Part shown: one piece after another, positions 1 through 64,000 of the stretch
Layout of the letters: the number at the start of each line of letters is the position of its first letter
Position numbering within the stretch: position 1 is the first letter of the stretch
Origin: a virus
Strand: one strand, 5' to 3'
IMG/VR virus record: IMGVR_UViG_3300021247_000536
Span: 1 to 64,000 of that record
DNA: 64,000 nt
Notes under the pieces: generated by a model
Told to the model about the DNA's origin: nothing
The model's input: only the letters and a program-made list of their open reading frames with translations
Database searches by the model: none
Translations under genes and position numbers: made by a program

Positions 1-20
1 TTTCCGTGCTCTATTGAGAT

Positions 21-40
21 ATGGTTCCGTGAAGAACCAT
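21..40 (-). terminator. Stem-loop after the leftmost ejection-protein gene
   Basis: A 7-bp inverted repeat, ATGGTTC (21-27) and GAACCAT (34-40), with a 6-base loop lies about 20 bases beyond the stop codon of the minus-strand gene ending at 60. No run of T follows it on the minus strand, so it may be an RNA-stabilising or processing hairpin and not a true intrinsic terminator. Confidence 0.35.
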
Positions 41-59
41 TCAAGTCTGTTCCCGATCT

Positions 60-2099
60 TTATGCTTCAGGATCAAGACCTGCTGCATATGTAGCTTCTG
101 CTCCAAGTCTGTTAGCCACCAAAGCTCCATTCATTCCACCTACAATACCAGATATCAATGTCGTAATAAAAGCTGTCTCAGCAACTGTCTTGCCCCACTT
201 CTCTCCAACATCAAGGTTCGCCCCTGTTATCTGATTTGCCTTCATGTTAACGCCCCACTCTGCCATTTGCTGCATAAGCTCCTGTACGTTTTCAGCGGCA
301 ATGTTTCTGAAAATTTCTTTAGTGGCTTCCTTGCGAGCAAAAGATTTAGTACCTCCGTCTGCAAGTATTCTCATATACTCAGAAGCAGACTTTCTTGTAA
401 CTGAAGCTCCAAATGCAGCTTCAGGGTTAACCATCTCAAGCATACCTTGAACAAGTCCACTTACAATTGAATAACTCTCGGCGTCCGAATCAGACATGCC
501 GGCTTCTTTTCCTGCTCTGTAATACCCTTCCATTGTAGTTGCAGTTCCGGCTGCTGCCTGTCCAGCCATGAGGGCAAGTTCACTTCCACCCAATGCTGCT
601 CCTGCTGCGTATCCAGTGCCGACCATTATACCCATAGTTACTGCAGAGCTTACGACCTTAGAAACAATACTATCCTCTATTGGAAGTAAAGGAGCTACCA
701 TCGTCTCTGTCCCAAACGCAGCCCTATTGTAAACGTCATCAGTCCAACTAAACTCATCTCCATCTCCAAAGGCTTTAGGAAGATAAGCGAATCCCATAGT
801 TGCGTCAACAATAGCCATCGCCGCTGGGTTGTCAATGTTCTTTGCCTTCCACTCGAACACAGGACCTAGCTGACTTAGTCTAGCTTGCTCTTCTGCAGAG
901 CGCTGCTTAGCCTGATCTTGAGCAATAAAGTAAAGAGGGTTTTCTTTTATAGTTATAGACAATGCAGACTTAGCGTCAGCAATATCTTTTTGATCTTTTT
1001 CTACAGCCATCATAGCAGAAACAAACCCTTCATCAGCTATCAAAAGCTTGTAGGTATTCATTGTCTCTGACAACTTTGTCTGCTCCTCTGAAGTATTGGC
1101 AATATAGATGCCATCAGCATCTTTTGGCCATGCCATCAACGTGTCGTATGCGCTATCATATGCAAGCTTCTGAGCGCCGTAGTTATTATCCAGTTCTTTT
1201 TTATTTATATAAAAAGATTCAGCAGATGCTTTTGAATAAAGATTAAGTGCATAAATATCAGAAGTAGCTCTTGCCTTTTGAAGCATTAGCTCATTTGAAT
1301 ACTCTAATGCTGGAGCAATCGTGGGAGAAATGGCAGATTGAATAATACCGGGCTCTCGCCTCCACTCTTGAGAGTAATACTGTTCATTTTTCTTAAGGTC
1401 ATTATAAGCAGATGGATTAGTATTAAGAAGATACCAATCACTAAACGCCCTTGCCTTATCAAGAGTATTTCGCTCTTGAACAACTGGAGCTACAGCCACG
1501 CCAGGATATTGCGCCGCTACTTTAGTTTGATACTCTGGCGTTCCGGGAGTATTTGCCCTTACATTTGCATTTTGAAATTCTGAATTTTCAAATTCATTTT
1601 TACTAGCAACTAAACGCCTAGATTCATAGTCCTGAACTCTTAAATTGTAAGCTATCGTTTCTGGAGCTGTAATATTTTTTATTACAGCCGGAGCAGAGCC
1701 CATCATTGGCTCTAAAACATCAGGAACATAATCAAGAAATTTTACAGCTAACGATCTATCATCAACAGGCTTAGGCTCATTATATTGATATCCTCTTACA
1801 CTAGGCTTAGTCCCAGTATTAAGATTGTTGTTGTAAATAAATTGAGGTAGCTGAGCTGGCTTATTTGCCGCCGGCTGTGGTGTTGAAGGCGATGTAGAAG
1901 GAACCGCGTTTACATCCCACTTCCGCGACTGAGCGAATCCCGGCATCTGTCCTGAAGGAGATGGTGTAGATGGTGAAGTCTGGGATGGACCAGCTACGTC
2001 TTTTTTTTTTACTTCTTGAGCGTCTGGTACAAACGACGGTGTCGGCCCTTTTTTAGGAGCATTATCTGGAGTAAATGAAGGTGTTGGCCCTGATCCCAT
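60..2099 (-). CDS. Putative ejected internal virion protein (cargo-like)
   Basis: 679 residues, function not firmly recognised. The first 100 residues are low complexity, rich in Pro, Ser, Thr and Gln, with a repeated GPTPSF(T/V)PD segment at residues 4-12 and 18-26. The middle is helical and charged, and residues about 490-680 are Ala/Gly-rich with hydrophobic stretches (SAVTMGIMVGTGYAAGAALG; TAFITTLISGIVGGMNGALV) that could insert in membrane. It is the last of three consecutive minus-strand genes with this character after the tail gene, which is where podoviruses keep DNA-ejection or cargo proteins. A 3-base gap separates it from the upstream gene. Assignment to ejection proteins is inference from position and composition. 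Confidence 0.55.
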   Translation of the reverse strand: MGSGPTPSFTPDNAPKKGPTPSFVPDAQEVKKKDVAGPSQTSPSTPSPSGQMPGFAQSRKWDVNAVPSTSPSTPQPAANKPAQLPQFIYNNNLNTGTKPSVRGYQYNEPKPVDDRSLAVKFLDYVPDVLEPMMGSAPAVIKNITAPETIAYNLRVQDYESRRLVASKNEFENSEFQNANVRANTPGTPEYQTKVAAQYPGVAVAPVVQERNTLDKARAFSDWYLLNTNPSAYNDLKKNEQYYSQEWRREPGIIQSAISPTIAPALEYSNELMLQKARATSDIYALNLYSKASAESFYINKKELDNNYGAQKLAYDSAYDTLMAWPKDADGIYIANTSEEQTKLSETMNTYKLLIADEGFVSAMMAVEKDQKDIADAKSALSITIKENPLYFIAQDQAKQRSAEEQARLSQLGPVFEWKAKNIDNPAAMAIVDATMGFAYLPKAFGDGDEFSWTDDVYNRAAFGTETMVAPLLPIEDSIVSKVVSSAVTMGIMVGTGYAAGAALGGSELALMAGQAAAGTATTMEGYYRAGKEAGMSDSDAESYSIVSGLVQGMLEMVNPEAAFGASVTRKSASEYMRILADGGTKSFARKEATKEIFRNIAAENVQELMQQMAEWGVNMKANQITGANLDVGEKWGKTVAETAFITTLISGIVGGMNGALVANRLGAEATYAAGLDPEA

Positions 2100-2102
2100 T
2101 GA

Positions 2103-3878
2103 TTATATTTTTGTGTAAATTGCTGGATCAAATTCAGTTGCATCAATAACCCCCTTTTCACCAGTTGAATTAATTTTAACTCTAATTTTATTTCCATCTC
2201 TTGGTTGAGTCCCCGAAGGTACGGCATTTTGTCCAGCTTGCTTATATTCCTCTCTAGTTTTTGCAGCATTAATATTAACACTGAAATCTTTCTTGGCGTT
2301 AAGTTCATCAGCCTTAGCCTGCATCTCAGCGACAGGTACACCTAGTTGAGTTTTACCATCAACTTCTTTCTTCACGAGAGCGTTCTTAACAGTAGAAGCT
2401 GGAGTATACACAGTTCTCTTTATCTCATTGCCGGATGCGTCTTTTTCAATATAAGTACCAGATGTTATTACGCTATACTGTATCTGAGATGGATAATTCT
2501 TCTTGTAATTTTCAACTTCAGAATCTGGAATAATTACCCCCTCTTTTGTAGTAGGCACAATCCTAGTCTCTCCCCAGGTAATTACAGTTCCATTTGCAAG
2601 TTCGTTAGGGGCTCCAGTTTCATTGTTAATAAGCTTTTGACCCTTAGTAGTTTGAGTAGTTATAGGCGCAGTATGCTGCACACCTCCAACAGAAGTAACT
2701 GGAGATATTTCTGGAGTGGCGTCAGCTCTTCCGCCCATAGACCATCCAGTGTTATATTCAGATGGCTGATCCCATGAACTATATTTTTGTGTTGAGCCAT
2801 CCGATGCTCCAGGCTGACGAGTGCTAGGCGTGCCGGCAAGTTTCACTTGAGTCACTCTTGGATACAATGATTGAACGCGAGATCGAATGTCTTCTTCTGT
2901 GAATATGTCACTCTTTCCTCCGTACTGATCTTTCCATATGCCAGCAGTGATGGCATTAACCTGCTCTTCGGACATACCTTTTTCTGACCATTCAGCCCAT
3001 ACATCGTAAACCCCCTCCTCTCCATACTTGCCCATGCTTGACGCCGTATCATTTGCAAAATTCTTAACAGCATCATTAACCGCAACGTCAAGATTTGTTT
3101 CGGCTTGAGCAGACATAAGATACGATCCAAGGTTGTGACCAGTAGGATCAAGAGGGTTTGATAATCCTCCAACTCCATTCATGAATGCAGCACTTGCATC
3201 AAGAGCATCCTGAGACAAAACAAGGTCCGGATCATTCTCGAGCTCTTGCAGTTTAGCTACCTGCTCTACAATAGAATCTTCATATCGAGCTACCGTTCCC
3301 ATTGAGTTAAGCCATCCGTTGAATCCGACATCGTTTCTCAATGCCGTTGTCCAGTCATCTCCATATGCAGCCTTGGCATTGTCTTGCCACATCTGAAGTC
3401 CACGATAGAACTCGTCATTGAGTTCACCTTGAACAGCTACTCGCTTTGTTTGTGGTGGAGCAGCAAGCTTATAGAACGCATCAATCTCTTCAGCCTTCTT
3501 AGCTGCAGCGTCCTGTAGAGCTCTTTGCTTAGCGTCGAATACTCCAAATGGAGTGAGCATGCTGGGGGCGAATAGAGGAACACTTCCAACTACACTGCCG
3601 CCGTAGGTGCCCTTTAGGATAGGATTGTTTGCTGAAGGGAACATGGTCCCATAACTCATTTCTGGAAGACCGCCTTCGTATTGTTTTTGCTGAGCAAGTA
3701 TTCGCTGCTGCTCAGGATTCATGGTGGCATTGTAATTATACTTCTGATCCATGTATCTCTGAAACGCAGATCCAGGACCGGCGAATGCAGCCACATCATT
3801 AGGGCCAGGTGTGCCAGAAGTACCCGTTGAAGGGGTATTCAAGGCCTTTGTCATATCTTGCTTTCCGTTTACTGCCAC
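2103..3878 (-). CDS. Putative internal virion or cargo protein
   Basis: 591 residues, no domain recognised. The N-terminus is rich in Gly, Ser, Thr and Pro. A helical region with KKAEEIDAFYKLAAPP and long acidic segments follows, and the C-terminal third is Thr/Lys-rich. There is no signal peptide and no clear membrane segment. It sits 3 bases upstream of the next minus gene and one base after the preceding one, so it is co-transcribed and probably translationally coupled with its two cargo-like neighbours. Position between the tail protein and the end of the operon suggests a virion component, but the exact role is unknown. Confidence 0.5.
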   Translation of the reverse strand: MAVNGKQDMTKALNTPSTGTSGTPGPNDVAAFAGPGSAFQRYMDQKYNYNATMNPEQQRILAQQKQYEGGLPEMSYGTMFPSANNPILKGTYGGSVVGSVPLFAPSMLTPFGVFDAKQRALQDAAAKKAEEIDAFYKLAAPPQTKRVAVQGELNDEFYRGLQMWQDNAKAAYGDDWTTALRNDVGFNGWLNSMGTVARYEDSIVEQVAKLQELENDPDLVLSQDALDASAAFMNGVGGLSNPLDPTGHNLGSYLMSAQAETNLDVAVNDAVKNFANDTASSMGKYGEEGVYDVWAEWSEKGMSEEQVNAITAGIWKDQYGGKSDIFTEEDIRSRVQSLYPRVTQVKLAGTPSTRQPGASDGSTQKYSSWDQPSEYNTGWSMGGRADATPEISPVTSVGGVQHTAPITTQTTKGQKLINNETGAPNELANGTVITWGETRIVPTTKEGVIIPDSEVENYKKNYPSQIQYSVITSGTYIEKDASGNEIKRTVYTPASTVKNALVKKEVDGKTQLGVPVAEMQAKADELNAKKDFSVNINAAKTREEYKQAGQNAVPSGTQPRDGNKIRVKINSTGEKGVIDATEFDPAIYTKI

Positions 3879-3879
3879 G

Positions 3880-4827
3880 TTATGCTGTCATTGTAGGAGA
3901 TGCCAATCCGCTTCCGCCTAAGTCTGGAAGGTTTTGTCCTGGATTTATATTTGTTGGGTTATATATCCCTGTGCTTGATGGAAGAATTGGAGATTCTGGA
4001 GGAGTAGGTATAGGAGGTGTAATCGAAGGAGATCCTCCGCTAGAACTTCTCTTTAACATATCAGCCCAGTCCGACACACCCATTCCTCTTGCTGCTGCAT
4101 TTGAAATGTTAGCATAAGAATCTTGAGCTCCCTGAGCCCACTCTGCACGCTTCTGTAAACTTTTAGACAACGCTATTTCCATACGTCTCTGTGCAATCTT
4201 GTTTGTAAGATCGGACGTAAAGGTATTGTAAAATTTCTGTTGTTCGTCAGCCCGAGCAAGAACTTGATTCATTGATCTTCCGACATTTGCTTGGCTACCT
4301 AATAGAGCCTGCATTGTTCCGGCAACATCTCCTCCACCTGCCTGCACAATAGCTTGATTTGTTCCAGCTGCAGCCTGCTTAAGGTATCCCATGTCAGCTG
4401 CAAATTCAGATCCAGTATTCAGCGCCCGTCGCTTCTGGTTCATCTCCGCAAGAAATGCAAGCTGAGTAGGATCTGACGCGCCAGGCATGAGAGCCTCTGC
4501 CTGTTTCTTAGCTCTTCTTGCTTTTAATGATTGTAGAAATCCAAATGCAGTTCTTTCAATAGCACCTAGACCTTTATTATTTAAGGCGCCCGTTAACTTA
4601 CCAATGATATCACTATTACCTCCAGTAGCGCCACCGCCTCCTGGCTTCGATAAAAGCTTGCTCAATATCTGGCTTCCTCCGGCTGCGCCTGCTCCGCCTG
4701 CGGCTGTTCCTGCTGCCGCTCCTGCACCTGCAGCTATGCCACCTGCTGCCGCTGCACCACCTGCTGCTGTTCCTGCCGCTGCACCTGCTCCTGCAGCTAT
4801 CCCTGCTCCTGATGCTATAAATGTCAT
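3880..4827 (-). CDS. Ala/Gly-rich putative ejection protein with N-terminal repeats
   Basis: 315 residues. Residues 6-52 are almost pure Ala, Gly and Thr and contain two near-identical copies of an approximately 20-residue unit (core GAGAAAGTAAGG), followed by a Gly-rich linker. Residues about 95-240 form a Gln/Ala/Lys-rich helical region with RRAKKQAEAL and KIAQRRMEIAL, and the C-terminus is Pro/Ser-rich. This composition is typical of small T7- and P22-like internal virion proteins that are ejected with the DNA and interact with membranes. It starts 7 bases after the cupin gene. The repeats are also DNA repeats of GCTGCTCC-type codons at 4680-4820, which may make the locus prone to length change. 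No sequence family was recognised with certainty. Confidence 0.55.
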   Translation of the reverse strand: MTFIASGAGIAAGAGAAAGTAAGGAAAAGGIAAGAGAAAGTAAGGAGAAGGSQILSKLLSKPGGGGATGGNSDIIGKLTGALNNKGLGAIERTAFGFLQSLKARRAKKQAEALMPGASDPTQLAFLAEMNQKRRALNTGSEFAADMGYLKQAAAGTNQAIVQAGGGDVAGTMQALLGSQANVGRSMNQVLARADEQQKFYNTFTSDLTNKIAQRRMEIALSKSLQKRAEWAQGAQDSYANISNAAARGMGVSDWADMLKRSSSGGSPSITPPIPTPPESPILPSSTGIYNPTNINPGQNLPDLGGSGLASPTMTA

Positions 4828-4834
4828 GCTTGTT

Positions 4835-5338
4835 TTATTTAGAGTTTAATCTTAAGTAACCAAATAATCTACCCATCAGAGATTTCTTTTTACTAATGAA
4901 TGAATCGTATTCATCGTAACTCTTGGCAATGATATTATCTTCAAGCTTTGCAATGTCTGTTGTGTTTTCTTTGTTCACATGGACAGTTATCCACACAGTA
5001 TCTGTTATGGCGTGAACGACTCTCTTTGTTCCTGACTTTGATATCATGGATCTTGGAGCTTCGATTCTTTCTGATCCAAACTCTGTTACAACTTCAACTG
5101 TTCCTGACATCAAGAAGTTTGGGTGGTCATGCTTATGAATCTTTCCAACAAGTACAGTGCCGGCTGGGATGAATATCTCCCTGACGTATATCCCGTCCGA
5201 GAACGAATGTTTCAAGGGACAGTAATCTGTATCTCCAAAGAACGCACCCTCGACATTGGACAACATCTTTTCAAATTCAACTATAGACTCTCTGTCTACA
5301 GACTTTGAAATTGAATTATTTGTAAGCTCAATATCCAT
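4835..5338 (-). CDS. Cupin-fold protein in the virion operon
   Basis: 167 residues. The segment GKIHKHDHPNFLMSG (66-79) supplies His68, His70 and His72, and a second strand with VVHAITDTVWITVHV supplies His109. Together these fit the two metal-binding motifs of small cupins, with a following VEVVTEFG that resembles the conserved Glu/Gly positions. The C-terminus is basic. It lies between the large tail gene (10-base gap) and the Ala/Gly-rich ejection protein (7-base gap), so it is expressed late. Small cupins occur near tail genes in other phages without a known reaction. Metal binding is likely; enzymatic activity is unknown. Confidence 0.65.
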   Translation of the reverse strand: MDIELTNNSISKSVDRESIVEFEKMLSNVEGAFFGDTDYCPLKHSFSDGIYVREIFIPAGTVLVGKIHKHDHPNFLMSGTVEVVTEFGSERIEAPRSMISKSGTKRVVHAITDTVWITVHVNKENTTDIAKLEDNIIAKSYDEYDSFISKKKSLMGRLFGYLRLNSK

Positions 5339-5348
5339 ATAACAACCA

Positions 5349-8300
5349 TTACTTAAGAACCTTAGACTGCATGCCTGCTGTGTGCAGGATAAATTTCGAT
5401 GCTAAGTTATGAATAACTTTGCACTGAAGCAAACGATCTTGTATTCTGTCGTAAGGAGGATCTGCTTTTCTAGGGATGAACTGTTCCCATCCATCGTAGC
5501 GAAGTAGGTAGTTAGGACCCTGGATAGCCTGAGACATTGTAGCAAGGACATTGCCGGCGGTGTCTATAAACTCAATAGATGTAGGCTTGTCTGATCGGTC
5601 AGAGTTTATCCTTACTCGAATAAATTCCTTCTCGTCAAATGTGCTAGGAGCCGAAGCCCATGTCACCTCAAACTGAATCGGATCTCCATTAAGAGTAAAG
5701 CCATGATCAAGGTCATACGTTACTCCGTCTCTCGATCCTCTTGACTCATTGTTGTACGCACCCATGCGGTCGAACTTCATGTCATTCCATCCGTTCCATG
5801 ATCCGTTACGAGGAGAGTAGGAGAAACATATTGACAGCGGAGGTTTACCTGAGTCATTGCCCGGGTCGTCTATGTGCAACCAATACTCTTGGTTTCTAGG
5901 ATCATAATGACCCACAACCTTTGTCGCAAGACCATTCTGTATTCTGTCAAGCACAGGTCTTATCCTTGAGTAGTAGTTAGCTCGTCCAATATTCTTAGGA
6001 GCTTGAGGTCCAGATAACATGAACACTGAATCTTTGTTAGCAAAGAATAGCGCTGGCATAAGTATCTGTGCTCCGTTTGCATCCTGGCCCATAGGCACAG
6101 TGAACTCAGCGGCAGATCTCCACATCTCATCCTTCATGCCTATACGTCTATCGATCCAATATTCAGCTCCAATAAATGCTGTGTTGGCCATGTACGCAAT
6201 CTCTCCACCGTTAAGATCGGATAGAATGGATTTGCCTGTAAGCAATAGACAGATTCCGGAATCAGTTATAGCATAAAGGTTCTCGCCCTTCTCATTCATT
6301 TCGCTGTATGCGTACTTGATCTCTCCGTTTTTATCATCGATATCAAATGCGTTGTTAGCAGGAAACGTTCTTAATGATGGAGCATCCTGAACATTTATCT
6401 GTCTAGGCAATGAGTGCATCTCTCGTGTAGGGAAATGCGTCTGCTCTACAAAGCCGAACTCTGGCTTAGAGAATACATTCTTAGGTTTCTCATTCGAATA
6501 CTCAGGGTTCACCTGCTGCAAGAATCTGAATCCGCCCCACTTCCACTGTTCCTTCTCCTGCTCTCCGTAATCAACAACATATTGTTTATAAATATTTTGC
6601 TCAGCAATTGTCTTGCTATCATCCCATCTATTAGGACGCATCACGTAGTTTACTGAAGGGAAGTATTGAAGTGGATATTCTAGGTTATATCCATAGACCG
6701 TGTTGATGCGACTTTCTACAGTGAACATCATGCATAGTTGACGAAGATACCCGAGGTTTAGCCAGTCTTGATCTTGAATGTGATTGACGCCTGTGGTTCT
6801 AGCTACTACATAGTGTCTAGGATTTAGCTGCATCTCTGCATATGGGAAACCTATACCAAATGCAAATTGAGTTGACGCTGCATCATCTTCAGCAGATGAC
6901 TCTCTATCAATAGGAGCGAATATAGACTCTCCGATTGTAGCATCTCCACCCCAGAATCTTATTGGAGCAGTGTTGTCATATTTTACAATGATGAATGCCT
7001 TGTCTACTGGATAGAAGTTTGACTGATCAAACACAATAGTAAACTCTCTGTTGTTTGAGTTTGTATGAGTGTATGTTCCAGTGGCTCCGTTGGTATAAGC
7101 TCCGTTAGCGGCAATGTAGTTTGCTATGGCAAGTCTTTGAACGTTTGTATAGAAGGTTACGTTCATCCACTTCTCTTCTGTTCCGTCAGTCTTCCTGATA
7201 TATATGAATCGATCAGTGGTTGCAGTAGGGTGAGTGGACGTCAATGCCGGGATGCAATCTTCCCATCTCTCATCAACAAGAACATATGACTGACCAGAAA
7301 GTCCAGTACCTCTTCCGATAATACTTTCTATCTTCTGGTAGTGCACAGGTTTATATTGCTGAAGATTCACATCTCCAACCTCCGCAGCTGTTCTGATTAT
7401 GTTAACGACATAGATCGGCTCTGTCCAATCCTTCATCCCATCATCTGCAAACGCTCTGTCTGTAACTCCGCCAATGTTTCCTCTTCCGTACAACGATTGG
7501 TTTATGCTAAGCTCAAGGTACGTTCCTCGGCCCTCTGTTTTTCTGGCAAGACTTCTTATGGTAAACTCGTTGTTACCTCTGTCTCCTCCAGCAAATAATC
7601 CAGGTTGCTGATTGATGTTGCGCCACTTTCCATAGCCAACATAGTTGTACCCATCTCCACCAGAAAATCCCATAGAAGCATCTTCTAATGGATTTATTTC
7701 TGCAGCCAATCCGACTTTATCTTTTAGCATCCTCGCGTAAGATATCATATCAATGCAACGATCTCTCACGTTAAGATCAGCTGTAGCTTCAAAGCTATAT
7801 ACCTCAGAAAAGAAACCAAGAGGAGAAACAAACTGCACAGCGTAGTTTTGTGGATTAGCTATGATATCATTGACAGTGTCAGGAGACACAATTCCGTTCT
7901 CAATGTCAGGAGAAAATAGCCAAATCTTTCCTGTATCTTTTGTGGTAAGAGATTGATTAGATGCAAAATTATATACCGCTGGGCTCATTGAATAACATCC
8001 TATGCCCTGAGCAATCACACGTCCAGCAGCGTCTGTTCTAGCTATGCTAAAAGATTTCATCCACGCTGGGAAATTAGATATCCCGGCAAGAAGATTTCCT
8101 TGAGAATAATAGTTAGGTCCAAATCCTTTAGGACTGTAATCTACCTTATCGGTAGAATGGTTGTTTGTTGGAGAGACCCTGGTTGTAGGAATAAAGTTAT
8201 GTCCAGACGTGTCAGGATCTTGTTGACTTGTAGGTGTGTATGGATGATAGTATGGAAATACCTGATCAAGAGCATCAACCCTAGCCCCATGATTCTCTAT

Positions 8301-9827
8301 TTCTCCACTTGATTCGTTAGGGGTTACAGCGTCATTGACGGTAAGTTGAAATTTCCACCCGTCTACCAGCAAACCGCCAGCCTGATAAATATTTTTGAAT
8401 GACGTTAGGTCAGTCTTTGATTCCGCATCTGTAAGGTCAAATACTTCGTGAGTATTGCCAATGGTGTTGTCAACTCGGGTTGCCTTGACAGTTCCTCCAT
8501 ACGAATACAGATCGGTTGTGGCCGATGTTGCATCTCGTCTATTTGGCATAAGGACATTGCCGCTGTTGTCAATCTTCTGCGCGAATCCTCTCCCCATGAC
8601 TCCATCATATCCTTGTATTGCAAATCCAAATCTTTCACCGTGGTGATAGTGCTTTCTATTTACAAAGTTCCAAACATCTGTGTATCCAGCCTTACCCATA
8701 TTTTCAATGACTGGGTGCATCTCCTTGCCGTCAATCTTGCTGAATATAAGCTCCGACTCCTTAGAGGCGAGACGAACATTCATTAGAGATAGTCGCTTGT
8801 TTATGAAGCGCATTGTCTTGGCTCCATCTACATAAGCGAGCTGTTGATTTTCTGTTGCGTCAGAAACAGAAATAGGAGGATCAATGTTTGAATCTGATGG
8901 ATCTACAAAGTCACGCACAGACACCTCGCCTCTTGCGATATCAATCTTTGATATCACTTCAGATGTAGGAGTAAATCCTAGGCCAGCGCCTTGGTTATAA
9001 GCCGTGCGCTTGATCTCGATGTAATCGTAGTTATGCAGGTTGGTTACGCGGAATCTTATTGCAATACCAAATCCTGTAGAGAACTCAGGGTTTGGTCCGC
9101 CTCCAAATGTTTTTGATCCAGGATACTGGCTTGACTCGGATGAGTTTGTCTGAACCACTGGAATAAGAGGCGTTGACACCGACCAGTTTGTGCGATCCCC
9201 AGCAGATGTAACGTATCTAAATGAGTAGTCATAAATACCTACAGGCAATCCACCTCCGCCACCAACAGGTACAAGCTCCACAAATACAGGAGAGTCATTC
9301 GAAGTTGCAAGGTTTACTGAGTAATCGTCAGGGTTGAATGCTGCAAAATATTTTGTAGGATCAAGCGTAAGCGAGTCCACCATATCTTGAACATTCAGTA
9401 TCAGCGGAGTAAACGACAATGCCGTGAGTCCTAGCAATCCGCCAAGACAGTCTTCGTCAACATCAAACTGAGGAGGATCGGATACAGTTACCGGAAACAG
9501 AGAGCTCTGAAGACAGATAACTCCATCGATCCTAATCAACGGATCTAGTGCAGTTGTTGCGTCAGCCCACACCTCCACATAGTGTTCGTTCACTTGTGTT
9601 GATACTAGGCAAACGTAATCCGTAGACGGGAGGTTGTCTGGGTATACAAGCTCTTCTCCGCCAATTTTTTGAATAGCACCATCAGCGCCACCGACAGAAT
9701 TTACTCGAGCATTTCGAGCATCAACATATTTGCCATTGTTCTGAGCGCCAAGCAACTCTTTGCTTGTGTCGCTATCTGCTCCGGCAGTAAATGTTCGAAC
9801 GTCATATGGCTGGTGCTCTTGCTTCAT
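5349..9827 (-). CDS. Large tail protein, nozzle or muzzle candidate
   Basis: 1492 residues, the largest complete gene in the left operon. It is rich in beta-type sequence (many Tyr, Asn, Gly, Asp, Thr), with no membrane segment or catalytic motif recognised. The N-terminus (FTAGADSDTSKELLGAQNN, then YVDARNARV) looks like the start of structural tail proteins that wrap the tail tip. In P22, T7 and crAss-like podoviruses a large beta-rich nozzle or muzzle protein is encoded next to the ring proteins and just before the ejection proteins, which is this position. The start overlaps the stop of the spanin-like gene by 4 bases (ATGA). Virion location is likely; the nozzle assignment is inference from size and order. 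Confidence 0.6.
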   Translation of the reverse strand: MKQEHQPYDVRTFTAGADSDTSKELLGAQNNGKYVDARNARVNSVGGADGAIQKIGGEELVYPDNLPSTDYVCLVSTQVNEHYVEVWADATTALDPLIRIDGVICLQSSLFPVTVSDPPQFDVDEDCLGGLLGLTALSFTPLILNVQDMVDSLTLDPTKYFAAFNPDDYSVNLATSNDSPVFVELVPVGGGGGLPVGIYDYSFRYVTSAGDRTNWSVSTPLIPVVQTNSSESSQYPGSKTFGGGPNPEFSTGFGIAIRFRVTNLHNYDYIEIKRTAYNQGAGLGFTPTSEVISKIDIARGEVSVRDFVDPSDSNIDPPISVSDATENQQLAYVDGAKTMRFINKRLSLMNVRLASKESELIFSKIDGKEMHPVIENMGKAGYTDVWNFVNRKHYHHGERFGFAIQGYDGVMGRGFAQKIDNSGNVLMPNRRDATSATTDLYSYGGTVKATRVDNTIGNTHEVFDLTDAESKTDLTSFKNIYQAGGLLVDGWKFQLTVNDAVTPNESSGEIENHGARVDALDQVFPYYHPYTPTSQQDPDTSGHNFIPTTRVSPTNNHSTDKVDYSPKGFGPNYYSQGNLLAGISNFPAWMKSFSIARTDAAGRVIAQGIGCYSMSPAVYNFASNQSLTTKDTGKIWLFSPDIENGIVSPDTVNDIIANPQNYAVQFVSPLGFFSEVYSFEATADLNVRDRCIDMISYARMLKDKVGLAAEINPLEDASMGFSGGDGYNYVGYGKWRNINQQPGLFAGGDRGNNEFTIRSLARKTEGRGTYLELSINQSLYGRGNIGGVTDRAFADDGMKDWTEPIYVVNIIRTAAEVGDVNLQQYKPVHYQKIESIIGRGTGLSGQSYVLVDERWEDCIPALTSTHPTATTDRFIYIRKTDGTEEKWMNVTFYTNVQRLAIANYIAANGAYTNGATGTYTHTNSNNREFTIVFDQSNFYPVDKAFIIVKYDNTAPIRFWGGDATIGESIFAPIDRESSAEDDAASTQFAFGIGFPYAEMQLNPRHYVVARTTGVNHIQDQDWLNLGYLRQLCMMFTVESRINTVYGYNLEYPLQYFPSVNYVMRPNRWDDSKTIAEQNIYKQYVVDYGEQEKEQWKWGGFRFLQQVNPEYSNEKPKNVFSKPEFGFVEQTHFPTREMHSLPRQINVQDAPSLRTFPANNAFDIDDKNGEIKYAYSEMNEKGENLYAITDSGICLLLTGKSILSDLNGGEIAYMANTAFIGAEYWIDRRIGMKDEMWRSAAEFTVPMGQDANGAQILMPALFFANKDSVFMLSGPQAPKNIGRANYYSRIRPVLDRIQNGLATKVVGHYDPRNQEYWLHIDDPGNDSGKPPLSICFSYSPRNGSWNGWNDMKFDRMGAYNNESRGSRDGVTYDLDHGFTLNGDPIQFEVTWASAPSTFDEKEFIRVRINSDRSDKPTSIEFIDTAGNVLATMSQAIQGPNYLLRYDGWEQFIPRKADPPYDRIQDRLLQCKVIHNLASKFILHTAGMQSKVLK

Positions 9828-10318
9828 TTCAGTAGTATTGTTGTTAATACGGCAGCAGCTGTCGCAGATGCCGCAGCAACAAATTTAACTCTTCTGTTCA
9901 ACTTGGCAATGGTATTCTTTTGATTGTTTATGATAGTATCTTTTGATGCTATCACATCTTTATAATCAGAAACTTGTTGTCGAAACAAAGAATCATTCCT
10001 AGAATATTGAGATGCAATAGAATCACATCTTACAACAAGACTATCGCAAAGAGCCACCTTGACAATTGTATCCTTAGTATTAACGTATTGAAGCACAATC
10101 TCTTTCACCTTCTTCGTTCTGTAAATGACGGTATCTCGAGGAACAATTATTGTGTCTCGAGCATGTATGGATTTCATAAGAGAATCTACTCTCGATTCGA
10201 TCTTAGATCCATTGTCATGGATAGATCCAGGAGGACTCATCTTTGTTACATTACAAATGATTCCAAGCATGGCAATGATTGTTAGCACTAGGAATACCTT
10301 ATAACTGCTCTTTGTCAT
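9824..10318 (-). CDS. Bitopic coiled-coil protein, spanin-like lysis candidate
   Basis: 164 residues. An N-terminal hydrophobic segment (residues about 8-26, VFLVLTIIAMLGIICNV) is followed by a Asp/Thr/Val-rich periplasmic-type region, a coiled coil (about 95-140), and a second hydrophobic segment at the extreme C-terminus (VKFVAAASATAAAVLTTILL). It follows the amidase and holin candidates and overlaps the next gene by 4 bases. A protein with membrane anchors at both ends and a helical middle could bridge the two membranes of a Gram-negative host in the manner of a unimolecular spanin, although no lipobox is present. Alternatives are a holin accessory protein or a tail assembly protein. Confidence 0.45.
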   Translation of the reverse strand: MTKSSYKVFLVLTIIAMLGIICNVTKMSPPGSIHDNGSKIESRVDSLMKSIHARDTIIVPRDTVIYRTKKVKEIVLQYVNTKDTIVKVALCDSLVVRCDSIASQYSRNDSLFRQQVSDYKDVIASKDTIINNQKNTIAKLNRRVKFVAAASATAAAVLTTILLK

Positions 10319-10574
10319 CTCCCTTATTATTTTGCTTCAGATACTGATATGTAGTCATCCCAAGAAGTGCGGCAACAAATGCGTAGTCGGCATAAAGTAT
10401 TGACACCATCAATGAGAAGTCTTCTTTTGAATAGGCATGTGATACCCACATAGCATGCATAGATACTACGCAAGACGTAATAGCAAAGGCGGTCAGCTTT
10501 CTAGCTGAGGCGCCCTTTGTAGTATGTTCCCACGAACTTTTTATCCAACGTGAGATGCGGCTGAGTCGTCCCAT
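10299..10574 (-). CDS. Small two-TM membrane protein, holin candidate
   Basis: 91 residues from ATG at 10574, chosen over an upstream ATG at 10619 because it follows the A-rich CTTAAA leader and gives less overlap with the amidase. Two hydrophobic segments are clear (LTAFAITSCVVSMHAMWVSHA and MVSILYADYAFVAALLGMTTY), with a basic N-terminus (RLSRISRWIKSSW) and a charged C-terminal tail. It overlaps the 3' end of the amidase gene by 34 bases and the next gene by 20. Position directly after the endolysin suggests a holin or antiholin that forms the membrane lesion. Confidence 0.5.
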   Translation of the reverse strand: MGRLSRISRWIKSSWEHTTKGASARKLTAFAITSCVVSMHAMWVSHAYSKEDFSLMVSILYADYAFVAALLGMTTYQYLKQNNKGDDKEQL

Positions 10575-11188
10575 TTTAAGCAGGCATTTGTTATTGCGTT
10601 GACAAGTTTGATTTTCCAATCATTGGTCATCATCTTCTTTACCTCAGATTCATTTGTATGGAACCCCGCTTCGATTAACACTGCCGGCATGGAGGTCTTT
10701 CTTAGGACATAGAAGTTTTCTTCCTTATCCTTATCTCCATCTAAAGCATCTTGTCTCCACTTTACAGATCCGCCAAACTCATGCTCAAGTTCAGAGATAA
10801 GCATCGTAGCAAATGCATCAGACTTTGTCTGACCTTTTGATGTATACACTGATATTCCAGACGCAGGCATCCAGCTTTCACCGTTACCTTGAGCATCAGA
10901 ATGAATTGAGATATACACAGACTTACGACCTAGGCCAATCTTATTAGCTGTAATAACTCTTTTCAGCAAAGGAACATCAAGGTCGCTTCCTCCAGTTACA
11001 TCTACAGCCTCCATGCCAATAGATGACAGGTGATATATAAGTCTTTTAGCATTGTCTCTGTTGTTCACGCCTTCGTAAAAGCGAGAACCGTCAGGAAATT
11101 TTGGAGAATACTTACCATCTTTAGACTGGTTAACTCCATTGATAACTCCTCCGTGACCAGGGTCTACAATAAATAACGTTGAACTCAT
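10541..11188 (-). CDS. N-acetylmuramoyl-L-alanine amidase (endolysin)
   Basis: 215 residues, a single Amidase_3 domain. It cleaves the bond between muramic acid and L-alanine in peptidoglycan. The zinc ligands are visible: VDPGHGG (His12), Glu39 in RFYEGVNN, SIHSDA (His96), and the catalytic Glu near residue 178 in VLIEAGFHTN. There is no signal peptide and no cell-wall-binding domain, so release needs a holin, and candidates flank it on both sides. It overlaps the upstream holin candidate by 4 bases (ATGA). Length and motifs are complete for the family. Confidence 0.92.
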   Translation of the reverse strand: MSSTLFIVDPGHGGVINGVNQSKDGKYSPKFPDGSRFYEGVNNRDNAKRLIYHLSSIGMEAVDVTGGSDLDVPLLKRVITANKIGLGRKSVYISIHSDAQGNGESWMPASGISVYTSKGQTKSDAFATMLISELEHEFGGSVKWRQDALDGDKDKEENFYVLRKTSMPAVLIEAGFHTNESEVKKMMTNDWKIKLVNAITNACLKWDDSAASHVG

Positions 11189-11430
11189 TGTTTCTTTTCT
11201 TTGTTTTTCTTACTGTGATGCGTCTTCCAAACTCCATAACACGTAAAGATACCAGCTAACATTGCCGCTGTCCATGCGCCCATCTGAAATAGTTGCATGA
11301 ACACTAATGGTATGTGAGTTTCATTCTGAGTTACTTGAAGCATTAGCGCACCAATAACATGTGCGCCAGACAAGGCAAACCCAACGTAGGGGTGGTTTCC
11401 TAAATAATTCTCCATTCTGTCTATGGTCAT
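11185..11430 (-). CDS. Small membrane protein, holin candidate
   Basis: 81 residues from the ATG at 11430, preferred because it follows an A-rich leader (TTGAAACAAAA) right after the stop of the upstream gene; an in-frame ATG at 11454 would overlap that gene. Two hydrophobic helices are seen (YVGFALSGAHVIGALMLQVT and FMQLFQMGAWTAAMLAGIFT) and the C-terminus is strongly basic (KTHHSKKNKEKKQ), as in many holins. It precedes the amidase with a 4-base overlap. It most likely controls endolysin release. With another two-helix protein after the amidase, one may be holin and the other antiholin. Confidence 0.6.
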   Translation of the reverse strand: MTIDRMENYLGNHPYVGFALSGAHVIGALMLQVTQNETHIPLVFMQLFQMGAWTAAMLAGIFTCYGVWKTHHSKKNKEKKQ

Positions 11431-11441
11431 TTTTGTTTCAA

Positions 11442-12236
11442 TTAATAATCCCATCGGCCAATGTATTCCCTAAAGTCGTTCTTTTCCCCGTCACTCATTT
11501 TGGAAACACGTGTAGCCACCCTATGCCATGATCCATTATAACCTTCCTTATCCAATCGAGATGTGTATATTCTCCATAGATTAGAATACATCTGAGGGTT
11601 TTCTGTCATGAGCGCTCTTGATGCAGCTTCGCAAACATAGTCAACAACAGCCTGCTTGAAAATAGGAGGTATGAATGGCGTGTCTCCAAGGTTTGCAGAT
11701 ATACCAGAGAATCGCACATGGAGCATATCAAACTTACGAACAGAAGACGACACCATTATCGATCCATTCTCTACGTTGTAGTAGTGAAGATTGCTCGCAG
11801 GGTTCTCGTCGTTTCTTATTAGAAGATCTCCATATGGCTGAGTCTGGCTATATGTTCTTCCGTTTATAAAGAACGGGTCTGGAGATTTATCTCCGCGATT
11901 CTTTGCAACGACACGACCTCCCTTTGTAAAGTAGTTTCTTTTGTGCCACAACTTAGTCATTGACCCTGGCTCACATATAGATCCGCTATATGCGTAAACT
12001 TCTTTTACGTTAAATGTTCCAGCTGGAAGATCTACAGTAAGAGACTCTTTGTCAATTACAAGATCTTCTCTTCTTTCAAAGAATAGTGTGTCAAATGAAA
12101 GTTCTTGAAGGCATTCTTGTATTTGGCTTAGGTACCATCCGTGGAATAGTTTCTTACCTTCACGGTCTCCCATATTTATGAGCACATCTTGTAGGATGTT
12201 CTCAGGGCTTAGCATGTCATGTCTTGAGAAATCCAT
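11442..12236 (-). CDS. Tail ring / tail tubular-like protein
   Basis: 264 residues. The N-terminus (SPENILQDVLINMGDREGKKLFHGWYLSQIQECLQELSFDT) resembles the helical start of P22 gp4/T7 gp11-type and crAss-like ring proteins that stack under the portal. The middle is beta-rich (DLPAGTFNVKEVYAYSG) and the C-terminus is again helical with a YVCEAASRALM segment. It is the third of three adjacent genes of similar size and layout between the capsid and lysis genes. It probably forms part of the connector ring. Assignment is by similarity of pattern and position. Confidence 0.6.
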   Translation of the reverse strand: MDFSRHDMLSPENILQDVLINMGDREGKKLFHGWYLSQIQECLQELSFDTLFFERREDLVIDKESLTVDLPAGTFNVKEVYAYSGSICEPGSMTKLWHKRNYFTKGGRVVAKNRGDKSPDPFFINGRTYSQTQPYGDLLIRNDENPASNLHYYNVENGSIMVSSSVRKFDMLHVRFSGISANLGDTPFIPPIFKQAVVDYVCEAASRALMTENPQMYSNLWRIYTSRLDKEGYNGSWHRVATRVSKMSDGEKNDFREYIGRWDY

Positions 12237-12238
12237 CT

Positions 12239-12961
12239 TTATTCAGCTTGTTGTTGGTTTACGCTTGCTACCTTTTGAGTAGGTACTGCGCCTTGGTTTG
12301 CATTTGGATCGTCACCAGTATTTTGTCTCTGACTTGGCACAAGTAGAATGAATCGTCCAAGATCAAGACACTGCCGGCGGAGGATGTCGATAAGCTCTTC
12401 CGGAAATTCGAAAGGAGCGTCAATGTCAATCTCTGTCACTGGCTTTATTGTTGAGTAGATACCAAACTCCACATTAGGCACGTTGATATTTTCGATGCCA
12501 AGATAGTTCACGTAATTACCTGTACGAAAGAAGTATGGTCTTGACGGAGCTGGCATTGTGTATGGACTCCACGATAGAAGTCTTGATTCAGATGGAGATG
12601 TTCTTTCAAATCTAAGCTTGGTGAATCTAGGAGGACACCCAGGACCACCATCAGATTCATAAGCAATATATTCTATACCTCCGTCTTTATCAAAATCAAA
12701 TATGCTTGCTGGCAACTCAGAGTATTTTCTTCCAGCTACTATCGCAGTTTGTTGCGTAGTGGTTGGTTCAACAACAGGAACTTGTGGCCATATTGTAAGA
12801 TAAGCCCCAGAATCTCTTTTGTCAATATGCTGAGATAGTATTCTGTTTGACAACGTAATAACCCAGAACGCAACATGCGATGGCTGGATCTCTCGGTCAT
12901 CGATAGTCTGCTTCAGAGAGACAATTATGTCGTCTACTATTTGTCTTAACGGTGTTGCCAT
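12239..12961 (-). CDS. Connector or ring protein candidate
   Basis: 240 residues, start overlapping the previous gene by one base. An N-terminal helix (LRQIVDDIIVSLKQTIDD) leads into a beta-rich region (YFFRTGNYVNYLGIENINVP) and a C-terminal helix (FPEELIDILRRQCLDLGRFIL) with a Gln/Asn-rich tail. The same helix-sheet-helix pattern is seen in the genes on either side. Together the three probably form the stack of connector rings between portal and tail. No motif identifies which ring it is. Confidence 0.55.
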   Translation of the reverse strand: MATPLRQIVDDIIVSLKQTIDDREIQPSHVAFWVITLSNRILSQHIDKRDSGAYLTIWPQVPVVEPTTTQQTAIVAGRKYSELPASIFDFDKDGGIEYIAYESDGGPGCPPRFTKLRFERTSPSESRLLSWSPYTMPAPSRPYFFRTGNYVNYLGIENINVPNVEFGIYSTIKPVTEIDIDAPFEFPEELIDILRRQCLDLGRFILLVPSQRQNTGDDPNANQGAVPTQKVASVNQQQAE

Positions 12962-13728
12962 TACTGAGTAAGTGTAGCGATGATTGTGCGTATATCAGCC
13001 TGCGTAACCGTATATGCATTCGTCTGATCTCCCTGTTTGAATGATATGAAGTTGACAAGCTTGTCGACAATCATGTCAGTCAGTAGTTCTGGAAACTCTA
13101 TTGAATCGTTTACCGAAGTCGGCATTTCAGGATACTTCAAATATCGAACACCAATAAGCTTGCGAGGAACAGAAGGTCTTATCTCTATTTCGAAATCTCC
13201 AGCAGGATTATATGTTGTAGACGTATAGTTTGCAAAGTCAAGGTATGCATACTGCTTGAATCCATTTGTAAGAGTCACATTGCCGGGCATGAAGATGTTC
13301 TTCTGGTTAATGTTCCACTGTTCAAATGTCTGACGTCCAGCCGAATACTCAGAAGATTTGAACGATAGATCCAAACGAACTTTTGATTGAGCGCCAGTAA
13401 TAGTAGGATCTATTGTTCCTGGCTGGATAGTTGTAGCCTCTGGATGAATGCTAAGTATCGTCCAAAGCTTCTCACCTGATAGATCGGCAGAGTTGTATGA
13501 GAATCGAGAGTAATTGTTTGTTTGCCAAATGCGAACCTTAACAAGCTCCTTCAGTGCTTCTGCCGGAGCTTTAGTGTCAGCGAACGCGCTGTTGATTATC
13601 GAAACAATAAACTCTATTGCATACGCAAGCCCAGGCTGATAGTCGCGATCAAAACGGTAGCGATCACTTCCTTCGGCATCGAGCATGGACTCTGCTCTTG
13701 AAATTACATCAGATACGAGTATTGGCAT
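12961..13728 (-). CDS. Connector or ring protein candidate
   Basis: 255 residues. It has an N-terminal helical part (LVSDVISRAESMLDAEGSDRY), a beta-rich middle, and a C-terminal helix (FPELLTDMIVDKLVNFISFKQ). The FPELLTDMI segment parallels FPEELIDIL in the neighbouring gene, suggesting that the two are distant paralogues. It is the first gene after a strong terminator at 13743-13779, so its expression needs read-through or a promoter I do not see. Confidence 0.55.
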   Translation of the reverse strand: MPILVSDVISRAESMLDAEGSDRYRFDRDYQPGLAYAIEFIVSIINSAFADTKAPAEALKELVKVRIWQTNNYSRFSYNSADLSGEKLWTILSIHPEATTIQPGTIDPTITGAQSKVRLDLSFKSSEYSAGRQTFEQWNINQKNIFMPGNVTLTNGFKQYAYLDFANYTSTTYNPAGDFEIEIRPSVPRKLIGVRYLKYPEMPTSVNDSIEFPELLTDMIVDKLVNFISFKQGDQTNAYTVTQADIRTIIATLTQ

Positions 13729-13742
13729 GGCGATGTAAAGTT

Positions 13743-13779
13743 AATAAAAAAGGCCGGCTATTTTACTAGTCGGCCTTTA
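13743..13779 (-). terminator. Intrinsic terminator after the post-capsid gene
   Basis: On the minus strand AAAGGCCG pairs with CGGCCTTT across a 14-base loop and runs into TTTATT. An A-run on the other side makes it possibly bidirectional. It lies directly downstream of the gene ending at 13785 and would limit transcripts into the ring-protein genes. Confidence 0.8.
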
Positions 13780-13784
13780 TTTTT

Positions 13785-14558
13785 TTATGCGCCTGTTGGT
13801 GCGGAAGAGATGTATTTCTCTTTTGTGCTTTCGGCCACAATTTTTCTTGTAGCTTCAGACTCTGCATGCAATTCCTGATCAAGCATTTTATCCATGATCT
13901 CAATACGCATGTACTCTACGTCTTGAGTTACTTGAACTCCGTAAGCTAATGCGTTTTGAGCAACCTGAACTGGAGTCCAAGCATTTACAGCGCCAGCAAA
14001 TCTTGCTCGTCTGTTTGCACGCTTAATCTTTTCAGGATCAGCATTTAGCATCATCTTCTTTGTAATTACGCCAGACTTAAAGTCAGGATGGTTTTCAATC
14101 CACTTCTGCTCTTCTTTGCTGTATGATGTGTAAGCAGAAAGGATAATGTAGTTTGTCTCTCTTCCAGTGCCTGGTGTTGGCAAACTAGATTGATACTCAA
14201 ACAAGATAGGACCGTTAGGAGGAAGCGGATATTCGACACCTCCTACCTTGGCCGTGTTAAGTACTCGGCAATATTGATAACAAAAATATGTCGCTCCGTT
14301 CTGATCGTAATCTTCTGGAGAGAACTCTTTCTTGTCTTTGTTGTTTGCAATTGCAGGTCCAGCCGATGACTGTACCGCATCTCTGATTGCTTCAGCAAGT
14401 TCTTTTGTGTCCGACTTCGATGACTGAGCAGAAAGTTTCGCCTCTAGCTCTTCGAGTCGTTTCATCATTGCAGCATTCTGTTCTTCGAGAATTTCTGCCT
14501 TTGTTTTTTTTACCGGTTCGTCTTTTTGACCTGATCCTTTGATTGTACCTTCTGACAT
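13785..14558 (-). CDS. Virion-associated protein downstream of capsid gene
   Basis: 257 residues, family not recognised. Residues 15-75 are a charged coiled coil (KKTKAEILEEQNAAMMKRLEELEAKL). A globular part with many Tyr and Pro follows (YFCYQYCRVLN, YPLPPNGPILFEYQSS), then a helical Lys/Arg/Ala region. It is bracketed by two terminators (13743-13779 and 14586-14612), so it forms its own transcription step after the capsid gene. Position suggests a head component such as an auxiliary capsid or head-tail protein. Confidence 0.5.
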   Translation of the reverse strand: MSEGTIKGSGQKDEPVKKTKAEILEEQNAAMMKRLEELEAKLSAQSSKSDTKELAEAIRDAVQSSAGPAIANNKDKKEFSPEDYDQNGATYFCYQYCRVLNTAKVGGVEYPLPPNGPILFEYQSSLPTPGTGRETNYIILSAYTSYSKEEQKWIENHPDFKSGVITKKMMLNADPEKIKRANRRARFAGAVNAWTPVQVAQNALAYGVQVTQDVEYMRIEIMDKMLDQELHAESEATRKIVAESTKEKYISSAPTGA

Positions 14559-14585
14559 GTTACTTTTTTTACGTTATTAAATAAA

Positions 14586-14612
14586 CCCTCCCCAGGTATT
14601 CTCCGGGGAGGG
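14586..14612 (-). terminator. Strong terminator after the major capsid gene
   Basis: CCCTCCCC (14586-14593) pairs perfectly with GGGGAGGG (14605-14612) around an 11-base loop, followed on the minus strand by TTTATTT. It lies just after the capsid stop codon at 14630 and likely sets a high capsid to downstream transcript ratio. Confidence 0.88.
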
Positions 14613-14629
14613 ATTTGATTGAACTACGA

Positions 14630-15925
14630 CTAGATTACGTCGATAGTGAATGAACCGATTGGGTTGAAGAACTTCAATCCAAGGTTAGCTCCACACCAGT
14701 AATCCTTGTATTCCTCACGAGTACCGTTAGGTCCAAGCATGAGTGTACCGCCTTGCTCAACAGCTGGAAGACCCTGCATAACAACAGGCTTAACCATGTC
14801 AAGATCGACAACGAAGATCTTGTTAGCGAAGCTAGTTGGGAACAGAGAAGGTTCCTGAAGAAGCATTGTTGGAACGTTTACAAACTCAAGGCCTCCGAAC
14901 TTGAATGAGTCAAGGTTCAAATCTGCAACTTTATCAGATGGAGCGTAACGCACCAACTGAGCTTTGTAGATCTTGTTCACCTCATTGATAAGACGTGGAG
15001 GAGCGATGATGAAACGACGGCCAGTTTCTGACTTGTAGTCAGTTGCAAAAGCCAATGCTTCGAACGCAGCCTGAAGACCAGCGATAGTTGTTGTAGCAGA
15101 ACCAGCACCAGCAGCAGTCATCAATGGGAAGATACCGCCCATTGCTTTTCCTGGGATACCAGCAGCTGTAGCAAACTCACCACGAGTTCCGTTGATGAAC
15201 GAAGCAAACAAGTCCCAACGGATCTGCTTGATAACTTCTTCAACATCCTTCATCAAGTAGTCTGTAGTGCCAAGGTTCTGGAACTTCAACAATTCCACGC
15301 GACCCCACTGACGAGCACGCAAGAAACGCTGAACGTAGTTGTAACGCTCAATTGTGTTCAAACGCTGGTAGGTAGAGAAAGTGTTCTGGCTGTCAGCACG
15401 GAATGTTGACATTGGAACAAGAGTTTCTCCAGCTAAAATTGCCGGCAAGCTAACTCCAGTTTGTGATGTAATTGTCATCACACCTGTTGTGGTGTTAAGA
15501 GCAGTTACAATACCCTTTGTATTGTTAGCGTCGTTATAACAAACAACGTAATCAAGAGTTACAAACGGAATAGACGCAGCCGTAATTGTTACAGTTTGAG
15601 ATCCAACGGTAGCAGGAGCAACAGCTACTGCAGCAGCGCCTCCAAGAGGAGCGATTGTAAGCGGTGTACGGCCAAAAGGCTGTTCGCGCCAGTAGTATTC
15701 ATCGGAAGGAACCGACTCCATTGGCTGCTCAAACAGAAGCTTTAGGATGTTGTACTTAGCAGGAGCTGCATCGATGATGGTCTCCTGGAGGGCGCGACGG
15801 ATTAAGTCCGTTTCAGAAGCTCCGTATGCAGAGTTTGTTGCATAGTCAGAACCAAGTGCGTTGGCGAAGAGGGCGTTACCATATGGTGAACCGCCTAGGC
15901 CGGGTTGATAAACTGTAGTTGACAT
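14630..15925 (-). CDS. Major capsid protein
   Basis: 431 residues. The pattern fits HK97-fold capsid proteins of crAss-like and related podoviruses: N-terminal arm (YQPGLGGSPYGNALFANALG), helix with RRALQETIIDAAPAKYNILKLL, and a C-terminal part with DYWCGANLGLKFFNP. Residues about 95-165 form a Val/Thr/Ala-rich insertion (TVTITAASIPFVTLDYVVCY, then TTTGVMTITS) that looks like a small beta domain on the capsid surface. It follows the scaffold gene by 30 bases and is followed by the strongest terminator in the operon, both expected for the most abundant virion protein. No separate protease gene is seen next to it. Confidence 0.8.
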   Translation of the reverse strand: MSTTVYQPGLGGSPYGNALFANALGSDYATNSAYGASETDLIRRALQETIIDAAPAKYNILKLLFEQPMESVPSDEYYWREQPFGRTPLTIAPLGGAAAVAVAPATVGSQTVTITAASIPFVTLDYVVCYNDANNTKGIVTALNTTTGVMTITSQTGVSLPAILAGETLVPMSTFRADSQNTFSTYQRLNTIERYNYVQRFLRARQWGRVELLKFQNLGTTDYLMKDVEEVIKQIRWDLFASFINGTRGEFATAAGIPGKAMGGIFPLMTAAGAGSATTTIAGLQAAFEALAFATDYKSETGRRFIIAPPRLINEVNKIYKAQLVRYAPSDKVADLNLDSFKFGGLEFVNVPTMLLQEPSLFPTSFANKIFVVDLDMVKPVVMQGLPAVEQGGTLMLGPNGTREEYKDYWCGANLGLKFFNPIGSFTIDVI

Positions 15926-15955
15926 TTGTGTATTTGTTAATGGTTTCGGATTGGA

Positions 15956-17185
15956 TTATCCTCCATACACCGATTTGTTTCCGGTGATGTTCTTTAGGAG
16001 GTTGAGCTGGAACTCAGCTTCCGGAGATACCTTTTGACCTGAACCATTATGACCTGGAGCCTGGGCCGGATTAGGGTTGCCACGCTGAACGAAAGCCTCA
16101 GTTGTTTTTGACTCTGCCTGTTGCGAAACTCTCTTGACTAACACATCAATGATCGTCTGACCATGCTGTGCCAATGCCAAGCGAGATGCCGCGTCTGGAA
16201 GGAGCGTACCGTCGCTATTGAAAAAGGTAGAGGCAATAGGTGTGCGTGCCAATGGCTGCAAGTTCTTAAGCTGAGTTTCAATTTCAATCAGCTTAGTCTT
16301 GTCAGTAAAGAAAGGCAACGACTCCTGAATGCGGGACATTGAAGAAGAGACTGATGCGTCGAAAGATTCTTTCATCTTTCGGGCATTGTCAACTTCATTT
16401 TTAATGGCCGCATCGCGTACCATCTTCGTAGAGGCGAACTTATCCTTGGCTGCATCAATAGCAATCTGGAGTTCTCTCGAAGGGTTATCAATTTCCTCCA
16501 ACTCTTCTGGACTGAATCTGTCTTTGAAGTATTCGGAAACCAATGATTTTACATCCTGTTTTTCAACAGGCTTTGAATAATCTATTTGAGATTTATTGGC
16601 AACAAGATCTTTCCATTCGCGACCTTCAACTTCAGCAAGAAGAACTTGCTTAGCGTCTTCAGAAAGAACTTCAAGTGTCCCAATAACATCTTTGTATTGT
16701 TTATCAAGTTCAGAAAACTTTTGAGAGTCAGCACGCCAGTTCTTGATCGTCTTTGATTTCTCAATAAGATCTTGAGGCGTCTTAATTTCAAAACCGAAAT
16801 CATCTTTGATGGCTGCAAATGCAGCATCAAATGTTTCAATCTTTTGAGGAGCAGCATTGTTGCCCTTTGCAATCTTGATTGAACCTAGTCCGGTTTCAAT
16901 TTCTTCAAACTCTTCAGCTGTTGTAGTGGTTGCGGCTGGCGCTGCAGGGGCAGCCTGTTGTTGGCTTTCTGGAGCTTTTTGTTGCTGCTGTTGTTGTGCT
17001 GCTGCCTGATTCTCCGCTACCTTTGCTGCTAGTTCTTGAGCAGCTTTTGACTTACCTCCAAACAATGCCGCTGTTGCTGCTGCCTGACTAGAGAAAGCTG
17101 GCGTTGGCTGATCGTTATTAGGCGCACCATTTCCTGCCGGCTGTTGAGCCGGATTCTGTTGACTTTGAACCTGTGTGTTTTCCAT
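15956..17185 (-). CDS. Scaffolding protein
   Basis: 409 residues from ATG at 17185. An in-frame TTG farther upstream is rejected because it is part of the promoter -7 element (17204-17211). The first 130 residues are Gln, Ala, Asn and Pro-rich with poly-Gln (AAAQQQQQQKAPESQQQ). The rest is highly charged and helical with coiled-coil character. A low-complexity, highly helical acidic protein encoded between portal and capsid is the usual scaffold, which is lost or cleaved at maturation. It has its own promoter with a leader of about 12 bases. Confidence 0.75.
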   Translation of the reverse strand: MENTQVQSQQNPAQQPAGNGAPNNDQPTPAFSSQAAATAALFGGKSKAAQELAAKVAENQAAAQQQQQQKAPESQQQAAPAAPAATTTTAEEFEEIETGLGSIKIAKGNNAAPQKIETFDAAFAAIKDDFGFEIKTPQDLIEKSKTIKNWRADSQKFSELDKQYKDVIGTLEVLSEDAKQVLLAEVEGREWKDLVANKSQIDYSKPVEKQDVKSLVSEYFKDRFSPEELEEIDNPSRELQIAIDAAKDKFASTKMVRDAAIKNEVDNARKMKESFDASVSSSMSRIQESLPFFTDKTKLIEIETQLKNLQPLARTPIASTFFNSDGTLLPDAASRLALAQHGQTIIDVLVKRVSQQAESKTTEAFVQRGNPNPAQAPGHNGSGQKVSPEAEFQLNLLKNITGNKSVYGG

Positions 17186-17203
17186 GTCTATAACTTGATT
17201 TCG

Positions 17204-17236
17204 CAAATTTATTAATTAAATTCTATTACTGCAAAA
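17204..17236 (-). promoter_or_regulatory. Bacteroidota-type promoter for scaffold and capsid
   Basis: On the minus strand a TTTTG element is followed 20 bases later by TAAATTTG (plus coordinates 17204-17211), a match to the Bacteroidota -7 consensus TAnnTTTG. The -33 element lies in an inverted repeat GCAAAA-TTA-TTTTGC (17231-17245). It sits in the only sizeable gap between portal and scaffold. Confidence 0.75.
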
Positions 17237-19450
17237 TTATTTTGCAGTCTTAGGATTGTAGATGCTATTGACTGCAGCCTTAGTTTGAATCTGTTCGAGC
17301 TTGTCAATCTGTTTGTCTTTACGAACGTAGTCTTCATATTGTTGCTGTTGCTGCTGCGCATCTCTCTGCATTTGAACCATTGCTTGAGTCGCTTCGGCCT
17401 GTTGCATAGCTTGCTGTTGCTGCTGCTCTTGCATAGCTCTTCCCATCTCAATCTTATCTTTCGCATACTGACGTATTGCGTTAGCGACTTCTTGTGGTGT
17501 AGCTCTTCCAAATAGGTTGGCAACATATGTATCGTCAAGAAGACCTTGCTGTCTAAGCGCAAGAAGCATTGCATTGCCGGCGTTGACAAGCGCATCATGA
17601 TTTGCATCAAGTCTTACAAATACTCGGAACTCTTCTGCGTTCATCTCTTTTGATAGAGATATCGCTCTTGCTCCGTCGTCACCAACAGATGTTATCAGCT
17701 GAGTCTCGTTGTCAATGTACATTCTCTTTCCTCTTGTAGCTATGGCCTGATATGACTGTAGCATAACTCGTCGGATGGCAGAATATACTGGCTCTTGAAG
17801 TAGTGACCCTTGCTGAATCATTGCCTGTGTTACGCCGACCAATTGCTCTGAGCTTCCTTGCTCACCTTGCATGGCCTCGTTCTGTCCTGTTGTTGTCTGT
17901 ATGATATCCTTCAATGCAGACACCAAGTTGAATAGAGCGTATGTCCCAGACTTAGGCGTTGTGTCGTATGTGCTAACCATGTTCTGAACTCCGCGACCGC
18001 GAAGATCTGCGAACACTGGTCTTCCTTCTTGCATTGCCTGTACTGCGTCTCTCTCTTCGTCTTTTGTTGAGAATGCAGATCTGTCAAGAACAACACCTGC
18101 TCCTCCTGACTGACGAACCTGGCTATCTACAACAGATAGAACTCGGTTGATGAATCGCTGAGGGTTAATTGCATCATCAACAGGAGAATGTATTTCTCCA
18201 TTTATGTATGACCAGCAGCTCATCTTATATGGGAATGGAGATACGTTGAAGTTGTTGATGTCAACTTCCTGATACGGCATCTCCCCGTATTCCAATGGAA
18301 TGTCTGGTATGCTTTTCTTGTTTGTAGGATCTGGAACAGACTGGAATGGAACGTACTTGATGTATCGGATTACATCAGGGAAGATCCTCTTGATCTTCTT
18401 TCCGCCCATTGTCTTCTTAGCCTCTTCTGTCTTTGGTGGATCTACAACATCCTCTTCTGTATATCGAGGAGCATCTTCTCCTGGATATGTGTAGTCAAGT
18501 CTTTTGAGAACTGTATCCCCAAACTCGTTTATTACATAGCCGACTTTGATTGGCTCTGTATCTCTCCAGTATACGTTGATAACAGGAACTCCTGTTCTAA
18601 CAAATCTTCCAATGAATCCGGTAGACTGTCCAGGGAAGTTTCTCTGGTCATACGTTTCAAGAGCTTTCATTTGCTCGAACGTAAGTCCTGGCGTCAATTC
18701 ATATATCTGAGCTGGAGACAAGTATTCTATGTGACCCATATATGCCGCGTCTTGCAGATCATACCTACGGGCATTCCTGTCAAAGAAAAAGTCTTTAGAC
18801 TGTAGGACGTCAAATCGTTGATGTCCTGATTGTAGATAGTTAAATTGTCCGCAAAGTCCTGACAATGCCAGGTGTTCTGCAAGACGGGGCACATTGTTCT
18901 GAAACTCATTCAGCTCAGATACATATTCAAGTAGATCATTAAGACCCTTGACAAAGTTATCTACGTAAACGTTTTCAAATATTTCTTCTGTCTCTGCTTT
19001 CGATGATCCAATAGGATATCGTTTCTTCATGGTCTCCGCAAACTCAGGCATCTTCATGGCAATTTCTGTCATGAAGATCATCTCGCCAAGTTTCTTTTCC
19101 TTGCGAGTTATTGACAATGGAGATACAGATCTAGCTGTTGCTCCAAGCTTCATCGTCTCAGCGTTTCCGCGATATCCCTCTACCAGCTTACGAATCATAT
19201 TCAAAGTTACCTGGATACGATTTCGCGTATCTCCAGTAGCATCCTTCAAGAATATCTCAACATCTTCCGACGTTCTCCACTGATCACCTTGATAGAACAT
19301 CTCGTTGATGAGTGTTCTGTTTAGCCACACTTGGTGTGCAGGGTGATTGTATCCAGCCATGAAAGCAAAACGACCCCATCTGAGATGGTAGTCCATGTCT
19401 TTCTTGTCAATAAGTCGATTTGGCCGTGTGTCTGAAATTGCGAATATCAT
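17237..19450 (-). CDS. Portal protein
   Basis: 737 residues, a typical length for podovirus portals. The N-terminal region (RWGRFAFMAGYNHPAHQVWLNRTLINEMFYQGDQW) and the following NRIQVTLNMIRKLVEGYRGN match the crAss-like portal pattern. The C-terminus is Gln-rich and helical (MQEQQQQQAMQQAEATQAMV), as in barrel-forming portal tails. The portal forms the dodecameric vertex through which DNA is packaged by the terminase two genes upstream. It overlaps the upstream gene by 4 bases (ATGA). Confidence 0.8.
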   Translation of the reverse strand: MIFAISDTRPNRLIDKKDMDYHLRWGRFAFMAGYNHPAHQVWLNRTLINEMFYQGDQWRTSEDVEIFLKDATGDTRNRIQVTLNMIRKLVEGYRGNAETMKLGATARSVSPLSITRKEKKLGEMIFMTEIAMKMPEFAETMKKRYPIGSSKAETEEIFENVYVDNFVKGLNDLLEYVSELNEFQNNVPRLAEHLALSGLCGQFNYLQSGHQRFDVLQSKDFFFDRNARRYDLQDAAYMGHIEYLSPAQIYELTPGLTFEQMKALETYDQRNFPGQSTGFIGRFVRTGVPVINVYWRDTEPIKVGYVINEFGDTVLKRLDYTYPGEDAPRYTEEDVVDPPKTEEAKKTMGGKKIKRIFPDVIRYIKYVPFQSVPDPTNKKSIPDIPLEYGEMPYQEVDINNFNVSPFPYKMSCWSYINGEIHSPVDDAINPQRFINRVLSVVDSQVRQSGGAGVVLDRSAFSTKDEERDAVQAMQEGRPVFADLRGRGVQNMVSTYDTTPKSGTYALFNLVSALKDIIQTTTGQNEAMQGEQGSSEQLVGVTQAMIQQGSLLQEPVYSAIRRVMLQSYQAIATRGKRMYIDNETQLITSVGDDGARAISLSKEMNAEEFRVFVRLDANHDALVNAGNAMLLALRQQGLLDDTYVANLFGRATPQEVANAIRQYAKDKIEMGRAMQEQQQQQAMQQAEATQAMVQMQRDAQQQQQQYEDYVRKDKQIDKLEQIQTKAAVNSIYNPKTAK

Positions 19451-20055
19451 CGTTCACTTGTTTTACTTCTACGTTCAAGAGCGATCTCGTGAGCTGTCTT
19501 ACCAGAAGCAAGATCAACAGACACAGCCGCGTTTATTCCGAAACCTTCTTCTCTGATCTTGATTACCTCTGGAAGTTCTTCGCGAACTTTTTGTATTGCC
19601 GTAACATACGAACTAACTGACGAAGCATCAAACACTTCAACGCCATCTACAGTTTTGTACATTACATTGTTAATATCTATTTTTGATATTGACAGAAGAT
19701 TGTTAAAAATTTGTTCTACCGCTTCGTTTGCTCTTGATCTGTGATCAGGGCTAAAGCGCTGCATCACTTCATTTGCCTGCATTATCTCTGGTGAGAACTG
19801 GCAGTTGTAGTATTTTACTCTTACGCTTTGATCTGCGTTTGGTCCGAATGAATTGTCGAATGCGGCTCTTGCCTTTTCAAAGCGATCTTTTATTCCGGTC
19901 TCTTTGCTATTCAACGGTGATGCTTGGCAGGCGAACCACCACACGAAGTCTCCTTCTGGCTTTGTTAGATCTCTAAACTCAGGCTTTGTTGCAAGCTCTG
20001 GGTATGCATCTACCAGCTTCTTCTTTCTGTCTGGAAAAAATAATGCTTCTTTCAT
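19447..20055 (-). CDS. Conserved-position protein between terminase and portal
   Basis: 202 residues, no recognised family. It overlaps both neighbours by 4 bases, so it is translationally coupled to the large terminase and portal. It has an aromatic segment (EGDFVWWFACQASPLNS) and a helical C-terminal half ending in basic residues. Related phages also have an uncharacterised gene at this position. A head-assembly or packaging role is likely by context only. Confidence 0.5.
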   Translation of the reverse strand: MKEALFFPDRKKKLVDAYPELATKPEFRDLTKPEGDFVWWFACQASPLNSKETGIKDRFEKARAAFDNSFGPNADQSVRVKYYNCQFSPEIMQANEVMQRFSPDHRSRANEAVEQIFNNLLSISKIDINNVMYKTVDGVEVFDASSVSSYVTAIQKVREELPEVIKIREEGFGINAAVSVDLASGKTAHEIALERRSKTSER

Positions 20056-22385
20056 CGTGGTCTTACCGGTATTCTTCTTAATGATCCAGACTCATCTCTG
20101 ACAAGCTTAAACCCTGTAAGGTTCGTGCTGTTCTTTCTTTGTTCAGCGCTTCCTTCCAGTGATTCAGTTATCCTGTGTGAGTAGCAGGAAGCACAAATAT
20201 ATGAATAAGTTAGCGCAAATAAAGCATCATCCCAGTTATATCTTTTATCTTGAGGCTCCCAAGTCTCAGATCGACCTATCATCTTGCAGACAAATGTCTT
20301 TAGCTGGTTGAAGAATATAGGCATCCAGATACGATCTCCGAATGAGTCAAAGATCTGTTTCATGTAGTCAATGATGACTTTGTTTCGAAGTCCTTTGTTA
20401 TCCACTCCAACTATTACACTGCCGGATTTTGATTGTAGTGTCATCGGAAGTTCTGACCCAAGTACAAGTGATCGATCTAGCGCTTTGTTCTCTTTGTATT
20501 CTCGATAGGCTGTTCCGATGTTAGCTTCCACAAGTTCAGGTACTGCAACCTGAGATGGATCTGTATTATAATACAATCCAAGCAATACAGTCTGCAGGTA
20601 TGCGTATCTGTAATTGTTTGATCTGTAGTTCATTAAAGCTACCGGCATTGCGAAGTAAGAGTCCCATATTGCCGAGGCCATCTTGGAGTGTCCGTTGTCT
20701 GAGGCGATTGGGTCAGTGCCTTGGTAGTATCTGTTTGACCACTTTTTCGGATGTAGGAATATTACTGTGGTGGCTCTTTCGTCTCCGAATCTTACTGGTA
20801 TGAAGTTGGCTCCTTTTATTTTGAATGGCACGTCACTGCCCTCGTGTGCTGGGCTGTCAAGATCGTATATTGGTTCGAAGTATCCATAGTCGCACGATAC
20901 CTTTTCTCCTCCTGATGATATCCTATCTAGGTTTGATTGTATGAACTCAAGTGGAGCAAGTGTGTTGCCTCCAGTTAAGAATACATCCTCTAGTGTTATA
21001 GGGAATGATTGATGGAATCTTATTCTAAGCTCTGCGGCCTTTGGTCCTTCTGTGGCGTATGCTTCAGATTTAAGCTGAGCGTATCGCTCCCTTGTCATAC
21101 CTGGTCTCCACCATGTGTTCATGAATAGAGGTATGATTCCTGACTGGTGTCTTCCTTCTTTCCACGCTTCCCAGTGCGACATAAAGATGGCGTGTAGTGC
21201 CACGCCGGCCTTGTCCATGTATCCGCCTGTTCCCCACATCACGATCTGTCGCATTAGCTCCTGCTGTTGTGTACGTGTGTTGTATCCGTACATTGTAGGC
21301 AGCAAGTCACTTAGTAGGTCGTTGAGGTCTGAGATGTTTCCTGTTTCGTCAATGAGTGTTACGGTAGGTGTCGTTGATGCGATCTTTGTTTTACCTGGAC
21401 CCATCACATCTATCGATGAGTTGTTACCCGACGTGTCCCCCTTCTTATCTTTTTTACCAAAGAAGAATTGTAGGATATTGTCGTTTTTAACTACAGGCTT
21501 TAGCCATGCAGGCATCTGACCGTATGGGTATTTGATCTTGTCTTCAGCTGTTACCTTTGCTTTGTTGACGTCTTCTGAGATGTACTTGATACCTACGTTT
21601 CTGTGGAATGCAGCTCTGCACAATGCCCAGAGACAGATTGTTGTCGTGAAGGCTACCTGTCTGGCTTTGGTGATGTCTAGCGAGTATCCGCAATCTAGCA
21701 GGTATAGGATTACTTTGTGACCCTTCGCTGCTTTATAGAACTTCATCCCGTCGACGTTCTCTTCCTTGATCTCTCCGTATTTGTCTAGGGCGTATAGCGA
21801 GTTCTCTGCGCAGCGGTCGTTCTCTTTTACTCTCCACTCCAGTATCTGCTCCTCGTTCATTGAGTCTGGCGTGGTGTCGTCCATCCACATCTGCGCTTGC
21901 TTGCAGTACATGTTGAATGGCTTGTAGTCAATGGAGTTGAAGAATCCGTTTTCTGTGTTTATGGAGTTTATCCACGCAACAAAATCATCCGTATGGACGA
22001 TTTTGCTTTTTGGCTTCCACATGTCCGATGTTATATTTTCGGACCCAGAAAATACGGCATTGCTTGAGATTGATTTCTCAAACAATGCCGGTGTTAGGAA
22101 CTTCTCTTGAAGCTTTTCTTCGGTATAGATTATGGAGATCCTTCGATCTGCAAGTATCGTCTTTTGAGATATTACAGTATCGTTAATGAGGTTTCCAACG
22201 GAGAGTTTTACTTTGTCTCCGTTCTCCGATGTAGCTACCAGATCACCATTGTCTTCCTTGATGAATCCGGATAGCTTGAGCTTCCGGATATTCTCTTCAC
22301 CAATGTTTACCCCGTTACTGTAAAGATCAAATAGCAATTCTAGCTTAGCAACATCGGACTGTTGTATGGTCCGTTTACCAGCCAT
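20052..22385 (-). CDS. Terminase large subunit
   Basis: 777 residues. It is the packaging motor ATPase and headful nuclease. An ATPase core is suggested by DITKARQVAFTTTICLWALC near residue 232 (degenerate Walker A region, as in related terminases), Walker B plus catalytic Glu in VTLIDETGN near 345, and a coupling region with TPTMYGY-type sequence. The nuclease half has IVGVDNKGLRNKVIIDY near 657, with an Asp in the expected RNase-H-like position. Length is longer than many terminases but usual for crAss-like ones. It starts 7 bases after the small-terminase candidate. Confidence 0.85.
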   Translation of the reverse strand: MAGKRTIQQSDVAKLELLFDLYSNGVNIGEENIRKLKLSGFIKEDNGDLVATSENGDKVKLSVGNLINDTVISQKTILADRRISIIYTEEKLQEKFLTPALFEKSISSNAVFSGSENITSDMWKPKSKIVHTDDFVAWINSINTENGFFNSIDYKPFNMYCKQAQMWMDDTTPDSMNEEQILEWRVKENDRCAENSLYALDKYGEIKEENVDGMKFYKAAKGHKVILYLLDCGYSLDITKARQVAFTTTICLWALCRAAFHRNVGIKYISEDVNKAKVTAEDKIKYPYGQMPAWLKPVVKNDNILQFFFGKKDKKGDTSGNNSSIDVMGPGKTKIASTTPTVTLIDETGNISDLNDLLSDLLPTMYGYNTRTQQQELMRQIVMWGTGGYMDKAGVALHAIFMSHWEAWKEGRHQSGIIPLFMNTWWRPGMTRERYAQLKSEAYATEGPKAAELRIRFHQSFPITLEDVFLTGGNTLAPLEFIQSNLDRISSGGEKVSCDYGYFEPIYDLDSPAHEGSDVPFKIKGANFIPVRFGDERATTVIFLHPKKWSNRYYQGTDPIASDNGHSKMASAIWDSYFAMPVALMNYRSNNYRYAYLQTVLLGLYYNTDPSQVAVPELVEANIGTAYREYKENKALDRSLVLGSELPMTLQSKSGSVIVGVDNKGLRNKVIIDYMKQIFDSFGDRIWMPIFFNQLKTFVCKMIGRSETWEPQDKRYNWDDALFALTYSYICASCYSHRITESLEGSAEQRKNSTNLTGFKLVRDESGSLRRIPVRPR

Positions 22386-22392
22386 GCGCTAA

Positions 22393-22788
22393 TTATAATC
22401 CGTTGATGTAATCGTATTCTGATTGATATGCTGTATACAAACTTGAGATCAAGTCGATACGGGCAAGTCGTAATGCATTTGGATATCCAGAGTTTGGCGA
22501 TGCGTATCCATTTGATACATTGCCAGGGACCATGCTTTCAATTGCATTGATCACGCCTTGTAACTCGCTGAGAGCAGCCAATTGCTCGTCTGTAGTTCCT
22601 TCGATTGCATTTATAGACAAAGGATTTAAGTCAACTTCTTCTCCAACTGCTGCGTATACCTGTTCTCTGTATGCGCTGATATCGCTAAGGACGTACTGGT
22701 AAGAGTCTGGTCCGAAGAATACGCCAATGATTTGACTTAATTTTTTTTCTAGCTCTACGAGCTGTGTTTGCATTGCAAGTGCTTGCAT
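22393..22788 (-). CDS. Small terminase subunit candidate
   Basis: 131 residues, first gene of the late minus operon, immediately before the large terminase. An N-terminal helix (TQLVELEKKLSQIIGVFFG) and a C-terminal helix (YPNALRLARIDLISSLYTAY) flank a polar middle. No clear helix-turn-helix is visible, so the small-terminase label rests on position and size. Its promoter is the minus half of the symmetric element at 22817-22852. Confidence 0.45.
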   Translation of the reverse strand: MQALAMQTQLVELEKKLSQIIGVFFGPDSYQYVLSDISAYREQVYAAVGEEVDLNPLSINAIEGTTDEQLAALSELQGVINAIESMVPGNVSNGYASPNSGYPNALRLARIDLISSLYTAYQSEYDYINGL

Positions 22789-22816
22789 GTGTTTACGTTT
22801 TGAATTGTTGTATAGA

Positions 22817-22852
22817 ATTGCAAATCTACAATATAGTTTCTATATTTGCAAT
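22817..22852. promoter_or_regulatory. Symmetric bidirectional promoter
   Basis: A 12-bp inverted repeat with one mismatch (ATTGCAAATCTA at 22817-22828, TATATTTGCAAT at 22841-22852) forms two divergent promoters. The plus promoter has TTG at 22818 and TATATTTG at 22841-22848; the minus promoter has TTG at 22849-22851 and TAGATTTG at 22821-22828. Both spacers are 20 bases, and each -33 element abuts the -7 element of the other. It drives the late minus operon and the plus gene at 22899. Confidence 0.8.
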
Positions 22853-22898
22853 TCCAGGTTACAAGGTTTGTTAATTAACAACTTAAACCTACATCACT

Positions 22899-23144
22899 AT
22901 GTCGGCTATCGCTAAACCAATGGCGGCTTCTACGTTGGCTTCCAACACAAATCCGTCTATCCTAGTAGAGCAAGTTAAGAATGTTACTTCACTTACAGTT
23001 CCAGCGATTGGAAACTATGGTCCGAAGTATCTTCTTGTCTTCACTCTTATGGACAACACGCAGGTGCAGCTTTCGTATGCAAGTTCTGCAAACCAAGCTA
23101 CTGCACTTGCTGCCTACAAGGCTGCCTTCTCTACTAATTTCTAG
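22899..23144 (+). CDS. Small protein of unknown function
   Basis: 81 residues, Ala/Ser/Thr-rich with a beta-hairpin-like middle (YLLVFTLMDNTQVQLSYASS). It has its own bidirectional promoter and its own strong terminator, so it forms a monocistronic unit likely to be highly expressed. The leader lacks a Shine-Dalgarno sequence. It could be a small head decoration protein, since it is co-regulated with the late operon, but nothing in the sequence proves that. Confidence 0.7.
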   Translation: MSAIAKPMAASTLASNTNPSILVEQVKNVTSLTVPAIGNYGPKYLLVFTLMDNTQVQLSYASSANQATALAAYKAAFSTNF

Positions 23145-23164
23145 TAGAAAGCTAAGTGTTTTGA

Positions 23165-23201
23165 AAATAAACCTGCTGATAATCAGTGGGTTTATTTTTT
23201 T
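23165..23201 (+). terminator. Intrinsic terminator
   Basis: AATAAACC pairs with GGTTTATT and an inner CTGAT pairs with ATCAG, followed by a run of seven T. It closes the unit starting at 22899. Confidence 0.9.
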
Positions 23202-23204
23202 CTC

Positions 23205-23236
23205 TTGACTTTTCACATTTCATAATTGTATATTTG
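23205..23236 (+). promoter_or_regulatory. Bacteroidota-type promoter for the RNA region
   Basis: TTGAC at 23205-23209 and TATATTTG at 23229-23236 (TTG to -7 spacer 21). It follows the terminator directly and points into the non-coding RNA region at 23243-23640. Confidence 0.75.
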
Positions 23237-23242
23237 TCAAAG

Positions 23243-23332
23243 CCGATGCAAGGAGGCAAAGACATTTGGATAGTGTAAAAAGCTATTCGACTTTCCCCCG
23301 GAGGTACCTGCATTACCAAAGGGGGATTTTTT
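23243..23332 (+). ncRNA. Candidate small RNA or leader ending in a terminator
   Basis: A transcript from the 23205 promoter would begin near 23243. GGATAG (23268-) can pair with CTATTC, ATGCA near 23247 can pair with TGCAT near 23311, and the 3' end is TCCCCC (23294-23299) paired with GGGGGA (23321-23326) followed by six T. It has no plausible coding frame. It may be a free small RNA of about 90 bases or an attenuator in front of the larger RNA. Confidence 0.45.
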
Positions 23333-23339
23333 ATTATGC

Positions 23340-23620
23340 GGTTGTAGTCCAGTCATACCCGCGATACATCACACAGTGTATCAAATATGACAGAAGTATT
23401 GTTCACTGCGCTAACGTGAAAAGCTTGCACTGGTTAAAGGCCCAACAAGCGACTGCACACTCGAGAGGGAAGACGTTAGCACCCGGCCGCAGGTTACGGG
23501 ATACTTGGTGATAGGATGCTTATCTAACTCTGAGTGTTGAAATACAGGGTTGATGATCTGAATCAGATGGTGGTTGAAGCTAGATAATGTAGGCTCTCCC
23601 CTCTGTGCAGGATAAGCCTT
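23340..23620 (+). ncRNA. Candidate large structured RNA
   Basis: About 280 bases without a credible gene, relatively GC-rich, with nested helices. GATACA/TGTATC form one hairpin near 23361-23380. GCTAACGT (23410-23417) pairs with ACGTTAGC (23473-23480) around an inner hairpin GCTTG/CAAGC (23423-23450). ATCTG/CAGAT form a hairpin at 23555-23567. GCTTATC (23518-23524) can pair with GATAAGC (23611-23617), or the overlapping TTATCTA can pair with TAGATAA (23581-23587). I do not recognise it as tmRNA, RNase P or a group I intron. Confidence 0.5.
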
Positions 23621-23655
23621 GCTATTGTTTGAATTGTAATAACAAAAAACAAAAT

Positions 23656-24117
23656 ATGAGACACCGGTCAAAAAGTAATTTCAAAGGGTTCTTTAATGGA
23701 TATCCTTATGCCTTCAATGTTGTTGAAGAAGCTGCGTCAGAGAACAATGCCGAAGATGTTAACGAGGCTGCATGCGAGCAGATCAATACCTTGCTCTACG
23801 AATCCCTGCCTTTTGATCCAGAGGAGTTTGGGTTCAAGCCAAGCTCTGATCAGATGGTGTATACCAATTCTTCTGGAGACACATTCTCGAGATCTAAGAA
23901 GACGTATGGATACTGGAAGTTCTGTATTTTTGAAAAGCCAGAGTCTGAGATGGTGATGTACATTCCCAACATGCTCATCGCTCACATTGTGCTTACATCT
24001 ATCGGTGTGCTAGAGCGTTGTGATCTCAACAAGTCAGACATGTGCCCAAACAATCCTGAAATTTCTGGAGTGTGCGCTGTGTGTGAAAGCGGAAAAAAGT
24101 GTAACTTTGAGCGTTAA
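23656..24117 (+). CDS. Hypothetical protein with C-terminal cysteines
   Basis: 153 residues from ATG at 23656, chosen because it follows an AAAAAACAAAAT leader typical of Bacteroidota starts; an upstream ATG at 23605 lies inside the structured RNA. Residues 15-50 are Glu/Ala/Asn-rich. The C-terminus has five Cys (DMCPNNPEISGVCAVCESGKKC) spaced like a small metal site. It sits 11 bases before the tail-fibre gene and probably belongs to the same virion-related transcript. Confidence 0.65.
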   Translation: MRHRSKSNFKGFFNGYPYAFNVVEEAASENNAEDVNEAACEQINTLLYESLPFDPEEFGFKPSSDQMVYTNSSGDTFSRSKKTYGYWKFCIFEKPESEMVMYIPNMLIAHIVLTSIGVLERCDLNKSDMCPNNPEISGVCAVCESGKKCNFER

Positions 24118-24128
24118 CTCAACGAGCT

Positions 24129-26048
24129 ATGCCATACGTAACAGAGACGCTGATTCAGAATACCGGCGAGACCGATTCAGATTTTGTAATTAGGGTTAAC
24201 ACGTTTATAGCTGATCAGGCTTATTACTACGAAACTATTGGTGGAGGATACCCTCCTGCTCCATTTGGATCCCGATCATTCAAAGGGTTCCCGCCAGATA
24301 AGCCGTCATCTGACATAGTTTTCTATGATTCAGTGGCAGCTCAGGCGAAGCGTATCGTTACGTTTAGTTACGAAAACACATACTACTATATCTACATTGG
24401 GGCGTCGCCTCCGATCCCTGGACCTCCGCCATCACCTACAGTTGGGAACATTGTCATATGGGGGCCTAGTGCTACTCTTAATGACGGTGTTCTTCAGATC
24501 AATACGCTGGCGCCAAACTTTATCAACCTGTCTCCAGCAACAGTTGCTGGTGAGGCTGTAGAGTATTCTCAGTTTACTAGTGCACTTTCTGGCTATGTTC
24601 CTACGTCGCGAAACATAACCATAAATGGGGTTACTCAAGATCTTTCGGTAGACAGAACATGGACAGTTGTTGGCGGCGTTACGTCTGTTGGCATGTCAAT
24701 GCCGAGCGAATTTTCTGTTTCAGGAAGTCCAGTCACCGGGTCCGGGGTCCTTTCCGCATCATGGCTTCCAGTCACTGGAGGTTATGTGTTGGCCGGACCC
24801 GCTCCTGGATCTCCTTCAGCAATACCTTCATTCAGGCCTTTAAGCGCACTTGACATCCCAGATATTTCAGCGACTTATCTGAAGGTCAGCACCGCAGCAC
24901 TGACTTACTATCCGTTGACAAACCCGTCAGGGTATATCAGTGGAATCACATCTTCTGATGTTACAACAGCCCTTGGGTATACGCCTTACAATTCATCAAA
25001 CCCTGCAGGCTACATAACAACAACCGCCCTTTCAGGGTATTTAACAACAGCTACAGCCGCAGCTACGTATCAACCGATAGGATCGTACCTTACAACTATC
25101 AGCGGACTGAATATCAGTTTGTTGACAAACGACTCCGGATATATAACATCATCAGCCCTTTCTGGATATCTGACATCAGCTACTGCCGCCGCCACCTATT
25201 ACCCATTAACCAATCCATCCGGATATATTAGTGGCATTACATCTGGCGACGTTACCACGGCTCTTGGGTTTACTCCATACGACAGCTCCAATCCGGCTGG
25301 ATATATCACCACCTCGGCATTGTCCGGGTATCTTACTTCTGTAACTGCGGCAGCCACCTATTACCCGCTTACAAACCCTAGTGGATATATCTCTGGCATA
25401 ACTTCTGGTAATGTAACTACTGCACTTGGATATACTCCTGTGAATAAGGCAGGGGATACCATGACTGGTCTTTTGCAATTTAGCGGAACGAGTCATGCGG
25501 GAGTAAGGCTTAATAACCTTACCACTGCTCAGAGAACAGCACTTTCTGCAACAGCTGGAATGACTGTTTTTGATACAGACCTTGGAGTTTTAGCTCAATA
25601 CACAGGAACGTATTGGAAATACGAGCAGGAGAAGGTTGCTACCAACACAACGACCACTGTTACTACAGCGGCAAATATCACAGGGCTATCTCACCCTCTT
25701 GAGGCAAACTCGATTTACAAGGTGGAAGGATATTATTCTGTAGCATGTAGCAGCACCGGGGGTATCAAGTTCACTCAGACAGTTCCGTCTGGGGCTACAG
25801 TGGAAGTAAACTATGACGGCATCGCCGGAACTGCAGCAACATCTATCAAGATAAGATCTACAGCTTCTGGAACGCTAACTCCTAACGCCATAAACACAGC
25901 CAACTTATCGTCTGGAGTTATGGTTTCAGGAGTGATAACTACGGCAGCTACCGCAGGAACAGTGCAGTTTCAGTTTGCCTCTGGCGTTGCAACACAGACA
26001 TCCACTATTACGCCTCGATCATTCGTTAAACTAACTAAGGTAGGATAA
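24129..26048 (+). CDS. Tail fibre / receptor-binding protein
   Basis: 639 residues. The central part repeats the unit YYPLTNPSGYISGITS followed by DVTTALGYTPY and GYITTSALSGYL, with three clear copies starting at 24906, 25197 and 25359; such repeats are characteristic of phage tail-fibre shafts. A junction motif LTTAQRTALSATAGMTVFDTDLG (split here: LTTAQRTALSA, then TAGMTVFDTDLG) precedes a C-terminal beta-rich domain of about 140 residues, likely the receptor-binding head. The N-terminal 150 residues are Pro/Gly-rich and probably attach to the virion. Confidence 0.8.
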   Translation: MPYVTETLIQNTGETDSDFVIRVNTFIADQAYYYETIGGGYPPAPFGSRSFKGFPPDKPSSDIVFYDSVAAQAKRIVTFSYENTYYYIYIGASPPIPGPPPSPTVGNIVIWGPSATLNDGVLQINTLAPNFINLSPATVAGEAVEYSQFTSALSGYVPTSRNITINGVTQDLSVDRTWTVVGGVTSVGMSMPSEFSVSGSPVTGSGVLSASWLPVTGGYVLAGPAPGSPSAIPSFRPLSALDIPDISATYLKVSTAALTYYPLTNPSGYISGITSSDVTTALGYTPYNSSNPAGYITTTALSGYLTTATAAATYQPIGSYLTTISGLNISLLTNDSGYITSSALSGYLTSATAAATYYPLTNPSGYISGITSGDVTTALGFTPYDSSNPAGYITTSALSGYLTSVTAAATYYPLTNPSGYISGITSGNVTTALGYTPVNKAGDTMTGLLQFSGTSHAGVRLNNLTTAQRTALSATAGMTVFDTDLGVLAQYTGTYWKYEQEKVATNTTTTVTTAANITGLSHPLEANSIYKVEGYYSVACSSTGGIKFTQTVPSGATVEVNYDGIAGTAATSIKIRSTASGTLTPNAINTANLSSGVMVSGVITTAATAGTVQFQFASGVATQTSTITPRSFVKLTKVG

Positions 26049-26050
26049 TC

Positions 26051-26203
26051 ATGGTAATCATTAGAGCAGAAAACTACGACACAAGCGCAATACCCAAGCC
26101 GTGCGTTAGAGCGCACTTCGATGGCGAGTTCTACTATTTCGCAGAGAATGAAAGCGACAACATTGCCATTGAGGAGATGATAGCTGTAACCATACCAGAA
26201 TAA
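26051..26203 (+). CDS. Small acidic protein after the tail fibre
   Basis: 50 residues (MVIIRAENYDTSAIPKPCVR at the start), 2 bases after the tail-fibre stop, so probably translationally coupled. It is acidic, with an aromatic patch (FDGEFYYF). It could be a fibre chaperone or cap, as short genes at this position often are, but there is no sequence evidence for that role. Confidence 0.6.
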   Translation: MVIIRAENYDTSAIPKPCVRAHFDGEFYYFAENESDNIAIEEMIAVTIPE

Positions 26204-26249
26204 TTAGTCCTGGCAATCAACAACTTAAGATTATTTTTTGCTTCAGGTA

Positions 26250-26281
26250 TTGACATTCACATTTATTTGTTAGTATATTTG
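26250..26281 (+). promoter_or_regulatory. Bacteroidota-type promoter
   Basis: TTGAC at 26250-26254 and TATATTTG at 26274-26281, TTG to -7 spacer 21, followed by ATG at 26310. It is nearly the same sequence as the promoter at 23205 and drives the plus cluster 26310-28246. Confidence 0.8.
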
Positions 26282-26309
26282 CAAAGTATAAACGGTTAAA
26301 AATGGTTTT

Positions 26310-26840
26310 ATGGAACTACGTAACAATGGTAATTATGACAGCCTTTCATTCATGGTGAAGGGTTTATCTGGCGATCAGCTGCAGCTGGCGCTTGCTGAGT
26401 ATGTCGTGTCTGTCGCGGCAAGACATTTTGGAAATCACCCAAAGGAAGAGGTAAAGGGCAGTGGTCGTCACATACGAGAACATGTATATGCTAGGTGTGC
26501 TGTGTATCACATCCTGAAGGTTGAAATTCCAAAAATTATTGATCTTGAGATTCACTATACGCTGAACTATATGACTAAGTTCTTTTGTAAAAAGAATCAT
26601 AGTTCAGCTATCCACGGCATCAAGACTCACAACAATCTTTTTGACACAAAGGATAAGGGTTATTACCCTATTTACAATGCCGTGTTGGAGGAAGTGACGA
26701 ATTGCATCCGGGAGTCAGTTATTATGGAGAGCCTTGAGGCTAAGCTTCAGTTCATTGACAACACTATTGCCGATCTTACGAAGACTCGTGCAGAGGTGAT
26801 GAGTAAGATCGAGAAGATCAAAAGCGAAGTAAACCAATAA
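26310..26840 (+). CDS. DnaA domain-IV-like DNA-binding protein
   Basis: 176 residues. Residues about 50-120 resemble the C-terminal DNA-binding domain of DnaA: a basic helix region (GRHIREHVYARCAVYHILK), then a helix-turn-helix with FFCKKNHSSAIHGIKTH that matches the DHTTVxHA-type signature. No AAA+ ATPase domain is present. The C-terminal 50 residues are a coiled coil (LEAKLQFIDNTIADLTKTRA). Such stand-alone domains could recognise the phage origin, block host initiation, or act as a transcription factor. It is the first gene of its transcript. Confidence 0.6.
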   Translation: MELRNNGNYDSLSFMVKGLSGDQLQLALAEYVVSVAARHFGNHPKEEVKGSGRHIREHVYARCAVYHILKVEIPKIIDLEIHYTLNYMTKFFCKKNHSSAIHGIKTHNNLFDTKDKGYYPIYNAVLEEVTNCIRESVIMESLEAKLQFIDNTIADLTKTRAEVMSKIEKIKSEVNQ

Positions 26841-26850
26841 AACAAAACAT

Positions 26851-27216
26851 ATGATGCAACATCAAGAGACGATGCTGAACTTTATTCACACGCTCGTAAA
26901 TTCAAACAATGATCTTAGCATTGAGCACAAGCCAAATGACATTTTAGATTATGTCGATCACCTGATTACTATTTTTAAGAATGGCAAGCCTTTTTATCAG
27001 GCAAAAGGATCTGGTCCTGATTCAGCTTCCGCGCATGACGCAGCTGTAGCTCTTTTGTTCTCTCAGCTTATGCAGCGCCTGACGTTAGACGCCCACGGCT
27101 TTGTATTTATCCTTGACTCTGGAAGTATCGACTTGCGTTTTGACCAAAGCAAGATGGGGGCTATTGTGCTCGACCAAAGCTTAAAGACATTAACCGTTAC
27201 GTTGGTATCCAAATGA
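26851..27216 (+). CDS. Hypothetical protein
   Basis: 121 residues, no recognised domain. The N-terminal half is helical with a DHLITIFKNGKPFY segment; the C-terminal half is beta-rich (FVFILDSGSIDLRFD). It lies 10 bases after the DnaA-like gene and overlaps the next gene by 4 bases, so it belongs to the same operon. Confidence 0.65.
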   Translation: MMQHQETMLNFIHTLVNSNNDLSIEHKPNDILDYVDHLITIFKNGKPFYQAKGSGPDSASAHDAAVALLFSQLMQRLTLDAHGFVFILDSGSIDLRFDQSKMGAIVLDQSLKTLTVTLVSK

Positions 27217-27689
27217 ATCCGCGCTACGGAACGTGTGTGAGATGTAGGAGGGTTGGGGACATAATTGTAAAGTCCCTGCCTTCTGAAGGATCTCTTTGCT
27301 CAGAGTGTAATGAGAAGAGGTTGCGCCTTGGTAAGGATGTGAAGAAGTCTTCTATTATAAAGAAAAAGGAGAAGCCTACAGGTGAGTCTGTGATGTTTGA
27401 GACGATATGGAATACAAGGCCGAGGGTGTCGTTTATCACAGGTCTGCCTTTGGGCATGGAGGCTAGATCGTTTTTCTTTGCTCACGTCTTGCCTAAGAGC
27501 ACCTATCCGGACTACCGGTTGCTTATGGAGAACGTGGTGTTGCTTACCTTTGATGAGCACCAGAAGTGGGATCAGGGTGGCCGTGACATCCTTCGTGATG
27601 ATCCTCGGTGGAGTAAGATGTTTGAACTTGAACGTAAACTAAAAGAACAGTATCATAATGAAAAAAATAGAGAAAAAAATCTACAATGA
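27213..27689 (+). CDS. Zinc-ribbon HNH-like (NinG-like) nuclease candidate
   Basis: 158 residues. An N-terminal zinc-ribbon-like pair (CVRCRRVGD, then CSECNEKR) precedes a Lys-rich linker and an HNH-like core: FFAHVLPKSTYPDYRL followed by ENVVLLTFDEHQKWD, which gives the first His, the Asn and the last His of the motif. This arrangement resembles NinG/Rap-type and phage HNH endonucleases acting in recombination. The start overlaps the previous stop by 4 bases. Confidence 0.6.
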   Translation: MNPRYGTCVRCRRVGDIIVKSLPSEGSLCSECNEKRLRLGKDVKKSSIIKKKEKPTGESVMFETIWNTRPRVSFITGLPLGMEARSFFFAHVLPKSTYPDYRLLMENVVLLTFDEHQKWDQGGRDILRDDPRWSKMFELERKLKEQYHNEKNREKNLQ

Positions 27690-27990
27690 GATTGTCCTTC
27701 AGGCATACAATGATTTTCCTGAAGAGGGTAAAATTGAAGTAGATGATCCAGAGAAGAAGCTATTTCGCGAGTGGGTAGGTGATCAAAAGAAAATATACAT
27801 GTACACGGCATACACTCCCGATAAGTTACGTGTAGGCGTTGTAGGTGTTCGTGGAATGCTTAAGTCGGTGCCGAACTGCACCTTTGCTTTTGGCGACCTA
27901 CAGTCATTCTTTGACTTCATCAAGCGCAACAACATCTCAGCTAAGTTCCCATTCATAAAGAAGGAGGAGGTTGCCAATGAGCCAGTTTAA
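27658..27990 (+). CDS. Hypothetical protein
   Basis: 110 residues, start inside the previous gene (32-base overlap) at an ATG that follows AACAGTATCATA. It has a basic N-terminus, a YTPDKLRVGVVGVRGML core and a FAFGDLQSFFDFIKRN segment. No family recognised. It also overlaps the next gene by 14 bases, part of a tightly packed cluster. Confidence 0.6.
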   Translation: MKKIEKKIYNEIVLQAYNDFPEEGKIEVDDPEKKLFREWVGDQKKIYMYTAYTPDKLRVGVVGVRGMLKSVPNCTFAFGDLQSFFDFIKRNNISAKFPFIKKEEVANEPV

Positions 27991-28246
27991 GAAGGGCGTC
28001 CTTGACAAGGATACGATGTATATCCTATCTAATGGCAGAAGAGCTCATGCAAACAATGATGAGACAAATCGTAAGATCAAGGCTGAGATAATCACCATGA
28101 GTGTGGGTGAGTACATTGAGTTTGAGAAGAAATATCTTAATGCGGTACGTGAGTTCTCTTCACGTCACCGCCACAAAAATCCTGAGAAGAAGTTTGCTGT
28201 GTACAAGCAGGGGATGTCAGAGGCTAGGATCGCTCGTATTAAGTAG
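27977..28246 (+). CDS. Small basic hypothetical protein
   Basis: 89 residues from ATG at 27977 (a TTG two codons earlier is less likely). It is Lys/Arg/His-rich (FSSRHRHKNPEKKFAVYK) with a helical middle. Its stop overlaps the 3' end of the convergent zincin gene by 8 bases. It may bind nucleic acid, judging only from charge. Confidence 0.6.
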   Translation: MSQFKKGVLDKDTMYILSNGRRAHANNDETNRKIKAEIITMSVGEYIEFEKKYLNAVREFSSRHRHKNPEKKFAVYKQGMSEARIARIK

Positions 28247-28862
28247 CGATGTGTTTGTTGAATGCCTCCTCGATGCTCTGAGGGATTACTGAGTAATCTT
28301 TTTGGAATGTCTTGGGGGCATTCTTTATTATCTCTTCGATGTACAGGGACTTATTTTTAGGAACCCACATACGTGACTTCTTCAGCCAGTAGTAGAAGTA
28401 CATGTATGTGTTGGCCATCATGGTGTATCTCTTGATGTCGATGGGTAGTCCGTACTCTTTTATTTTCTTGACGCTTCTCTTCTCGCAGTCGAGTTCTATC
28501 TTGACGATCTCCTCCACGGCTTTGTCTATTCTTTTCTTCCACATCCTTTTCCCGGACAGCCATTCATCCAGTGACGCAGACTTATCCATTCCATCAAAAA
28601 CAGCACGATCTTCTATCCATTGGTCTAGGTGGCATGACTCATGTATGAGTATGATCAGCCAGTTCTCGCCCTTTACTCCTGTGGACACTGCCAGCTCGAG
28701 ACTTCTAGGGTCTGAGCTGAAGAATCCAGAGGAGTAGATCTTGTGCCCGAGGTGGACCTTGGCTCCATTATGCATCCTGAATGTCACTCCATTCTCTATG
28801 CACGCCTTTGAGACGTCAGCAATTAGCTTGGCAACAGCTGGGTGATTCGGGATGCTTTTCAT
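28239..28862 (-). CDS. Zincin-like metallopeptidase
   Basis: 207 residues. ILIHESCHLDQW gives the zincin HExxH motif at His74, Glu75 and His78, with a downstream conserved helix rich in Glu (VEEIVKIELDCEKRS) that could give the third ligand. No signal peptide or membrane anchor is visible, so it acts in the cytoplasm. It is encoded 2 bases after the metallophosphoesterase in a two-gene minus operon within a plus-strand block. Substrate unknown. Confidence 0.7.
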   Translation of the reverse strand: MKSIPNHPAVAKLIADVSKACIENGVTFRMHNGAKVHLGHKIYSSGFFSSDPRSLELAVSTGVKGENWLIILIHESCHLDQWIEDRAVFDGMDKSASLDEWLSGKRMWKKRIDKAVEEIVKIELDCEKRSVKKIKEYGLPIDIKRYTMMANTYMYFYYWLKKSRMWVPKNKSLYIEEIIKNAPKTFQKDYSVIPQSIEEAFNKHIAT

Positions 28863-28864
28863 AC

Positions 28865-29911
28865 TTAATAGATTTTGCCGTTGATGATCTGCTTCTGATC
28901 TACCGAGAAACCTCCTTTGTCATCGATGATGTCCACATAGCAGAAGCCATGGACGTGCTCATTGATCTCCATATAGCCAGGCTCCAGCTCACACAGACAG
29001 CCATTGCTCCAGCATGTCAGCACCTCGCCATCGTACACCTTGCCGGAGTCTACAGTAAGCTTGTGGAAGTGGTTGACAACGACAGACCTCTTGTACTTGA
29101 GTCTGGCGTTACGGGCTGGGTTGACACCTCCTGTGCCAATCATCCTGTCGCCATGATCCACCAGAAGCTTCCCGAAGTACACCTTGCTTCTATAAGGTAT
29201 GTATTCAATGCCAAGCTCTCCAAGTCGGAGCAGTACATCCAGCCTAAACTCCTCGACACCTAGAAGGTCCGCGGCTTTGTTGGCAAGGTAGCGCTCCATC
29301 CTACGCTCATGGTTCCCTGGAATGTAATAAATAGGTATGCCCTTGAAGACCTTTCTCATATTGGCTAGAAGCTCACGTGTGATCTCTAGCTCTTCAGAAA
29401 GAGGAATACGACGGTCAGGATCCTTCTCGTGAAACGATAGCACGTGGAAGTCTATAAGATCTCCGTTGATAAAAACAGCCTGAGCCTTGCTCTTCTTGGC
29501 ATGGTGGTACGTAGCCTGGATAGCTTTCTTGTCATGGAACGGAGAGTGAAGATCTCCTATCAACAGAACTCTCTTAATAGACTTGGGTAACTGCCAGCGA
29601 TTACGTGGAACACTCAGGGAATCTGGCACAGGATAGAGCTTGTCGTAGTCTACCGGAACATGCTTAGGGACGTCTGGGTTCCGGCGTTCGTTGGATATCC
29701 GGTTGCGTTTACCTAGCGCTGAGCGGTAGTAGCGGACTAAGCTGCGAACATTCTCCACACTTTCAACAATGTTCTTATGCTTCTTGAATATCATATTCGC
29801 CAAAGCATTTGTACTAGTGCCCTTATACTCTTGACAGTAAGCTTTAACCTTTTCTCCAAGGACAGACTTCTTACGCCCGACCCGGCCAACCTTGTTTCCA
29901 TTTAATGCCAT
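28865..29911 (-). CDS. Metallophosphoesterase with N-terminal basic domain
   Basis: 348 residues from ATG at 29911; a more upstream ATG at 29983 would lie in the promoter. The calcineurin-like motifs are in order: GDLHSPFHD, NGDLIDFHVL, PGNHERRMERY, a DHGDR segment and NHFHK. The first 130 residues are basic and may contain a DNA-binding helix-turn-helix. Family members hydrolyse phosphodiesters or phosphomonoesters with two metal ions. The substrate could be nucleic acid, nucleotide or a phosphoprotein. It is driven by the minus half of the divergent promoter at 29938-29978. Confidence 0.8.
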   Translation of the reverse strand: MALNGNKVGRVGRKKSVLGEKVKAYCQEYKGTSTNALANMIFKKHKNIVESVENVRSLVRYYRSALGKRNRISNERRNPDVPKHVPVDYDKLYPVPDSLSVPRNRWQLPKSIKRVLLIGDLHSPFHDKKAIQATYHHAKKSKAQAVFINGDLIDFHVLSFHEKDPDRRIPLSEELEITRELLANMRKVFKGIPIYYIPGNHERRMERYLANKAADLLGVEEFRLDVLLRLGELGIEYIPYRSKVYFGKLLVDHGDRMIGTGGVNPARNARLKYKRSVVVNHFHKLTVDSGKVYDGEVLTCWSNGCLCELEPGYMEINEHVHGFCYVDIIDDKGGFSVDQKQIINGKIY

Positions 29912-29937
29912 AAAGATCTTTTTAGTTGTGAATATCA

Positions 29938-29978
29938 CAAAGATATCTTGCATGTACCGTATTTCAAAATTATCTTTG
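29938..29978. promoter_or_regulatory. Overlapping divergent promoters
   Basis: The 9-bp inverted repeat ACAAAGATA / TATCTTTGT places two identical -7 elements (TATCTTTG) at 29938-29945 (minus) and 29971-29978 (plus). The plus -33 TTG is at 29948-29950 (spacer 20) and the minus -33 TTG at 29965-29967 (spacer 19). Both promoters occupy the same 40 bases, so the two transcripts should compete. Confidence 0.78.
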
Positions 29979-29993
29979 TACAAACAACAATCA

Positions 29994-30131
29994 ATGGCTA
30001 AGTCATCATCAACATCTCAGAAGTCTGTCCTCAACAAAAAGAAGGAGGGTAAGTCTAAACGTAAGTTCGGTCCCAAGGAAGATAAGCCCAAGAAGTACAG
30101 GGGCCAGGGCCGTAAGGCTATCATATTGTAA
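29994..30131 (+). CDS. Small highly basic protein
   Basis: 45 residues (MAKSSSTSQKSVLNKKKEGK at the start, then KRKFGPKEDKPKKYRGQGRK), over one third Lys/Arg. The ATG follows AACAATCA. It is the first gene of the plus transcript and precedes a virion protein by 12 bases. Such short disordered basic proteins may bind nucleic acid or be packaged in virions. No family recognised. Confidence 0.6.
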   Translation: MAKSSSTSQKSVLNKKKEGKSKRKFGPKEDKPKKYRGQGRKAIIL

Positions 30132-30143
30132 ATCAACATTTAT

Positions 30144-31628
30144 ATGTCAGCACTAATCACCCTGTTGCAGGGTCCTGGGTATATGTCCATAGGATATACA
30201 TCCAACGGTTCCACGAACAGCATGTCCATCCTTAAGGAGAACTTCACGTTCAACTACAACAGCTCAACGGCTTCATTCTCAATATATGATGAATCGAAGA
30301 GGGCTCTTGAGTTTACTCTTGCCGACCTTGTCAGCCCTATTGTTGCTTCTGACGATCTTCTTATTGCCTGGCTTCAGTCTTTTATGGCTGACGCTTCCGG
30401 GACATCTACCTCTGCAGCTATGCTATACGATGCCTTTGGTCGTCAGCGTGTTTCTGAGCCGTATACTCTTGGTGACTACAAGCATCTGTACGGGTTGGAT
30501 ACTAACTTCCTGGATGTGACAGCCAACGGCGGCAGTGTAACCTTTCAGCCTAACAAGGCCTGCGCTCGCCTTTCTGTAACAACAGCTTCAGGCTCCTCTG
30601 CAATTCACCAGACCAAGTTCTATCACCAGTACATGCCTGGTAAGAGCCAGCTTATATTCAGCACCTTCAACCTATACAATGCAGTTCCTAACGTAACAAA
30701 GAGAACGGGGTACTTCGACGCCTACAACGGTATCTTCTTTGAGCAGGACGGAACAGGAAAGCTTAAGTTCGTCATCAGGACAGATGTGAGTGGAACACCA
30801 CTGGATTCAGAGTCCGTATCTCAGACCTCATGGAACGTAGATCCTTGTGACGGCTCCGGCCCTTCTGGCTTTCAGATTCAGATAGACCAGACACAGATCA
30901 TGTTCATCGAGATGCAGTGGCTGGGCGTTGGTCGTGTACGTGTAGGATTTGTCCATGACGGTAACTTCGTGGTGGCTCACGAGTTCTTCCATGACAACCA
31001 GCTTCCTACTGTATATATGAGTAACCCTAACCTTCCTGTACGTTGCGAGATCGTGGCTGACGGTGTTACAGATGGGGCATACTTCGACCAGATCTGTTCA
31101 ACTGTCCTTAGCGAAGGCGGCTATGTAGAGTCAGGCCAAGACTGGTCAGCATCTAATGGGTCAACAGTAAGATCCATAGCAGCCGGAGCCACCGTACCTC
31201 TGTTCGCCATCCGACTTACCGGCACCTTCAACACATACCTCAACCGTATGATCGTGAGACTGCAGCAGTTCAGCGCCTTCTCGACAAAGGAGCCACTGAG
31301 CTTCAGCGTGGTAAAGCTCCCGGGCATCGCTCAGCTCACCACAGCATCGGCATGGGTAGACGTAAGCTCAGGCAAATCAGGAGTACAGTACAACACCGGA
31401 GCTACGGCCTACACAGATGGAGAGGTGATATCCACAGGATACGTAGGAGCCTCATCATCAGGCAAGGAGTCAATAACATCAAACTCCAACCCGTCCACTG
31501 CCAAGAAGAACTATATCGTCCAGAACTATGCAAGCACAGACTCTGAGATATATGTCATCGTGGCAACCAACATAGGCACCACCACGACCACAGCAGGCGC
31601 TGCCATGCAGTGGAGGGAGATATACTAA
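30144..31628 (+). CDS. Virion-surface or fibre-like structural protein
   Basis: 494 residues. The motif YDAFGRQRVSEPYTLGDYKHLYG near residue 92-114 (split: YDAFGRQRVSEPYTL, GDYKHLYG) recurs in structural proteins of many environmental tailed phages. The rest is a beta-rich, Ser/Thr/Gly-rich protein without membrane segments, ending in MQWREIY. Codons become more C- and G-ending toward the 3' end. It is likely a head or tail fibre or decoration protein. The operon ends at the terminator near 31654-31686. Confidence 0.65.
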   Translation: MSALITLLQGPGYMSIGYTSNGSTNSMSILKENFTFNYNSSTASFSIYDESKRALEFTLADLVSPIVASDDLLIAWLQSFMADASGTSTSAAMLYDAFGRQRVSEPYTLGDYKHLYGLDTNFLDVTANGGSVTFQPNKACARLSVTTASGSSAIHQTKFYHQYMPGKSQLIFSTFNLYNAVPNVTKRTGYFDAYNGIFFEQDGTGKLKFVIRTDVSGTPLDSESVSQTSWNVDPCDGSGPSGFQIQIDQTQIMFIEMQWLGVGRVRVGFVHDGNFVVAHEFFHDNQLPTVYMSNPNLPVRCEIVADGVTDGAYFDQICSTVLSEGGYVESGQDWSASNGSTVRSIAAGATVPLFAIRLTGTFNTYLNRMIVRLQQFSAFSTKEPLSFSVVKLPGIAQLTTASAWVDVSSGKSGVQYNTGATAYTDGEVISTGYVGASSSGKESITSNSNPSTAKKNYIVQNYASTDSEIYVIVATNIGTTTTTAGAAMQWREIY

Positions 31629-31653
31629 AACCTCAGTCCCCCAGGATCCGGAT

Positions 31654-31686
31654 CACCTAGGCAAACAGGTGGGCCGTTTCTTTTTA
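31654..31686 (+). terminator. Terminator candidate after the structural gene
   Basis: CACCT (31654-31658) pairs with AGGTG (31667-31671), and a T-rich tail (GTTTCTTTTTAT) follows a few bases later. The stem is short, so efficiency is uncertain. Confidence 0.55.
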
Positions 31687-31955
31687 TAGGATAGGGCAGA
31701 CTCCCGCGGGAGTGTAACCCCATGAAGAAACAACCCCATATGTAAAAACCATACAGGTACCAGTACCACAAAACCCCTCCCCCCACCAAATTAACCGACA
31801 ATGCCAGGAAGGTGACAACATCCATAGGGCCCAGTATCTTTTAATTATATCAATATACGCAAAGAAAAAAGTCTCAAGCCCGTATCATATCGTATCATGC
31901 CGCATCAAAACACCAGATCCTTTGCATCAATTGATAATATTATATGTAGATACAT

Positions 31956-31994
31956 GGAAACAAAAAATACAAAAAACGTTTCCATCGTTTCCAT
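31956..31994. repeat. Origin-flanking direct repeat, copy 1
   Basis: GGAAAC, then A-rich spacer, then AAAAACGTTTCCATCGTTTCCA (written as AAAAACGTTTCCAT and CGTTTCCA). The last 22-23 bases match the copy at 32675-32697 except for one base. The element includes an imperfect inverted repeat of GGAAAC and GTTTCC. Confidence 0.75.
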
Positions 31995-32420
31995 AACCCC
32001 AAAAACAAACACCGGTATAGCTACACGTCTGCAGCCAGGGACCGGTGGGTTCGCTATAGCTTATACCGTTCCGAGGGAAACTGACTTCGCTTGTGCGTGA
32101 AATGACCTCCACTAGTGAGCTGGTCTTGCGGGAAGCTTCAGAGGTACTGTTAGATACAAAGGTACAATGCCGACAGGAGATAGGCAAATGAGGGGTATGG
32201 GGATTATATGTGTGGGGCGGGGAGTGTATTAACGTATTGGGCCACACCCCCTAGCGAACCCGAAACGCGCATATGCACCCGAGGGCACGCGCGGTAAGGA
32301 ATCCCTTATTCGGCTCAGCGCATGCAGGTAGGGTAGGGGAGGGCATACGCGCAGGTACGCATACGCACACACGCGTTTTGCTTCGCGCATACGCACGCAG
32401 GCAATGGATCGCGAGCAACA

Positions 32421-32545
32421 GCACAGGAAATCTGCACAGGAAATTTCACATGATCCGAATGCTATTTAACATAATGTAATTTATACAGCGCATCCATCGC
32501 GACAGGAATATGCACAGGCAAGCGCATGACAGGACGCAGGAAAAC
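32421..32545. other. Candidate replication origin: iterons around an AT-rich core
   Basis: Two exact GCACAGGAAAT units at 32421-32431 and 32434-32444 (13-base period) are followed by an AT-rich stretch (GCTATTTAACATAATG at 32461-32476, then TAATTTATACA). Four more related units follow: GACAGGAAT at 32501, GCACAGGCAA at 32512, GACAGGACG at 32528 and GCAGGAAAAC at 32536. ATCGCGA precedes each repeat group. Iterons next to an AT-rich unwinding region are the usual form of initiator-dependent origins. Function is inferred. Confidence 0.55.
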
Positions 32546-32658
32546 ACGCTGCAAACATCTGTAGGAATACGCGCACACACGTACACGCACGCACGCGGGT
32601 ATGCATATTCGCGCGGGTGATCAGGCATGCGGGATTCTATACAGGGCAAAGTCGGTCC

Positions 32659-32697
32659 GGAAACGTTTTACACGAAAAACGTTTCCATAGTTTCCAC
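32659..32697. repeat. Origin-flanking direct repeat, copy 2, with perfect inverted repeat
   Basis: GGAAACGTTTT (32659-32669) and AAAACGTTTCC (32676-32686) form a perfect 11-bp inverted repeat with a 6-base spacer, followed by a second half-site GTTTCCA. It repeats the element at 31956-31994 about 703 bases away in the same orientation. Confidence 0.75.
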
Positions 32698-32855
32698 TGT
32701 ATAGGTAAAAATTGAACATTCCCCACCCCTCCTAACTCATTCACAATCAACACATTGCACACTCATATCGCTGTAACACATTGACACGCAACAAGTTATA
32801 AAAATCGTATTTTTTTGTATAAATTATTCGTCCTGATTTTCAGCACATTACGTCA

Positions 32856-32892
32856 TTTCGACAACCAAAATTACGGATTTTTGGTTTCGACA
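32856..32892. repeat. Nested direct and inverted repeat
   Basis: TTTCGACA occurs at 32856-32863 and again at 32885-32892, enclosing an 8-bp inverted repeat AACCAAAA (32863-32870) and TTTTGGTT (32879-32886). It may be an operator or protein-binding site between the origin candidate and the early genes. Confidence 0.5.
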
Positions 32893-33088
32893 CTTGCAAA
32901 TTCAAAACATATGCCTTTACTTTGTCCCCGACAACGGTCAGAAACCCGATTTCCCCTGAGTCACTCGTTCTTTCACACGTCGCGTAAAATGTTGCCCTGT
33001 ACGGGTAGCCCCTTGGTTAAGCACATCTGCAATAGTGGTGTTAAACGATCAAGCGTGATACGGTTCTTTGACGTAATGAAGTTGCACA

Positions 33089-33330
33089 ACTACACAGGCG
33101 GATATGCTGTTATCTGTTCTGAGAGTCGCGAATATGGGTTAGTAGCCCGCTCAACGGTCATATGTAAATTGCCTTACTGGCAGACCACAGAGTAGAAGCG
33201 ATACGGATACGGGCAGTACCTGTGTAGTCAATTAGCGGATATCTTATCCGTGAAGTGGTGTGGCTGAAGGTTATGGATAAGTAACCTAGTCTCTATCGTG
33301 ATGTTAAAGCATAGAGGCTGAAGTATTCTT
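33089..33330 (+). ncRNA. Candidate structured RNA upstream of the early genes
   Basis: A perfect 10-bp helix, ACTACACAGG (33089-33098) with CCTGTGTAGT (33219-33228), encloses about 120 bases with smaller hairpins (GGG/CCC near 33139, TGCC/GGCA near 33170). Three hairpins follow: GCGGAT/ATCCGT near 33235, GGTTAT/TAACC near 33270, and CTCTAT/ATAGAG near 33290-33315. A frame of 126 codons overlaps it but lacks a good start context. It leads directly into the first early gene, so it may be a long leader or a stand-alone RNA. Confidence 0.5.
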
Positions 33331-33400
33331 TCCCTTGTTAATTCAGAATTGACCTTCTGCTACATTGCCGAAGGTGTGACTCGATTGTCACACAAGGGAA
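33330..33400 (+). promoter_or_regulatory. CTAAC-type hairpin element, copy 1 (three-way)
   Basis: TTCCCTTG (33330-33337) pairs with CAAGGGAA (33393-33400). Inside are a hairpin CCTTC/GAAGG (33353-33374) and a second hairpin TGTGA/TCACA (33375-33392) with an 8-base loop, which abuts the 3' arm of the outer stem. CTAACC follows immediately. It lies 20 bases before the ATG at 33421. Confidence 0.6.
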
Positions 33401-33420
33401 CTAACCAATCAACAATCAAC

Positions 33421-33576
33421 ATGAACACGAACACAATTTACGTAACAGTGACCATCGACAACGTCACCTATGGAGCAAACGTTAACACAGTGACAGGTCA
33501 CGTCGACTCTGCTGCTCCTGACAGTATCCACGATCTTCTCAGAGAGACAGCGCAAAGGTTAACTGAAGAGGCTTAA
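33421..33576 (+). CDS. Small hypothetical protein, first early gene
   Basis: 51 residues from ATG at 33421, which follows the AACAATCAAC leader after a hairpin element. Thr/Val/Asn-rich beta-type N-terminus (TIYVTVTIDNVTYGANV) and helical C-terminus (SIHDLLRETAQRLTEE). It is the first of about 30 small genes in this block. Function unknown. Confidence 0.6.
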   Translation: MNTNTIYVTVTIDNVTYGANVNTVTGHVDSAAPDSIHDLLRETAQRLTEEA

Positions 33577-33585
33577 TTAGCCGAA

Positions 33586-33607
33586 ACTACAGGCATTGTC
33601 CTGTAGT
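33586..33607 (+). promoter_or_regulatory. CTAAC-type hairpin element, copy 2 (simple)
   Basis: ACTACAGG (33586-33593) pairs perfectly with CCTGTAGT (33600-33607) around CATTGT, followed by CTTAACC. It is the simplest member of the family, located between two small genes and lacking the inner stem. Confidence 0.5.
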
Positions 33608-33630
33608 CTTAACCAATAAAAATAACCATC

Positions 33631-33882
33631 ATGAGACTCAATTACAGTAAATTAACGGCAGCCGACCCTACAGTGTACCTAACGTTCACTAACTCGCTAG
33701 GTCAGGAAATTAAACTGGTGGAGCATCCATCGCGAGGTGACGAGTATCCTGTTATCGCAGTATCTGACTATCATCAACTTGCGTTCGCAACAGACTTTTA
33801 CGAGACTGGCGATATCAACGAGGTAGGCGGAGAATATGAGGTTGGGTTCATAGACGGTGAACTTTTTCACGGGCTGAACTAA
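33631..33882 (+). CDS. Small acidic hypothetical protein
   Basis: 83 residues, acidic, with beta-type sequence (TVYLTFTNSLGQEIKLVEHP) and a Gly/Glu-rich C-terminus. The ATG follows AATAACCATC. No family recognised. Confidence 0.65.
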   Translation: MRLNYSKLTAADPTVYLTFTNSLGQEIKLVEHPSRGDEYPVIAVSDYHQLAFATDFYETGDINEVGGEYEVGFIDGELFHGLN

Positions 33883-33890
33883 CACACCCT

Positions 33891-33932
33891 CCCATGCAGA
33901 GAATGGTCACTCGGATCGATGCCGAGCATGGG
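33891..33932 (+). promoter_or_regulatory. CTAAC-type hairpin element, copy 3
   Basis: Outer stem CCCATG (33891-33896) with CATGGG (33927-33932); 13-base 5' bulge CAGAGAATGGTCA; inner stem CTCGG (33910-33914) with CCGAG (33922-33926); 7-base loop ATCGATG. The inner stem abuts the 3' arm of the outer stem and AACTAACC follows. It shares bulge and loop sequence with the copy at 35895 but has different stem sequences. Confidence 0.7.
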
Positions 33933-33951
33933 AACTAACCAATCTAAAATC

Positions 33952-34119
33952 ATGATCATGAACACTTTATCAAAGTCAGTACGCTCAGAAGTGAGCCACA
34001 TTGCAGAAACGTCAGTCAACACAGGCACTGCTCCTGTAGGTCTTATCGTGACAGTGGTCACAGCGGTGGCAGGTCTTATTGCGACAGCTATCACAGTCTT
34101 CGGGGTATCAATCAATTAA
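33952..34119 (+). CDS. Small membrane protein
   Basis: 55 residues from ATG at 33952 (leader TCTAAAATC), with another ATG at 33958. The C-terminal half is one hydrophobic helix (VGLIVTVVTAVAGLIATAIT) preceded by a polar helix. A single-span early protein could act on the host envelope, for example in superinfection exclusion. That is inference only. Confidence 0.6.
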   Translation: MIMNTLSKSVRSEVSHIAETSVNTGTAPVGLIVTVVTAVAGLIATAITVFGVSIN

Positions 34120-34134
34120 ATCTATCACACAGCC

Positions 34135-34443
34135 ATGAAAGTTACAAAAATCTATGTAGGTCACATCACATGTGATAAAAAAACGCAGTTCACCGAGATC
34201 GAGGTGTCTGCCTTCATTGACCTTGCCCTGAGCAAGCACAAAGTAGAGGGCGCGACCATCTACGACACTACAGGTTACTGGCGCGGTGACTCTGAGCCAT
34301 GCTCAGTTATCGAGATCATTCACCATTCGGTTGGTGACTCTGAGTACACAAACATTGTCAAGGTGGCATTGTTCCTTAAACGTTTCCTACATCAGGAGTC
34401 AGTCCTTTTGACCACACAAGACGTGGAGGTATCATTCCTCTAG
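34135..34443 (+). CDS. DUF3574-like small protein
   Basis: 102 residues. The pattern KIYVGHITCD, then FTEIEVSAFIDLALS, then GATIYDTTGYWRGDSEPCSV and IEIIHH resembles the ferredoxin-like DUF3574 family, in which a Gly-x-Thr-h-x-Asp and Gly-x-Trp are conserved. The function of that family is unknown. It lies 15 bases after the membrane-protein gene. Assignment is tentative. Confidence 0.5.
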   Translation: MKVTKIYVGHITCDKKTQFTEIEVSAFIDLALSKHKVEGATIYDTTGYWRGDSEPCSVIEIIHHSVGDSEYTNIVKVALFLKRFLHQESVLLTTQDVEVSFL

Positions 34444-34450
34444 CAATTGA

Positions 34451-34497
34451 CACTGCCGACGGAGGACGGAACTGGGGAGCGACACCCTACGGCAGTG
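34451..34497 (+). promoter_or_regulatory. CTAAC-type hairpin element, copy 4
   Basis: Outer stem CACTGCCG (34451-34458) with CGGCAGTG (34490-34497); 14-base 5' bulge; inner stem TGGGG (34473-34477) with CCCTA (34485-34489); 7-base loop AGCGACA; then CTAACG. Same architecture as copies 3 and 5 with unrelated stem sequence, which supports an RNA structure. It also contains one copy of the dispersed ACANTGCCG motif. Confidence 0.65.
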
Positions 34498-34524
34498 CTA
34501 ACGTAATTATCAAAAATATCCAGT

Positions 34525-34884
34525 ATGAAGAATGACTTTTTATTTACCGAACACCCATCCACGGGACTTGTTGAGTACAGAGACAAGCCACACGACAAAG
34601 GATGGAGAGTCGTAGAGACAGGCTACTTTGTGATAAACGAAGCCCGTGAGATTATCCAATGGAGACGATTTGACGAAAATCTAAGGGCTAAGTGTGAACA
34701 GGCGGGGTATCTATTCACATACGTCGACCTTGATAAAATACAATCGCGTCTCGAATACCTTCGCACAGAGCTACGTGAAGAACGAATCAGCATGGGCGAA
34801 TTAGCTGAATTACAGAATTTAGCGAAGCACATTGACCCTTCAGACCTTGAACTACTTGAGGCAGCAGGAATACCTGAAAACTAA
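34525..34884 (+). CDS. Hypothetical protein
   Basis: 119 residues, charged. The N-terminal half has a YRDKPHDKGWRVVETGYF segment. The C-terminal half is helical (LDKIQSRLEYLRTELREERI) and acidic. It follows hairpin copy 4 with an A-rich leader. No family recognised. Confidence 0.65.
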   Translation: MKNDFLFTEHPSTGLVEYRDKPHDKGWRVVETGYFVINEAREIIQWRRFDENLRAKCEQAGYLFTYVDLDKIQSRLEYLRTELREERISMGELAELQNLAKHIDPSDLELLEAAGIPEN

Positions 34885-34904
34885 CCATCCAAAATCAATC
34901 AACC

Positions 34905-35126
34905 ATGACACTCTACGTACACGGAAAATCGAAGAAAGCACTTAACGAACTGCTCGCCAACGGCACAACAGTGATCGGCACTGAGTATTCGCTCAGACAG
35001 CAACAAAATTACAACCTGAACAGTGACCTACCACACGGCACTGTGATCAAGGTATGGGAGAAAATAATCGGAGGCAGCCCATACGCCAAGGCATACGGCA
35101 CATGGGATGGAAGCAAAATTAAGTAA
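34905..35126 (+). CDS. Small hypothetical protein
   Basis: 73 residues, polar with many Asn, Gly and Lys (SKKALNELLANGTTVIGTEY). No domain recognised. It begins 20 bases after the previous stop with the leader CAATCAACC. Confidence 0.6.
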   Translation: MTLYVHGKSKKALNELLANGTTVIGTEYSLRQQQNYNLNSDLPHGTVIKVWEKIIGGSPYAKAYGTWDGSKIK

Positions 35127-35127
35127 T

Positions 35128-35274
35128 ATGGACTACGAGATCACCCTGTACACAACGTACAAAAAGTACACGACGTTTGTCAAGACCTTTACGTCGGAAC
35201 AGCACATGACCAATTGGACTAATGTGATGGCAAAGAAAGGTCACAAAGTAATCAACCTAACAAAATTATCATGA
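35128..35274 (+). CDS. Small hypothetical protein
   Basis: 48 residues (MDYEITLYTTYKKYTTFVKT at the start), rich in Thr, Tyr and Lys. It starts one base after the previous stop and overlaps the next gene by 4 bases (ATGA), which supports translation coupling and a real gene. Confidence 0.6.
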   Translation: MDYEITLYTTYKKYTTFVKTFTSEQHMTNWTNVMAKKGHKVINLTKLS

Positions 35275-35579
35275 GACAGATAACAGAAAATAGTGTAGAC
35301 GCCTTCTATGCTAAAAAGAAGTTTAACTCAGGAAACACAATAGTGGATACTCAGCCATCACAGAAAGTGTTTGGAAAAACTGTGGTTTTTTTGAAACTTT
35401 TTGGAAATATTATTGCTTGTCTTGACGAGAACAATGTATTGTCAATAACATCCGCAGGATGGAAAACAAGCACAACAAAAGAAAGGTTGAACGCACTTCA
35501 AAATGTACGCATTTGCCAAAAAAAGGGCATTTGGTATCTTAACGGAGAACAATGGAATGGAGAATGGAAAACAATCTAA
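35271..35579 (+). CDS. Conserved phage hypothetical protein
   Basis: 102 residues. The sequence RQITENSVDAFYAKKKFNSG, then GNIIACLDENNVLSITSAGW, KERLNALQNVRI and KKGIWYLNGEQWNGEW follows a pattern that I recall in many phage hypothetical proteins of similar length. Function unknown. Translationally coupled to the preceding small gene. Confidence 0.65.
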   Translation: MRQITENSVDAFYAKKKFNSGNTIVDTQPSQKVFGKTVVFLKLFGNIIACLDENNVLSITSAGWKTSTTKERLNALQNVRICQKKGIWYLNGEQWNGEWKTI

Positions 35580-35589
35580 CAAAATTATC

Positions 35590-35886
35590 ATGAAAGCAAC
35601 AATCTTAATCAGCAACGGACCATACGGGTTCGGCAAGACATGGACTCTTCAGGTAGAGACCAAGACACGTACAAAACAGTTCTTCCTAGGTCAGGATGGC
35701 AAGGTGTGCAGCCGGCTATTGCAGATGGACTCACGGTCTGTAGTTCAGGCAATTGGCACGAATGTACTCGATGAGAAGGGCTGCAAGAAACTGGCGAAGT
35801 TTATACTCAGCACGATCAAGGAGCGACACCTTATCACCACAGCGAAGCTAATGAACATGGAGTCGTGGGCATTGGCAGTAGAATAA
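35590..35886 (+). CDS. Hypothetical protein
   Basis: 98 residues from ATG at 35590 (leader AAAATTATC). It opens with MKATILISNGPYGFGKTWTL and has a basic, beta-type middle. The GFGKT segment resembles a P-loop, but the preceding sequence is too short for a full Walker A, so ATP binding is not supported. No family recognised. Confidence 0.6.
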   Translation: MKATILISNGPYGFGKTWTLQVETKTRTKQFFLGQDGKVCSRLLQMDSRSVVQAIGTNVLDEKGCKKLAKFILSTIKERHLITTAKLMNMESWALAVE

Positions 35887-35894
35887 ACAAACAT

Positions 35895-35935
35895 CCCGTG
35901 CAGAGAATGGCATGCAGATCGATACTGCACACGGG
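35895..35935 (+). promoter_or_regulatory. CTAAC-type hairpin element, copy 5
   Basis: Outer stem CCCGTG (35895-35900) with CACGGG (35930-35935); 12-base bulge CAGAGAATGGCA; inner stem TGCAG (35913-35917) with CTGCA (35925-35929); 7-base loop ATCGATA; then AGCTAAC. Compared with copy 3 the stems change on both sides while bulge and loop stay the same, which is direct covariation. Confidence 0.7.
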
Positions 35936-35960
35936 AGCTAACTAATAAAAATCATGAACA

Positions 35961-36248
35961 ATGGCACGAAAAAGAGTAACATGTCCCGCCAGTGACTGGC
36001 ATCACTCATGGGGAATGGGCACAAATAAGATCGGCAAAGTACGTATCGTAGACGCCGAGCAGAACATCTACTCATGGTCAGGGCATTCTCAGGGACGCCA
36101 CGGTCAGGTGTGGAACAGAGGAGCAAAGGTAGTGTTCAGGGTAGTCAACCTAGAGCAGCGCACTGCCGAAGTAATTTCATCCAAGGGTATCACACTCTCC
36201 TTCGGTGACGATATGTGGAAAGCAGTGGAGACACTTGCTAATCAATAG
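35961..36248 (+). CDS. Hypothetical protein rich in Trp and Gly
   Basis: 95 residues. It has TCPASDWHHSWGMGTNKIG and an Arg/Lys/Val-rich beta-type core (KVRIVDAEQNIYSW). No catalytic motif recognised. The leader AAATCATGAACA contains another ATG out of frame; ATG at 35961 fits the coding pattern. Confidence 0.6.
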   Translation: MARKRVTCPASDWHHSWGMGTNKIGKVRIVDAEQNIYSWSGHSQGRHGQVWNRGAKVVFRVVNLEQRTAEVISSKGITLSFGDDMWKAVETLANQ

Positions 36249-36254
36249 AAAAAC

Positions 36255-36494
36255 ATGGAAGTAGTAAACATGAAGGACACCAAGGCACGACACGCCGACC
36301 AGTTCGAGAATGGCGAAGAGGTCTTCCGAGCCACGCACTTTGACAGCGAGGTGAGAATCGTAGCTGAGTCGTGGAACGCTAACCACAAGGCATTCGTAAT
36401 CTACCTAAATTGGGTGAAGATAACATCATCATCCAACTACATGAAAGCAATCGGAGAGGCAGTGTTTGTCCTCTGCTCAATAACTAACAGATAA
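36255..36494 (+). CDS. Hypothetical protein
   Basis: 79 residues, charged (MKDTKARHADQFENGEEVFR). It starts 6 bases after the previous gene following TAGAAAAAC. A second ATG six codons in is also possible. No family recognised. Confidence 0.55.
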   Translation: MEVVNMKDTKARHADQFENGEEVFRATHFDSEVRIVAESWNANHKAFVIYLNWVKITSSSNYMKAIGEAVFVLCSITNR

Positions 36495-36507
36495 AACCAT
36501 ATCAATC

Positions 36508-36783
36508 ATGAAGAAATACACATTTGCCGTATGGTCATTCGGAGAACTCGCAGGAGTTGTATCTACTGACACCTTCAACGAGGCAATCACACAGACGCTG
36601 AATGCAATAATAGATCATCTTGCTGTGGATAATGTAACAATCTCACCTAATGATGAGATTCGAGGAATACTACAACTAGACAGTCCTAGTGCCACCGACA
36701 ACTATTCTTTCAGAGTATTCATCAAAGAGTTAATTACAGTTGAAAGTCAAGTTGAGCTCACGCCAGTATCCATCTATTCTTAA
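36508..36783 (+). CDS. Hypothetical protein
   Basis: 91 residues, acidic, mixed alpha/beta (KYTFAVWSFGELAGVVSTDT, then FNEAITQTLNAIIDHL). Leader CATATCAATC precedes the ATG. No family recognised. Confidence 0.6.
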   Translation: MKKYTFAVWSFGELAGVVSTDTFNEAITQTLNAIIDHLAVDNVTISPNDEIRGILQLDSPSATDNYSFRVFIKELITVESQVELTPVSIYS

Positions 36784-36796
36784 AACCATATCAACA

Positions 36797-37081
36797 ATGA
36801 ACATACTCGTAATAGGGCACTACATATTTCCCGATCAGGAAATTAACCCAAGAACAATTCTTTACACTGCCGTGTGTAACTCTATCGAAGATGCTGTAAA
36901 GTTTATTCGAGACAACTTCGACGGCAAGGAAACATTCGATGAGTATTACGCTCCCGAAATTACTGAACACCTCAGCACCTCGACAGAAGAGTATGCGCTC
37001 GACGACTGGTCAGCAGGGCAGTGGTTCTATGTGAGAGTCCTTGGCAACCCATTTGAAAAAGTAGAAGAGATACAACCTTAA
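36797..37081 (+). CDS. Acidic hypothetical protein
   Basis: 94 residues from ATG at 36797, which follows CATATCAACA as in the gene before. Acidic, with NSIEDAVKFIRDNFDGKET and a Trp-containing C-terminus (WSAGQWFYVRVLG). The matching leaders of this gene and the previous one suggest duplication of the intergenic segment. Function unknown. Confidence 0.6.
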   Translation: MNILVIGHYIFPDQEINPRTILYTAVCNSIEDAVKFIRDNFDGKETFDEYYAPEITEHLSTSTEEYALDDWSAGQWFYVRVLGNPFEKVEEIQP

Positions 37082-37097
37082 CACTAACACAACAGCA

Positions 37098-37640
37098 ATG
37101 AAAACATTCACCAAAGATTTCATCCGAGAGAACTCAGGATGCTACAGACAACAGGGTATTGCAGTAATCAACGCTCTAGACTTCATGTCAGAACAGGGAG
37201 ATGCTATTCCATACACATGGGTTCTTGAATCATCCATTCCGACAAAGGATAAATATTGGTTCTTCTGCAAGAAAGTATTCACCAAAGAACAAAATCAACA
37301 AGTAGCTATCGGAGTAGCATGGATCGTTCTCGAAATATTTGAGAACAAATACCCTAACGACGACCGACCACGCAAGGCTATCATTGCAGCGGAGCAATAC
37401 CTTGAAGGACTGATCGACCGTGAGACGCTTATGGAAGCGAGACGTAAAGCCGCCTACGCCGCCACAGCCGACGACGACGCCTACGTCGCCACAGCCGCCG
37501 CCTACGCCGCAGCCGACGACGCCGCCTACGTCGTCTACGTCGACGCCGCTGCCGTCGTCGACGCCGCTGCCGTCGCTGCCGTCGAGTACCACGAGGCTCT
37601 ACTTCTATTTCTTATCATGTTCTGTAACGAAAACCTATAA
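37098..37640 (+). CDS. Immunity-protein-like (Imm-5-like) protein with Ala/Asp repeats
   Basis: 180 residues. The core YPNDDRPRKAIIAAEQYLEG followed by Ala-rich repeats (AAYAATADDDAYVATAAAY) resembles a family annotated as putative immunity proteins, known in bacteria and phages. The repeat part (37446-37590) is built from GCC, GTC, GAC and TAC codons, far more GC-rich than its surroundings. The C-terminus is hydrophobic (ALLLFLIMFC). It might neutralise a host toxin or bind a protein partner. Family assignment is from memory. Confidence 0.5.
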   Translation: MKTFTKDFIRENSGCYRQQGIAVINALDFMSEQGDAIPYTWVLESSIPTKDKYWFFCKKVFTKEQNQQVAIGVAWIVLEIFENKYPNDDRPRKAIIAAEQYLEGLIDRETLMEARRKAAYAATADDDAYVATAAAYAAADDAAYVVYVDAAAVVDAAAVAAVEYHEALLLFLIMFCNENL

Positions 37641-37645
37641 CACCT

Positions 37646-37882
37646 ATGACAAACTTCACTTACAATGACAACGAGGTGACCTATGCCACCATGACACGAA
37701 CAAATGGCTATGGAAGATACCTCATGCAAGCAGACTGGATAGACGAGGACGGCAGAACACAGTCGTCAACGCATATCTCCAACTCAGCACCACTGTTTGA
37801 CATGTACACAGAGGAAGACACAAAAGAAAAGGCAAGAAAGATCATTGCCGAGGCGGTTATCGACAATTACTATTCACTATAA
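37646..37882 (+). CDS. Acidic hypothetical protein
   Basis: 78 residues, acidic, beginning 5 bases after the repeat protein. It has MTNFTYNDNEVTYATMTRTN and a helical C-terminus (TKEKARKIIAEAVIDNY). No family recognised. Confidence 0.6.
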   Translation: MTNFTYNDNEVTYATMTRTNGYGRYLMQADWIDEDGRTQSSTHISNSAPLFDMYTEEDTKEKARKIIAEAVIDNYYSL

Positions 37883-37895
37883 CAAACAATCAATC

Positions 37896-38222
37896 ATGAA
37901 AGAGATCAAAGAACCTGTAAAGAAGACAGCCTACAACGGGCTGCAACAGAAGACTACATTCCTATCCCCTCCATCGGGTGGCACCAACACAGCACCTGAC
38001 GTTGAGGTGGTGACAATCAAGGGAAAAAAGAAAATCTATTCCGTGTTCCAATGGGGAAAGTATTGGGACGAGGGGAAGTGGACATCCTTCCAGTTCACCA
38101 TGTTCCAAGATAAGTCAGGGCGAATCGCGGATGTATCATCACCACGTGTGACGGAGGCTGCCATCGAAAGATGCCACAAGAAGGCTGTCGATAAGTTCAA
38201 GGAAATGATGGGGTGGAGATGA
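37896..38222 (+). CDS. Hypothetical protein
   Basis: 108 residues from ATG at 37896 (leader AACAATCAATC). Lys-rich N-terminus, Pro/Gly/Ser linker, then WGKYWDEGKWTSFQFTMFQD and a basic C-terminal helix. The 3' end overlaps the next gene by 4 bases (ATGA). Confidence 0.6.
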   Translation: MKEIKEPVKKTAYNGLQQKTTFLSPPSGGTNTAPDVEVVTIKGKKKIYSVFQWGKYWDEGKWTSFQFTMFQDKSGRIADVSSPRVTEAAIERCHKKAVDKFKEMMGWR

Positions 38223-38359
38223 GCAGCGAACAACTAATCATTGCCGAGCAGGGAGCTACCCATGTAGCAGAATTTCTTATCTTGCTCATCCAGTACATCA
38301 CCCTGACGGCAATGATCATACACTACACCTCTCAAAAAAATAGCCTATGGTACCACTAA
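38219..38359 (+). CDS. Small single-span membrane protein
   Basis: 46 residues (MSSEQLIIAEQGATHVAEFL at the start) with one hydrophobic helix (FLILLIQYITLTAMIIHY). ATGA overlap with the previous gene supports it. It may act on the host membrane. Confidence 0.55.
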   Translation: MSSEQLIIAEQGATHVAEFLILLIQYITLTAMIIHYTSQKNSLWYH

Positions 38360-38577
38360 GAATCGGCAACTTCACATTCCTACTTGAGGATGTCGGCATG
38401 CGTAATGTACTAAGCTACATGAGCAGACCGAACAAGAAGGATAGTGAAGAGTCGGGAGACATACCCGACAGCCACTCACCCGTACACTTGCCACGCGACT
38501 ACATTAGACACCGCGCGGAGCGTAGCCCGCACATGAGTATGTTAACTAGACAAACAATGAAAAGGGATATCTGTTAA
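38347..38577 (+). CDS. Hypothetical protein
   Basis: 76 residues, Arg/Ser/Pro-rich (LPRDYIRHRAERSPHMSMLT). The start lies in the last 13 bases of the previous small gene. It is less certain than its neighbours because composition is polar and no A-rich leader is available. Confidence 0.45.
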   Translation: MVPLRIGNFTFLLEDVGMRNVLSYMSRPNKKDSEESGDIPDSHSPVHLPRDYIRHRAERSPHMSMLTRQTMKRDIC

Positions 38578-38583
38578 CACCAT

Positions 38584-38615
38584 CCCCTGATGGTTGGATT
38601 GTATCCAGTCAGGGG
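38584..38615 (+). promoter_or_regulatory. CTAAC-type hairpin element, copy 6
   Basis: Outer stem CCCCTGA (38584-38590) with TCAGGGG (38609-38615); short 5' bulge; inner stem TGGAT (38595-38599) with ATCCA (38603-38607) and 3-base loop TGT; followed by AGCTAAG. It is a compact variant of the family in the gap before the gene at 38650. Confidence 0.55.
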
Positions 38616-38649
38616 AGCTAAGTGAATTATCACCAATACAGAACGACAC

Positions 38650-38946
38650 ATGGCAAAAGAAACAGCAATCGAAAGATGCTCCGAGAGATTCGGACTCTTC
38701 CCCAATGGATTCATCAGCTACAAGGAGACGCTGATTGAACTATCCCTCAGCGCAGGTGCAGAGATGCGACAAGAACGATCAGCCCTTATCGATAACAACG
38801 ATAAGATGGGTGGAAGAGCAGGTCTCTATGATCTCCTCCACGACTGGGCAATGGAGTTCGAGCAGCAGAACAAGGGCAGGGAGTGGGACGGTGAGTTCTT
38901 CGACGAAGTAGACAAGTTCTTTAATCTTAAAATCAAATTAGTATGA
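38650..38946 (+). CDS. Hypothetical protein, paralogue-like of next gene
   Basis: 98 residues. It has the pattern FPNGFISYKETLIEL near the start and WAMEFEQQNKGREWDGEFFD near the end. The next gene has FPNGYYSYHQTFTEI and AMDFETKNKGRIVWMGRWQ at similar distances, so the two appear to be related. Function unknown. Overlap with the next gene is 4 bases. Confidence 0.65.
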   Translation: MAKETAIERCSERFGLFPNGFISYKETLIELSLSAGAEMRQERSALIDNNDKMGGRAGLYDLLHDWAMEFEQQNKGREWDGEFFDEVDKFFNLKIKLV

Positions 38947-39392
38947 CAGAGACAATCACATTCCCTAACGGGTATTACTCCTACCATCAGACGTTCACAG
39001 AGATCGTTCGATTCATCGATAGCCATGACTTGGATACGTATGACTACAAAAGGATTGGTAAGGTAGCTATGGATTTTGAAACCAAGAACAAGGGCAGGAT
39101 AGTATGGATGGGCAGATGGCAGACAGAGCTACACGACTTCGTGTCAAGCAGCGGTCTCATCACACCTACGGTCACAGTAACTGTAACTATCAGATCGGTA
39201 GCTCTCAACTCGGATGACAAGCGCACATTCCCTGCAAACGAACAGGGGTACATCGAGATGAATGAGTACCTGAAGAATATCAGACAGCTATACATGACAG
39301 CTGTTGGCAAGGAGACTGGCTTCAGGATGGGAGCTGGCTTCGTTCAGCAGCAGGCGGATAAGTCGGCATCACTAACAATCAACATCTCATGA
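38943..39392 (+). CDS. Hypothetical protein, paralogue-like of previous gene
   Basis: 149 residues. The N-terminal 70 residues share the FPNGYYSYHQTFTEI and FETKNKGR pattern with the gene before. A second domain (VTVTVTIRSVALNSDDKRTF) is beta-rich. ATGA overlaps on both sides show tight coupling. Confidence 0.65.
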   Translation: MTETITFPNGYYSYHQTFTEIVRFIDSHDLDTYDYKRIGKVAMDFETKNKGRIVWMGRWQTELHDFVSSSGLITPTVTVTVTIRSVALNSDDKRTFPANEQGYIEMNEYLKNIRQLYMTAVGKETGFRMGAGFVQQQADKSASLTINIS

Positions 39393-39649
39393 ACTCGATA
39401 ACAACGAAGATTGCCATGATATTAGCTGGCATCCTATCAGGCATTGTCATATTCAAGTACGCATCGTACATGCTAGTTGACACCACGCTGTATACAAATT
39501 TCAAGACTGAAAATAAAGTGCTGTTCATAGCATCTATCCCAGTTGGATTTGTATCTTTGTCTTGCCTGATGCTTTTAGTGACAGTTCCTGTCATGATGGT
39601 TATGCAATGGCATTTGTCAAAGATTGAATCATTCAGAGACATTTGGTAA
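39389..39649 (+). CDS. Two-TM membrane protein
   Basis: 86 residues with two hydrophobic segments (IAMILAGILSGIVIFKYASY and VLFIASIPVGFVSLSCLMLL) and a short polar C-terminus. Its stop overlaps the next ATG (TAATG). A role in the host inner membrane during early infection is possible. Confidence 0.65.
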   Translation: MNSITTKIAMILAGILSGIVIFKYASYMLVDTTLYTNFKTENKVLFIASIPVGFVSLSCLMLLVTVPVMMVMQWHLSKIESFRDIW

Positions 39650-40182
39650 TGAAAGGGTACTACACATATAGGGCTGCAATATTTGAGTTCGACAAGAACG
39701 GATCGACAGTAAAGATCCCTGAAGATCTCAAGTACAAGACAAGGGGACACCTTGTAAACCCTAAGCACCAATACATACTAGTGATCTACGGGCTGTCGAG
39801 AGATGGCACACATGAGATAACGGACATGACCTCTGGAGATAACATCAAAGAGCTCATCGGCATGTCATCATGGTGCCCTCTCACGATAGTTGTGTCTAGC
39901 GGTAGAGCTATCGGACCACTGGCTGCTCGCCATGCCACATGGTTCTTGCAGTCAGCTACGCCAAAGATCAGAGGCGTGCTGTCACCCATCAAGAATGTGT
40001 GGACTACCTCAACAAAGGGTAGAGACATTGAGAGTGCACGTGCTGCCATCAATGACACCAAGTACAAGCACATGAAGTTTGGAAGACAAAGCCGGAAGGT
40101 GATGAGACTCCACAGAATCAAGACAAAGAACAATAACTTCTACGTCATGCCACTCGATGACCGAAAGGCTTGGACGTACTAA
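39649..40182 (+). CDS. Basic hypothetical protein
   Basis: 177 residues from ATG at 39649. N-terminal beta-type region (YYTYRAAIFEFDKNGSTVKI) and a basic C-terminal third (KHMKFGRQSRKVMRLHRIKT). It could bind nucleic acid by charge. No family recognised. Confidence 0.65.
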   Translation: MKGYYTYRAAIFEFDKNGSTVKIPEDLKYKTRGHLVNPKHQYILVIYGLSRDGTHEITDMTSGDNIKELIGMSSWCPLTIVVSSGRAIGPLAARHATWFLQSATPKIRGVLSPIKNVWTTSTKGRDIESARAAINDTKYKHMKFGRQSRKVMRLHRIKTKNNNFYVMPLDDRKAWTY

Positions 40183-40193
40183 ACAAAAAAATC

Positions 40194-40568
40194 ATGGACG
40201 TAAACGAACTAAAGATTCACCGACGCAACAAGAAGAGAGAGTCGTCAAGAAAGAGACTGCTCAAGTCAACAACTCCAATGACCATCGGTCAGCAGATAGC
40301 ACTCATCAGGAAAGCTAGGGGGCTGACAACGGCAAAGATCGAGGAGGACTTCGACATCTCAAGACATACCATCCGCAGCATAGAGTCAGACAAGGGGTCG
40401 TCATCTATCAACAACCTCTTGGCATACGCTGCATCTCTTGGGTGCGTGGTAATTGTGTCGCCAATACCATCGGTAGGTATACACAAGCCTGAGACTTTCA
40501 GATCAAAGCCACAAGTAAATCCATTCGGTAAAACAAACACCATCAAGTTCGAAGAAGATGCAGACTAA
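40194..40568 (+). CDS. XRE-family transcription regulator
   Basis: 124 residues from ATG at 40194 (leader AAAAAAATC). After a basic N-terminus, residues about 28-85 form a Cro/C1-type helix-turn-helix: TIGQQIALIRKARGLTTAKI, then EDFDISRHTIRSIESDKG and NNLLAYAASLGCVV. The C-terminal tail is probably disordered. It may repress or time early genes; the palindromes at 41301-41360 are candidate sites. It overlaps the next gene by 11 bases. Confidence 0.8.
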   Translation: MDVNELKIHRRNKKRESSRKRLLKSTTPMTIGQQIALIRKARGLTTAKIEEDFDISRHTIRSIESDKGSSSINNLLAYAASLGCVVIVSPIPSVGIHKPETFRSKPQVNPFGKTNTIKFEEDAD

Positions 40569-40878
40569 CTTCTATAACAGCACAAACGAGACAGGCAAGA
40601 CCCTCGAGAAATATTCAGCGACGGCACTGTCACAACAGGAACGTATCTACAACTACATGAAAGATCATGAGGGTGTAGGGTTCTCTCCATCTCAGATACT
40701 GGCAGCGGTATTCAAAGGAGAGGGCGTTCCCATCACATCGGTACGAAGAGCTATGACTACGCTGTCATCAGATAGCAATAGCAGTTTAATATTCAAGACA
40801 GACATCAAGTACATCGGACCAATGGGTAGACCCGAGTACACGTGGATGTATGCAAGAAACACTAGGGCTGATTCATGA
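40558..40878 (+). CDS. Winged-helix-like protein
   Basis: 106 residues. LSQQERIYNYMKDHEGVGFS, PSQILAAVFKGEGVPITSVR and RAMTTLSSDS form a plausible winged helix with a wing around IFKTDIKYIGPMGRPEYTW. This pattern is common in small phage DNA-binding proteins linked to replication or regulation. It is coupled to the XRE regulator. Confidence 0.55.
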   Translation: MQTNFYNSTNETGKTLEKYSATALSQQERIYNYMKDHEGVGFSPSQILAAVFKGEGVPITSVRRAMTTLSSDSNSSLIFKTDIKYIGPMGRPEYTWMYARNTRADS

Positions 40879-41016
40879 GAGGTGTGGGCGAACCTGCCTA
40901 ACCTTAATAGGGGGTATCCTCCACACACGTGGCAATGTCTCATCGGCCTGAGCTTACGTTCATTGTAAAGAGACAAAAGGATATCAACAGGTGACAGCTT
41001 GGAGAGACAGGCAACT

Positions 41017-41108
41017 GGTCAGTTGGCGTAAGTGGGAATGAATACCACAGCAGAGCAACGTCTCGTATTATGATACGAGGGATGCGGGTTCGAATCCCGT
41101 ACTGGCCA
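41017..41108 (+). tRNA. Atypical tRNA or tRNA-like element
   Basis: GGTCAGT (41017-41023) pairs over 7 bp with ACTGGCC (41101-41107), and the T arm is canonical: GCGGG-TTCGAAT-CCCGT (41084-41100) directly joined to the acceptor. An anticodon-type stem CTCGT/ACGAG (41062-41079) has an 8-base loop (ATTATGAT) instead of 7, so I cannot assign an anticodon. The D-arm region is about 35 bases and contains an extra hairpin GTGG/CCAC (41032-41048). CCA is not encoded. The upstream CAACTG-GT-CAGTTG palindrome competes with the acceptor stem. The rest of 40879-41016 shows only a GTGTGG/CCACAC stem (40882-40926). Confidence 0.55.
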
Positions 41109-41128
41109 CTAACTTAAAACAAAGACAC

Positions 41129-41293
41129 ATGACACCAGACAACGTATACATATACGAAGGCGATGAAGAATTTGACCCTATCGTTTATTTCACTTACTAT
41201 TTGCTTTGTATCGAAGCGGAATTGAATGCCTCCAATAAACTTTTCAATAAAGTTCAGGACGTTAAATTAAAATTAACAGTGTATAACCCATAA
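41129..41293 (+). CDS. Small acidic hypothetical protein
   Basis: 54 residues (MTPDNVYIYEGDEEFDPIVY at the start), acidic N-terminus and Leu/Lys/Asn-rich C-terminus. The ATG follows AAACAAAGACAC. Codons are A/T-ending, unlike the genes up to 40.9 kb. Function unknown. Confidence 0.55.
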   Translation: MTPDNVYIYEGDEEFDPIVYFTYYLLCIEAELNASNKLFNKVQDVKLKLTVYNP

Positions 41294-41300
41294 ACAACAA

Positions 41301-41360
41301 CTATATCCTACAAGATATAGCAATCCCGTAATCAACTAAATTATATCCTAAAGCATATAA
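41301..41360. promoter_or_regulatory. Pair of 20-bp palindromes, operator candidate
   Basis: CTATATCCTACAAGATATAG (41301-41320) and TTATATCCTAAAGCATATAA (41341-41360) are imperfect palindromes of the same 20-bp pattern, spaced exactly 40 bases start to start. They lie directly before the gene at 41364. Equal spacing near four helical turns suggests cooperative binding of a dimeric regulator such as the XRE protein. Confidence 0.5.
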
Positions 41361-41363
41361 CCC

Positions 41364-41573
41364 ATGAGCAACGAACGAACAATAGATCAATTATCTAACG
41401 AGGTTAAAAGCAAGGTCGAAGTTATTCATCAGTATCTAAAACATATTGAACAACTCGAAGCGGAGAAAGCGGAGTTGTTGGACGCGTTGATTGCTTCAAA
41501 TCGCTACGTAAATCCAGCTCTAAGAAGACGTAAATATAACTTTGACCTTATCCAAAAACACGCCAAGAAATGA
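41364..41573 (+). CDS. Small coiled-coil protein
   Basis: 69 residues, mostly coiled coil (SNEVKSKVEVIHQYLKHIEQ, LEAEKAELLDALIAS) with a basic C-terminus (RRRKYNFDLIQKHAKK). First of three coupled small genes, overlapping the next by 4 bases. Confidence 0.6.
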   Translation: MSNERTIDQLSNEVKSKVEVIHQYLKHIEQLEAEKAELLDALIASNRYVNPALRRRKYNFDLIQKHAKK

Positions 41574-41860
41574 GCAACGAAACAAACAAAACCAACACGC
41601 CAATCACCAACGCCACCCAGCAATCCCGCATATCTGAACTCGAACAACAAATTGCTAAGTCAGACAAAGAGGAACACGATCAATTTAGGCAGCAACAATC
41701 CCGAATAGCAGAACTTGAGCATGATATTGAGAGGTTGAAGCAGAGTGTTGAGTATTGGAGAAACGAAAATAGTAAGACAGGCAATTCGTATCTGAAACTT
41801 TTGAGCGAACACAATGAATTGAAATCAGAACTCGAACGCATTAAAACCGAAAGCAAATGA
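41570..41860 (+). CDS. Small coiled-coil protein
   Basis: 96 residues, nearly all coiled coil with repeated SRI(S/A)ELEQ-type heptads (QQSRISELEQQIAKSDKEEH and QQSRIAELEHDIERLKQSVE). The internal repeat suggests duplication. It overlaps both neighbours by 4 bases. Confidence 0.6.
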   Translation: MSNETNKTNTPITNATQQSRISELEQQIAKSDKEEHDQFRQQQSRIAELEHDIERLKQSVEYWRNENSKTGNSYLKLLSEHNELKSELERIKTESK

Positions 41861-42156
41861 CCAAACAGAACACACCCCTAACCAACGTCATCGAGTGGAT
41901 TGATGAGAGGATTGAACAGTTAAAAGAGATCAACAGTGCCGTCATTAAAGAAGATTTGATTGAGGCAAAGATCAGCGACCTAAAACTACTCCGAAACCGC
42001 ATCATCCAAGAACTCCAGAACGAGAGGGATAGGATTGAACAGGCGTACACCAATGGAAACAGACTTGAAGTGTACGATGCAACCGAAATGATCTGTAAAA
42101 TTTACTTCACCCAAACCTACAAAACCGAAGATGACAAAAACAATCAGAACAACTAA
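41857..42156 (+). CDS. Helical hypothetical protein
   Basis: 99 residues, helical, with IEWIDERIEQLKEIN and ERDRIEQAYTNGNR then YFTQTYK near the end. This pattern (helices, then AY-x-G and a terminal aromatic motif) recurs in phage hypothetical proteins of this length. Function unknown. Confidence 0.6.
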   Translation: MTKQNTPLTNVIEWIDERIEQLKEINSAVIKEDLIEAKISDLKLLRNRIIQELQNERDRIEQAYTNGNRLEVYDATEMICKIYFTQTYKTEDDKNNQNN

Positions 42157-42166
42157 AACAAAAACC

Positions 42167-42379
42167 ATGAATCTACACTGGTCAAACGAACAACAAGAGT
42201 TCATCGAATTATCAGAGCTCGATCAATACAAGTTGAGCCTTCACATCTATCGGGACTTGCTGGTAGAATTTCGCCGCCATATTAGACGGACAGATTATGA
42301 ATACACGATATTTTTCTTTAGAGATATTACTTGGTCACAAGACAACCTTAATCTCATCAATCAAATCTTATCTGAATAA
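42167..42379 (+). CDS. Small hypothetical protein
   Basis: 70 residues from ATG at 42167, preferred because it follows AAAACAAAAACC and avoids overlap; an in-frame ATG exists at 42131. Rich in aromatic and charged residues (RRTDYEYTIFFFRDITWSQD). Confidence 0.55.
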   Translation: MNLHWSNEQQEFIELSELDQYKLSLHIYRDLLVEFRRHIRRTDYEYTIFFFRDITWSQDNLNLINQILSE

Positions 42380-42381
42380 CC

Positions 42382-42618
42382 ATGAGACACAACATCATAA
42401 GCACAGAGAAATATCTACTTGTTGTAGATAAGTCGGAGATTAAAGAAGGTGATTGGATATATAACGAAGAAAGAGAACCATCTGTTTTACAATGTATTGG
42501 TAACGGTAGTTTAAGGGGTTGGGAAAAAATCATTGCTACTGCTGATAAGTCTTTATGTGATAGACATGAAGATTGTGATGGTACATTTAATAATAAATGT
42601 ATATCTTTTAATCACTAA
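42382..42618 (+). CDS. Hypothetical protein with foreign codon usage
   Basis: 78 residues. It has EGDWIYNEEREPSVLQCIGN and GWEKIIATADKSL, a pattern that I recall in Bacteroidota phage proteins (KIIATTDxSL). Codons end mostly in T or A, unlike the C/G-ending codons of the next gene, which suggests recent transfer. Four Cys lie in the C-terminal part (CDRHEDCDGTFNNKC and an earlier one). Function unknown. Confidence 0.6.
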   Translation: MRHNIISTEKYLLVVDKSEIKEGDWIYNEEREPSVLQCIGNGSLRGWEKIIATADKSLCDRHEDCDGTFNNKCISFNH

Positions 42619-42624
42619 CTACCA

Positions 42625-43128
42625 ATGGCAAAAAATAAGATTGAGCTACTGCTCACAGGAAGGTGCCTAGATGGCAAGATCGTATGGAACAATGCCGAAG
42701 AGGTGAAGAAGTTCTGCACACACTATCACGGTGATGACGTCATCGTTCGCATCAACAAGCTAACCGATATATCAAAGAAAGAAAAGCTCTTCGCCTATCT
42801 CTTCGGACCTCTGCTAGATACCCTGCAGACAGGGCTGGCACACAACGGCTATGGAGATCTATCCAAAAAGGACTGCTACATAATCATGAAGCAGAGGTAT
42901 GGCTCGAAGCCTTGGTACAATCCGCTGACAAAGAAGGAGGAGACGGTCTTTGTCGACTTCTCGGATGACAAGACAACACAGGATGAGCTGCTAGAGTTCA
43001 TCAACAACATCGTCATGTTCATCGAGAAAGACCTAGAGGTTGAGGCTCCAGACTCTGAGGCCTACAAGATTCAGCTGAGGCTAGGGTCTTCGAAGAGAGT
43101 CATCAAAAATAATTTCGAAGACTATTGA
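42625..43128 (+). CDS. NinB-like recombination protein candidate
   Basis: 167 residues. The middle (SKKEKLFAYLFGPLLDTLQT, then DLSKKDCYIIMKQRYGSKPW) and the C-terminus (TTQDELLEFINNIVMFIEKD) follow the order of secondary structure and charged positions in NinB/Orf recombination mediators, which bind single-stranded DNA and help load recombinase. The match is by pattern only. It is placed at the head of the replication block. Confidence 0.45.
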   Translation: MAKNKIELLLTGRCLDGKIVWNNAEEVKKFCTHYHGDDVIVRINKLTDISKKEKLFAYLFGPLLDTLQTGLAHNGYGDLSKKDCYIIMKQRYGSKPWYNPLTKKEETVFVDFSDDKTTQDELLEFINNIVMFIEKDLEVEAPDSEAYKIQLRLGSSKRVIKNNFEDY

Positions 43129-43155
43129 CTTTAGAATTTATTTGTTGTAACATTG
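43125..43155 (+). promoter_or_regulatory. Promoter for the replication block
   Basis: TTGAC at 43125-43129 and TAACATTG at 43148-43155, spacer 20. The -7 element differs from TAnnTTTG at one base. The -33 element overlaps the stop codon of the preceding gene. ATG follows at 43186. Confidence 0.65.
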
Positions 43156-43185
43156 CATTCCTAACCCGAAACGTAACAAGGTAAC

Positions 43186-44256
43186 ATGTCAGAAATAATT
43201 AACACCAAAGGTCTGCCCTCTCCATTCGTTGAGGCCATCACCTACTCGGACTTCCTTCCTGCCGGAAACTTATCAGCATACAGACTGCAAGAGCCGCCTC
43301 AGATAACGAGACTCAAGAAAGAGAATCGTGTCGATGAGGATGTGGCAGACAAGGTATGGACTCTCATATCGAGAGCTCTAGTTCAGGTCATAGAGAATGG
43401 GTCATCAAGCCTTCGCAACGCTAGGTCCTTTGCCAATGTCATACAGTTCATATCCGACATCAGCAAGTCGGAACCTGACGAGAGCAAGAAGGCAGCCATG
43501 CTCAACATGATAACCACCCTTGATGCCATATCTAGCGAGCACCTGCCTCTCGATGAGCGATACATCATGAGACAATCTTACGGCATAGACGTGGACACAT
43601 CATTCACTGTATTCAAAGATACGCCCGAAGAAGCTACATACACTGGGTCTGTATCTGTCTTTGACACGATACCACTGTATGACAAGCAGGACAAGGTGCT
43701 GTACTACCCTCGGCTATGTGACACCATGCATGCCAAGAAATCTGAGATGAGAGAATCATGGGTTAGGGAAGCCAACATACAAGCCCTGATACTCCGATCC
43801 AATGGCTATGATGTAGAGTCTATACGCTGCATCATGGTGTTCAAGGATTGGACGAGAGCCAAGTCCCTTACCATGAAGGACTATCCAACGAAACAGATTG
43901 AGGTCATGTCTCTACCTGTCAGGGACAATGCCAAGGTTAGTGCATTCGTAAAGGCAAGAGCTGCACAGCACCTACGTCTACAGCACGGAGATGTAGCGCC
44001 ATGCTCACCATCAGATCGATGGTCCGAGGCTGACCAGTACGTCGTTGTACGTAAGGGAAGACCTAGGGTAGAGAAGAGATCGCTTACATACGACGAGGCT
44101 GTGACATGGCTGGCCATGAACAGAGATAGGTTCTATGATGCAGAGGTCAGGACCCTACCAGGGAAGAGCAGGAGATGCGAATCCTATTGTCCTGTCAGAG
44201 ACTTCTGCAAGCAGTGGGAAAAGATCAAGTCTGAGACCTACGAAGAAAGAGATTAA
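43186..44256 (+). CDS. PD-(D/E)XK nuclease, Cas4/RecB-like with cysteine cluster
   Basis: 356 residues. An N-terminal SAYRLQEPPQITRLKK segment precedes helical regions. The part VREANIQALILRSNGYDVES followed by IRCIMVFKDWTRAKSLTMKD fits the beta-strand region of phage PD-(D/E)XK nucleases. The C-terminus RRCESYCPVRDFCKQW has Cys331, Cys335 and Cys341, consistent with an iron-sulphur cluster as in Cas4 and AddB. It probably resects DNA ends for recombination together with the adjacent SMC-like ATPase. Confidence 0.65.
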   Translation: MSEIINTKGLPSPFVEAITYSDFLPAGNLSAYRLQEPPQITRLKKENRVDEDVADKVWTLISRALVQVIENGSSSLRNARSFANVIQFISDISKSEPDESKKAAMLNMITTLDAISSEHLPLDERYIMRQSYGIDVDTSFTVFKDTPEEATYTGSVSVFDTIPLYDKQDKVLYYPRLCDTMHAKKSEMRESWVREANIQALILRSNGYDVESIRCIMVFKDWTRAKSLTMKDYPTKQIEVMSLPVRDNAKVSAFVKARAAQHLRLQHGDVAPCSPSDRWSEADQYVVVRKGRPRVEKRSLTYDEAVTWLAMNRDRFYDAEVRTLPGKSRRCESYCPVRDFCKQWEKIKSETYEERD

Positions 44257-44259
44257 AGT

Positions 44260-44338
44260 CCACCATCCAAAGGTGGCGTCGGCAGCTACCTCAAACACCT
44301 GTTCTGTTTCGTCGGGTTTCCGAGCAGGTGGGCTGTCG
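44260..44338 (+). promoter_or_regulatory. CTAAC-type hairpin element, copy 7 (nested)
   Basis: A hairpin CCACC/GGTGG (44260-44276) is followed by an outer stem CGGCAGC (44280-44286) with GCTGTCG (44332-44338), a 9-base bulge, a middle stem CACCTG (44296-44301) with CAGGTG (44325-44330), and an inner stem TCGG/CCGA (44312-44323). AATTAACTAA follows. The bulges are all on the 5' side, as in the other copies. Confidence 0.55.
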
Positions 44339-44342
44339 AATT

Positions 44343-44374
44343 AACTAAACCCGTAAACAACTAAACCCGTAAAC
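44343..44374 (+). repeat. Tandem duplication in the leader of the ATPase gene
   Basis: AACTAAACCCGTAAAC occurs twice in tandem (44343-44358 and 44359-44374), ending two bases before the ATG at 44377. It duplicates the A-rich translation leader. Confidence 0.8.
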
Positions 44375-44376
44375 AA

Positions 44377-45738
44377 ATGACAAACAATCACGAAGGATTG
44401 CGAGTGGTATTCGCAGAGATCCAGAATTTCAAAGGAGTATCACATCAGGTGCTAGAGCTTGATGGCCAGTCTGCATGGCTATGCGGTGGCAACGGAAAGG
44501 GTAAGTCATCTCTTATCGATGCGCTACTCAGCACAATAGATTCACAGTACATCCCATCTCAGCCCATCAAAGAGGGTGAGGAGAGGGGTGTGGTGAACAT
44601 AAAGATCGCTGGCAATGACAATGGCAAGGATGAGGAGTATGAGATCTCAATAACGTTCACTCCATCCATGCGCACAGGAAGGGTGAAGCTAAAGCACAAC
44701 GGTCAGGAGGTTACTCGAGCTCCAAAGGATATGCTCAAAAGTATCTTTGGAAAGATATCATTCGACATCTACGAGTTCATCTCATCGCCTAAGCGCGATC
44801 AGGTGAAGACGCTCAAGGCTCTTACTGGCGTAGAGGACCAGCTCAACTCATTGGACTTCAAGATCCAGCAGGAGCGAGAAGAATACCGCAGGATCAGCAA
44901 GAACCTCGAAGATGCTAAGGCTGTAAACAAACGAGAGAACAGACCGTTCAACGATGAGGACATCCGTAAGTTTGGGTCAGCACCTGTTGATGAGTCGGCT
45001 ATCATGGATGAGCTGCATTCTATTACAGCTAGTGGACACAAGTGGATGGAGAGTCACAGCAAGGCTACTGCTGCCAAGGCGAACCACAAGCGACTAGAGC
45101 AAGAGCTTGCAGACAGAGCCGCTGAGTTGGAGTCTATCAAGGCAAGTCTCAAAGCATGCCAAGAGAAGTATGACCTCAAGAAGTCTGAGATCGAAGAGTC
45201 GAGCCAGAAGGTGGAGAAGGCTGACGCTTGGCTGCAGCGTAACCCTAGCGCTCCATCGTCTGACCATGTCATGAATAAGCTGTCGGAAGCTAAGCAGCAC
45301 AACCAGATGTACAACATCATCGCTGAATACAAGAAGCGTCAGGACATGATCCTCGAGCAGCAAGTCAAGGTAGACTCCATGAAAGATCGTATCTCTAAAC
45401 TAGAGAAGGACAAGGTGGATCTCATCAGCAACTCGCAGCTACCAGTGGAAGGGCTGTCGTTCACAGATGATGACGTAACACTCAACAACATCCCTCTTGA
45501 TCAGGTCAATACAGCCACCAAGCTAGACGTGGCAGTGTCCATCTCTATGGCCATGAACAAGAAGCTCAAGCTAGTGATGATCCGCGAGGGATCGCTGTTT
45601 GATCTGCCTCACCTGAAGGATGTGCTCATGAGATTACATGATGCTGGATTCCAGTACATCGTAGAGTGGGTAGATCCTACCGGAGGAGACCTTGAGATTA
45701 AGTACGAAGAGGTTCCATTTCAACATCAGCAACAATGA
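44377..45738 (+). CDS. SMC/RecF/Rad50-like recombination ATPase
   Basis: 453 residues. Walker A is GGNGKGKSS (37-45), preceded by AEIQNFKGVSHQVLELDG as in RecF/SbcC proteins. The middle, about residues 160-350, is a long coiled coil. The C-terminal region has MNKKLKLVMIREGSLFD near 400, where a Walker B would normally read hhhhDE, so the acidic pair is replaced or displaced. It is followed directly by a small membrane-protein gene (ATGA overlap) and preceded by the PD-(D/E)XK nuclease, an Mre11-Rad50-like pairing of nuclease and ATPase. Confidence 0.75.
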   Translation: MTNNHEGLRVVFAEIQNFKGVSHQVLELDGQSAWLCGGNGKGKSSLIDALLSTIDSQYIPSQPIKEGEERGVVNIKIAGNDNGKDEEYEISITFTPSMRTGRVKLKHNGQEVTRAPKDMLKSIFGKISFDIYEFISSPKRDQVKTLKALTGVEDQLNSLDFKIQQEREEYRRISKNLEDAKAVNKRENRPFNDEDIRKFGSAPVDESAIMDELHSITASGHKWMESHSKATAAKANHKRLEQELADRAAELESIKASLKACQEKYDLKKSEIEESSQKVEKADAWLQRNPSAPSSDHVMNKLSEAKQHNQMYNIIAEYKKRQDMILEQQVKVDSMKDRISKLEKDKVDLISNSQLPVEGLSFTDDDVTLNNIPLDQVNTATKLDVAVSISMAMNKKLKLVMIREGSLFDLPHLKDVLMRLHDAGFQYIVEWVDPTGGDLEIKYEEVPFQHQQQ

Positions 45739-45911
45739 GATACATAAAACTATACATCTTGATATCAGTAATGACCTATGTCATAGGCATGCTGACAATG
45801 ATGAAGATGCCGTTCGAAGAGACGGTGCACAATCAGGTGGCATTTGCTGCCATACTTATCAACACATTCGTGGCAGTGGTGCTGGCGATAATCAAATGGA
45901 GGAAGCTATAA
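45735..45911 (+). CDS. Small two-TM membrane protein
   Basis: 58 residues (MRYIKLYILISVMTYVIGML at the start) with a second hydrophobic helix (VAFAAILINTFVAVVLAIIK) and a basic end. It overlaps the ATPase gene (ATGA) and the helicase gene (TAATG). It is a membrane protein embedded in a replication operon; role unknown. Confidence 0.65.
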   Translation: MRYIKLYILISVMTYVIGMLTMMKMPFEETVHNQVAFAAILINTFVAVVLAIIKWRKL

Positions 45912-47611
45912 TGTACGACATCGATATCATCGGAGACAAGTTGATAATGAAGAAGGGGATATGGGATGAGCAGGAGCTTTTCCTAGCATCATGTCTGTGG
46001 TGGGATTACAATCCATCGTCTGGACTTATCACTGCCGACTTGAGCTCTACACTTAAGAAGAGCGTCAAAGAGTTTCTTGGCGTAGCCTTCCCTACTTTCA
46101 TGAACAACATAGCCTATGAGAGTGAGCGCAAGGCTTTGTCAAAGGATCTCAAGACAGTATACTCTGGCATTGAAGCTAAGACAGCAGCTATCGCTAGGAC
46201 AAAGGTACCGTACTGGGACAAGATGTACGCTCACCAACGAGAGGCAGCTATTGCCATGTACTCTAGGCGTGTCACCTTCCTTGCATTTCAGCAGCGCGTA
46301 GGTAAGTCACTGACCATGATGTCTCATTCTTTGATGACAAGCCGCCAGCGTACAGTCATCGTATGCATGGATGTAGGTAAGTGGAACTACATGAAGGACA
46401 TGACATCCAAGACATGGAACCAACCTGTTGAAGCGTTCTCTCCGTATGACTTCACGATCCTAGACAGTCAGAAGCGTAAGTGTGTACAGGCATTCCATGA
46501 GAAGTATGTTATCATCAACTACGAGGCTATGCCAAAGTATTTCGACTACATTGTCGACGGCTCTGGCACGCTTACAGATCACATCGTATTCGATGAATGT
46601 CAGGCCATCAAGAACACCACATCAGCCAGACACAGACTTGCCGACAAGTTAATTGACGCATGTCCAGACGCTAGGATAACACTCATGAGTGGAACTCCGG
46701 TGATGAACAGGCTAGATGACATGTTCGCCTACTTCAAGCTATCGAGACATCCTCTCGGAGCTAACAGAAAGAAGTTCGATGACATGTTCATTCGTCGATC
46801 ATCAGGAAGGTACAGCAAGGTTGTTGGATCTAAGGACAGTGCCAAGCTATACTCTATGTCCTCCAACTTTATGATTCGCAAGAGACTAGATGAATGCTCT
46901 GACATCCCTGCCAAGTCACACGTCAAGATGTACTATCCTATCGGAGATTGGAAGGAGCAGTACATGACAGCGGTTCGAGAGGCTATCATGAATAAGGGTT
47001 CGAAGGTTAGAGAGTCGTCGATACATTCGATCAATAACATCATGGCTCAAGCCAAGATCCCCGGTACGTTTGACTTCATCAAGCAGCTTGTTGATCAGGA
47101 TGAGAAGGTTGTTGTCTTCACCTCATACAGCGAGCCGCTGAATAAGATGGAGCAGCTACTCAAGGACAACAAAATACGCTACGTCCGTATCGATGGAAGC
47201 ATAGACGGCAAGGAGAAGGTGGACCGAGCCTTTGCCTTCAATGAAAATCCTGAGATCATGGTGGCGATATGCAACATGAAGGCAGCGGGGCACTCTATCA
47301 ACCTGTCAGCAGCTTCGTACATCAACGTCATCAACTACCCTCTATCTCCTATGGAGCTTGATCAAGCCATCTTCCGTACCGATACGGTGGACAAGAAGAA
47401 CAAGACCACGGTGTACTACTCGACATGTGTTGGTGACGATGGAGAGAACACGGTAGACATGAGACTTGCCGACCTCAACGAAAGCAAGGTCCATGATATC
47501 AACAACTTCGTAGACAAGGGCAAGGATGTGGACGACATCCTCAACGCTACAGACGCAATCTATTCAGAAATCTTAAAGCAATACGGCAATGATAACAGTA
47601 AACAGGAATGA
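45911..47611 (+). CDS. SNF2/DEAD-like helicase
   Basis: 566 residues from ATG at 45911, which overlaps the previous stop by one base. Motif I FQQRVGKSLTM (about 126), motif II FDECQ (about 228), motif III LMSGTPV (about 260), and motif VI region QAIFRTDTVDKKN (about 487) are in order, with a Q-like region AHQREAAIAMY. SNF2-type phage helicases remodel DNA or displace proteins during replication and recombination. The 3' end overlaps the clamp gene by 23 bases. Confidence 0.85.
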   Translation: MYDIDIIGDKLIMKKGIWDEQELFLASCLWWDYNPSSGLITADLSSTLKKSVKEFLGVAFPTFMNNIAYESERKALSKDLKTVYSGIEAKTAAIARTKVPYWDKMYAHQREAAIAMYSRRVTFLAFQQRVGKSLTMMSHSLMTSRQRTVIVCMDVGKWNYMKDMTSKTWNQPVEAFSPYDFTILDSQKRKCVQAFHEKYVIINYEAMPKYFDYIVDGSGTLTDHIVFDECQAIKNTTSARHRLADKLIDACPDARITLMSGTPVMNRLDDMFAYFKLSRHPLGANRKKFDDMFIRRSSGRYSKVVGSKDSAKLYSMSSNFMIRKRLDECSDIPAKSHVKMYYPIGDWKEQYMTAVREAIMNKGSKVRESSIHSINNIMAQAKIPGTFDFIKQLVDQDEKVVVFTSYSEPLNKMEQLLKDNKIRYVRIDGSIDGKEKVDRAFAFNENPEIMVAICNMKAAGHSINLSAASYINVINYPLSPMELDQAIFRTDTVDKKNKTTVYYSTCVGDDGENTVDMRLADLNESKVHDINNFVDKGKDVDDILNATDAIYSEILKQYGNDNSKQE

Positions 47612-48749
47612 CCTTGTAAAGGTTAGTAACAGATGTGTGATGTTTGTAGACAAGAAGCCTGTGCTTCCAGCTCTCGGATCATTCAAGGTACAGGTTAGTG
47701 GTGACAAGATGCAGATTACCGGTTCCGATCAGCGATCATGGATCACCTCCTCATGTGGAGTAGTAAGCGATAAGGACTACTCGTTCTGTATCCCCGCCAT
47801 ACGATTCAATGCCATCTTGAATGTGATGAGTCAGACATACACAGAGAATGAGAACATAACCATTGACGTCAAGAAGACAAAGGTGGTCATCAAGTCAGGG
47901 GATAGCAAGCACGACCTGCCGCTGTTCGATGCCAACGAATATCCTGTGACAAAACCGGTAGAGTCTGACTCTGTATTTACTGACAAGGGAAAGGTTGTCA
48001 ATAGCATCTTCCGCAACATGACCAAGCTTGTTGGCGATGACAACGACAGCAAGACACAGCTCGAGGGCATCTACATACAGTACGATGCCGAACGTCAGCT
48101 CGTCAAGATGTCTGGTGGTAATGGCACACGCTTCTGCCTATGTTCTGTGTATTGCCCTGTGCCAATAGATCAAGGGTTCGAGCCAGCGCTAGTGCACCAC
48201 GCGGCAGTGAGACATATGGAAAAGATCTTTGAACCACACTCAGAGATATCCATAAGATCCAATGGACGTAACGTATCCATCAGCGACCACTCTACATCCA
48301 TCATCTCAAGGACTATCGATGAGAAGTTTCCTGACATGTGGAGGCTGTTCAACCTTTCTCCTAAGCAGGCAAACATCAAGATGAGTACAGTGAATCTCAT
48401 GCAATGCATCAACGAGGCTAGGATACATAAGTCTGATCTGAACATGATAGCGTCCATGATAATCAACGATGACAATGTAAAGCTTGAGATGGTTAATAAC
48501 GAAGAAGGATCATACTCAGAGAGTTACATAAAGAATGTTTCTGGAACATTTATTCCTGCTAAATTAGGCCTCCATATCGATGCGCTCAAGGAAGCTATCG
48601 AAGCCACCAACTCTATAGCTGTAGAGCTGGTGTATGGCTCAAACAATGGGAAGACTTCTGGAATAATATTCAATGCCGTGGAAAGCAATGACCATGGATT
48701 TGATACGACAGTAATGTTAGCAGTATATAAACCATCAACAACAGTGTAA
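47589..48749 (+). CDS. dnaN: DNA polymerase sliding clamp (DnaN-like beta subunit)
   Basis: 386 residues, the length of bacterial beta clamps. Three repeats of the clamp fold are suggested by FKVQVSGDKMQITGSDQRSW, LPLFDANEYPV, MSGGNGTRFCLCSV and DEKFPDMWRLF, with a long linker. It should encircle DNA and tether a polymerase. Because no polymerase gene is seen in the window, it may recruit host DNA polymerase III or one encoded outside the window. It overlaps its neighbours slightly. Confidence 0.85.
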   Translation: MITVNRNDLVKVSNRCVMFVDKKPVLPALGSFKVQVSGDKMQITGSDQRSWITSSCGVVSDKDYSFCIPAIRFNAILNVMSQTYTENENITIDVKKTKVVIKSGDSKHDLPLFDANEYPVTKPVESDSVFTDKGKVVNSIFRNMTKLVGDDNDSKTQLEGIYIQYDAERQLVKMSGGNGTRFCLCSVYCPVPIDQGFEPALVHHAAVRHMEKIFEPHSEISIRSNGRNVSISDHSTSIISRTIDEKFPDMWRLFNLSPKQANIKMSTVNLMQCINEARIHKSDLNMIASMIINDDNVKLEMVNNEEGSYSESYIKNVSGTFIPAKLGLHIDALKEAIEATNSIAVELVYGSNNGKTSGIIFNAVESNDHGFDTTVMLAVYKPSTTV

Positions 48750-50530
48750 TGAAGGTATCGATCTATAAGAATGCGAAGGACAACAAAGGGGCTATCAGAG
48801 ATGTGTCCCTTGTGTTGTCGGCTATAAAGAGTGGCAAGTATAGAGAGCATGTGCGTGCTCTTCGTGACATGAGTAAGGAGGAGTATGATGACAAGAAGAA
48901 GGAGATGCTTCCTGCTGTCACATTCTCTGGGACGTTTTCTCCTGTGAGATCGATCAACAACTGCGTAACATACAACAGCATTGTCACAATAGACATTGAT
49001 AACTTGGATGACGAGAAGATCATGGACATACAGGACAGAGTTAAGTCAGATCCCTATGTTATGTGCATGTTTGTATCCCCATCTGGAGAAGGGCTCAAGA
49101 TGTTGGTTCCGGTATCCTCTGGCAAGGATAACCACTACGATGCATTCAAATGTCTGGAGCTTTACTTTAAGACGAACTACGATATCACTATCGATCCGTC
49201 AGGTAAAGATCCTTGCAGGCTTTGCTTTGTATCTTTTGATCCTGAGCTTTACTACAATGGCTCAGCTCAACGGTTTCCTGTTGAGATATCAGAAGAGTCT
49301 CGCAACAGAGTGTATTCAGATAGAGAGGTTGCCTACAAAGGGTTTACCATTACTGCCGATGACGAGAAGAAGTTTGCGGTATGTAAGGAGTGGGCCAACT
49401 TCTATAAGCCATACCAAGAAGGGAACAGAAACAACCACGTCCATAAGTTATCGTGCGACATGAACAGATGTGGTATTCCACAGGACAATGCCGTATTGAT
49501 GATCGCCAGAACTTACACCGACTTTCCGGTGGCTGAGATCAAGGACTGCGTGCGTAATGCCTACAACAACAAAGATCAGCACAACACCATCAGCGTCTTC
49601 GACTTCGAATCTGAACAAGATGGGATGCGTGGCATGATGGAGTTCCATACAGCATCATCTCTCATCGACAAGATCATGTCCAATCCAGTAGGCGATCTTA
49701 TCCCTACAGGGTTCTCAAAGAGAGACGCTGTACTTGGAGGAGGTCTTGCAAGAGGATCGCTGTATGCATACGTAGGTAGAGAGAAGACGTTCAAGTCTGT
49801 CGATGCTATGTGCACAGCTCTTTATCTAGCCAAGCAGGGCAGGTCTGTGCTGTATCTAAACGGCGAGATGAGTGACAGACAGTTCCTTATGATCGTAGCT
49901 CAGCAAGAGATGGGCATCAAGCGCATGGACTTCGACAAGCACCTTCCTGAGATTGCCAAGTACATGAAGGAACATCTATCATCATTGTGTGTGGTGTCTG
50001 GCTCGGACTTTACTCAGGACAACATCATCAAGACATGTGATTCTATCAATCATTCGTTGAAGAAAGAGGTTGATCTAGTTATCCTAGATGGTCTCACTCA
50101 CATGAAGTGGCCAGACAAGGATGAGATCAGGTCAGCCATTAACAACTCAGTGATCTGTAAGGAGATTGTCAAGAAGGCCAATGCCGGAAAGGGTGTAGCT
50201 ATGATCGTTCTCATCCACACCAACTCACAGTCTCAGATGTGGAACCGAGGTCCTCAGCAGTTTGTTCGAGGAGGCATGAAGGTTATGGCCAACATGGACG
50301 GCAGTGTAGGTTTCAGCAAGTTCATCGAGCCATCATCATTGTCAGATGAGTCATCACCAGAGTTTAGGAATGACATATATCACGTGAGAGTTATTGACTA
50401 CCGTATGACCGGAGACTCAGTCAACACTGTCATGGACATAGATCACCAGCGAGTGAGACCATCTGAGTCGGACACTGAACCATTCATGTATGAAATAAAA
50501 CAAGAAGAAGAAAACAAATATAAGAGATAA
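48749..50530 (+). CDS. Primase-helicase with BT4734-type N-terminal domain
   Basis: 593 residues. Residues about 60-180 (ITIDIDNLDD-type segment VTIDIDNLDDEKI, FVSPSGEGLKMLVPV, PCRLCFVSFDP) match the BT4734/VirE-N domain found with primases in Bacteroidota. The C-terminal half has a RecA/DnaB-type P-loop GREKTFKS near 344, with Phe replacing the usual Gly before Lys-Ser, and EMSDRQFLM and LVILDGLTHMKW (Walker B) after it. It likely unwinds DNA and primes synthesis. Confidence 0.75.
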   Translation: MKVSIYKNAKDNKGAIRDVSLVLSAIKSGKYREHVRALRDMSKEEYDDKKKEMLPAVTFSGTFSPVRSINNCVTYNSIVTIDIDNLDDEKIMDIQDRVKSDPYVMCMFVSPSGEGLKMLVPVSSGKDNHYDAFKCLELYFKTNYDITIDPSGKDPCRLCFVSFDPELYYNGSAQRFPVEISEESRNRVYSDREVAYKGFTITADDEKKFAVCKEWANFYKPYQEGNRNNHVHKLSCDMNRCGIPQDNAVLMIARTYTDFPVAEIKDCVRNAYNNKDQHNTISVFDFESEQDGMRGMMEFHTASSLIDKIMSNPVGDLIPTGFSKRDAVLGGGLARGSLYAYVGREKTFKSVDAMCTALYLAKQGRSVLYLNGEMSDRQFLMIVAQQEMGIKRMDFDKHLPEIAKYMKEHLSSLCVVSGSDFTQDNIIKTCDSINHSLKKEVDLVILDGLTHMKWPDKDEIRSAINNSVICKEIVKKANAGKGVAMIVLIHTNSQSQMWNRGPQQFVRGGMKVMANMDGSVGFSKFIEPSSLSDESSPEFRNDIYHVRVIDYRMTGDSVNTVMDIDHQRVRPSESDTEPFMYEIKQEEENKYKR

Positions 50531-50533
50531 CCT

Positions 50534-50686
50534 ATGAACATATTGCTAGTATTCAAGGACTTCATAAAGTCCTTCAGTAAGAAGAAGGAAGTGTACAAGC
50601 CAGAGATTAAACTCAAGAGCACGTACACTCCAAAGAATGGGTTCAAGTTCGCAAAGGACTTCCCTGTAAACTCAGCTCAACTATAA
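50534..50686 (+). CDS. Small basic protein
   Basis: 50 residues (MNILLVFKDFIKSFSKKKEV at the start), Lys-rich, with an amphipathic N-terminal helix. It lies 3 bases after the primase-helicase and 3 bases before the VRR-NUC gene, so it is in the operon. Function unknown. Confidence 0.6.
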   Translation: MNILLVFKDFIKSFSKKKEVYKPEIKLKSTYTPKNGFKFAKDFPVNSAQL

Positions 50687-50689
50687 GCT

Positions 50690-51133
50690 ATGGCAAAGAA
50701 CAAGAAGTCAGAACAGAAGCTACAGACCAGGATCTCGGATTACATCAACAAGAAGTACCCGGGGACTATGTTCAAGTGTGACGTAGCTGCAGGCATGAAG
50801 ATGTCAATAGGTATGGCTGTGCTTGTCAAGAGGTGGAGATCATCCACTGGATTCCCTGACGTAGATATCTATGAACCCAAAGGACAGTGGAGCATGCTAT
50901 GCCTAGAGCTTAAGACAGAGGCCGGCAACCCATTCAAGGTTGATGGCACACTACGCAAGGATAGTCACCTAGAAGATCAGGCACAGACACACGAAGCTCT
51001 TAAGAGAAGGGGCTGCATGGCACTGTTCACTATAGGGTTCGAGCACACCGCCGCTGTGGTGGACTGGTACATGTCAGGATGCGATGGCAACCACCCTGTA
51101 TATGTTAAGAAAAAAGATAGTAAATTATTTTGA
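50690..51133 (+). CDS. VRR-NUC nuclease
   Basis: 147 residues. It has the VRR-NUC order: SEQKLQTRISDYINKKYPG, then STGFPDVDIYEP (catalytic Asp), LCLELKTEAGNP (Glu-x-Lys), and RKDSHLEDQAQTHEALKRRG (Gln helix). Family members are endonucleases acting on branched DNA, such as Holliday junctions or flaps. It probably resolves replication or recombination intermediates. Confidence 0.85.
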   Translation: MAKNKKSEQKLQTRISDYINKKYPGTMFKCDVAAGMKMSIGMAVLVKRWRSSTGFPDVDIYEPKGQWSMLCLELKTEAGNPFKVDGTLRKDSHLEDQAQTHEALKRRGCMALFTIGFEHTAAVVDWYMSGCDGNHPVYVKKKDSKLF

Positions 51134-51158
51134 TATCAAAATCTAATTACTATTTTTG
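51128..51158 (+). promoter_or_regulatory. Promoter overlapped by a perfect palindrome
   Basis: TTTTG (51128-51132) and TATTTTTG (51151-51158), spacer 18, form a Bacteroidota-type promoter. The -33 element is half of the perfect 14-bp palindrome TTTTGATATCAAAA (51128-51141), a likely operator. ATG follows at 51173. Confidence 0.65.
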
Positions 51159-51172
51159 CCAAAATAACAATT

Positions 51173-51472
51173 ATGTTTCTGCTGGTAAAGCTCGTTATAA
51201 AGGATAAGAAATCTCCGGTACCTATGTTTGGCATAGTAGAGAAGTCTATCGAAGTCTCTAAGATCCACAACTTTAGACCTTGGCATAGAACACCTAGCCA
51301 TCAAGGCATCGAGGGTGAGATGATCAAGGTGAATATGGTGGAGTGTAATCCTGACGGCACAGAGAAGAAACGTTATTTCGAAATAGTGAATGAGTCACTT
51401 GAGTCGTTCACTGAAAGGGTAAACATGTTAAAGAATGGTCAATGGAACAATTCCCAAAAGACATCATTGTAG
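51173..51472 (+). CDS. Hypothetical protein
   Basis: 99 residues, basic and beta-type N-terminus (MFLLVKLVIKDKKSPVPMFG), with a helical C-terminal part. First gene of the SSB transcript. No family recognised. Confidence 0.6.
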   Translation: MFLLVKLVIKDKKSPVPMFGIVEKSIEVSKIHNFRPWHRTPSHQGIEGEMIKVNMVECNPDGTEKKRYFEIVNESLESFTERVNMLKNGQWNNSQKTSL

Positions 51473-51732
51473 CAAGCAAGAAGCTGCAGCAGTTCTTCAA
51501 GCAGAGATGCGTAGAGCTAGATGTTACTCCAGAGCACGTATGCCACAAGGCTAACGTAGATTTTAAGAAAGTAACTAACTGGATTCAGTCTATTGATCCG
51601 GACACATGTTCTATATCTCAGAGTGAGATCGTGAAGATATTTGATATCATGCATGTGAACATAAGCCTAACGGTGGGTGTGCTTCCGGTTAATAACATAA
51701 CAGAAGATCAGTTGAATGAACTTAGGAGCTAG
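51442..51732 (+). CDS. Small helix-turn-helix-like protein
   Basis: 96 residues. KLQQFFKQRCVELDVTPEHV, CHKANVDFKKVTNWIQ and SEIVKIFDIMHVNISLTV resemble an XRE-like helix-turn-helix, although the recognition helix is unusual. It starts 31 bases inside the previous gene and overlaps the next by 17 bases. A regulatory role is possible, given the palindrome at the upstream promoter. Confidence 0.5.
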   Translation: MEQFPKDIIVASKKLQQFFKQRCVELDVTPEHVCHKANVDFKKVTNWIQSIDPDTCSISQSEIVKIFDIMHVNISLTVGVLPVNNITEDQLNELRS

Positions 51733-51997
51733 GCCATCTGAGCACCACATCGTACTTCATGTAGAGAAGATCGTGTCTATGATGCAGCAGGCGTATGCTG
51801 ACGCTGCCATGATAGATCACAGTGGAAAGTTTTCCTCTGTCAACTCAGTCAAGAAGTCGATATCGGATGTAAGGTCAGCGCTCAAAGATATGGAGCGAGA
51901 CTTAAAGCTTAGGGCTCTGGCTATACGTAAGTTAAAACAAGGCATGGGTCAGGTCGATGAGTTCGACGAGCCTATAGACGACCCAATGGAATCGTAA
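51716..51997 (+). CDS. Helical hypothetical protein
   Basis: 93 residues, helical, with HVEKIVSMMQQAYADAAMID and a basic helix (DMERDLKLRALAIRKLKQGM), ending in an acidic tail (DEFDEPIDDP). The acidic C-terminus resembles that of SSB-type proteins, and the gene sits just before SSB. Function unknown. Confidence 0.55.
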   Translation: MNLGARPSEHHIVLHVEKIVSMMQQAYADAAMIDHSGKFSSVNSVKKSISDVRSALKDMERDLKLRALAIRKLKQGMGQVDEFDEPIDDPMES

Positions 51998-52031
51998 TCA
52001 CTAATCAATTCACAATAAAAACAAAACAACT

Positions 52032-52565
52032 ATGGCACGTACAAGCCTCAATGACGCCAAGAATGGCACAGACTGGAAACCGGAAGTAGCTGCAGACGGA
52101 GCTCCAAAGATGACAGCTAACGCTAACGACTACATCGAGGGATACCTCATGAAGAAGAAGGACAACATCGGAATGCACGGCAGCACAGTGTATGAGATTC
52201 AGATCGCAGAGACGGGAGAATACAATGGCTTTGGATCTGAAGGTAACATGATTAACGTGTGGGGATCTGCTGTTATCAATGAGCTTATGTCTCAGGTTCG
52301 CGTAGGTCAGTGGGTTCGTATTGAGTACAAGGGCAAGAAGCTCAAGAAAGCATCCGAGAAGAAGCACCCTCAGACTCTTGGCATGAATGACTACATCAAG
52401 ATGTTTGATGTTATTGTAGATGACGAGATCGCTGACATTGCCGTGAGTGGTGCTCCTGCCTACAAGCCAGCATCTGTGTCAGCTCCTCAGCCTTCAATGA
52501 ATCATCAGTCTATCCCTGTTGATCTTGGAGTGCCTGAGCCCACCAATGATGATCTCGACTTCTAA
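52032..52565 (+). CDS. ssb: Single-stranded DNA-binding protein
   Basis: 177 residues. A single OB-like domain (YIEGYLMKKKDNIGMHGSTV, then VWGSAVINELMSQVRVGQWV and RIEYKGKKLKK) is followed by a Pro/Ser/Gln-rich linker and an acidic, Phe-ending C-terminal tail (PTNDDLDF), the hallmark of phage and bacterial SSBs that recruits partner proteins. It should coat single strands during replication. It overlaps the next gene by one base. Confidence 0.75.
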   Translation: MARTSLNDAKNGTDWKPEVAADGAPKMTANANDYIEGYLMKKKDNIGMHGSTVYEIQIAETGEYNGFGSEGNMINVWGSAVINELMSQVRVGQWVRIEYKGKKLKKASEKKHPQTLGMNDYIKMFDVIVDDEIADIAVSGAPAYKPASVSAPQPSMNHQSIPVDLGVPEPTNDDLDF

Positions 52566-52903
52566 TGAGTAAGAACAAAGAGTTCAAGACTGTAACCCTG
52601 GACATGAGCAATCCGCGTCATGCCAGGGTTGCTTTTAAGTATTTGTGTGAAGAGGTCCTTGGTGTCTCGACAATAAAAGTTCCGCGCAGCATTGTCAAAA
52701 CCAAGGGTAAGTATGACGCAGAAGATCTTGTAAGGTTAATTGATCACCTAGGAATATACGCTCAGCTTACCATAACATTCAACCCTAAAGACCTGAGAGA
52801 TCATGTCAAGAACTCGGGCTTTGGTAAAAAGAAAAGGGACCAACTTCCGCCGATCCCTTTAATCACTGTCGAAGATGTCGACACATTCACAATAAAAGAC
52901 TAA
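52565..52903 (+). CDS. Hypothetical protein, last gene of the plus block
   Basis: 112 residues, basic N-terminus, with HARVAFKYLCEEVLGV and a C-terminal KKKRDQLPPIPLI segment. It directly follows SSB. Its stop codon overlaps the stop of the convergent gene (CTAA shared), and no terminator is seen between the two transcription units. Confidence 0.6.
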   Translation: MSKNKEFKTVTLDMSNPRHARVAFKYLCEEVLGVSTIKVPRSIVKTKGKYDAEDLVRLIDHLGIYAQLTITFNPKDLRDHVKNSGFGKKKRDQLPPIPLITVEDVDTFTIKD

Positions 52904-53130
52904 TCATCTTCCTCTTCTTCCATCTCCATCTCTCCGCCTGCTGTCTTGTAAAGTTCAGCAACACGAGCGATAGCCTTGTTGGCTTCCTTTGATGTGAAGA
53001 CTTCCTTTACTTCTTTGTACTGCATTTGATCATATGGTCCAGATCCTGGAGCCTTATACTTCTCGCAGTAGCATACGATGAACCCATTCTTTGCGGGCTT
53101 CAACATTACTGATTCGCAATCCATTGACAT
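52900..53130 (-). CDS. Small protein with acidic tail
   Basis: 76 residues, with NGFIVCYCEKYKAPGSGPYD and a C-terminal run of Glu, Met and Asp. Last gene of the right minus operon, convergent with the replication block. No family recognised. Confidence 0.55.
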   Translation of the reverse strand: MSMDCESVMLKPAKNGFIVCYCEKYKAPGSGPYDQMQYKEVKEVFTSKEANKAIARVAELYKTAGGEMEMEEEEDD

Positions 53131-53142
53131 ATCCTAATTGGT

Positions 53143-53460
53143 TTAGAGTGAAGCCGCAATGTCGGCCATGAATGTATTGCAAGCAGCCTGATCTCCAGCT
53201 GTCCACGCTAAGTGCGCTGCGTCACCTACGTCCTGCAGTTCAAAGGCGATCTCTCCTGCATCATGCAGAACAATACGAGCCCATGTCTTTGTAGGGTAAG
53301 GGTATGAAGATCCTGGATTTGCAATGTACACAGCCGTGAAGTCTCGGATCTGTGACTTCACAATGTTGTGAAGCATTATTGTATACCCAGCATCGGCAGC
53401 AACCTTCATTACAAGGTCAGCCGGTACTCCTTCATCGATATAGATCTTTGTTCCTGGCAT
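53143..53460 (-). CDS. Hypothetical virion-related protein
   Basis: 105 residues, Ala-rich, mixed alpha/beta (TKIYIDEGVPADLVMKVAAD). Belongs to a string of short minus genes after the spike genes. No cysteine cluster, unlike the genes upstream in the operon. Function unknown. Confidence 0.55.
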   Translation of the reverse strand: MPGTKIYIDEGVPADLVMKVAADAGYTIMLHNIVKSQIRDFTAVYIANPGSSYPYPTKTWARIVLHDAGEIAFELQDVGDAAHLAWTAGDQAACNTFMADIAASL

Positions 53461-53464
53461 GGTG

Positions 53465-53800
53465 TTATGGTGTTACTGATTGAATCTGAAATGTTCCTGT
53501 AGGAGTAGTAACCTGAAGCCCTGCAGCAAGGATTGTTCCGTACTCTGTAGCGGTAACAACACCTGTAAGCAACGCCTTGTTCCATGCGCATGCTGTTTCC
53601 TGAAGGATGTTGAGAGCTTCGTTAGAAGTTCCTGACACTCCATTGTCTGACAAATAAACATTGCCAGCGTCGTCCTTGTATGACAACAGGTTCCCGTTTG
53701 TTGTGTCGAAGAAATATGTCACGTATCCTGCAGCCGGAGTAGCGATACTAGCTGGAGCAGATACTGTGATAGTGTTTGTGTTTAAGATAGGAGTTGCCAT
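53465..53800 (-). CDS. Small structural protein candidate
   Basis: 111 residues, Thr/Ala/Val-rich and beta-type (NTNTITVSAPASIATPAAGY). It resembles head-fibre or tail accessory proteins in composition. Spacing to the neighbours is 4-6 bases. No family recognised. Confidence 0.5.
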   Translation of the reverse strand: MATPILNTNTITVSAPASIATPAAGYVTYFFDTTNGNLLSYKDDAGNVYLSDNGVSGTSNEALNILQETACAWNKALLTGVVTATEYGTILAAGLQVTTPTGTFQIQSVTP

Positions 53801-53806
53801 GTCTTA

Positions 53807-54112
53807 TTATGCAGTTAAGAGTAAGTAATCGGAAGGAGTTACGAAGCCCATGAAGACGCCGGCATTGACCCAACGAACATATCCAGCAGGAGGAGGACAT
53901 ACGTTAAGCATATATCCTTCTGCATCGTTAGGAGTAAGGCACCCTACAATTTTGTTTGTTGATGGATCTCGAACTTCTACAAGTCCAGGAGCGCAACATC
54001 CACATTTATTTTCCTCGCACCCACATCCATTGTCATGAGAATGAGTCTCTGTTGTATTGCACCCACAGTCTGAGCTGTATAGGTTTTGGTTTGACCAAGC
54101 AGTGAAAGCCAT
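53807..54112 (-). CDS. Cysteine-rich fibre-associated protein
   Basis: 101 residues. Seven Cys lie in residues 16-40 as CxC pairs (DCGCN, NGCGCEE, KCGCCAPG), with two His between them (THSHD). The rest is a beta-type domain (VRWVNAGVFMGFVTPSDYLL). This looks like a metal-binding or disulphide-forming tag on a small structural domain. One-base overlap with the upstream gene. Confidence 0.55.
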   Translation of the reverse strand: MAFTAWSNQNLYSSDCGCNTTETHSHDNGCGCEENKCGCCAPGLVEVRDPSTNKIVGCLTPNDAEGYMLNVCPPPAGYVRWVNAGVFMGFVTPSDYLLLTA

Positions 54113-54297
54113 TATAATTGCTTTTTAAGATTTGAAACAAGGATCTTTACCAATTCACCATCCTGAATAGCAAACATGTACGCACTCTCGCTAAGAGATG
54201 TAAGTGTACGAACACTTGCGATATCAGTCATCATTGGAGGTACGCAATTATTATTGGTACACTCATTGCATTTTCCGTTACATTTTCCGTTACACAT
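54112..54297 (-). CDS. Short protein with N-terminal cysteine repeat
   Basis: 61 residues. The N-terminus MCNGKCNGKCNECTNNNC has Cys at 2, 6, 10, 13 and 18, with CNGK repeated. The remainder is helical (TLTSLSESAYMFAIQDGELV). It lies between two other cysteine-tagged proteins. Function unknown. Confidence 0.55.
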   Translation of the reverse strand: MCNGKCNGKCNECTNNNCVPPMMTDIASVRTLTSLSESAYMFAIQDGELVKILVSNLKKQL

Positions 54298-54300
54298 ATC

Positions 54301-54675
54301 TTAAGCGCAGTTACATGAACACCCTCCGCAAATTACGGATATCTGTTCAAAGATTTTATTTACTTCTTCCTCTGTTACGCAGTTAATGCAATCAGGCTCA
54401 ACAAATATGGACCTGTTTGCACCAGACAAATATAACGCTTTTCCGTTTAATGAAAGGAATGATCCTGAATATTTAATATACCCAGTGTGATCTACGCATA
54501 CCCACGGCTCGGCATTGTAACGCTCCAAGGTGTTTAGGTAAGCGTCCAGTAACATTAGAGTGTTAAACATTTGATCAGTAGCTTCTCCGTGCGACATTGC
54601 CACGACGTACTTGTTAGAGTATGCGAGGGCGCAGCACTGAGCCTTACTAAGTCTTTCTTTGAAACACTCTACCAT
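54301..54675 (-). CDS. Protein with C-terminal cysteine cluster
   Basis: 124 residues, with helical N-terminal part containing CC (KAQCCALAYSN), a beta-type middle and a C-terminal tag ICGGCSCNCA (Cys at 116, 119, 121 and 123). Other Cys occur near the tag (DCINCVT). It is co-transcribed with the collar-domain fibre protein. Confidence 0.55.
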   Translation of the reverse strand: MVECFKERLSKAQCCALAYSNKYVVAMSHGEATDQMFNTLMLLDAYLNTLERYNAEPWVCVDHTGYIKYSGSFLSLNGKALYLSGANRSIFVEPDCINCVTEEEVNKIFEQISVICGGCSCNCA

Positions 54676-54676
54676 G

Positions 54677-55480
54677 TTATGCTACTTTCATTATGTACAT
54701 CAAGCTGTAATAAGGAGGACGATTCTCGTGAGCTCCACCTAAACCTGCGTCACCTAGAGTTATTCCTGTAGTAGCAGAAGATGCAGATGTGATGCCAGTA
54801 GTATTTGTCTGAGCAGACACTCCTGTATATGCTGGATCTACTGACACTGCCGGTGTTGCTGAGTCTGTAGTTAACTCGTGAGAGTGATCTCCAGCGTCAG
54901 CCATTCCGTCTGAGTCATTAACCTGAATGCCTGTTGCAGCATCAAGGAATGTTCCGTTGTTATCTGATGTCACCCATGAGTTACCAGCTCCACTCAATGG
55001 AACGTGGTGGTGATCACCTGTTGTATTTGTAGTTCCAGTATGACTGTGAGCTACCTGTGAAGCAGCATGTGTATGACCCGAGTCAGTAACAGGGTGCGTA
55101 TGTCCAGGATCTGTAATAGGGTGAATGTGTCCAGGATCTGTAACCGTGTGCGTGTGCACAGGGATCTCAGATGCAATCAGGGTATGAGTATTCTCTCCCC
55201 CTATGTCATTGACGTTGTAAGACAATCCTGATCCAACGACAAACTTATCACGGAGGTCAGGTGTTGTTATTCCGCTATGGACGTTACCGTCACATGCAGC
55301 CCACTTAACCCATACGCCAGTACCATTACCGTTAGAGTCAAAAGCATTTAGGTCGTCAGGATTTTGGATCATGACAATAGGATGCCCATCGATAATAGGA
55401 GCGAGGTCAAGCATAACCTGATTCAAGGTATCCTGAATCTGAGCTATCTGTGTAGTGCAATTGCAGCAGTTTCCACTCAT
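54677..55480 (-). CDS. Tail-collar fibre protein with His-rich repeats
   Basis: 267 residues. The N-terminus has a cysteine tag (MSGNCCNCTT). The region GVWVKWAACDG and TPDLRDKFVVG is typical of phage tail-collar domains. Residues about 105-150 repeat a TDPGHTHP unit (HTHTVTDPGHIHPITDPGHT), giving HxH pairs that bind iron in T4-type fibre tips. The C-terminus ends with ENRPPYYSLMYIMK, the usual end of collar fibres. It likely forms a trimeric spike or short fibre. Confidence 0.75.
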   Translation of the reverse strand: MSGNCCNCTTQIAQIQDTLNQVMLDLAPIIDGHPIVMIQNPDDLNAFDSNGNGTGVWVKWAACDGNVHSGITTPDLRDKFVVGSGLSYNVNDIGGENTHTLIASEIPVHTHTVTDPGHIHPITDPGHTHPVTDSGHTHAASQVAHSHTGTTNTTGDHHHVPLSGAGNSWVTSDNNGTFLDAATGIQVNDSDGMADAGDHSHELTTDSATPAVSVDPAYTGVSAQTNTTGITSASSATTGITLGDAGLGGAHENRPPYYSLMYIMKVA

Positions 55481-55481
55481 G

Positions 55482-55994
55482 TTAGTTGAATGTTATTGTT
55501 AATGAAGATATTGCAACCTCTATTGCAACACCACGATTCTCTCCTCTTACCTGAATTTCAAGTACGGCTGGAGATGTACTTGGAATCTGTATAGTGACAT
55601 TAAGGTTGTCGATGTTAGTATCAAGAGCAGATGATATTCCTGTGGCTGCAGCTATTGTCTGAGAGTTGGTGACGTCATATACTCGAACATCAAATGTACC
55701 TACTCCGCTAGGCCCCCAGATGTTTGCCAACATAGATGAAAACATTCCAGTACCAAGAGCTGTCCCTGGCCAAGTAAATCTTGCCACTCCAACAAATGTA
55801 ATTGAAGACTCAATCTTATATGTGTTAGTATCGCCATGAATAGGAATAGTTATCCAGTTCTGAGCACTGTCTCCAGCAGGACCAACAGGTCCAGTAGGGC
55901 CAGCAACTCCACGATCTCCTTTAGGCCCTTGTTCACCACGTATGGTTTTTGGGCAACAGCTAGTGCACGATTTTTTTCCGCAAGATTTACACAT
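55482..55994 (-). CDS. Collagen-like fibre protein with N-terminal cysteine tag
   Basis: 170 residues from ATG at 55994. The N-terminus MCKSCGKKSCTSCCPK carries five Cys. Residues about 20-42 are a collagen-type Gly-x-y stretch (GEQGPKGDRGVAGPTGPVGP), and a beta-rich C-terminal domain follows. Collagen-like trimer segments are frequent in phage fibres. An upstream ATG at 56015 would overlap the preceding gene and is less likely. Confidence 0.7.
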   Translation of the reverse strand: MCKSCGKKSCTSCCPKTIRGEQGPKGDRGVAGPTGPVGPAGDSAQNWITIPIHGDTNTYKIESSITFVGVARFTWPGTALGTGMFSSMLANIWGPSGVGTFDVRVYDVTNSQTIAAATGISSALDTNIDNLNVTIQIPSTSPAVLEIQVRGENRGVAIEVAISSLTITFN

Positions 55995-56002
55995 GATCTT
56001 TA

Positions 56003-56578
56003 TCAGCAAGCACACCTGCAGTTAAGCCGCAAGTATGTTATGATGTTGTCGGCGCTAACCATATCGTCGCAACAGATAGCCCTTTTTACCCTGTTCAAAA
56101 GAGCGCTCATCTCTGCAGTCTTGCGGCTCTTATCCTCACGGAATACATCGTCAAACTTAACGTTGTATGTCTTGGCTGTCATCTTATCAACACAGCATTC
56201 AACTTCTTTGATGAACACTGCCGAAGCTGTGGCACTAAACTTGAACGTCAATCCCGCCTGAGCATGACCCGTAGGGTACGTACCCTCCATCTCTACTCGC
56301 ACAGTCCACTTGCCAGACACAATACCATTGGCATTGACATCCCACGGCATGATCTGAAACTCAGACCCATCTCCAGGAAACTGAGAACCTAGATCTTTTA
56401 CGATCTCGTATAGGTTTACAGGAGATTTGATATACGCTACGCATGATGTTACATACGAAGGAAGTATATTCAACGGACCATATCCATACGGATACTCAAA
56501 CGTATAGTTTCCGGTGACGTCTTTGATCACGAATGATCCAACACGTTCTTCTAATTCTATTTTGGATACTAATGACAT
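56003..56578 (-). CDS. Structural protein with C-terminal CxCxC tag
   Basis: 191 residues, beta-rich (GSFVIKDVTGNYTFEYPYGY), with internal CC pairs (VECCVD, ICCDD) and a terminal NCRCAC (Cys 187, 189 and 191). It is the first fibre gene after the giant protein gene and probably part of the virion surface or fibre base. No recognised family. Confidence 0.6.
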   Translation of the reverse strand: MSLVSKIELEERVGSFVIKDVTGNYTFEYPYGYGPLNILPSYVTSCVAYIKSPVNLYEIVKDLGSQFPGDGSEFQIMPWDVNANGIVSGKWTVRVEMEGTYPTGHAQAGLTFKFSATASAVFIKEVECCVDKMTAKTYNVKFDDVFREDKSRKTAEMSALLNRVKRAICCDDMVSADNIITYLRLNCRCAC

Positions 56579-56632
56579 TGGCGTAAAGTTAGTAATTATT
56601 ATTACAAGTACACATTGTTACCATCATTTTTT

Positions 56633-59600
56633 TTAGAACTTACCAGGCGCCGAACCTGATACACCAGACTGTATTTTAAGGAGTCTAGGGGTATCCATTA
56701 TGAATTGAGTCTTTGAAATCTTGGCAGCCTCAGAGTAGAGCCTATCTAGCTTTTCAGCTCTATCCTCTATGCTGTCGTTATTCCAATCGTCGCTTCCTAC
56801 ATAGTGAGATACCATCTCCTTACGCTTAGTGCCTACCAAGATCTGATATTGCTCGTACTCAGCTCCTGTGAGCATGACATCCTGCTTTGCTACAGTAATC
56901 TTCTGATCCGGCTTTGAAGGAATCATCTTGTTGCGGACATCAGACATGGACTTAGGGGTATCAAAATACATCTGCTGAATCTTGAATCCAACTGTCTCTG
57001 TGTCAGGACTATAAGACTGAACAGGATCGAACATGTAGTAAACCCAAGGGTTGGTGCCGGCAGGGGTAGAAGATACCTTCTCTCCCCATAGGGTGATCTT
57101 GCTAGGTAGTTCATCGGCTGTCCCCATGATGCCAAGGTCTACACGAAGTCTGTTAAGGACCATGTCGCTAAGTTCTGTATCCTTACCTTCTGTTCTTGTC
57201 TCCTTGGTAAAGTCCATGCTCGCCTTACTTACGGATGATACAGTGTTTGGTATGAATATTTTTGACAGCGCTACTACGGTGTTAGTCTCAAACTTCTTAA
57301 CCTTGTTTCCTTGCTCATCTCTAATTGCATCGATAACCCCGGCTATACCAGTCATGAACGATTGGTCAACCATAGCTTTGATGTTTGTAGAGGTGATGCC
57401 ACCAAGTCCGCCTAGGCTCATCAACTCATCTATTCCATTGTCAATCTGGGTATCGTCTTTGTCTCTGTAGAAGTCAGCCCATGAAGATAGCGCAAGACCC
57501 ATAGTTCCCATCTTTGAGTAGTTGATGGTGAAGTCTCCCTTTCGGAACTCGGCCCAGTTATTATCTCCAGATCCCATTCTGAACAATGCCGACAAGTTGA
57601 GTGATCTTGCGCGTACATTCTCATACTGCATAGACTTTGCATCGTACTTCATCTCATCCTCATCTCCAGTCATCAAACCGTTTTTGATAAGGTTTGCAGC
57701 GAGCATAGCTACACCCATAGCAACTGTAGCTCTTGAGAAGTATCTTATTGATTCTTCTTTATAATAAGCTGCCTTGAGTTGATTTCCAGCCTTCTCTTCC
57801 TTGACAGACTTAGCGGCAAATCCTGCAGAGTATGCAATTCCGAAAGCTGGATTAGTAAACTGGAATGTCTCAGTTAGCAAGTTTACAGGAGTTTTTGTAA
57901 ACGGAATCACTGTACCTATAAGCAGGTTAGCAAATCCAGAGATATGTCTACCCACTGCACCTTGTGAAAATTCAGCCATCTTTTTAGCGATGTCCGCCTG
58001 AGATCTATTCACAAGATCGGACATAATATTCTTCTGCTGGTATGTCATTTTCTCAGCATATTCATCGGCAATTGCGGCAGCGTCAGCAGGAGGATTAAAT
58101 ATAAATTCTAGCTTCTCGGCATTGTTCATATTGCGCAAAGAGCCATCTTTATTTTTTACATATGTTTGCTCAGCCAACGACACTAGCTTGCTTGATTTCG
58201 ATATCTCAAAAGGAATCTTATCACCTATAGCAAGTAGTCTTGACATAGCATCTGCTGGCATACCGAATGTAGCCTCAATGAATGCTGAGATTTTATTCTC
58301 TACATTGTTCAGTTCTACAGGAGACTTCTTTGAGAACAAATCTCTCCATGCCTGGAACGCATTCATAGAGTGACGCATGTTATACTTCTCTACGTCTTCG
58401 GATGTAGATCCGTACTTGATCTTTCGAAGCCCTTCGCTAACGCCATAAGCAGCACCATATTTTATTCCTCCGAATATATCAAAGAATCCTTTAGAGTACC
58501 CAAGTGTAGATATAAACCCTTTGTATGGAATTGGCTTAGATTCTTTTCCAGAAACGTATCTTACAGCTTTCATTGCCAGTGCTGCCGACCAATGGATAGG
58601 CGAAGATATAGATACAACAGCACCTCTAAGAACAATGGCTGGAAGGTATCCAAATACGTTGACAAGAATTGTTTGAGGGGTAAGCATGTTGAGCTTCATG
58701 ATAGAAGCCAACGACTGCCACACATCTCTTCCTTCTCTCATCTGCCTTCCGAGTCTTTCTCCTTCAAGTCTAGCTTTGAAGTCAGCATCTCTAACTGCAT
58801 TGGCAGCATCTTCCGCTCTCTTTTCGTACTTGTCGACAACAGCTTTATATGCCGGAGACCCCTCTTGTAATCCAGAAAGAGCTGCCTTGTATTCATCTAT
58901 GATCTTGGTGAATGCCTTCTCCTTCTCTCCCATATCCTTGATTGCAGATGTGTGAGAAAGGATAGCATCCTTCATCTTGTCATTCATCTGAAGACCAGAG
59001 TAGTAAGACGTAAGCGCCTCTTCAAGATTCTTCTTGTTTATTTGACCATTGGCATTGATAGCATTCGACAGATGCCCGTCGATACTTGTCTTGAATTTAT
59101 CATCAAGCTTGGCATAGCCAGGCATAAGGTTATCCATGATGGACTTCTTAGCGTCTGCAGCATTGCCGGTCTTGGAAGCGTTGATGATAGCCTTCTTGAT
59201 CTTTCTTTGCGTTCTATTTGCCTTGATAAATTTCTGAGACTTCATCTTAACCTGAGCGTCAACAAACAGCTCAAGACCTTTAGGACTCATAGCTACAATC
59301 TGCTTCATTCGCTTGCTGGCGATAGAGACGGACTTAGCATATTGCCCGTTGATGGTAGAGAAAGATATGGCCGTACTAGCAGCTCTGTCTGCTGCAGCTT
59401 TCTTCGCTTGATCAGAAACATTCGGATCGTTTGCTATAGAGTCAGAATACTTAACTCGCTTGTCAAAGATCTCTGCAAGGATGAGGGCACGAGTGTGAGG
59501 CATCACATCAGGAGACTTGGATACATCTGTCATATTAGCCTCAAGAATATCCATTGCCCCTTCTGCTTCGAAGTAATCGACGATAGCTTGTGCGTCAGAA

Positions 59601-62600
59601 ACACTTGCAGCAATAGTGTCAGGGATGTATGTTATCCCTTGCGCATTCAGAGAGTCTTTAACTTCAGTAGATACTAGATTGCTTCCAGCTATACGCTCGA
59701 GAGTCTTACTTGCCTTTGGACTAGCAGTCTTATTTTTTAAGGCATTAGCCTGAATAAGCTTTGCAATCTCAGCGTCAAGCATTGCCTCGAACTCTCCCTC
59801 TGAGATAACATTGTTGGCAATGTTATTCTTAATCGTAGGGTGATTCATCAGAGCCGACTTGAAGTTACCAAGGGCAACAGCTAGATCAACTCCTTTGTCA
59901 ACAGCTTTCTTGATAGCGTCTGTGGCAAAGTTTACTGTAGCTTCAACATCAAAGATGCTAGACTTAGAGATCTTTATTTTCTCTCCAGTCTCAGGGTTAG
60001 TAACGTACTGTCCTTCTGGATTGAAAAGAAACTTAGAAACTGCGTCTCTGATCTTGTCAATAGATTCTTTGATAGATGTTTTAGATGCAGCAACCTTCTC
60101 ATCGTATGATTTAATTGCATCGTCAACAACCTTCTTGGCTGTAGCGTCGGAGATTAGCCCATCCTCTACAGCTTTGATAACCTGATCTTTCAGCTGAGAG
60201 ATCTTAGAAGGTCCATTGATTATAGATGATGACTTAGCTTCTTCTGCTGTTGTATTGATAGCAGATAGAGTATCGGCATCATCCTGTACTTTAGCGTCAG
60301 CTCTTTCTGAGATAGCTTTGTCTACAGAACTCTTAGCGTATTCAGTTGACTTGGTATCTACTGCTGATTGAGCCACGTATGATGAGTCAACTTTTGTATC
60401 AAGATCAAGCCCAACCTTGAATCCCATTACATTGCCGTCTTCGGTTCTGATAGCCGAAACGTAGTTGGCTTCAGGATTAGATGGATCTTCATTGAATGAA
60501 TCTTCTTTAACAACACGAGGATTCATTGTACCATCCTGATAAACCATTCCCTCGTTAGTTACAACGCTATCCTGGTTGAATGTTTTAGTAAACTCTACAG
60601 CGTCAGAAACTGTAAGGCCAGGAACAAAGAAGCTATTCTCTGTCTGTCCGTACTTACCTGTCACTGGAGCTATCTCGTATCCGCGAGACTCTAGCCACTT
60701 AACAGCTTTCCCGTTTAGCTTTGAGTTTGCTGACGAAACAGTAGGAGTACCCATAGGGTTCTCACCGGTAATGATACCGAAGTTCTCCTCTTTAATGATA
60801 CGCTCAATCTCATCCTTGTCAAAGTCTGACTTAGACATCTTGGCAACAGCATTGTCGAAGAATGATTTCTTAGATCTCTTCTCGCGTAAAGCTTCTTGAG
60901 CATCAACTGAAAGTTCGGTATACTTAACTCCTGCAACTTCCATTCGTTTGCCCATAGACATCTGCCCAGTCTTAGATACCATGTTGGTAATCTTCTTAGG
61001 CATGCCCTTCATGAGAGTCTTCATCTCTTGCTCTGTAGGTACCTTGTTGTACATGTACATGTCACGAGCAATCTCATAAGCATCATCGTATCTACCCTTC
61101 TCAGAAAGGTAATCATAAGCTGCTTCTCCTATTGCTTCGTATTGAGCAGACTCTTTGTATTGAGACTCTTCCGGATGAGCTATGCGCTCCATGCCAGACT
61201 CTTCGTTTGAAGTGAAGTCTGATGCTGACTCATTGGTAGGCTTCAATGGAACAAGGGCGTCAGCTCTGAACTCAGGCATGTCAGTCTTCTTTCCTGTGCG
61301 GCTGTAATACCATTCGCCAACAGCCATCTGGTATCCATCCTTAGCGGCAAGATCAGCCATCTTCTTCTTGATAACCTCAGCTCTGTATGGAGTGTTCTGA
61401 GGTACGGTCTTTTCTACTTGCGCCTTGTATCCTTTTGGATCTGTATCCATAGGATACACTTTATCTTTTGATACACGGACAACATACTTATCTCCTCCAA
61501 CCATACGCTCTCCATCTGTTGGCTTTGTGTAGAATGAAGCTACCCCATACTGAGTTCCCTTCTCTGACTTAGATGTGCGAGTAGAGTAGAAATTACGACT
61601 GTCTATTCCCTTGCGGACAGACTTCTCATCAGCACTTGATACGTGGAAGAATACATAGTCATTGCCGTCTTCGGTGAGTCCAGATTGAACGTATGTATCG
61701 GCAACAACATCCATGCGCTTACCGCGAGACTCTTGCATTGATGACACCCGCTCAGGCAGAAGACCTATCTTCTGCTCTGCGAATGGCCTATCTTTCATAG
61801 GGACAGACTTGATGGAACCATCTTCGTTTCTCATGTGAGGACCGAAGTTAACCCAAGAGTTTTGACCTCTTGTCTCTGTGGTCATAGCTCTTGCAGCTAA
61901 TGGGCTGTACATACGAACGTGAACATCCCATGCGTTTTCTTCTCCGATAGGACCAAAAGAGTTACCCCTTTCGCCATGGCCGAATGCATCGTGAACAAAA
62001 CGGAACACGTCATTAGTCAACAAGCTTTTGCCGTTGATGTCTTTACGTCCGCTGTCCTTTAACAATGGGTTGTCGTTACGCTGCTTATCTGTTATCTTGT
62101 TTTGTCCAAAGTCTTTTTCAGTAGACAATACAAATAAATGCTTGTTGTTTCTTAAATCGTCAAGCATCTCTTGACTGTTGGCGTATGGCTCTCCCTTTCC
62201 TTCATATATCTCTACAGCGTACCCTGCCTTAGTAAGCTCATCGAACTGATCAATAGTCTCAGTTGCCATAGCCTGATAAGCCGCCTTCACTTGAGGATCG
62301 TCTGGCGTATTCTGCATCTGTTCAAATGCGTCAGCTCTACGCTTTGCCTCTTCTACGTCTACTGTAGTTATCTTTTCTCCTGGGCCTGTTGTTATGCCAT
62401 TGCGGTCCTTATATGACTTAGATACATTGGCAATGTCTTCTACCGGCTCAGAGAACAATCTCCTTCCGCGAGACTCTTGGCCCTTTTTCCCATATGCCAA
62501 TCCCTTAACGCCTTCAGATAAATTACCTCCATAGTAAATACTTCCAGCAGACATCTGAGAAGCTTTGGTATCATACAATTTACCAGATGGGCCAACTATA

Positions 62601-64000
62601 GTATTTGGATTAAACAATTCATCTATAAGATATCCTCCATCCAAGTTGAAAGGATTCTTTCCAGGGAACTTAGCATTGAATAATGGATGCTTAACTCCTT
62701 TGTCCTGTATTGCATTTGCGTCAGAGTTAGGGTCATTTTCAAATCCGTTGATAGCTACACCCCACAATCCTTCACTCATGTATAAGTCCGCGATCTGCTT
62801 AATACCTACCTCATTAAAGATCTTCTCGGCATTAATTCCAAATTGATCATAAAGAGCTTTTGCTATAAACTTGTTTGGATTTTTTGAAATATATCCAGCC
62901 TGACCCTCCATCCCTTTCCTACTTGACTTGCGCGCTATTCCTGCAATTAGGTTTTCATTAATAGCACGTCTTGCCTTGAATGAAGCCGGAGCGTTCCCGC
63001 CTAAGTTGTAAGCTAAATCCTCTATCATCTGATCGATAATTTCTTTCGATGATAGATCTGCTGCTTTGTATTTATTTACAAAGTCATTGTACTTCTTTTC
63101 TCCAATAGCTTTTTTAAGAGACGCAATATCTTTACCGAAAAACTCCGACTTAAATTTGCTTGAGGATCGAATAGACTTTGGAAGCTGAGATATTCCATCG
63201 AGGATATATCTTAATGAGTAAGAGTTGCCAAGCAAACTTACAGGGGCTTGAACTCCAACAAGAGTAACCCCGTCCTGTCCTTTATACAAATCTTTTATTA
63301 ATCCAGAATGCGAATTAACTTTACCAATGAGTGTACTAGCGAATCCAACTCCGTTGTCTACATTTTCTTTTATAGACATGTATCCTGGTCCGCCATACAT
63401 AAATATCTTTTCTCCTGAAGGAAGAGTTAAGTTGCCCACCCTTGTAGGATCAGAGTTTATAATCGTAACCTTATCTTCGAACTGATCAAGAACATCTTCA
63501 AGTGATCTAGTCGGAAGCTTTACAGTTTCCTTTTCTTCATATACAGATTCAACAGGAGATGTTATAACCCTCGCCTGTCCAACTTTTTTTCTATCTATTG
63601 AACCAGCTATAATATCAGATCCAGGAATATCTGTTTCAAGATCATAATTTATAGTATCCTCAAACTTCTTCACGTTCTCAGCACCAACAACTTCAGACAT
63701 ATCTCTTCCAGACTTAAGTACATCAGAGACTGCTTTGGCTTTGTTGATCAAAGTCTGCGTGTCGGTATCATTCATTACAGTGCCGAGGCCTAGCTTTGTT
63801 GCAACGGAATTGATGAAGTTAATTACATTCTGCTTGAAAGATTTTGGCAACGCATCAAGATCAATCACTCCAGATCCAACTCGACCTATAAACTCAGCCA
63901 CAGATTCATCGTCAACACCTTCCTGTCCACCCTTTTTACGGTACGCTTCAGCAAACTTAATAGTGTCATCTATCTGAATCTTATTATCACCCTTAGCATT
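56633..64000 (-). CDS. Giant polyvalent virion protein, 5' end outside window
   Basis: At least 2455 residues; the frame stays open to the window edge, so the true start is beyond 64000 (a GTG at 63901 is internal). Visible parts, numbered from that GTG: a globular region about 145-250; a domain near 635-690 with RFVHDAFGHGERGNSFGP, GEENAWDVHVRMYSPLA and ETRGQNSWVNFGP; an ADP-ribosyltransferase-like segment near 745-880 (FFHVSSAD, FYSTRTSKS); a module near 1050-1160; long helical regions; and a membrane-active C-terminal part (ILVNVFGYLPAIVLRGAVVS near 1740; LIGTVIPFTKTPVNLL near 1990) resembling LPD38-type polyvalent proteins. Probably ejected with DNA. No RNA polymerase motif seen. Confidence 0.7.
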   Translation of the reverse strand, partial: NAKGDNKIQIDDTIKFAEAYRKKGGQEGVDDESVAEFIGRVGSGVIDLDALPKSFKQNVINFINSVATKLGLGTVMNDTDTQTLINKAKAVSDVLKSGRDMSEVVGAENVKKFEDTINYDLETDIPGSDIIAGSIDRKKVGQARVITSPVESVYEEKETVKLPTRSLEDVLDQFEDKVTIINSDPTRVGNLTLPSGEKIFMYGGPGYMSIKENVDNGVGFASTLIGKVNSHSGLIKDLYKGQDGVTLVGVQAPVSLLGNSYSLRYILDGISQLPKSIRSSSKFKSEFFGKDIASLKKAIGEKKYNDFVNKYKAADLSSKEIIDQMIEDLAYNLGGNAPASFKARRAINENLIAGIARKSSRKGMEGQAGYISKNPNKFIAKALYDQFGINAEKIFNEVGIKQIADLYMSEGLWGVAINGFENDPNSDANAIQDKGVKHPLFNAKFPGKNPFNLDGGYLIDELFNPNTIVGPSGKLYDTKASQMSAGSIYYGGNLSEGVKGLAYGKKGQESRGRRLFSEPVEDIANVSKSYKDRNGITTGPGEKITTVDVEEAKRRADAFEQMQNTPDDPQVKAAYQAMATETIDQFDELTKAGYAVEIYEGKGEPYANSQEMLDDLRNNKHLFVLSTEKDFGQNKITDKQRNDNPLLKDSGRKDINGKSLLTNDVFRFVHDAFGHGERGNSFGPIGEENAWDVHVRMYSPLAARAMTTETRGQNSWVNFGPHMRNEDGSIKSVPMKDRPFAEQKIGLLPERVSSMQESRGKRMDVVADTYVQSGLTEDGNDYVFFHVSSADEKSVRKGIDSRNFYSTRTSKSEKGTQYGVASFYTKPTDGERMVGGDKYVVRVSKDKVYPMDTDPKGYKAQVEKTVPQNTPYRAEVIKKKMADLAAKDGYQMAVGEWYYSRTGKKTDMPEFRADALVPLKPTNESASDFTSNEESGMERIAHPEESQYKESAQYEAIGEAAYDYLSEKGRYDDAYEIARDMYMYNKVPTEQEMKTLMKGMPKKITNMVSKTGQMSMGKRMEVAGVKYTELSVDAQEALREKRSKKSFFDNAVAKMSKSDFDKDEIERIIKEENFGIITGENPMGTPTVSSANSKLNGKAVKWLESRGYEIAPVTGKYGQTENSFFVPGLTVSDAVEFTKTFNQDSVVTNEGMVYQDGTMNPRVVKEDSFNEDPSNPEANYVSAIRTEDGNVMGFKVGLDLDTKVDSSYVAQSAVDTKSTEYAKSSVDKAISERADAKVQDDADTLSAINTTAEEAKSSSIINGPSKISQLKDQVIKAVEDGLISDATAKKVVDDAIKSYDEKVAASKTSIKESIDKIRDAVSKFLFNPEGQYVTNPETGEKIKISKSSIFDVEATVNFATDAIKKAVDKGVDLAVALGNFKSALMNHPTIKNNIANNVISEGEFEAMLDAEIAKLIQANALKNKTASPKASKTLERIAGSNLVSTEVKDSLNAQGITYIPDTIAASVSDAQAIVDYFEAEGAMDILEANMTDVSKSPDVMPHTRALILAEIFDKRVKYSDSIANDPNVSDQAKKAAADRAASTAISFSTINGQYAKSVSIASKRMKQIVAMSPKGLELFVDAQVKMKSQKFIKANRTQRKIKKAIINASKTGNAADAKKSIMDNLMPGYAKLDDKFKTSIDGHLSNAINANGQINKKNLEEALTSYYSGLQMNDKMKDAILSHTSAIKDMGEKEKAFTKIIDEYKAALSGLQEGSPAYKAVVDKYEKRAEDAANAVRDADFKARLEGERLGRQMREGRDVWQSLASIMKLNMLTPQTILVNVFGYLPAIVLRGAVVSISSPIHWSAALAMKAVRYVSGKESKPIPYKGFISTLGYSKGFFDIFGGIKYGAAYGVSEGLRKIKYGSTSEDVEKYNMRHSMNAFQAWRDLFSKKSPVELNNVENKISAFIEATFGMPADAMSRLLAIGDKIPFEISKSSKLVSLAEQTYVKNKDGSLRNMNNAEKLEFIFNPPADAAAIADEYAEKMTYQQKNIMSDLVNRSQADIAKKMAEFSQGAVGRHISGFANLLIGTVIPFTKTPVNLLTETFQFTNPAFGIAYSAGFAAKSVKEEKAGNQLKAAYYKEESIRYFSRATVAMGVAMLAANLIKNGLMTGDEDEMKYDAKSMQYENVRARSLNLSALFRMGSGDNNWAEFRKGDFTINYSKMGTMGLALSSWADFYRDKDDTQIDNGIDELMSLGGLGGITSTNIKAMVDQSFMTGIAGVIDAIRDEQGNKVKKFETNTVVALSKIFIPNTVSSVSKASMDFTKETRTEGKDTELSDMVLNRLRVDLGIMGTADELPSKITLWGEKVSSTPAGTNPWVYYMFDPVQSYSPDTETVGFKIQQMYFDTPKSMSDVRNKMIPSKPDQKITVAKQDVMLTGAEYEQYQILVGTKRKEMVSHYVGSDDWNNDSIEDRAEKLDRLYSEAAKISKTQFIMDTPRLLKIQSGVSGSAPGKF

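Follow-up and report, generated by a model that had tools for sequence, protein, structure and literature searches.

Among described phage tails, that of the human gut Bacteroides phage phicrAss001 (Crassvirales) offers the nearest structural parallel to the locus examined here. Its barrel is ringed by twelve hubs, each built of two A chains and one B chain; the hubs accept residues 1–26 of the trimeric fiber gp22, and disulfides between the hub proteins and to ring proteins have been seen by cryo-EM (PMC10172136). Conserved cysteines in a tail protein outside the capsid are also found in gpL of phage lambda and gp13 of RcGTA, which are tail-tip iron–sulfur proteins (PMC10721106), and to this extent the two resemble the proteins described below. 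However, in lambda and RcGTA a single protein holds the [4Fe-4S] site in a siphovirus-type tail tip, and its cysteines are arranged otherwise than in the operon proteins, whose matches included neither a sequence nor a fold of the gpL type, with its four spaced cysteines. We analyzed a window of 64,000 nucleotides (positions 1–64000 of a 64,634-base virus record), in which a preliminary description had reported terminal cysteine clusters on six consecutive fiber-operon proteins and read them as a shared docking code.

Cysteine-rich genes of the fiber operon

The run lies on the minus strand and is preceded by a giant Cys-free virion-type protein (56633..63901, minus strand; 2,380–2,422 aa) with a DUF3293 segment. 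Flavobacterium elemo phages share this segment (44% over 190 aa); many Mycobacterium phages match the giant protein by tblastn. The first gene of the run (56003..56578) encodes a predicted hub-like protein of 191 aa, composed of an N-terminal β-sandwich and a C-terminal helical hairpin and ending in CRCAC. It is followed by a 170-aa collagen-like fiber (55482..55994) with cysteines at residues 2, 5, 10, 13, and 14, immediately ahead of a Gly-X-Y repeat that is short in the window and longer in most relatives; the Pfam match is below the curated cutoff. We place its start at the ATG at 55994, where the collagen-like proteins of several relatives also start (MCK...); a longer GTG ORF reaching to 56015 uses a nonconserved start. 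The protein is like the collagen-like tail fibers of other phages in combining a Gly-X-Y repeat and a globular domain at the C terminus and unlike them in its conserved three to six N-terminal cysteines right before the repeat.

The 267-aa tail-collar fiber (54677..55480) begins with C5, C6, and C8 (CC-x-C), continues with a heptad-like helix, and goes on to a collar domain with HxH repeats. The collar domain is that of HxH collar-type fibers of the T4 gp37/gp12 kind, matching PHROG 8469 at 7e-31 and the long tail fiber 8kec_A at 4.7e-16, with Pfam Gp10_C reached only below the curated cutoff. The cysteine cluster, by contrast, precedes the helix and lies outside the part common to such fibers. 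A link from the HxH repeats to the clusters and to metal at the host surface had been suggested. These repeats are common in collar and tail-fiber proteins of other phages (PMC11705849) and, as an ordinary feature, are uninformative on the clusters; this metal reading was set aside as unrelated to them.

The remaining genes are small. A Cys-rich helical protein of 124 aa, of no known family (54301..54675), has four cysteines in its last nine residues (CGGCSCNCA); a 61-aa miniprotein (54112..54297) has cysteines at residues 2, 6, 10, 13, and 18; and a 101-aa Cys-rich protein (53807..54112) combines C16, C18, C30, C32, C37, C39, and C40 with a GCLTPNDAE motif. A 111-aa protein (53465..53800) is the seventh member of the set, and the CCxC that most of its relatives keep is absent from the window copy. 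Scans of PHROGs, Pfam, and the PDB gave no supported sequence match for the 191-, 124-, and 101-aa families, and the PHROG matches that did arise fall on Ig-like extensions of single members; the NCBIfam model WING-49 was matched by 4 of 13 members of the 101-aa family. In some phages, proteins of the 101- and 111-aa families have gained C-terminal extensions with Ig-like (Big_2) or SprB-like repeats (L117 7001–7588, L121 4661–5293, and L132 8611–9429), which suggests surface-exposed adhesin roles.

On recheck, all six ORFs and their cysteine counts proved correct, and each cluster lies where it had been located. In the proteome of the window genome, 1.0% of residues are cysteine; if this frequency is assumed, the chance of six genes all having at least three cysteines in 15 residues is ∼1e-12. 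Besides the six, only six ORFs of at least 50 aa reach this density, and the one at 32446 is unlikely to be a gene. The statement that the other virion genes are without such clusters also held: the virion genes at 60–22385 and 56633–63775, both on the minus strand, have zero to two cysteines in any 15 residues, and the 2,380-aa neighbor has none. Shuffling each protein separately qualified the description of the clusters as terminal tags on six proteins. Clustering per se was significant only for the collagen-like and collar proteins and, in terms of terminal position, for the 61-aa protein. In the proteins at 54301 (10 cysteines; P = 0.41), 56003 (8; P = 0.46), and 53807 (9; P = 0.08, a weak tendency), it was not significant, and the cysteines are spread through the domain. 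Only the first three of these proteins therefore merit the label "tag"; the other three are Cys-rich domains.

Elsewhere in the window, a 153-aa protein with a Cys-rich C terminus (CDLNKSDMCPNNPEISGVCAVCESGKKC; 23656–24117) adjoins a 639-aa fiber-like gene and has no PHROG match. A 494-aa protein (30144–31628), encoded on the strand opposite to the main virion genes, has a match at 1e-103 to PHROG 1645, a virion structural protein.

Conservation of the operon and its cysteines

The same operon is present in 12 further phage contigs, giving 13 with the window, one of them partial (L119). Two of these, IMG/VR contigs L033/G001 and L035/G002, were the first to be reached, through an alignment of the primase, and ten more came from searches with the 101-aa family. 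One contig sits in a Kordia MAG, and the phages bearing the operon are uncultured tailed viruses, probably of flavobacteria. Gene order is identical everywhere: the giant protein (in the relatives, too, long and almost free of cysteine), the 191-aa family, collagens and/or collar, the 124-aa family, in some operons a small protein of 47–71 aa, and then the 101- and 111-aa families. The slot between the 191- and 124-aa families holds one to three collagens and/or one Cys-tagged collar fiber; three operons (L114, L121, and L132) lack the collar and have extra collagen-like genes, most of them with N-terminal cysteines.

When the 191-aa family was used in a separate search, every genome with this gene also had the rest of the operon. 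Single-protein searches of IMG/VR with the 191-aa, portal, and collar proteins gave no confirmed relative, nor was one obtained when a phage collection was searched by tblastn with the 191-, 170-, and 101-aa proteins. Flavobacterium phage elemoA and MW202828, the latter from a spring, have a comparable syntenic layout and no such operon, and none was present in the stretches examined of 22 contigs that have the DUF3293 segment in common. The cysteine tags are therefore not a general requirement of this phage type. In MW202828 (L005), a 1,551-aa structural protein at 16998–21653 has 27 cysteines, five of them within residues 1476–1490, and the C terminus FSNCNCP; here a C-terminal cluster sits on a virion protein of another kind.

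The families of the relatives are 16–57% identical to the window proteins, and the best-kept residues of the core families are cysteines. Invariant or nearly so are C128, C129, C187, and C189 in the 191-aa family (12 sequences), C15, C99, C116, and C119 in the 124-aa family (12 sequences), and C18, C37, C39, C40, and C58 in the 101-aa family (13 sequences). Across these three families, window cysteines are matched in 60–77% of relatives, compared with 25–35% for other residues. The fibers behave differently: their clusters remain N-terminal, but the number and spacing of the cysteines drift. Collagen-like fibers have three to six N-terminal cysteines in all 12 operons that cover the gene, and collar fibers, present in nine operons, have one to six in the first 20 residues, with a single one in L117.

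Homologous operons with the domains but no cysteines, the outcome that was to speak against the docking idea, were thus mostly not encountered: the core set keeps its cysteines, and the 61- and 111-aa genes lose their clusters in some operons. The cluster of the 61-aa gene, counted earlier among the shared features, is absent from two of three relatives, since the five N-terminal cysteines of the window become four in L131 and none in the 47-aa homologs of L118 and L130. In the 111-aa family, 10 of 13 members have CCxC or CxC, which is lost in L119, L121, and the window, whose copy at 53465–53800 is a natural loss variant of the motif; relatives also carry a later cysteine and, often, an Ig-like (Big_2) or SprB repeat. 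Because the window copy had lost its CCxC, the initial set of six genes missed this seventh.

Predicted fold of the 191-aa protein

We modeled the 191-aa protein with AF2 from 12 sequences (pLDDT 81.5) and compared the model with the PDB. Nearly full-length matches were obtained to 7qoj_G/H and 7qol_W (probability 0.98–1.00, E ∼3e-3 to 1.4e-2), with a moderate TM score of 0.43–0.49 over 198–213 aligned columns. These chains belong to the tail barrel of phicrAss001 (PDB 7QOJ/7QOL/8CKB), and the sequence of 7qoj_G is that of tail hub protein A (gp38). Most other top PDB matches cover the β-sandwich only, where many Ig/FN3 domains compete. A search of BFVD gave a 206-aa protein of the crAss-like phage cr111_1 (TM 0.44–0.47), which has the length of the cr111_1 gp38 homolog, as well as podovirus proteins with E down to 1e-7.

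The predicted likeness extends to the cysteines. All 11 crassvirus hub A proteins keep one cysteine close to where the hairpin starts and, at the C terminus, a CxC (C163, C211, and C213), and by-eye comparison puts them in the same places as the invariant cysteines of the 191-aa family, at the hairpin start and in the terminal CxC. Both proteins are also Cys-rich, with 11 cysteines in gp38 and 8 in the 191-aa protein. In sequence, however, comparison of the hub protein A profile with that of the 191-aa family in three ways gave no match above shuffled controls: the hhalign probability was 0.3%, and HMM scores were within the shuffled range. Homology by sequence was therefore dropped, and we base the likeness on the fold. 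Because the profiles fail to confirm homology, we predict that the 191-aa protein works like hub protein A and do not claim that it belongs to the same family.

Like gp38, the 191-aa protein would belong to a podovirus fiber-attachment apparatus. The two systems differ in other respects. The 191-aa gene adjoins fiber genes, and the gp38 gene of phicrAss001 lies between auxiliary capsid and ring genes. A hub protein B partner is recognizable in phicrAss001 (gp39) but not beside the 191-aa gene; the 124-aa protein was considered for this role and rejected, as its model (pLDDT 85.4) had no PDB fold match and there was no profile match to gp39. Finally, the window-type fibers carry cysteine clusters, and the N terminus of gp22 has no cysteine. 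The 61-aa protein weakly resembles the N-terminal part of gp22, as though the docking domain of a fiber had become a free protein; the best of 2,000 shuffles scored about as high.

Proposed fiber docking and possible chemistry of the joints

The best explanation, which we hold with roughly even confidence, is a thiol-jointed docking hub with plugged-in fibers, joined mainly by disulfides, in a podovirus-like phage. We infer the docking, the binding partners, and the joint chemistry as follows. The whole run would be one transcriptional block for the fiber-docking apparatus. The 191-aa protein would be a docking-hub subunit acting as crAss001 tail hub protein A does, the 124- and 101-aa Cys-rich proteins would be additional hub or adaptor subunits, and the collagen-like and collar fibers would be trimers plugged in by their N termini. 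The joints would be made by conserved cysteines of the hub/adaptor proteins and the N-terminal clusters of the trimeric fibers, which presumably face each other and form disulfides. Hub–hub and fiber–hub cross-linking, chiefly by disulfides, may occur after assembly or upon meeting oxidizing surroundings. Drift of the fiber tags in number and spacing would be expected if alternative disulfides, or a metal–thiolate cluster, suffice. Since the gp22 N terminus lacks cysteine, thiol joints from fiber to hub have no precedent in crAss001. Also counting against the explanation are the drift of the fiber tags, the loss of clusters from some members, and the virions that the syntenic phages elemoA and MW202828 build with no such operon. 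The shared docking code first proposed is supported in part: cysteines are the best-kept residues in 12 further operons and one member has a predicted hub fold, but three of the six members carry Cys-rich domains rather than terminal tags.

Disulfides are the more likely joint chemistry by analogy with the crAss001 hubs, which are stabilized by them (PMC10172136); this precedent weighs against metal, as does the lack of any match to a metal-binding family in Pfam, NCBIfam, or PHROGs. Metal nevertheless stays a serious rival, because virion assembly starts in the reducing cytoplasm and because of the CC, CxC, and CxxC spacings. Zn2+ or another soft metal, held in Cys4 or metallothionein-like polynuclear sites formed in that cytoplasm, would nucleate the fiber trimers and hold the fibers to the hub. 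This is possible, if on the unlikely side: the 191-, 124-, and 101-aa families each have four or five invariant cysteines, which would suit such sites, and a polynuclear cluster able to adapt would accommodate the loose number and spacing of the fiber tags more readily than a single fixed disulfide pattern. HxH collar fibers bear metal in T4 gp37, as cited in PMC11705849. An iron–sulfur cluster in the hub/adaptor proteins, as in gpL and gp13, would likewise use the four invariant cysteines of each protein and has the [4Fe-4S] precedent of phage tail tips (PMC10721106). It appears improbable, given that adjacent CC and terminal CxCxC are atypical for [4Fe-4S], that clusters also sit on probably flexible fiber termini, and that neither gpL nor any Fe-S family turned up as similar in the scans made.

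The cysteines could instead stabilize each protein on its own, through intrachain or intratrimer disulfides (cystine-knot-like, as in collagens), and join nothing. Those just ahead of Gly-X-Y in the collagen-like fibers do resemble trimer-registering knots. The cysteine pattern also differs from family to family and is kept within each, and some members lose single clusters while others persist. We doubt this reading rather strongly, as it leaves unexplained why six to seven adjacent unrelated genes share cysteines when the other virion genes are almost free of them. That the proteins are not virion components at all, but intracellular Cys-rich (zinc-finger-like) regulators or chaperones merely beside the fiber genes, is scarcely credible: although neither the 124-aa nor the 101-aa family matches a virion family on its own, family members carry collar and collagen domains and Ig-like and SprB repeats, the 191-aa protein has a hub-like predicted fold, and the set is strictly colocated downstream of a giant virion-type protein.

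A further-reaching version of the thiol-jointed hub is speculative and, in our judgment, unlikely to hold in full. In a family of environmental phages, six to seven unrelated proteins would share a thiol code, with polynuclear metal–thiolate sites of mixed protein origin or redox-switchable disulfides; fibers would be interchangeable plug-ins on one hub; and the joint might be released or tightened at the host surface, depending on redox state or metal there.

As far as we searched the open literature, we found no description of a cysteine signature shared across adjacent fiber genes. Disulfide-stabilized hubs are already known; the Cys-tagged fibers and the Cys-rich adaptor set are, to our knowledge, new. 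The analysis brings to light protein families (191, 124, and 101 aa) absent from PHROGs and Pfam and bears on how podoviruses of Bacteroidota exchange fibers of unrelated fold on one tail. If the thiol-jointed hub is right, a conserved set of Cys-bearing hub/adaptor proteins with fast-changing Cys-tagged fibers would constitute a simple general plug, and phages could take up fibers of whatever fold once these gained a short cysteine cluster at the N terminus. Disulfide-stabilized docking hubs would then extend from crassviruses of the gut to phages that are uncultured and probably infect flavobacteria.
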